Shown piece after piece: positions 1-21,279 of a DNA stretch of 21,279 nt. The stretch is from a virus, in IMG/VR virus record IMGVR_UViG_3300020159_000785, positions 1 to 21,279 of that record; one strand, written 5' to 3'. Each line of letters starts with the position of its first letter. Position 1 is the stretch's first letter. The notes beneath the pieces are model-generated. The model did not search any database and was not told the DNA's origin. It worked only from the letters and a program-made list of their open reading frames with translations. The position numbers were made by a program, and so were the translations under genes.

Positions 1-2072
1 ACAACATTTAAAGTATTACCAGACTTAGTTAAACCATCACCAGCAGTAATTTGACCAGCACCAGAGAACTGACTAAACGTAATCGCTGTAGTACCGATTG
101 TAATCGCTGTATTTGTGGAGATTACATAACCATTGTCAGCCTGAGTATTACCCTGCTCAACGAAGAAGAAAGTGCCTGGAGAAACTTCAGTGCCTGGACT
201 ATTATCAAAGTCAGTGGCACGAGTAAGAACCCAGTTTGTAGAAATTGTACCAACTGTTGTAACAGTATAAACACCATTCTGAGCACCAGATGCTTGGTCT
301 TTAATAAGAACACGATCGCCAGATGAAAGAGCAATACCATCAAGAGTAAGTGCAGCCTGAGTACCAGCGTTAGTTAATGTAGCACCAACTCCAGAAGATC
401 CATTTGAATAAGTAACTGTTAGAGCAGCAGTAGTTGCCGCAACGACCGATGCTTTAACATCAAGACCATTGGACATTGAGTCAACATATGCCTTAGTGGC
501 AGCGTCTTGTGCCTGAGTAGGTTCAGCAACAGAAGTAATTCTCTTTGACGCAACGTCAACTGTACCAGTACCAGTTGGAACTAAGTTAACGCTATTATTG
601 CCAGCAGCAGCATTAATAGTCATATTGCCAGAAGTGGCAGTAATACTTGTTGCAGTTGCAGCACCAAGAACTGGAGTAACTAGAGTTGGGGTATTAGCAA
701 ATACTAGAGCACCAGTACCAGTCTCATCAGAGATAACACCAGCAAGTTCTGAAGAAGAAGTTGCAGCAAATACACTTAGTTTGTTTGCCACATAAGCAAC
801 AGTACCACCAGCACCGAATGCCACAGAAGAAGTATCTGTACCAGTGAAAGTTAGTGTATTGCTTGCAGTAAGAGTTTTACCGTCAGCAATAGTTAAAGTA
901 GAACCAGTTGCTGGAGCAGTAATTGCTACTTTGTTAATACTTGTGGCAGTAGCAACACCTAATACTGGAGTTACAAGAGTTGGAGTATTAGAGAATACAA
1001 CAACACCAGTACCAGTTTCATCAGTAATTGCAGCAGCTAACTGAGCAGAAGTAGCAACTAAAGTGTTGCTAGTTAAGTTAATTGTTTTATTAGTTAATGT
1101 GTCAGTAGTTGCTTTACCAACTAATGTATCAGTTGCAGCTGGTAGAGTTAATGAGTTCGAACCAGCAATTGCAGTGGCAAGAACAGTAATTGTACCAGAA
1201 GTAGAACCATTGAACGTAGCACCAGCAGATCCAATAGTTGGAGTAGTTAATGTTGGACTAGTTAAAGTCTTATTAGTAAGAGTCTGAGTACCAGTTAATG
1301 TGGCAACTGTAGAATCAATATCAAAAGTTACGCTAGTCGCAGCACCAACTGCAGAAACAGCAGAGGTAATACCAGTACCACCAACAAAGGTAATTGTATC
1401 TGTACCAAGAGCAACAGAATCAGTACCAGTGTCGCCAGCGATAGCGAGAGTTGTTGAGATACTTGCCGTGGAAGCTGCAGTTAAACGACCTTGCGCATCA
1501 ACAGTGAATGTTGGGATTGCAGTGGCAGAACCATAACTACCTGCAGTTACTGCAGTGTTAATTAAAGAAATAGTAGAAGTGTTACCACCATCATTGTTGG
1601 TAACAAGAATCTGACTTGCAGTACCAGTTACCGCACCACCAACTGTATCATAGATAAACTCAGCAAGAGTATCTGTTGTACCATTAATGTATGGATTGTT
1701 AAGAACTAACTTACCAGTACCATTTGGCGTAAGAACAATATTACCATTGGTATCAGTAGAAGAGATTGTGTTGCCATCTAAATCTAGATTATCAACTTTT
1801 AAATTATTTAATTTACTTGACGCATCGGCAATAAGAGCAGATGACGCAGTTAGCGTACCTGGAGTATGATCCAGCATGTCGGTGAAGTATTTACCACCGA
1901 TCACAAAGTGGTTAGCAGCATTACCAGATGTTTCTGTACCTATACCAATGTATAGGCGATCACCACCATTTGATCCGTTATCAGTTAATGCTGAGTAGGC
2001 TAATTCTCCAGCACCAAGCGTTGCTGGATTGCCAGATACTGACGATCTTTTTATTCTAATTATTGATGCCAT
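1..2072 (-). CDS. Large tail fibre protein, 3' end cut by window edge
   Basis: Probable tail fibre acting in host recognition outside the virion. I translated it by hand: the minus-strand frame is open from ATG at 2072 to the left edge, 690 codons, with no stop. The start is supported by GGAG at 2081-2084, eight bases upstream. The N-terminus (MASIIRIKRSSVSGNPATL, then a Y-I-G-x-G-T-E-T-S-G-N segment) matches the particle-attachment end common in marine T4-like phages. The middle has LTNKT-type repeats and Thr/Ala/Val-rich stretches. A KRITSVAEPT...DAATKAYVDS fibre repeat lies near residues 510-530. A conserved region at about 560-690 has DRVLIKDQ, NGVYTV, LTRATDFD and GDGLTKSGNTLNV. A 28-residue segment encoded at 879-962 is nearly identical to one in the 314-aa fibre. 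The receptor-binding tip would lie beyond the edge. Family identification is from memory of such fibres, not a search. Confidence 0.88.
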   Translation of the reverse strand, partial: MASIIRIKRSSVSGNPATLGAGELAYSALTDNGSNGGDRLYIGIGTETSGNAANHFVIGGKYFTDMLDHTPGTLTASSALIADASSKLNNLKVDNLDLDGNTISSTDTNGNIVLTPNGTGKLVLNNPYINGTTDTLAEFIYDTVGGAVTGTASQILVTNNDGGNTSTISLINTAVTAGSYGSATAIPTFTVDAQGRLTAASTASISTTLAIAGDTGTDSVALGTDTITFVGGTGITSAVSAVGAATSVTFDIDSTVATLTGTQTLTNKTLTSPTLTTPTIGSAGATFNGSTSGTITVLATAIAGSNSLTLPAATDTLVGKATTDTLTNKTINLTSNTLVATSAQLAAAITDETGTGVVVFSNTPTLVTPVLGVATATSINKVAITAPATGSTLTIADGKTLTASNTLTFTGTDTSSVAFGAGGTVAYVANKLSVFAATSSSELAGVISDETGTGALVFANTPTLVTPVLGAATATSITATSGNMTINAAAGNNSVNLVPTGTGTVDVASKRITSVAEPTQAQDAATKAYVDSMSNGLDVKASVVAATTAALTVTYSNGSSGVGATLTNAGTQAALTLDGIALSSGDRVLIKDQASGAQNGVYTVTTVGTISTNWVLTRATDFDNSPGTEVSPGTFFFVEQGNTQADNGYVISTNTAITIGTTAITFSQFSGAGQITAGDGLTKSGNTLNV
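879..962. repeat. Fibre repeat segment, copy in the large fibre gene
   Basis: Partner of 9938-10021. Both copies are preceded in the protein by a T-P-x-L stretch and followed by Thr-rich beta repeats, so they probably mark a module moved between fibres. Confidence 0.8.
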
Positions 2073-2080
2073 CTTTTAAT

Positions 2081-2084
2081 CTCC
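2081..2084 (-). promoter_or_regulatory. Ribosome binding site of the large tail fibre
   Basis: GGAG on the minus strand, eight bases before the ATG at 2072 and immediately after the stop codon of the preceding 84-aa gene. It fixes the start of a gene whose other end is outside the window. Confidence 0.75.
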
Positions 2085-2085
2085 G

Positions 2086-2340
2086 TTAAAATTCTCCGCC
2101 TTCCATGTTCTGCGCATCTAGCGTAGTCGTAGAAGTCCACTTGTTAGTGTTTGTTTTGTATACTAATACTGCCCCATTATTAAGTGTTGTCGTATCTACA
2201 TTACCAATCGCTGAAAGAGAATCAACTGATTGAGGATTAGACAAAGAACTACTTGTTATAATAGTCGTGCCACCTGTACTTGTTGTAGCAGTGATTACCG
2301 ACTGGGTTGGATCATCTACAACTGCAATTATTTCTGCCAT
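2086..2340 (-). CDS. Small virion/fibre-associated protein (84 aa)
   Basis: Small protein of a type repeatedly found beside tail fibre genes of marine T4-like phages. The first half is Thr/Ser-rich and low in charge. The second half has the pattern I-G-N-V-D-T-T-x-L-N-x-G-A-V-L-V-Y-K and ends in L-D-A-Q-N-M-E-G-G-E-F. This 'dVD..L.nGavLvY...t.kW' motif also occurs in fibre N-termini and suggests a short attachment or fibre-base domain. The ATG at 2340 follows the TAA of the 112-aa gene after two bases. No clear Shine-Dalgarno is visible, so translation is probably coupled. The large fibre gene begins 13 bases after its stop. No enzymatic motif is visible and the function is unproven. Confidence 0.8.
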   Translation of the reverse strand: MAEIIAVVDDPTQSVITATTSTGGTTIITSSSLSNPQSVDSLSAIGNVDTTTLNNGAVLVYKTNTNKWTSTTTLDAQNMEGGEF

Positions 2341-2342
2341 GA

Positions 2343-2681
2343 TTAAGTCTGCGTTATTTCTGGGGTTACTATAACAATACCTTCCAAGATTCGTGTTTTT
2401 GCCGATGTAGATGTATTTGTGATTTCTATGTCATAAAGATATCTACCTGCTGGAATCGCAGAAGTTTGTGTCGATGTTAGTTGTAATCTAACCTTACCAG
2501 TTACAGCGTCATAAACGCTTGCGGTAAATGTATAATAAGTGGAAGAACCATAAGACTTTCTCATTTGAGAAGCGATGGTGTATCCAGATAAATCTAAGGC
2601 TGAGCCTGTGGCTGACGCTACAGTGATAATATTACTGTATGTCGAACCTTGATCTATGTATAAATTTGCTATCGATGCCAC
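2343..2681 (-). CDS. Small virion protein with beta-sandwich-like pattern (112 aa), GTG start
   Basis: First gene after the intrinsic terminator at 2722-2757. The start is GTG at 2681: an in-frame TAA lies just upstream (within 2704-2711), no ATG is available, and GGGAG at 2688-2692 sits six bases before it. The sequence alternates polar and hydrophobic residues, with recognisable parts N-L-Y-I-D-Q-G-S-T-Y, S-Q-M-R-K-S-Y, I-P-A-G-R-Y-L-Y-D-I-E-I and I-L-E-G-I-V-I-V-T-P. This layout is common in marine phage structural clusters and resembles the N-terminal domain of baseplate upper protein (BppU-like) of siphophages. That resemblance is inference only. It probably works with the following 84-aa protein and large fibre. 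There is no signal peptide or transmembrane segment. Confidence 0.82.
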   Translation of the reverse strand: MASIANLYIDQGSTYSNIITVASATGSALDLSGYTIASQMRKSYGSSTYYTFTASVYDAVTGKVRLQLTSTQTSAIPAGRYLYDIEITNTSTSAKTRILEGIVIVTPEITQT

Positions 2682-2687
2682 AGAATT

Positions 2688-2692
2688 CTCCC
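2688..2692 (-). promoter_or_regulatory. Ribosome binding site that decides a GTG start
   Basis: GGGAG on the minus strand, six bases before the GTG at 2681. With the upstream in-frame TAA it supports GTG as the start of the 112-aa gene. Confidence 0.75.
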
Positions 2693-2703
2693 GTTCTACT
2701 CTT

Positions 2704-2711
2704 TATTTATC
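2704..2711 (-). promoter_or_regulatory. Possible T4-type late promoter (GATAAATA variant)
   Basis: GATAAATA on the minus strand is one mismatch from the T4 late box TATAAATA. It lies just downstream of the terminator at 2722-2757 and before the 112-aa gene. A transcript starting about seven bases later would have a leader of roughly 16 nt that still contains the GGGAG ribosome binding site. The position is ideal, but the same octamer occurs by chance inside the gp8 coding sequence at 17698-17705, so the match alone is weak. Confidence 0.45.
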
Positions 2712-2721
2712 GTTTTCACTA

Positions 2722-2757
2722 CTGCAAAAAGAAAACCCCACTTCTGTGTGGGGTTTT
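2722..2757 (-). terminator. Intrinsic terminator after the 126-aa gene
   Basis: On the minus strand a perfect 10-bp stem (AAAACCCCAC / GTGGGGTTTT; arms 2748-2757 and 2732-2741) closes a 6-base loop and is followed by C then TTTTT. The GC core of the stem and the T-tract are typical of Rho-independent termination. It ends the 77-aa/oxygenase/126-aa operon. The hairpin also reads on the plus strand with a shorter T run, but there is no plus-strand gene for it to serve. Confidence 0.9.
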
Positions 2758-2784
2758 GTCTACTAAAGTAGATCGGGCTTCACA
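2722..2784 (-). ncRNA. Candidate short structured RNA between late promoter and terminator
   Basis: Prediction only. A TATAAATA box at 2791-2798 would start a transcript near 2784, and the intrinsic terminator ends at about 2722, giving an RNA of roughly 60 nt with no ORF. Inside it UCUAC/GUAGA (2759-2772) forms a 5-bp hairpin with a 4-base loop, followed by the terminator stem. An alternative pairing exists between CTTCTGTG-type arms at 2741-2748 and 2781-2788, which would compete with the terminator if transcription began upstream. It could be a stand-alone small RNA, an attenuated leader for the fibre genes, or chance. Confidence 0.25.
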
Positions 2785-2790
2785 GAAGCG

Positions 2791-2798
2791 TATTTATA
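2791..2798 (-). promoter_or_regulatory. T4-type late promoter box TATAAATA
   Basis: Exact match to the T4 late promoter consensus on the minus strand, in the non-coding gap just after the stop of the 126-aa gene. In T4 this octamer is recognised by RNA polymerase carrying gp55 and gp33. It is the only exact copy I found oriented with the genes. Its predicted start is about 30 bases before the terminator stem, so it would drive either a short RNA or read-through into the fibre genes. Confidence 0.6.
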
Positions 2799-2810
2799 CA
2801 AATAAAGCAA

Positions 2811-3191
2811 TTATGCTTCTGGTTGAGTTAACGATAGATCCCATGAACCTGTAGTTTCATTCCACTCGTATAATTTACCATCTGTTGGATAATCAACTGG
2901 TGCTTTCCAATTACAAGTTTCTTCATCAAGAAGCCATGAAGTATAACCATTTGGTTTTGGTGGAATAAATGCGTTTAAATCAGCATCGAATTTAAAACCA
3001 ATACCAGCATAATGTTTGCGAAAATTAGCATTATAGCTGGTTTGTTTCCAAACACCACCTAGTAATTTTTCGCAGAATGCTGCTCCGATATGTTCTTTTT
3101 CAACACCAACAGCATCGCAGGTGTCTTCATTTGCTACAACGATTACCTGAGTAACGATGTTGTTTGCGTCTAGTTTTGCAAAATGTGCCAT
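2811..3191 (-). CDS. Conserved phage protein of tail region (126 aa)
   Basis: Matches a protein I recognise as very common in marine T4-like phages next to fibre genes, usually left as hypothetical. Visible landmarks are an N-terminal MAHFAKLDANNIVTQVIVV, then F-C-E-K-L-L-G-G-V-W-K-Q-T-S-Y-N around residues 39-54, Y-A-G-I-G-F-K-F-D around 61-69, and a C-terminal half rich in W, P and Y (SWLLDEETCNW, A-P-V-D-Y-P-T-D-G-K-L-Y-E-W). The regular W/Y spacing suggests a small beta-rich domain. The ATG at 3191 is preceded by AGGAG embedded in the end of the oxygenase gene, with 4 nt between that stop and this start. It ends its operon before a strong terminator. Function unknown; a virion or fibre-associated role is inferred from position. 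Confidence 0.85.
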   Translation of the reverse strand: MAHFAKLDANNIVTQVIVVANEDTCDAVGVEKEHIGAAFCEKLLGGVWKQTSYNANFRKHYAGIGFKFDADLNAFIPPKPNGYTSWLLDEETCNWKAPVDYPTDGKLYEWNETTGSWDLSLTQPEA

Positions 3192-3195
3192 TGTT

Positions 3196-3810
3196 TTAAT
3201 CTCCTAAATTAAGGGCAGTTAATTCTAATTCGTCCCCAAGATTTCCCTTGAGGAATGTGTTAAATGCTAAACTTGTTCTTCTAGTTCTATTCTCACTACT
3301 TTCAACAGTCGCAACCATATGCGTTAAATTTGATGGAAATAACATCAAAGTACAAGTTTTTACTTCAAGCCACCAAGAGTCTGAGTTATATAGGTTAAAC
3401 TCTTTAGATGGTATTTTAATCTGTTTATATTTTTCATTATAGAAAAATATTTTATCAAATTTTATATCTGCTTCAATATATAAAACCCCAGATATAATAG
3501 AGTTTGGATGTTCATGCTTATGATGATACTGTCCTGGCTCCGTATAATTAACCCATGATTGGGTTATATAAGGTTTTACATCATACTTCGGTTGATGAAC
3601 AAGTTGAAAATATTCATTTACACTTGCATCACAAAATTCTTTAATATTTGATAAACATTCTTGTTTAAGAATATAATTATCAATACTCGTTATATTGCCC
3701 ATATTTGTACGAGTTTCCCGAGTAGTTAAAAATTTAACTTCATCTTCAGTAAAACCCTTATCATATGTAAACTGAGCAACAGCAGTTGGGAATAAATGAT
3801 TTACTATCAT
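3196..3810 (-). CDS. 2OG-Fe(II) oxygenase family protein (204 aa)
   Basis: Putative 2-oxoglutarate- and Fe(II)-dependent dioxygenase of the phage/bacterial family typified by TIGR02466/PF13759. The double-stranded beta-helix core is visible: W-V-N-Y-T-E-P-G-Q-Y followed by H-H-K-H-E-H (residues 96-101) and I-S-G-V-L-Y-I, then L-F-P-S-N-L-T-H with H164 as probable distal Fe ligand, and R-T-R-R-T-S-L-A-F-N with R177 or R178 as probable 2OG contact. H99 to H101 probably supply the proximal metal ligands. Length is normal for the family. The ATG overlaps the preceding stop as ATGA (4 nt), with AGGA upstream, so translation is coupled. Such genes are frequent in cyanophages and pelagiphages; the substrate is unknown. 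Placement among fibre genes fits modification of a virion protein, but this is inference. Confidence 0.87.
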   Translation of the reverse strand: MIVNHLFPTAVAQFTYDKGFTEDEVKFLTTRETRTNMGNITSIDNYILKQECLSNIKEFCDASVNEYFQLVHQPKYDVKPYITQSWVNYTEPGQYHHKHEHPNSIISGVLYIEADIKFDKIFFYNEKYKQIKIPSKEFNLYNSDSWWLEVKTCTLMLFPSNLTHMVATVESSENRTRRTSLAFNTFLKGNLGDELELTALNLGD

Positions 3811-4040
3811 CTATTGTCCTGACTAAATCTTTCATACTGTTCGTCAGTCCAAATAGTATCGATTGAATCCTCAAACGCTTTAATCTTTTCCATTGTTTCA
3901 GAAACCTCTTCCCATGTAGGACATGGTCTTGGATCTTCCCAATTTGAAATATGACTATTGCTAATTTCCCACTTTGCACCTGGACGCAATAAATGCATCG
4001 CAGTGTCTACACCATACATCTGATAAATTTTCTTTCTCAT
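3807..4040 (-). CDS. Small conserved phage protein (77 aa), first gene of the oxygenase operon
   Basis: Small acidic protein starting at ATG 4040 behind AGAGGA, a good ribosome binding site six bases away. Landmarks are R-P-G-A-K-W-E-I-S-N near residues 19-28, W-E-D-P-R-P-C-P-T-W-E-E-V in the middle and a helical, Glu-rich C-terminal half (ETMEKIKAFEDSIDTIW). The pattern 'RP.A.W......W.d...P..eEi...i..' resembles small tail-associated proteins of the XkdW type in other phages, but I am not sure of that link. It overlaps the oxygenase gene by 4 nt (ATGA), so the two are translated together and may be functionally tied. Function unknown. Confidence 0.75.
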   Translation of the reverse strand: MRKKIYQMYGVDTAMHLLRPGAKWEISNSHISNWEDPRPCPTWEEVSETMEKIKAFEDSIDTIWTDEQYERFSQDNR

Positions 4041-4075
4041 ACAATCCTCTTATAATAAAGAATAATAAGTTTAAC

Positions 4076-4109
4076 CAACGCTATTATTTAGTAGATAATA
4101 ATAGCGTTG
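4076..4109 (-). terminator. Hairpin after the second glycine-rich gene, possible terminator
   Basis: Perfect 13-bp inverted repeat (arms 4076-4088 and 4097-4109, CAACGCTATTATT and its complement) with an 8-base loop, a few bases after the TGA of the 823-aa gene. It sits between two gene blocks and reads the same in either direction. On the minus strand the following bases are GGTTAAACTTATTATTC, T-rich but without an uninterrupted T run. It may be a weak terminator or an mRNA 3' end stabiliser. Confidence 0.55.
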
Positions 4110-4116
4110 TTTGGCA

Positions 4117-6588
4117 TCAAGTCCATTTAAGAATAACGACTCCAGATCCACCAGCACCAACCAATCCAGTTGAACTACCATTAAATGCGCCACTAGCTCC
4201 ACCGCCAGTATTTGCTGGTGATGCAGCGTCACCAGTACCACCACCACCTAGACCACCAGTACCATTACCGCCATCTCCTGCTCCACCACCACCACCAGCA
4301 TAATATGTAGATGTTCCAGTAATAGAATTTGCAATTCCAACACCACCAGTACCGCCAATATTTGAAGAAGTAGTTCCACCAGCACCGCCAGCACCTCCAC
4401 CACCACCACAACCACCTACTGGTCCTCTACCAGTTCCACCATTATTACCCTGAGATGGACTTGTTGATGGTGTATTTCCAGCACCGCCAGCAGTTCCATA
4501 AGAATTACCGCCACCACCAGAACCACCAGATGCGCCAGCACCACCAGATTCTCTACCAGCACCATAACCACCACCAGTAGATGTAATTCCATTAAAAGAG
4601 GAATTGCTACCACTTGTTGGACTAATGCTATATGTCCCAGTTAAACCACCAGCGCCAACTACGATAGTATATGATGTTCCTGGGGTAACTGACATACCAC
4701 TTCCAGCACGATACCCACCAGCACCACCTCCACCAGTTTTGTTAGAGTTATATGTTCCACCACCTCCACCACCAGCTACAACTACGTATTCAACAGTTGA
4801 TACATTAGTTGGTGCTTGCCATATACCAGATGAATAGAATACTGCTACTTTATTTGATGTTGGGATTAAATAAGAAATACCAACAATACCAGATCCGCCA
4901 GCACCACCAGCAGAAACGCTATTACCAGGAGCTGATAAAGATCCACCACCACCGCCAGATCCACGATTAGTAGTTCCGTCAGTACCAGCACTTGGATGAA
5001 AACCACCAGCACCACCGCCACCAGAACCTCCAGCACCAGCAGTTGAATATTGAGCTGGATATGGAGTTCCAGCAGCACCACCGCCACCAGCGTATATTAC
5101 AGAGGTTCCAGAAATATTTGAGGCTAATCCATCACCACCACCGCCAGCTACAGATGCATTCCAAGTTCTTCCTGGTTGTCCTGCACCGCCACCTCCACCG
5201 CCACCGTATGAATAACCTGAATTACCATCTCCACCACGATTACCCTGACCAGCAGTTCCATTAGCACCAGTGGAAACATCAGTACCACCGCCACCGCCAC
5301 CAGAACCACCGACATCTGGTGCTACACCAGATGTCTGTCCAGATTTACCACCAGCAACAGCAGTTAATCCATTAAAAGTAGAATTAGATCCTGGACCAGC
5401 ATTTTGCGATGGCCAAATCCATTTTTGCCCACCAGCACCAACTACGATTGAGTAAGATGTTCCAGCAGTAACTGATAAAGCAGAACCAGTTAACATACCA
5501 CCAGCACCACCACCACCTACCTGACCACCACCGCCACCAGCAACTATTAGGTAGTTTACGGATGATACACCAGTTGGAGCAGTCCAAGAACCAGAAGCTG
5601 TAAATTCATTGTATACATATTGGAAACCAGTTGGAGCAAGAGAGAATGTTCCAGTACCATTGAATGTATGAATTGTATAAGAACCACTGGTAGTCTTACT
5701 ACCACCAATGGCTGAAATTCCTGAAGCAGTTAAGTATCGAATAATTACGACACCAGAACCACCATAACCACCACGTGGTGCAGCTGAACCATATCCACCA
5801 CCGCCACCACCACTGCCAGTGTTTGCTGTGCCATCACCACCATTCGATACACCAGAAGCTGTGGCACCGCCAGCACCGCCACCACCAGTTCCACCAGCAC
5901 CACCAGTACCACCGTAATATGTTCCACCGCCACCGCCACCAGCACGTGTTACACTTGTTCCTGTTATTGAAGATGCTGCACCAGCACCGCCAGCACCACC
6001 AGCACTAGATGTTCCATTACTACCAACACCGCCAGCACCGCCACCGCCACCAGAACCATAGTTTGGTGAAGTCGCACCTAATGAATTTCCACTATTATTA
6101 CCTTGAGATGGAGAAGTGCTTGGAGTATTGCCATTCATCGCAACACTATTGTAGCCCATAGAACCTGCAGAGCCACCAACAAAGTTTGCGAGAGCTGGAT
6201 CAGATATGTTAGTTGATCCAGAACCCTGTCCACCTCCAGTAGATGTAATTCCATTGAAGGAAGAATTTGAACCAGCACTACCAGCTGGGTAACCAGTTGG
6301 ACCTTGTCCACTACCACCAGCACCAACTACAACAGCATATTCGGTGCCATTTTGCAACGTCATGCCAGTACCAGTTCTATATCCACCAGCACCACCAGCA
6401 CCATTGGTATAAGCACCGCCACCACCACCAGCAATAACTAGGTATTCAACTACAGGCATAGTTGGCCATAGACTACCTTGGTTGTATTGAAGTTGAGATT
6501 TTAATCTCCACATACCACCTGCAACTCCATTAACACCACCAGTTGGTGTTGTTGGATTTTTTGTAATTATTCCGCCAATATAGTCCAC
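4117..6588 (-). CDS. Glycine-rich adhesin-like protein 2 (823 aa), GTG start
   Basis: Probable tip adhesin or fibre-associated protein. The start is GTG at 6588, five bases after GGAG; the adjacent ATG at 6590 is out of frame and meets a stop after seven codons. The N-terminus (residues 1-20, I-G-G-I-I-T-K-N-P) and a W-R-L-x(12)-W-P element at 27-42 match a known marine phage family. Three polyglycine units follow at about 46-286, 343-574 and 598-823. Each opens with VxY-[LV]-[VI]-[VI]-A-GGGGG, contains S-N-S-[ST]-F-N-G-[IL]-T, I-[TS]-G-T-S and AGGGG, and closes with G-G-S-G-[IV]-V then hydrophobic residues. Units 1 and 3 also carry NTPSTSPSQGN. Linker one (about 304-342) is Y-T-I-H-T-F...T-G-T-F-S-L-A-P. 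The only Cys is C727. The 848-aa paralog is immediately upstream, one base away. Receptor binding is inferred from composition and position. Confidence 0.88.
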   Translation of the reverse strand: MDYIGGIITKNPTTPTGGVNGVAGGMWRLKSQLQYNQGSLWPTMPVVEYLVIAGGGGGAYTNGAGGAGGYRTGTGMTLQNGTEYAVVVGAGGSGQGPTGYPAGSAGSNSSFNGITSTGGGQGSGSTNISDPALANFVGGSAGSMGYNSVAMNGNTPSTSPSQGNNSGNSLGATSPNYGSGGGGGAGGVGSNGTSSAGGAGGAGAASSITGTSVTRAGGGGGGTYYGGTGGAGGTGGGGAGGATASGVSNGGDGTANTGSGGGGGGYGSAAPRGGYGGSGVVIIRYLTASGISAIGGSKTTSGSYTIHTFNGTGTFSLAPTGFQYVYNEFTASGSWTAPTGVSSVNYLIVAGGGGGQVGGGGAGGMLTGSALSVTAGTSYSIVVGAGGQKWIWPSQNAGPGSNSTFNGLTAVAGGKSGQTSGVAPDVGGSGGGGGGTDVSTGANGTAGQGNRGGDGNSGYSYGGGGGGGAGQPGRTWNASVAGGGGDGLASNISGTSVIYAGGGGAAGTPYPAQYSTAGAGGSGGGGAGGFHPSAGTDGTTNRGSGGGGGSLSAPGNSVSAGGAGGSGIVGISYLIPTSNKVAVFYSSGIWQAPTNVSTVEYVVVAGGGGGGTYNSNKTGGGGAGGYRAGSGMSVTPGTSYTIVVGAGGLTGTYSISPTSGSNSSFNGITSTGGGYGAGRESGGAGASGGSGGGGNSYGTAGGAGNTPSTSPSQGNNGGTGRGPVGGCGGGGGAGGAGGTTSSNIGGTGGVGIANSITGTSTYYAGGGGGAGDGGNGTGGLGGGGTGDAASPANTGGGASGAFNGSSTGLVGAGGSGVVILKWT
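5429..5471. repeat. 43-nt exact direct repeat, copy A
   Basis: Identical to 7167-7209 base for base and differing at the flanking positions. It encodes the start of a polyglycine unit (S-Y-S-I-V-V-G-A-G-G) in the 823-aa gene. Identity at the DNA level among otherwise diverged units suggests recent exchange between the paralogs. Confidence 0.85.
6095..6133. repeat. 39-nt exact direct repeat, copy A
   Basis: Identical to 8625-8663. It encodes the N-T-P-S-T-S-P-S-Q-G-N motif in unit 1 of the 823-aa protein; the other copy sits in unit 1 of the 848-aa protein. Confidence 0.85.
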
Positions 6589-6589
6589 A

Positions 6590-9136
6590 TTAACTCCACT
6601 TTAAAATTACTATGCCAGATCCACCACTTCTACCAACGACGTTGGAGTCTGCTACACCGCCTCCACCACCGCCAGTACCATATGCACCATCTGTGGCACC
6701 CTGAATTCCAGTTTGTCCTAAACCTACGCTAGAACCCTGTCCACCGCCACCAGCACCACCAAAGGCAACTGTACCAGTATTTTCGATAGAACCACCACCG
6801 CCACCAGCGTAGTAAACTGTAGAACCAGTAATTGTAGATGTTGCACCATCACCTCCGCCACCAGCATTTGATGTAGAAGCAGAACCACCAGCAGAACCAG
6901 CGCCACCGCCACCAGAAGCGTTAAATCCTGGACCAGAAAAGTTTTGTGATCCACCAGCATTACCCTGAGATGGAGTAGTTGAAGGGGTATTACCATTACC
7001 ACCAGTGCCCACGCCACCTCCTGGACCATATCCAGCACCACCGCCAGATCCACCAGCTGCACCATTTCGACTATTTTCTCCACCACCGCCACCACCGCCA
7101 GCAGCAGAAATACCATTGAAGGATGATGCTCCACCATTACTTCCAACAGTATTTACGACAGCACCGCCACCAGCACCAACTACGATTGAGTAAGATGTTC
7201 CAGCAGTAATTGATAGACCAGTACCAGTGCGCATACCACCAGCACCACCGCCACCGCCATTGTTTGAACCACCAGCACCACCACCACCTACAATTAAGTA
7301 TTGTACTTGGGTTGCGCCAGCGGGAGCAGTCCAGTTTGTTGAGGCATAAAATGCTTTAATATTTGTTGTTGGTCTTAGGTATCCTAGAACTACTATTCCA
7401 GATCCACCAGATCCACCTAAGTAGCCACCATTACCACCAGAACCACCGCCACCACCGCCAGTGTTTGCAATACCAGAATCAGCGTTGCCAGTGTTAGGGG
7501 CACCATTACCACCACCACCAATACCACCAAAGCCATAGCTACCTTGGTTGTGATAACCACCGCCACCGCCACCACCGAGAACTCGGCTTAGACCACCAAC
7601 AACTACAGTTTGTCCACGACCACCATTAGTTGGAGTACCTGGAGATCCTGGAAGAGCATCAATACCTTGACCACCAGTGCCACCGCCACCACATCCACCA
7701 ATCATGTTATGTGGAGCAGTTGTTCCTCCACCACGATTACCCTGAGATGGAGTCACGCTTGGAACATTTCCAGAACCTCCTGGAGATCCAGTTCCTGTAT
7801 TTACAGCAAGACCAGATCCACCACCGCATCCACCATCACGTCCAGGTTTTCCTGGATCACTATGAGTACCACCGCCACCACCACCAGCAGAAGAAATTCC
7901 GTTAAATGTACTGGCAGATCCATCTCCACCCTGTGCACCTGTAGTTGCAATGGTTGGGTTCGTTCCACCAGCACCAACAGTAACTGTATAAGGAGATCCA
8001 GCAGTTACTGCTAGACCAGTACCAAAACGCAGACCACCAGCACCGCCACCGCCTGCATGACGAGAGCCACCAGCACCGCCACCAGCCTGAATGGCATAAT
8101 CTACAGAAGTAACCCCAGTTGGAGCAGTCCAAGGACCAGTACTTGTGAATGTTTCAGATGCCCACACATAACCTTCTGGAGCAAGTGAAAATATGCCAGA
8201 AGATTGAAAAGAATGTATTGTGTAATTACCATTTTGAGAAATTATACCACCAGTGGCATTTAAAGTTCCAGTAATATATCTAATGATAACAGTACCAGAT
8301 GCGCCATTACTACCAGCAGCACTAGACCCACTACCACCACCACCACCACCAGTACTTGCTGTTGCATTAATAGCATTGTTAGATCCCAAAGCACCATTAG
8401 CACCACCGCCAGCACCACCAGCACCTACAGTAGATGGAGAATTACCTACACCACCACCACCACCGCCAGCATAAGTTATAGTTGAACCAGTAAGTGTAGA
8501 AGATGTTCCAACACCGCCATTGCCAGCGACTCCAGAACTTGCTGGTCCACCAGTTCCACCAGCACCGCCACCGCCACCACCAGCATTAGTTGTTGCGCTA
8601 CCCTGATCACTTCCCTGACTACCGTTATTACCTTGAGATGGAGAAGTGCTTGGAGTATTGCCAGAACCAGCAGCACCAGCTCCAGCATTTAATCCACCAC
8701 CACCACCAGATCCGCCAGATCTACCGTCTCTATTTGGGTTTGCAAGTGAACTACCACCACCGCCACCACCTCCAGTAGATGTAATTCCATTAAAAGAAGA
8801 ATCACCACCATTTGAACCAAAGTAACCAGTGTTTGATGACACATATGAACCAGCACTTCCACCACCACCTACAATAACAGCATAAGATGTGCCTGGAATA
8901 AGTAACACGTTACTTCCAGTTCTATATCCTCCTCCACCGCCACCACCAGAATATGCAGAACCACCGCCACCACCGCCAGCAACTACTAGGTAATCAACTA
9001 CTGTTAATAGTGGCCATGCGCCCGCAGCGTTATATTGTGCCTGACGTTCAAGCGTCCAACGTCCAGTTGCTCCAGTAACTGCCACTGTTGGAGCAGTTAC
9101 GGACTTTAGATGTCCAGGGAATTGAAAAATTGCCAT
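6590..9136 (-). CDS. Glycine-rich adhesin-like protein 1 (848 aa)
   Basis: Paralog of the protein encoded directly downstream and collinear with it over most of its length. The ATG at 9136 has AAAGG six bases upstream. After an N-terminal segment with W-T-L-E at 27-30 and W-P at 41-42, three polyglycine units occupy about 45-289, 344-589 and 610-848. All three carry the motif N-[TV]-P-S-[TV]-[ST]-P-S-Q-G-N (160-170, 457-467, 716-726) and an S-x-F-N-G-I turn. The linker at 305-343 has N-Y-T-I-H-S-F and F-S-L-A-P. The protein ends G-G-S-G-I-V-I-L-K-W-S, almost the same as its partner. The two Cys (C437, C482) both sit in GGCGGG in unit 2. The composition recalls polyglycine-II adhesins such as gp38 of phage S16, but the fold cannot be shown from sequence. 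Its stop shares one base with an out-of-frame ATG before the next gene. Confidence 0.88.
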   Translation of the reverse strand: MAIFQFPGHLKSVTAPTVAVTGATGRWTLERQAQYNAAGAWPLLTVVDYLVVAGGGGGGSAYSGGGGGGGYRTGSNVLLIPGTSYAVIVGGGGSAGSYVSSNTGYFGSNGGDSSFNGITSTGGGGGGGSSLANPNRDGRSGGSGGGGGLNAGAGAAGSGNTPSTSPSQGNNGSQGSDQGSATTNAGGGGGGAGGTGGPASSGVAGNGGVGTSSTLTGSTITYAGGGGGGVGNSPSTVGAGGAGGGANGALGSNNAINATASTGGGGGGSGSSAAGSNGASGTVIIRYITGTLNATGGIISQNGNYTIHSFQSSGIFSLAPEGYVWASETFTSTGPWTAPTGVTSVDYAIQAGGGAGGSRHAGGGGAGGLRFGTGLAVTAGSPYTVTVGAGGTNPTIATTGAQGGDGSASTFNGISSAGGGGGGTHSDPGKPGRDGGCGGGSGLAVNTGTGSPGGSGNVPSVTPSQGNRGGGTTAPHNMIGGCGGGGTGGQGIDALPGSPGTPTNGGRGQTVVVGGLSRVLGGGGGGGYHNQGSYGFGGIGGGGNGAPNTGNADSGIANTGGGGGGSGGNGGYLGGSGGSGIVVLGYLRPTTNIKAFYASTNWTAPAGATQVQYLIVGGGGAGGSNNGGGGGAGGMRTGTGLSITAGTSYSIVVGAGGGAVVNTVGSNGGASSFNGISAAGGGGGGGENSRNGAAGGSGGGAGYGPGGGVGTGGNGNTPSTTPSQGNAGGSQNFSGPGFNASGGGGAGSAGGSASTSNAGGGGDGATSTITGSTVYYAGGGGGSIENTGTVAFGGAGGGGQGSSVGLGQTGIQGATDGAYGTGGGGGGVADSNVVGRSGGSGIVILKWS
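6594..6597 (-). promoter_or_regulatory. Ribosome binding site that decides a GTG start
   Basis: GGAG on the minus strand, inside the last codons of the 848-aa gene and five bases before GTG at 6588. The context is TAATGTG: the ATG overlapping the upstream TAA is a dead frame, so GTG is the working start. Confidence 0.75.
7167..7209. repeat. 43-nt exact direct repeat, copy B
   Basis: Second copy of 5429-5471, here in unit 3 of the 848-aa gene, whereas copy A lies in unit 2 of the 823-aa gene. Non-equivalent units sharing exact DNA point to unit shuffling rather than simple descent. Confidence 0.85.
8625..8663. repeat. 39-nt exact direct repeat, copy B
   Basis: Second copy of 6095-6133, in the equivalent unit 1 of the paralogous 848-aa gene. 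Confidence 0.85.
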
Positions 9137-9175
9137 TCTTGACCTTTACCAACCAATATTGAAGAAAAACAAAAA

Positions 9176-9550
9176 TTAACTAATCTCGTCCCATGAAGCC
9201 ATGAAAGTTAGATAATTACTAGTACCCGCAGTAATACCAAGAGAGGTATTTTCTAATAGGTTAATTGAAGTTGTTTTATCAATAATAATAAGTGTTGAAT
9301 TTGCAGGTACTGAAATAGTAGATGCAATGGGATAAGATGTGCCACCTAGAGAAGCAGCATTATGGTAAGTAACTGTAACAGTAGCAGCGGCAGATCCGTT
9401 TGTATTTGCCACTACCAAGCTACCTACTTTGAATACTTTACCAGATGAAGCAGCATTACTTGCCACAGAAGTCTCAGATGTAGATGATAGATTACCAGCC
9501 GATGCGTTGGCGTTAATCGTTGCTACGCTAACAATGTTTGGGTTTGCCAT
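9176..9550 (-). CDS. Small conserved virion protein (124 aa)
   Basis: Resembles a small structural protein common in marine phage tail clusters and prophages. Landmarks are MANPNIVSVATI at the N-terminus, S-G-K-V-F-K-V-G-S-L-V-V-A-N around residues 36-49, Y-P-I-A-S-T-I-S-V-P-A-N-S-T-L-I-I-I-D-K in the middle and A-S-W-D-E-I-S at the C-terminus. Regular alternation of hydrophobic and small polar residues suggests an all-beta domain. The start at ATG 9550 is well supported by AAGGAG (9559-9564), eight bases upstream and overlapping the stop of the 314-aa fibre gene. It lies between a fibre and the polyglycine adhesins, so a decoration or adaptor role at the fibre base is plausible but not shown. 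A 39-base gap with a T-rich stretch but no hairpin separates it from the 848-aa gene. Confidence 0.82.
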   Translation of the reverse strand: MANPNIVSVATINANASAGNLSSTSETSVASNAASSGKVFKVGSLVVANTNGSAAATVTVTYHNAASLGGTSYPIASTISVPANSTLIIIDKTTSINLLENTSLGITAGTSNYLTFMASWDEIS

Positions 9551-9562
9551 TTAAATTTCTCC

Positions 9563-10507
9563 TTAGAATCCGAATACTAGTGCCATGGCGATGGCTTTAC
9601 CAGTTGATGCATATGTTGGGGTAGTCCAGCTAGGTGCTGAAGTACCATTTGATTGTAGAAGCTGGCCAGATGAACCAACTGCCGAGAATGCCATTGCAGA
9701 CGCAGTAGAATAAACTACGGCACCAGCATCTGCAGTTAATGTTGCATTAGTACCACCGTAAGGAAGACCTATATCAGTTGCTTGCCATGTGCCAGTACCA
9801 ATAGTACCAACAGAAGTCAAACTACTTAGGGTAGCTACAGCAGTTGTGGCCAAAGTACCAGAAGTAGGAAGCGTTACAGAAGTCGAACCAGTTGCGGTAA
9901 GCGTAACGCTAAATGCACCAGCAGTAATTAATGACGCACCATCAGCAATAGTCAACGTAGCTGAAGTAGCTGGAGCAGTAATTGCTACCTTATTGATAGA
10001 TGTGGCAGTAGCAACACCTAGAGTTGGGGTTGTTAGCGAAGGGCTAGATGCAAGAACTACACTACCAGAACCAGTCGTGGCAGTTACGCTAAGAGTACCA
10101 TCACTACCAGAAGTAGTAACGATACCATTGGAAGTCAAACTTCCAAGTTTCTTATTAGTAAGAGATTCAGCACCAGCAAGGGTTGCCAATGTACCAGTTG
10201 TCGGTAGGGTAAGGGCAGTAGTAGCACTTACTGTAAGGGTAGTACCATATGCACCACTAATGGTTAAAGTACTGGCAGCATTATTCGCTACGCCAGTACC
10301 ACCTTTAGCAGCACCGATAACTGTGCCAGACCAAGTACCAGTGGTTATCGTACCCAAAGTTACGATAGACGTACCACCAGTTAAACTGTTCATCGCACCA
10401 GCGTAAGTCGACTCTATCTTATCAGTATTTAAATTACTAAAGTTATTATCGACTTCCGTGTTTGTTAACGGAGATCCTTTAGTGGCTCTTAAGGTTATTG
10501 TTGACAT
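9563..10507 (-). CDS. Short tail fibre-like protein (314 aa)
   Basis: Fibre protein with a recognisable attachment-type N-terminus, T-L-R-A-T-K-G-S-P-L-T-N-T-E-V-D-N-N-F followed by NLNTDK, seen in many T4-like marine phage fibres. The body is made of Gly/Thr/Ser/Ala-rich repeats such as GTITTGTWSG...IGAAKGGTG and GTIGTGTW...IGLPYGGTN, with LTLPTTGTLAT and VTLPTSGTLAT pairs and a SLTNKKL repeat. The C-terminus includes GQLLQSNGTSAPSW and ends STGKAIAMALVFGF, a common end of short phage fibres. The ATG at 10507 is preceded by AAGGA overlapping the stop of the 78-aa gene. A 28-residue segment (encoded at 9938-10021) matches the large fibre at 26 positions. The protein is complete, and short for a fibre that reaches the host, so it may be a connector or baseplate fibre. 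Confidence 0.85.
   Translation of the reverse strand: MSTITLRATKGSPLTNTEVDNNFSNLNTDKIESTYAGAMNSLTGGTSIVTLGTITTGTWSGTVIGAAKGGTGVANNAASTLTISGAYGTTLTVSATTALTLPTTGTLATLAGAESLTNKKLGSLTSNGIVTTSGSDGTLSVTATTGSGSVVLASSPSLTTPTLGVATATSINKVAITAPATSATLTIADGASLITAGAFSVTLTATGSTSVTLPTSGTLATTAVATLSSLTSVGTIGTGTWQATDIGLPYGGTNATLTADAGAVVYSTASAMAFSAVGSSGQLLQSNGTSAPSWTTPTYASTGKAIAMALVFGF
9938..10021. repeat. Fibre repeat segment, copy in the 314-aa gene
   Basis: Encodes 28 residues starting L-G-V-A-T-A-T-S-I-N-K-V-A-I-T-A and ending T-L-T-I-A-D-G; 26 are identical to the segment encoded at 879-962 in the large tail fibre. DNA is similar but not exact, so it is older than the adhesin repeats. Confidence 0.8.
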
Positions 10508-10513
10508 TTTTCC

Positions 10514-10750
10514 TTATCCTTTTATGCGATCTTTAAGTAATGCAGTCAGCATTTGTTTGATTTCACTCAAATCTTCTTTTATGTTATTAATTTCTTGTGC
10601 CTGATGCACTAATTGCTCTTTATCAGACATTAAAGACTCTTTTCTACGTAGATAATTATCATAATCTGTCCTACTAGTATTTAGGATTGCCATTGTGGCA
10701 GGATCCCTCACCAGATCAGAATTACCCTCAACTTTTAAATAATTTCCCAT
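10514..10750 (-). CDS. Small coiled-coil phage protein (78 aa)
   Basis: Small conserved protein that follows the giant DUF4815-type gene in T4-like marine phages. The N-terminal half carries the pattern Y-L-K-V-E-G-N-S-D-L-V-R-D-P-A-T-M-A-I-L-N-T; I recall a similar 'kVeg...lvRD..t.aiiNt' motif in cyanophage proteins. The C-terminal half (residues about 35-75) is Lys/Glu/Gln-rich with leucine and isoleucine at heptad-like spacing (I-N-N-I-K-E-D-L-S-E-I-K-Q-M-L-T-A-L-L), a probable coiled coil. Its ATG overlaps the upstream TAA by one base (TAATG), so it is translationally coupled to the 2273-aa gene. An assembly or fibre-connector role is possible; no function is established. Confidence 0.82.
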   Translation of the reverse strand: MGNYLKVEGNSDLVRDPATMAILNTSRTDYDNYLRRKESLMSDKEQLVHQAQEINNIKEDLSEIKQMLTALLKDRIKG

Positions 10751-13700
10751 TATGCGCAGGCAATAATTCTCAAGTCTTTAACACGTGGTACAGCCGAACT
10801 ATTAGTGGATTGAAGAACAATCTTAACAGAAATGGCGTCAAACGGAACTAGGTTATCTTCCGAGTAGTCTACATCGTAGAAAGTTCCATCACCATTCTGA
10901 ACTTTTCTAATCGCAACATCTGGAGAAGAAATAGTCCAATTTACTTGTTCTAAATCACGAGTTGCACCAACTGGATTAGTCTTGTAGTAAACCAATACGT
11001 TGGCTTCTGCAGGACAGTTAGTTGACAATCTAATTCTAAAGAAGTTAGATGGGTTTTCTAGTTTGATGGCTTTGGAGATGTATTTGTTAATAGAAGAACT
11101 TCCAGTAGGAGCGATCTCATCAACAAACAGATTTCTCAACTTAACAGTAGTTCCATTTACAGCAGATTCTGCAGTAACAGCAGTTGGACGATCAATTGTA
11201 ACAGTTCCAGTTGTAGAACCATCACCAACAAAACCAGTAACTAGGTAAGTACCATTGTTACCAGCAGTTGTAGAACCAGAGATAGTGATGTACTTACCAA
11301 CAGAGATTGTCTGCATCAAACCAGCCACACTAGAATTAGAAGTAGTAATAGTGCTTGATTTACCAGCATATGCCAGTGTTGCAGTACCATCTAGCTGAAT
11401 ACCAGAAGTAAATATTGGAGCCGAAGTTCCAGTAGTACCAGCAATAGTGACAGTGTAAAGATTACCAAGATAGTGAACCTGATCACCAGCAGACTTAGAA
11501 GTGCTTGCTGCCCATGCAGAACCTACGTTAGCGAAACTAAATGCACCAGTTACGCCAGTAAACACAGTACGATTGTCAATCTCCGCCACGTTGATATTGT
11601 CCTCACGTGGAGTATTAATCTTATTAGAGATTGTGATCAGTGATGTACGATGAGTATCAATAATAGGTGATAGTGAACTATTAGATGAAGATATTGTAGC
11701 CTGTAAGAACGCAGTCTTAGAATTTACAAACTCATCTTCATTTACAGTTGAAGCAATAACTGCTGGTTTGTATAGGTAGTTACTATCATTTGGAATTACA
11801 CCGTAGTACTCACCTAAATCGTATGCAGTTTCTGATCCATCAACTGATTTACCAGAAGTATTCTTGAATTGATATTGGCATGTAGTCTCAGAGAAGTTCT
11901 GAGATTGAATACTTGGCTGAACAATATCATATATTACGTTATGTCCAGCACGAACTGTTTCACCGCCAGCATAACCACTAGTGTTAGCATTTGTTGATGT
12001 AGTTATTACATAAGAATCTAAATCAACATCAGAAATAGTATGAGTAACGGCAGCACCAAGAGTGTCTTTATAAATCTCTGTAATTGGAATTCCATTAACT
12101 GGATCTGCAAATTTATAAGCAACACCAGTACTTATAGTTACAGAAGCGTTGTTTCTCAATACTAATGAAGTGTCGTTTATAACACCATCAACAATACCAA
12201 TACACTTACCATCACTGGCACGGAATAGTGCGCAACCAGTAACTGTAAAGTCATCAATAAACAATGTGCTTACACCAGTAACAGCAGTGCTTGAAGTAGA
12301 GCAAGTAATAGTACCACCAGAAGATGCAACACCAGTATAAACAGTAGTATCTACGTTATCAAACTCAACTTTAGAGTTTACAAACATACCATGCTCGCGA
12401 TGCCATACACGGACTTTGTTAGTTCCTGAAACAGTTTCGAATGGATCGATATCGATAATCTTAACTGGTAGAACATCATTAGTAAATACAACTTCACCAG
12501 TCACTTGTGTATCAAAATTAGCACGATAAACTGTAAACTTCAAATCTTGATCTTGGTTTGCTGTCCAAGTAGAAGCATTTTGTGACTTGAATAGAACACC
12601 AGCATAAGGTTGTTCAGAGATAGTTCTTGCAGAAGCAGGAATCTGATCACCCATCTGACTAATCCAAACTTGGTAGTTATTTGAATCAGATGCTAGAACG
12701 ATACAATACTCTTGACCATCCTGAACATAAACAGGAGATGGGAAAGTGAAAGTAGTTGGAGTGTCGTACTTAGGATATGAAGCACCAGAACCATCAGTCA
12801 TCGTTACGTTTGTTGCAGATAGGTTAACCTGATGTGAGTTCAAAGTTACCTCAGAGAAAGGTAGAATCCTTTTACCTGGATATCCGTTTACAACTTCACG
12901 AATCTGAAGTGTAACTGGTAGGTTAGCATCTTTAGTAGCAAAGAAGATATCAACTTTACTTAAGAACGCACCACCCTTATTCTGAACAAGGAAAGTCTGA
13001 GCCAATGGGTCATACCAACCAGTGTCACGTTCAACACGTTCGATGGTTCTAGTAATAGTGTCATTCTCATTAACAATCTCTTGAATAATATGAGCATTAC
13101 GGATAGAGTTAACTGTCTGCTGACGAGTTTCTACAATACCTTTAGCTTCATATTGAACTTTAGCAGAGGAAGATTGTTGACCATTTACAGTGCTTACATC
13201 AAGCAACTTAAATTCACGAGTACCAGTGCGGAATCTTAATGCATCGCTATCTGGGATAAAGAAGATAAAGTTTAAATCACCAATAGAGTTAGTTACAAGA
13301 GCACCACCCTGAGATCTATTTGTTTCTTTAACAGTTAAAGTTGCAGTTGCGCCAGATATTGAGCCAGAGATAGATTCATTTGTAGTGAAAATACCTTTAA
13401 TATTCATAACATGAAGTTTACGAATATTATTTTCTTCATCATATGACTTACCAACAACTACAGCAGTGGCAGCAGAAGATGCACCAGTAATTACGTCACC
13501 TACGTTTAGGCACATATTACCACCATTATCTGCTTTGAACACACCAGAAGTTTCTACAATGACACGTGCATTTTCTGAGGCCAATGAACCAGAGTTCTTT
13601 GCAGTTTCAAAATCAGTTGCAGTGGCAGATGGTAGTGTATAAGTAAACACTGAAGATGGAGTGCAATATGAACCAACTCCGATATTATCAAAGTATGGAT

Positions 13701-16700
13701 AGAATGTTGTATTTGGTTTTAATTTTTTAACCTGAACTAGAATATTACGACTGCGGATATAAGGAATCAGCGCAGTAGAAACTACTTTGTCATCAACGAT
13801 CTGTCGTTCGAATTGAACAGCTAGAGTTGACTTAACACCAGTTCTAGATCTAGTACCAGTTTGTGCAGATTGAGAAACAAAAACCTGACGAGCAGGAGCA
13901 CCTCGCTCACCACCGAAACGTCTAACGAATTCGTCTACGTTAATATAAGTAGCACCTTCTTCAAGAGCACGTTGGTTCGCCCAGTTATCACCAGAAGTAT
14001 ACTGAATCAAAGATCCACCAACTGGAACTGGTTGACCAATCCAGTTTACTTGCCATGAGTTCCAAATAGTACCGAGGATACCAGCCTGTGTTGCAAGAGC
14101 AGCAATAGTATTAAAACTACCTTCTACGTTACGAACGATGTCTGGTGCACGTTTAGTTTCAAACCAATCATCTGAAGATGGGTTTAAACGAACATCACCA
14201 AGGAATGTAAAGATTGCAAATGGGTTAATATTTTCTAAACGAGAAGCGTATTGTTGAGTTACTAGAGGAACATGTGGTGTGCTAGAGTTTAATGGTAGGG
14301 TAATTACATCACCATAAACTTTATAACCAGCAGTAGTTCGATCACCATCGTTTGATAAACTTTCAATTAAGTTTACGTTTTCCATTACATAGAATGGACG
14401 CAACTCACCACGCTCACTATCGATAGAGCAGAGATAGTCTGGGGATAATACGTTACCTACATTATGTCCAGTGAAAGCATCAACAATAAAACCATTCTTG
14501 AAACGATCTAAACCATTTGCGTCAACGATTGATAGACTTTTTGTTTCTTGCTCTAATAATGAAAGGGAAGTGTAGTATTCTAGATTGTCAATACGCTTTT
14601 CTAGTTTACCAATATCACGCATTGTATAACGACGATTATCAACCTGATCGATTAAAATATTTGCGTTTGATGTACCGAAAGTATATGGCTCAAGTGTTAG
14701 TTTATAAAGAACCATACCCAATGCTGGGTCTATTGGTTCACCAGGAACTAATGCAGAAACACCAGCAATGTTGAAGAATGTACCGCTTGAATCAATAGCG
14801 ATTTTATCTTTACGGGATAGGTAATAAGAATAATCTACAGTAACATCTTGACCACGTTTTGGATGCATACTAAACGATGATCCAGAACCAGCAAAGGTAG
14901 TTCCAGCATCATTAATGCGTGGACGGAAATCTAATACATCACGTAGAGATACGCTATTATATGAAGGGATATCTACCAACTTAACAGTTGCTGGATATGA
15001 GTTAATTGTAAAGTAGTCACCAGATGAATGTGTAAAGAACTCAAATGTAACTGAGATTGGAGCAGAAGGTGGTGAATATGAATGTTTTAAAATCAATCGA
15101 CCAAGATCATAGTGAGTATCACGCTGACCATTATCAAAGTCGTAACGATCATAGATACTAATATCATAGTTACCAGTAGCTGATGCGAATGTACCAGTAT
15201 CCATCATAATAGATTTGATACGCAGAACGTCTGCCTTACCTAATGATAATATAGCTTTAGCTGCTGCAGTCTGAGTAGTATAAGTCTGAGTTACAGTTTG
15301 TAATGTCTTAGTCTTCTCTCCACCATCAGAACCAACTTTTTTAATCGTTGCCATAACAACAAAGTTGGAAGAAGCGTAAGTATCTGGGAGAGTAAATGTA
15401 ATAGAAGAAGATCCACCAGCACTAATAGATGTTGGTTGAACAACTGTACCACCAGAACCTGCATCATACCAAACTACAATATAGTTATCGTTTTCACTAG
15501 ATTCAGCAAATACACCAGCAGTAGTGTTAATAGTAAGCATACAAGAACCACCAGAACCAGAACCAGAAGTTCCAGAAAGATATTGCATACCATAGTAAAT
15601 AATTTGTTTAGCTGAGTTTGCATCACGAACTGAACGAATAGCATAGTTTGGTAGTGGGTAGATTAACTTATTGCTCTGTGGTTCTTGAACTTTAGATTTA
15701 ATAAGTTTGATAATACCACCATCAACTGTTACTGCAGTGTCAACAGTAATCTGTTGATTATTTGTAATTGCAGTAACTCTACGACGCACATCACCAGTAG
15801 TGGTATTGAGGAAAATAAAGTCACCAACCTTAAGTGCTGGGCTAGTAGTTGTGCCACCAGAGAACGCAGTTCCAATACCATAGATGGTAGTAGATGATCC
15901 ACGAGTTCCTGGATAACTGGTATAAGTTGTTGCTGAGCCAGCCAATTGAGTTGCAATTTCTTTTACATCAGCAGTAAAGTTTAAGTTAGTATCGCTACGG
16001 CTATAATAGAAAGACTTGGCGTCTCTATCAAAATCAAAGCCAGTATTTAATCTTACATCAAATAGGTATAGTTTGTAAACTGCACCCTGTGTACCAATTG
16101 TACCAGAATCCCATTCAATTCCACGAATACGTGCAGTACCAACAACAGTTGCACTTGCTGGAGCCACACCAACAGAAGATGTGAATCTATTGTAAATTGT
16201 AATAGATGGCATACCAGTTGTTGAGTCGAAAGGTGGTAGCGAATTGATATTTGTTACATAAACAAAATTACCAACTGGAGTAGTTAGATACGTATCAGTC
16301 GTTTGATTGAAGTCACGTGCTTTATTAACAGTGACGTATTCGGTTGCAATTTTCTCTATCTCAAAACCTTGGATATATGCTTTTCCTGGCTCCATACCAA
16401 CAGCCAACTTGGCTTCACTTCCACCACTTTCTGGTGAATAAATGCCACGATTGTATATTGGGTTCTCGTTATATTCCCAATTAATACCAGTTGAAGAAGC
16501 ACCATCATATGATGTTCCACTAGTATGAGTTGGTGGAATATTAACAGAAGTTGCAGAATTGCTGGCGACGTAAGTGTTGCCACCATTGGTAACCACATCA
16601 CCAATTAAATATGCTTTATTTTGAACCCATGCACCACGATTATTGTTGCGATGTTCACGAACATCAATAGCGAAAGGGCGAATTGTATAGTTACCAGACT

Positions 16701-17571
16701 CATCATATGTACGACGAGCCAATGTCTTTTCAATCTCAGCATATGCTGTTTGAGTTACTTCACGTTTGACCTGACCTTCAAAAGTAGATAGAAGTTCAAT
16801 AAAGTCAACATCATTAACAGAATCTGGAGCAACTTTAGAAAGAATTAAATCAATAAAGTAGCGATGTGCACCTGGAGCAGCAAAGTTAAAGCTGTTTTGT
16901 GCGTTGTCTAAAAGACTTTCGTATCCAGTAGTTTCTGGAGTAATTTTACTTTCAATAACAGTAAGACCAACACGATAAGAAGGCTCGTTACTATATTTGT
17001 CAAGAACAATCGTTTGTTCTTCACAAAGAACAAAATAACCATTTACATAATATACACCACGTTGAACAGTTGCAGCTGATCCAACACCAGTTGCAGATGT
17101 AGTTTGTGCGGTAACAGTATAAGCATCATCAGAAGTAGTTAAAATTTCACCATCAGCAAAAACTTTGGTTGTGGTATCAGTACCAGAAGATGTATAACGA
17201 ACATATAAAGTTGTTGGGTCTGCACCATCAGCATTCTCGATCGCGAGTACCTGAGCAGTCACTCCAGACGCACCGATAAGAGTTGCACCTGCAAGATCAG
17301 CAATAAAAGTTTCAGTTACGTCACCAGCTTGGTTAAATGCTTCCAACTTAACATAGTTAAATTTAGTGTCAAGAGAAATCTGACCTGGGATAACCATTGC
17401 TCCCTGTTTGAACACATGGTCGCCATGACGCTTAATTTGATTTTGGAGGATGGTCTGTAGCTGAGTTAATTCTCTGGCTTGCACAGCGTAACTTGGACGG
17501 AATAAAATTCGATAGAATTTATTATTCTCATCAAAGTCGTCATTATACGGTTCGGTATTGAAGTCTAACAT
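10750..17571 (-). CDS. Giant baseplate/virion structural protein, DUF4815 type (2273 aa)
   Basis: Very large structural protein next to gp8, in the place where T4 keeps its remaining baseplate wedge and pin genes. The N-terminus is diagnostic for the DUF4815 family: Y-N-D-D-F-D-E-N-N-K-F-Y-R at 9-21, Y-A-V-Q-A-R-E-L-T-Q-L-Q at 28-39, then H-G-D-H-V-F-K-Q-G-A-M-V-I-P-G up to 63. A W-N-K-A-Y-x-x-G-D module lies at about 313-367 and a second at about 2018-2070 (W-A-A-S-T...G-N-L-Y...G-T-T-G-T-S-A-P). The C-terminus (F-D-A-I-S-V-K-I-V-L-Q-S-T-N...P-R-V-K-D-L-R-I-I-A) is the usual family end. The ATG is at 17571, with AGGA/AGAG about 8-12 bases upstream. The reading frame is intact. The exact equivalence to T4 gp9/gp10/gp11 is unresolved, so no symbol is given. 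Confidence 0.9.
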   Translation of the reverse strand: MLDFNTEPYNDDFDENNKFYRILFRPSYAVQARELTQLQTILQNQIKRHGDHVFKQGAMVIPGQISLDTKFNYVKLEAFNQAGDVTETFIADLAGATLIGASGVTAQVLAIENADGADPTTLYVRYTSSGTDTTTKVFADGEILTTSDDAYTVTAQTTSATGVGSAATVQRGVYYVNGYFVLCEEQTIVLDKYSNEPSYRVGLTVIESKITPETTGYESLLDNAQNSFNFAAPGAHRYFIDLILSKVAPDSVNDVDFIELLSTFEGQVKREVTQTAYAEIEKTLARRTYDESGNYTIRPFAIDVREHRNNNRGAWVQNKAYLIGDVVTNGGNTYVASNSATSVNIPPTHTSGTSYDGASSTGINWEYNENPIYNRGIYSPESGGSEAKLAVGMEPGKAYIQGFEIEKIATEYVTVNKARDFNQTTDTYLTTPVGNFVYVTNINSLPPFDSTTGMPSITIYNRFTSSVGVAPASATVVGTARIRGIEWDSGTIGTQGAVYKLYLFDVRLNTGFDFDRDAKSFYYSRSDTNLNFTADVKEIATQLAGSATTYTSYPGTRGSSTTIYGIGTAFSGGTTTSPALKVGDFIFLNTTTGDVRRRVTAITNNQQITVDTAVTVDGGIIKLIKSKVQEPQSNKLIYPLPNYAIRSVRDANSAKQIIYYGMQYLSGTSGSGSGGSCMLTINTTAGVFAESSENDNYIVVWYDAGSGGTVVQPTSISAGGSSSITFTLPDTYASSNFVVMATIKKVGSDGGEKTKTLQTVTQTYTTQTAAAKAILSLGKADVLRIKSIMMDTGTFASATGNYDISIYDRYDFDNGQRDTHYDLGRLILKHSYSPPSAPISVTFEFFTHSSGDYFTINSYPATVKLVDIPSYNSVSLRDVLDFRPRINDAGTTFAGSGSSFSMHPKRGQDVTVDYSYYLSRKDKIAIDSSGTFFNIAGVSALVPGEPIDPALGMVLYKLTLEPYTFGTSNANILIDQVDNRRYTMRDIGKLEKRIDNLEYYTSLSLLEQETKSLSIVDANGLDRFKNGFIVDAFTGHNVGNVLSPDYLCSIDSERGELRPFYVMENVNLIESLSNDGDRTTAGYKVYGDVITLPLNSSTPHVPLVTQQYASRLENINPFAIFTFLGDVRLNPSSDDWFETKRAPDIVRNVEGSFNTIAALATQAGILGTIWNSWQVNWIGQPVPVGGSLIQYTSGDNWANQRALEEGATYINVDEFVRRFGGERGAPARQVFVSQSAQTGTRSRTGVKSTLAVQFERQIVDDKVVSTALIPYIRSRNILVQVKKLKPNTTFYPYFDNIGVGSYCTPSSVFTYTLPSATATDFETAKNSGSLASENARVIVETSGVFKADNGGNMCLNVGDVITGASSAATAVVVGKSYDEENNIRKLHVMNIKGIFTTNESISGSISGATATLTVKETNRSQGGALVTNSIGDLNFIFFIPDSDALRFRTGTREFKLLDVSTVNGQQSSSAKVQYEAKGIVETRQQTVNSIRNAHIIQEIVNENDTITRTIERVERDTGWYDPLAQTFLVQNKGGAFLSKVDIFFATKDANLPVTLQIREVVNGYPGKRILPFSEVTLNSHQVNLSATNVTMTDGSGASYPKYDTPTTFTFPSPVYVQDGQEYCIVLASDSNNYQVWISQMGDQIPASARTISEQPYAGVLFKSQNASTWTANQDQDLKFTVYRANFDTQVTGEVVFTNDVLPVKIIDIDPFETVSGTNKVRVWHREHGMFVNSKVEFDNVDTTVYTGVASSGGTITCSTSSTAVTGVSTLFIDDFTVTGCALFRASDGKCIGIVDGVINDTSLVLRNNASVTISTGVAYKFADPVNGIPITEIYKDTLGAAVTHTISDVDLDSYVITTSTNANTSGYAGGETVRAGHNVIYDIVQPSIQSQNFSETTCQYQFKNTSGKSVDGSETAYDLGEYYGVIPNDSNYLYKPAVIASTVNEDEFVNSKTAFLQATISSSNSSLSPIIDTHRTSLITISNKINTPREDNINVAEIDNRTVFTGVTGAFSFANVGSAWAASTSKSAGDQVHYLGNLYTVTIAGTTGTSAPIFTSGIQLDGTATLAYAGKSSTITTSNSSVAGLMQTISVGKYITISGSTTAGNNGTYLVTGFVGDGSTTGTVTIDRPTAVTAESAVNGTTVKLRNLFVDEIAPTGSSSINKYISKAIKLENPSNFFRIRLSTNCPAEANVLVYYKTNPVGATRDLEQVNWTISSPDVAIRKVQNGDGTFYDVDYSEDNLVPFDAISVKIVLQSTNSSAVPRVKDLRIIACA

Positions 17572-17600
17572 TGTTTAGCTCTATCCTGTTTAATCTTTAT

Positions 17601-17608
17601 TATTTATT
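17601..17608 (-). promoter_or_regulatory. Weak late-promoter-like box (AATAAATA)
   Basis: AATAAATA on the minus strand at the end of the gp8-like gene, about 30 bases before the ATG of the 2273-aa gene. It is one base from TATAAATA and in a sensible position in a 35-base intergenic gap, but AT-rich context makes chance matches likely. Confidence 0.25.
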
Positions 17609-20600
17609 AGAACTTAATAACAGTTCTAAGGGTAACTGTTTCATCAGCAGTTGGGGTGAATGCTTGTTTGTTATCAATAAACATTAAGTCACCAGAGTAT
17701 TTATCTATCGTAGGTGGTGTGACCGCAGAAACTGTAAATAAATCGCCATCTTCATTGGCTAAGTTATTACCAGAAACCAACACATCATTATCTAAAGATT
17801 GCAGTAGTAATGATGCTCCAGTATTAGTAACAATTCTGAATCTCTTTGATTCACCAGACTTTGTAATAATTGTATCTGCTGGGAATAATGTAGTATTTGC
17901 AGTACCAGAAATAGCCCAGCATGCTGAGGCTAAAACCGAAGTCAGTGGGTTTGTATTCCCATATTGGCGTGGTGATTTAATAATACCCAACTGTCGATAG
18001 TCGTTGTTGACACCAAACCCTTGGTTTCTATCTTGAGATATATTACTAAAGAACATTAAAGTTCTTCCAAATAAGTTATTTAGTGCTTCTTTACCATAAC
18101 CACCATATGGACCAATAATCGCACGTGCCCTTGCACCATAACCAGAACCAGTAATAGTAATATTCGCCCAACGATATCCAGAACCATAGTTTGTCATGTT
18201 AATCTTTTCAATTCTACCATTTGATAGAACCGCAGTCGCAGTCGCACCAGAACCATCACCAGTAATAGTGATGGTTGCCGCACCATAACCATATCCACCA
18301 GAAATAACTGGACAGTTCATAATACGTCCATCCACTGTCAACAGTTCAATATTTGCCTGTAGAGTATTAACGTCTCCAGGAGATAAATCTGCAACAACTT
18401 CGGCTCCAGTACCATCACCAGTTACGTTAAGATTGGCGTATGTGTAACCTTCACCTGGATCATCAACCTGAAGACCAATTAACTGACCAAAAAGACCTTC
18501 GAACAAGAAACGTGCTGTGCCATTTAATTGAGTTGATGTCGTATGGGTTGGTTCTGTTGTACTACTAGTTCCTGCTGTGGTGCAGGTATATAATCTATTA
18601 CTATACCAAACTTTTAAACCAACAGTATATGCTGTACTTGCCTGCCATTGTTGACCGATAGTGTCTGAAGCAAAAATTGGTACAATTGATGCTTCAGTCT
18701 TCACTCCAGTAAAATAAGAAGTTGCACCAGTACCAGAATTACTTGAAATAGTAATGGTTGGATATGCTGAATATCCAGAACCATATTTAATGTTTGAGGA
18801 TGCTGTAGCTGCAGTTCCAACATATGTTAGTGTTGCTGGGATTCCAAGATATAATAACGCAGCAGTTCCATTAGTTACAGTTCCAGTAGTATGAGTTGGA
18901 GTTGTTCCAGAAGAAGTTGTTCCAGCAGTAGTAACTTTATATAATCTATTAGAAACATATACTGTACTATTTAAAGTTAATGCAGTAGAAAACGCAAATA
19001 ATGGCGAGTTAGTGGCAGTACCAGATAGATGAACTGGTGCAACTGAACCAGTATACCCAGCACCAGCAACAGTATATAATCTATTAGAGAAATAATATTG
19101 TTGTCCAATAGTGACATCAGTTACGGCAGTCCAAACATTACCGAATGTAATAGTCGGTGCAGTCACATAATCATACCCAGGATCTGTTAAAGTCACACGA
19201 ATAATAGTACCATTCTCATTAATAACTGCAATACCAGCAGCAGCAGAACCACTTCCACCAGAGAAGTTTACTGTTGGTGGAGAACTATATCCACTACCGC
19301 CAGTAAGAATCTGAACATTTCTGATCATTCCATACAAAGTTACATCTGTAATAGTTTTAAATGTAGCATTACCATTACCCAATCCAGTTCCAGCTATAGC
19401 AGCAGTAAATACGCTACCAACACTATAAGTTACTCCACTGGTTGCTGCAATAGTATTCCACTGAGTATTTGTTGTAGTTCCAAGAGAAGCAATAGTATAA
19501 ATTTTACCAATAGTAAATGAGCCAACATTAACTGTACTATTAGTGATAACAGCTTCACCAGTTGGAGTTGTCCCCACATATTCTAATGAAGAAGATCCAT
19601 TTGCAACAATACCTTTACGATGCACTGGACCAACTGTACTAGTAACCCCAGCAACTGCAACTTTATACACGTTATTTTGGAAAGTCAGTTTTTGACCAAC
19701 CAATACAGTTTGGGTTGACAACCATGTTGAAACCCCATCAAATGGAGGTGACACACTAACAGTGGCAGATGTATATCCAGAACCACCAGCACCAGTTGTA
19801 TGGTTGGTTAGATAAAGTTCTTCTCCAGTTGCATATCCATCACCCTGAACGGTAATACTTCCAGAAGAGTAACCAGATCCAGCCTGATTAATACGAACTG
19901 TTTTTAAACTACCTGCAGAATAGAACTGATCACGTAGAGCAGTAACAACTGGCATATACGTATCAGTTAAAAATTTATTTCTTAAAGCGATTGGAATTGT
20001 ATAAAGAAATTTCCAAATATATCCATCGCTAGTTTGAATAGCATCAACAGTAGTGCCAGTTGGTTTGACTGTTGATGGTGTATTATTGTCATTATCTAAA
20101 CACTGATATACATTGAATTCATCAGTAACAACATAGAAAACTGCATCTTCTAATTTCTGTGTTCCAGAAGGAGCAACAGTAACTTTTGCTGCTGCCTGTG
20201 CAGTAGATCCACCTCCACCAACAATAGTGACAGATGGAGCAGATGTATACCCAGTTCCACGATGAGTCAATGAAATGTCGATAACCGCACCATCTAGAAC
20301 AGTAGCTACTGCAGTTGCACCAGAACCATTACCATCATTATGATTAATATATTGTAAAGTGGCAGTACCATTTAGAACTGAACCACTAGTATGTGTTGGA
20401 GCAGTTGATCCAGTAATACCAGTATTTGTAACTACATAAATTTTATGATCTATAGTACCAGTTCTCAACATCTGTCCGTAAACATATGATGTGTTGGCAG
20501 TCCATGCCACAGAACCTTCTCTGCCGATATAAACATTAGGTGCAGAACCATATCCAAATCCACCATTGCTTAAATCAATACCCTGAACTTCAGTTGAATA

Positions 20601-20888
20601 CTGATCATCAAACTGATCATATGTAGTTCCTGAAACCCAATTATTTCTAAGAACCACATATGCGATATCAGTTGGTTTAATTTCTTTTACTGTAATAATT
20701 TCATTACGAGTGTTTAGCTCATATGCATAACTATCAGTTGGGGTTGGTGGGGTTAACTCGTCTTCCCATGTCAATGTTCTACCCAAGAAATAATAGTATC
20801 TTGTGTATCGAGTGATAACCTCATTATATAAACCATCTGCAATACAATTATGCAGAGTGGTCTTCATTAAGGAAGACGATATAGTCAT
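17607..20888 (-). CDS. gp8: Baseplate wedge protein, T4 gp8-like, greatly expanded (1093 aa)
   Basis: Homologue of T4 gp8, a wedge subunit of the phage baseplate. Three core segments are visible: residues 28-98 (Y-Y-F-L-G-R-T-L-T-W-E-D then PPTPTDS and N-W-x-S-G-T-T-Y-D-Q-F-D-D); 247-325 (F-Y-V-V-T-D-E-F-N-V-Y-Q-C-L-D, S-D-G-Y-I-W-K-F-L-Y-T-I-P); and the C-terminus from about 929, ending S-G-D-L-M-F-I-D-N-K...E-T-V-T-L-R-T-V-I-K-F, close to the T4 gp8 end. T4 gp8 is 334 aa; here insertions of about 145 aa (100-246) and 600 aa (326-928) separate the core blocks. These hold five W-x-x-x-T-x-Y-x-x-G modules, many G-x-G-Y-x-x-x-P repeats and one T-I-G-K-I-Y-T-I-A-S-L-G-T-T segment (459-472). ATG at 20888 has only a weak AGAAG upstream. 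Confidence 0.9.
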   Translation of the reverse strand: MTISSSLMKTTLHNCIADGLYNEVITRYTRYYYFLGRTLTWEDELTPPTPTDSYAYELNTRNEIITVKEIKPTDIAYVVLRNNWVSGTTYDQFDDQYSTEVQGIDLSNGGFGYGSAPNVYIGREGSVAWTANTSYVYGQMLRTGTIDHKIYVVTNTGITGSTAPTHTSGSVLNGTATLQYINHNDGNGSGATAVATVLDGAVIDISLTHRGTGYTSAPSVTIVGGGGSTAQAAAKVTVAPSGTQKLEDAVFYVVTDEFNVYQCLDNDNNTPSTVKPTGTTVDAIQTSDGYIWKFLYTIPIALRNKFLTDTYMPVVTALRDQFYSAGSLKTVRINQAGSGYSSGSITVQGDGYATGEELYLTNHTTGAGGSGYTSATVSVSPPFDGVSTWLSTQTVLVGQKLTFQNNVYKVAVAGVTSTVGPVHRKGIVANGSSSLEYVGTTPTGEAVITNSTVNVGSFTIGKIYTIASLGTTTNTQWNTIAATSGVTYSVGSVFTAAIAGTGLGNGNATFKTITDVTLYGMIRNVQILTGGSGYSSPPTVNFSGGSGSAAAGIAVINENGTIIRVTLTDPGYDYVTAPTITFGNVWTAVTDVTIGQQYYFSNRLYTVAGAGYTGSVAPVHLSGTATNSPLFAFSTALTLNSTVYVSNRLYKVTTAGTTSSGTTPTHTTGTVTNGTAALLYLGIPATLTYVGTAATASSNIKYGSGYSAYPTITISSNSGTGATSYFTGVKTEASIVPIFASDTIGQQWQASTAYTVGLKVWYSNRLYTCTTAGTSSTTEPTHTTSTQLNGTARFLFEGLFGQLIGLQVDDPGEGYTYANLNVTGDGTGAEVVADLSPGDVNTLQANIELLTVDGRIMNCPVISGGYGYGAATITITGDGSGATATAVLSNGRIEKINMTNYGSGYRWANITITGSGYGARARAIIGPYGGYGKEALNNLFGRTLMFFSNISQDRNQGFGVNNDYRQLGIIKSPRQYGNTNPLTSVLASACWAISGTANTTLFPADTIITKSGESKRFRIVTNTGASLLLQSLDNDVLVSGNNLANEDGDLFTVSAVTPPTIDKYSGDLMFIDNKQAFTPTADETVTLRTVIKF
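18495..20507 (-). repeat. Array of five W/Y-Gly modules and G-G-Y repeats inside gp8
   Basis: Five protein modules of about 50 aa at residues 128-181, 388-439, 585-633, 636-682 and 747-798, encoded at 20507-20346, 19727-19572, 19136-18990, 18983-18843 and 18650-18495. Full-length copies show W-x-x-x-T-x-x-x-x-G, then [NDS]-x-[LIV]-Y-x-x, A-G-x-T, P-x-H-x-x-[GS] and N-G-[ST]. Modules 3, 4 and 5 share S-N-R-L-Y with nearly identical DNA (TATAATCTATTA on the plus strand). Between them run G-S-G-Y-[ST]-x-x-P-[TS]-[VI] repeats. Both look like small beta elements; the W module resembles carbohydrate-binding (ChtBD3/CBM5-12-like) repeats, which is inference. Confidence 0.75.
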
Positions 20889-20904
20889 ATTATTTTTCTT
20901 CTAA

Positions 20905-21279
20905 TTAGCTTACTGTAACAACCCAAGTGATAGCGATAGAGTCGCCAGCTGCTTTGTTAACTACTGGGAAAGTAGTGCGACACATTAAAGTACCGCCACT
21001 GCTAGCATTTAAAATTCCAGCTTCTGTAATTGCACCAGTACCAGTACCAGCTGCAAAAGTTGCAGTTGCAGTAACAGTATTAGTAGAAGCAGTGAAAGCA
21101 GTAAGTGAAACACGACCAGCTTCAGTACCCAAAGCAGTATCACCAGCGATTGGTGTACCAGTACCAGTACCAATAGCCATGTGACTCATTACTGTTGATG
21201 CAGTACCTACCATACGGCTAGCGATATAGTTTTTACCAACTGTAACAACTAAGTTAGGTACTTTCTTTGCTTCTTTTAG
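20905..21279 (-). CDS. Small virion protein, 5' end beyond window edge (at least 124 aa)
   Basis: Partial gene: the frame is open from the right edge to the TAA at 20905. Twenty-two further codons (L-K-E-A-K-K-V-P-N-L-V-V-T-V-G-K-N-Y-I-A-S-R) precede the first in-window ATG at 21213, and they fit the family, so that ATG is probably internal. Landmarks are H-M-A-I-G-T-G, D-T-A-L-G-T-E, F-A-A-G-T-G-T-G-A-I-T-E-A-G-I-L and I-T-W-V-V-T-V-S at the end, a pattern I associate with small beta-rich tail or fibre-associated proteins in marine and podoviral phages. It sits 16 bases upstream of gp8, inside the baseplate block. The exact role is unknown. Confidence 0.8.
   Translation of the reverse strand, partial: LKEAKKVPNLVVTVGKNYIASRMVGTASTVMSHMAIGTGTGTPIAGDTALGTEAGRVSLTAFTASTNTVTATATFAAGTGTGAITEAGILNASSGGTLMCRTTFPVVNKAAGDSIAITWVVTVS

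Follow-up and report, generated by a model that had tools for sequence, protein, structure and literature searches.

Behind the baseplate connector gene of the window, a 21,279-base stretch of viral DNA, lie two adjacent long ORFs, A and B, whose products consist of 33 to 34% glycine, and the question that they raise is what such chains are for. We conclude that both very probably serve as exchangeable adhesins for host recognition, given their family and fold, an evolution in which stems are conserved and tips vary, and the finding that lectin-type proteins have taken their place in a sister phage while retaining the docking motif.

The gene order of the window supplies the setting. The relatives of the window VrlC protein are found in Synechococcus phage BUCT-ZZ01 (43%), Pelagibacter phage HTVC008M (38%) and other Kyanoviridae. 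T4-like phages of SAR11 and cyanobacteria carry a hypervariable host recognition cluster downstream of VrlC, which lies between VrlC and gp14 and is non-syntenic among close relatives (PMC7029224). The A/B region stands directly behind VrlC and is likewise non-syntenic with respect to its close relatives, consistent with the original prediction, which had assigned A and B to a tail-fibre or host-recognition context. VrlC is followed by genes for a 78-aa protein, a 314-aa fibre-like protein, a 124-aa protein, A, B, a 77-aa protein, a 2OG-Fe(II) oxygenase and a 126-aa protein, and then by a terminator-like hairpin and more fibre genes. The features are as follows.

10750..17571, minus strand: VrlC, a gp10-like baseplate wedge-fibre connector protein; largest gene of the window and start of the host recognition cluster.
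9563..10507, minus strand: 314-aa fibre-like protein; the first ~60 aa nearly identical to those of the sister phage L089, then divergent.
9176..9550, minus strand: 124-aa protein, directly preceding the adhesin slot.
6590..9136, minus strand: ORF A, 848 aa; class I N terminus (MAIFQFPG...ATGRWTLERQAQYNAAGAWP) and three Gly_rich_2 units.
4117..6588, minus strand: ORF B, 823 aa, GTG start; class II N terminus (MDYIGGIITKNP...GMWRLKSQLQYNQGSLWP) and three Gly_rich_2 units.
3807..4040, minus strand: 77-aa partner gene (GVDTAMHLLRPGAKWEISN...WEDPRPCPTWEEV...); candidate assembly chaperone, by linkage.
3196..3810, minus strand: 2OG-Fe(II) oxygenase (PF13759), a conserved adhesin neighbor.
2811..3191, minus strand: 126-aa protein (phrog_7759), a conserved adhesin neighbor.
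2732..2757, minus strand: terminator-like hairpin with a T run, 3' of the 126-aa gene; 10-pair stem, consensus match.

Judging from its sequence, the hairpin probably closes the transcription unit of the adhesins. Promoter-like matches in the window were at chance level, and the T4-type late-promoter matches (one TATAAATA on the coding strand) were set aside because they were fewer than expected by chance. Past the terminator and ahead of another fibre gene sits the gene for a 112-aa protein (2343-2681, minus strand) that matches phrog_3304, "L-shaped tail fiber protein assembly" (3e-21). The fibre-like protein at 3-2072 (minus strand) has repeated LTNKTLTSPTL-type motifs and no Pfam match, and it is truncated by the window end.

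Both the position of the tandem pair and its reading as three polyglycine units per paralog were as first described. Gly_rich_2 (PF21722) matches three stretches apiece in A and B, with 203 and 195 bits, respectively, against a curated cut-off of 24.3 (whole-protein E values of 8e-60 and 2e-57). Since all six units score as Gly_rich_2, the six-unit pattern is far beyond chance. The units occupy aa 45-288, 343-587 and 609-848 of A and aa 45-286, 342-574 and 597-823 of B, so that the unit length, given originally as ~225 to 250 aa, is 227 to 245 aa. In both proteins a 44-aa N-terminal segment precedes the units, a long linker (54 to 55 aa) joins units 1 and 2, and a short one (21 to 22 aa) joins units 2 and 3. 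The common scaffold proposed for the units stands in full for its V-x-Y and F-N-G elements, which occur in all six, and in five of six units each for P-S-x-x-P-S-Q-G-N, which reads TAGQGN in B2, and for the closing G-S-G-[IV]-V strand, which reads GASGTV in A1. A and B are 48% identical over their length, and units are 45 to 56% identical to each other (28 to 48% with glycine pairs left out). A unit tree paired A2 with A3 (support of 0.50) and grouped A1 with B1 (0.17), values too weak to order the unit duplications. ORF B opens with a GTG start directly after the stop codon of A (reading MDYIGG...), and this start is backed by a relative, L125, which opens with MDYIGGFITKNPTTPTGG...

The gene that follows B bears on how such chains might be assembled. 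A scan of viral contigs with the 77-aa protein alone yielded 588 confirmed places, and the best 80 of these were fetched. Among the 71 distinct copies that they contained, a glycine-rich ORF lay directly upstream in 63, a contig edge in 7 and an intervening gene in 1, so that, of 64 informative loci, 63 have the 77-aa gene next to a glycine-rich ORF. Where loci were retrieved with B, the gene comes after 38 multi-unit ORFs and after none of 20 single-unit ORFs; of the other multi-unit ORFs, 8 are the leading member of a tandem pair and 8 are neither followed by the gene nor in that position. These loci are related, and the linkage counts are hence not independent events. The 77-aa gene is usually 4 bases from the adhesin gene or overlaps it, and the members of its family are 53 to 74% identical to the window copy and better conserved than the adhesins. 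This gene next to multi-unit glycine-rich adhesins is a new element.

The fibre of cyanophage Pam3 is found in the virion, and its chaperone is encoded by the neighboring gene (PMC9608196). By analogy with this chaperone, gp25, we lean toward the view that the 77-aa protein is a chaperone for adhesin assembly. Its AlphaFold2 model (helix, hairpin, helix, helix; pLDDT of 91) has no match among solved folds in the PDB, and neither profile nor fold comparison revealed similarity to Tfa/gp25-type chaperones. The sole profile match, to an engineered glutamate-rich helical repeat (E value of 8e-6), was taken as compositional. This dissimilarity to Tfa-type chaperones, together with a homologue in Prochlorococcus phage P-RSM4 that is not directly adjacent to a glycine-rich ORF, lends real plausibility to a protein that acts instead as a structural cap or a regulator, or that is a passenger of the adhesin-oxygenase cassette. 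We nonetheless incline against these roles, since the gene accompanies multi-unit ORFs only (38 versus 0 of 20), usually lies 4 bases from the adhesin gene or overlaps it, and is better conserved than the adhesins.

The 2OG-Fe(II) oxygenase is a frequent but non-exclusive adhesin neighbor. Scanning for the oxygenase located a glycine-rich ORF at most 1.2 kb upstream in 59 of 75 non-edge copies, with the 77-aa gene present in 20 of those 59, whereas the remaining 16 copies had no glycine-rich ORF, and exclusivity was therefore rejected. The recurrence beside glycine-rich adhesins was seen at 3196-3810 (minus strand) of the window and in relatives L174 to L248. That the linked oxygenase modifies the adhesin is speculation. 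In P-RSM4 (L249; 3467-7533), homologues of the 77-aa and 126-aa genes are neighbors in a cluster that includes several oxygenases, one of them annotated as leprecan-like, a name used for prolyl hydroxylases; the single-unit glycine-rich ORF is ~3 kb away.

Comparison with the sister phage L089 revealed a swapped cassette. Its DNA is 94% identical to the window over 7.3 kb, up to the fibre genes, and its VrlC and 78-aa proteins are 96.7% and 97.4% identical to those of the window. The 314-aa protein is identical at 59 of its first 60 residues, after which similarity drops, and the 124-aa protein is 48% identical; the sequences thus place the apparent recombination boundary within the 314-aa protein gene, past the first ~60 aa. 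A and B are absent from L089, and apparent similarities to B (25% identity) proved to be low-complexity noise. In their place are proteins of 1,078 and at least 1,475 aa with LamG/concanavalin-type lectin domains. A docking-motif profile built from 66 glycine-rich N termini matched both of these replacement proteins (2e-8 and 3e-6) and one in a second sister phage, L092 (3e-9), and these were the sole three non-glycine-rich matches of the profile. A glycine-rich ORF comes directly after the 124-aa gene in 47 of 50 informative loci, and in both L089 and L092 this gene stands ahead of the lectin proteins. The lectin-type replacement in L092 (12095-15598) also has a weak Pfam match (3e-5) to a neurotoxin receptor-binding N-domain, which has a jelly-roll fold; we took this match as lectin-fold similarity rather than as a sign of a toxin.

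The same N-terminal motif occurs on a glycine-rich and a lectin protein alike (7e-22) in phage DSL-LC04 (L250, OR003939; 61.5 kb), whose 77-aa copy is 71% identical. Its cluster (2959-10384) comprises a putative lectin in the 124-aa slot, a two-unit glycine-rich ORF, the 77-aa gene, an oxygenase, the 126-aa gene and the motif-bearing lectin protein. The presence of the cassette in DSL-LC04 suggests transfer between unlike phages, and we read the 44-aa N-terminal segment as a putative docking module for exchangeable adhesive heads.

Across 284 family units, entropy was near 0 to 0.5 bits in the glycine runs and rose to about 2.5 to 3.8 bits in nine inter-run segments of variable length. In 46 related pairs, tips differed at 57.8% of amino acids and stems at 10.4% (67.0% versus 18.7% without glycine), and indels stood at 14.2% in tips against 0.8% in stems. 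Since the tip and stem classes for this test had been drawn from the same family alignment, it was rerun with classes taken from the six window units on 14 pairs that excluded the window, and tips again changed more than stems (30.4% versus 3.9%). The expectation that the variable segments change faster than the scaffold was thus borne out, and the pattern of conserved stems and hypervariable tips is of the Pam3 type. Fourfold synonymous change was similar in the two classes, at 49.0% in tips and 53.6% in stems; because synonymous sites are near saturation, the rate test measures a difference in constraint and does not separate positive selection from relaxed constraint. The reading frame is under purifying selection, as the stems combine 10% amino acid change with ~54% fourfold change.

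Two other accounts of the tips bear weighing. The units could be structural spacers or brush domains that make non-specific contact with the envelope while their tips drift unconstrained. The high indel rate of the tips fits such loose constraint, and Bxb1 "brush" domains of the same fold have been discussed as touching lipid-rich cell walls (as cited in PMC13243795). We consider this account unlikely, however, since the cassette swap with lectin-domain proteins on a common docking motif and the position in a host recognition cluster both favor specific binding. Tip variability could also have causes other than receptor binding, such as escape from anti-phage factors.

A third account concerns the number of units and depends on how widespread the layout is. 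Our sample comprised 154 distinct complete glycine-rich ORFs from loci fetched with B or the 77-aa gene, and its counts lean toward these queries: two units were found in 117 ORFs, one in 28, three in 7 and four in 2. It has been shown that TNF-like domains trimerise in Pam3 (PMC9608196), and A and B each have three units, which would allow the three TNF-like units of one chain to form an intramolecular trimer in place of the gp24 homotrimer. With two units as by far the commonest count, we regard such a trimer as improbable.

The multi-unit, two-chain layout had been suggested to be special to this phage, but 126 of the 154 relatives carry from two to four units, and 30 loci contain a tandem pair, with three ORFs in a row in one locus. 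Given these unit counts and tandem pairs, the three-unit chain is a less common version of a layout that is itself widespread. Tandem pairs keep a set order: among 23 distinct pairs, 18 open with a MAIHGYPG-type N terminus, followed in at least 16 of the 18 by a YPGRIITK...W-x-L type, and A followed by B fits this class I to class II order by eye. Near-identical loci in L015 (3994-7304, a four-unit ORF) and L016 (9273-12551, two overlapping two-unit ORFs) differ by a frameshift, an assembly error or a real splitting. A tblastn search of phage records with A and B as queries yielded no match, almost certainly owing to masking of the glycine-rich stretches by the low-complexity filter, and isolates were reached via VrlC and the 77-aa protein; the viral-contig scan with ORF A returned no confirmed relative. 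We found no description of the multi-unit layout in the open-access literature searched, so the layout is new to that literature, yet common in uncultured phages.

The fold was assessed with an AlphaFold2 model of B built from an alignment of 44 relatives, all of which match Gly_rich_2. The model is ordered (mean pLDDT of 79.9; units 2 and 3 mostly 80 to 95, N terminus below 60), and in every unit strands flank long extended glycine stretches. Its pTM is 0.64, and it does not fix the inter-unit arrangement; a short N-terminal helix (aa 29 to 37) lies in a low-confidence region. The best fold match was the Bxb1 tail tip (9d93, E value of 6e-5), followed by the Pam3 fibre (7ypx, 8e-5; 7yfw, 5e-4) and the glycine-rich domain of ALK (7lir, probability of 0.99; 116 columns, 3.7 Å). 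Structure prediction thus agrees with the packed polyglycine fold that had been envisaged, and the polyglycine-II packing of the A and B units is taken from these homologues by analogy. S16 gp38, proposed as the closest analogue, did not hold that place: by sequence, the unit profile reached Pam3 gp24 as its sole solved relative in the PDB (E value of 0.009) and did not match gp38 (6F45) at E values up to 10, and gp38 was absent among the 50 fold matches listed of 61. Although glycine-rich sequence biases searches and yields long antisense ORFs, of which many cross A and B and are by-products of composition, there is virtually no chance that A and B are low-complexity or antisense artefacts, a reading already refuted by family scores far over the curated cut-off, purifying selection at the codon level and the ordered model.

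Taken together, these results lead us to propose that a T4-like (Kyanoviridae-type) aquatic phage uses A and B as receptor-binding adhesins and encodes them in an exchangeable host recognition cluster behind VrlC. Each chain would consist of a short N-terminal docking segment and three TNF-like beta-sandwich units, each projecting about 13 extended glycine runs as a bundle. The far-end turns of these runs, hypervariable in sequence and length, would make up the binding surface. With several units per chain and two chains of different docking type (class I, then class II), one tail may present many different tips, and the 77-aa protein may help to fold or hold the multi-unit glycine-rich chains, as the Pam3 chaperone does for its fibre. 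We consider this explanation as a whole, with receptor binding in an exchangeable cluster, multi-tip display and a 77-aa helper, to be likely; receptor binding, presence in the virion, the role of the 77-aa protein and the reason for unit repetition are its inferred parts. Only tentatively do we extend it to a modular system in which class I and II chains fill two docking slots with several non-identical heads, the 77-aa proteins are a dedicated, unrecognised chaperone family, and the oxygenase perhaps modifies the adhesins.

Fibres evolve too fast to annotate, which leaves host recognition by uncultured aquatic phages mostly obscure, and the distribution of polyglycine domains among phages has been called an open problem (PMC13243795). 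The 77-aa gene and the docking motif, both conserved, can serve as two simple search flags for adhesins of this type, and sister phages in which the docking motif is retained while glycine-rich arrays are exchanged for lectin arrays provide a natural host-range experiment. Should the 77-aa partner be a chaperone, these aggregation-prone adhesins would become producible and testable.

Among known proteins, the family of A and B includes phage proteins labelled "glycine-rich domain-containing" that carry no functional assignment, such as A0A222YVH7 of Synechococcus phage Bellamy and UniProt entry A0A6J5SA97 (808 aa), which is 43% identical to B across its length. The gp38 adhesin of Salmonella phage S16 and of T-even phages carries a polyglycine-II bundle whose variable loops sit at the tip of the fibre; it is a single unit and is attached to gp37, not through a docking motif like that of A and B. 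The glycine-rich domain of the ALK/LTK receptors shares with A and B a TNF-like fold with inserted glycine helices, but it belongs to an animal receptor, and its sequence similarity is not significant. The glycine-rich domains of the tail tip of mycobacteriophage Bxb1, the top fold match, have been noted as a polyproline-II/polyglycine bundle (PMC13243192), although the setting, a siphophage tail tip on another host, differs. In Pam3, the glycine-rich loops stack distally and the variable tips are proposed as receptor binders (PMC9608196). Pam3 gp24 has one unit per chain and a long helical trimer-forming shaft, in contrast to the three units of A and B and the short N-terminal helix of the B model, and gp25 and the 77-aa partner are unrelated by sequence or fold. 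Nevertheless, gp24 and the A and B units both have TNF-like strands and glycine-rich loops stacked as a bundle, as in 7ypx and 7yfw, with variable distal ends and similar numbers of glycine motifs (about 12 in gp24 and about 13 per unit by our own count), and in Pam3 and the window alike a small gene lies beside the fibre gene.
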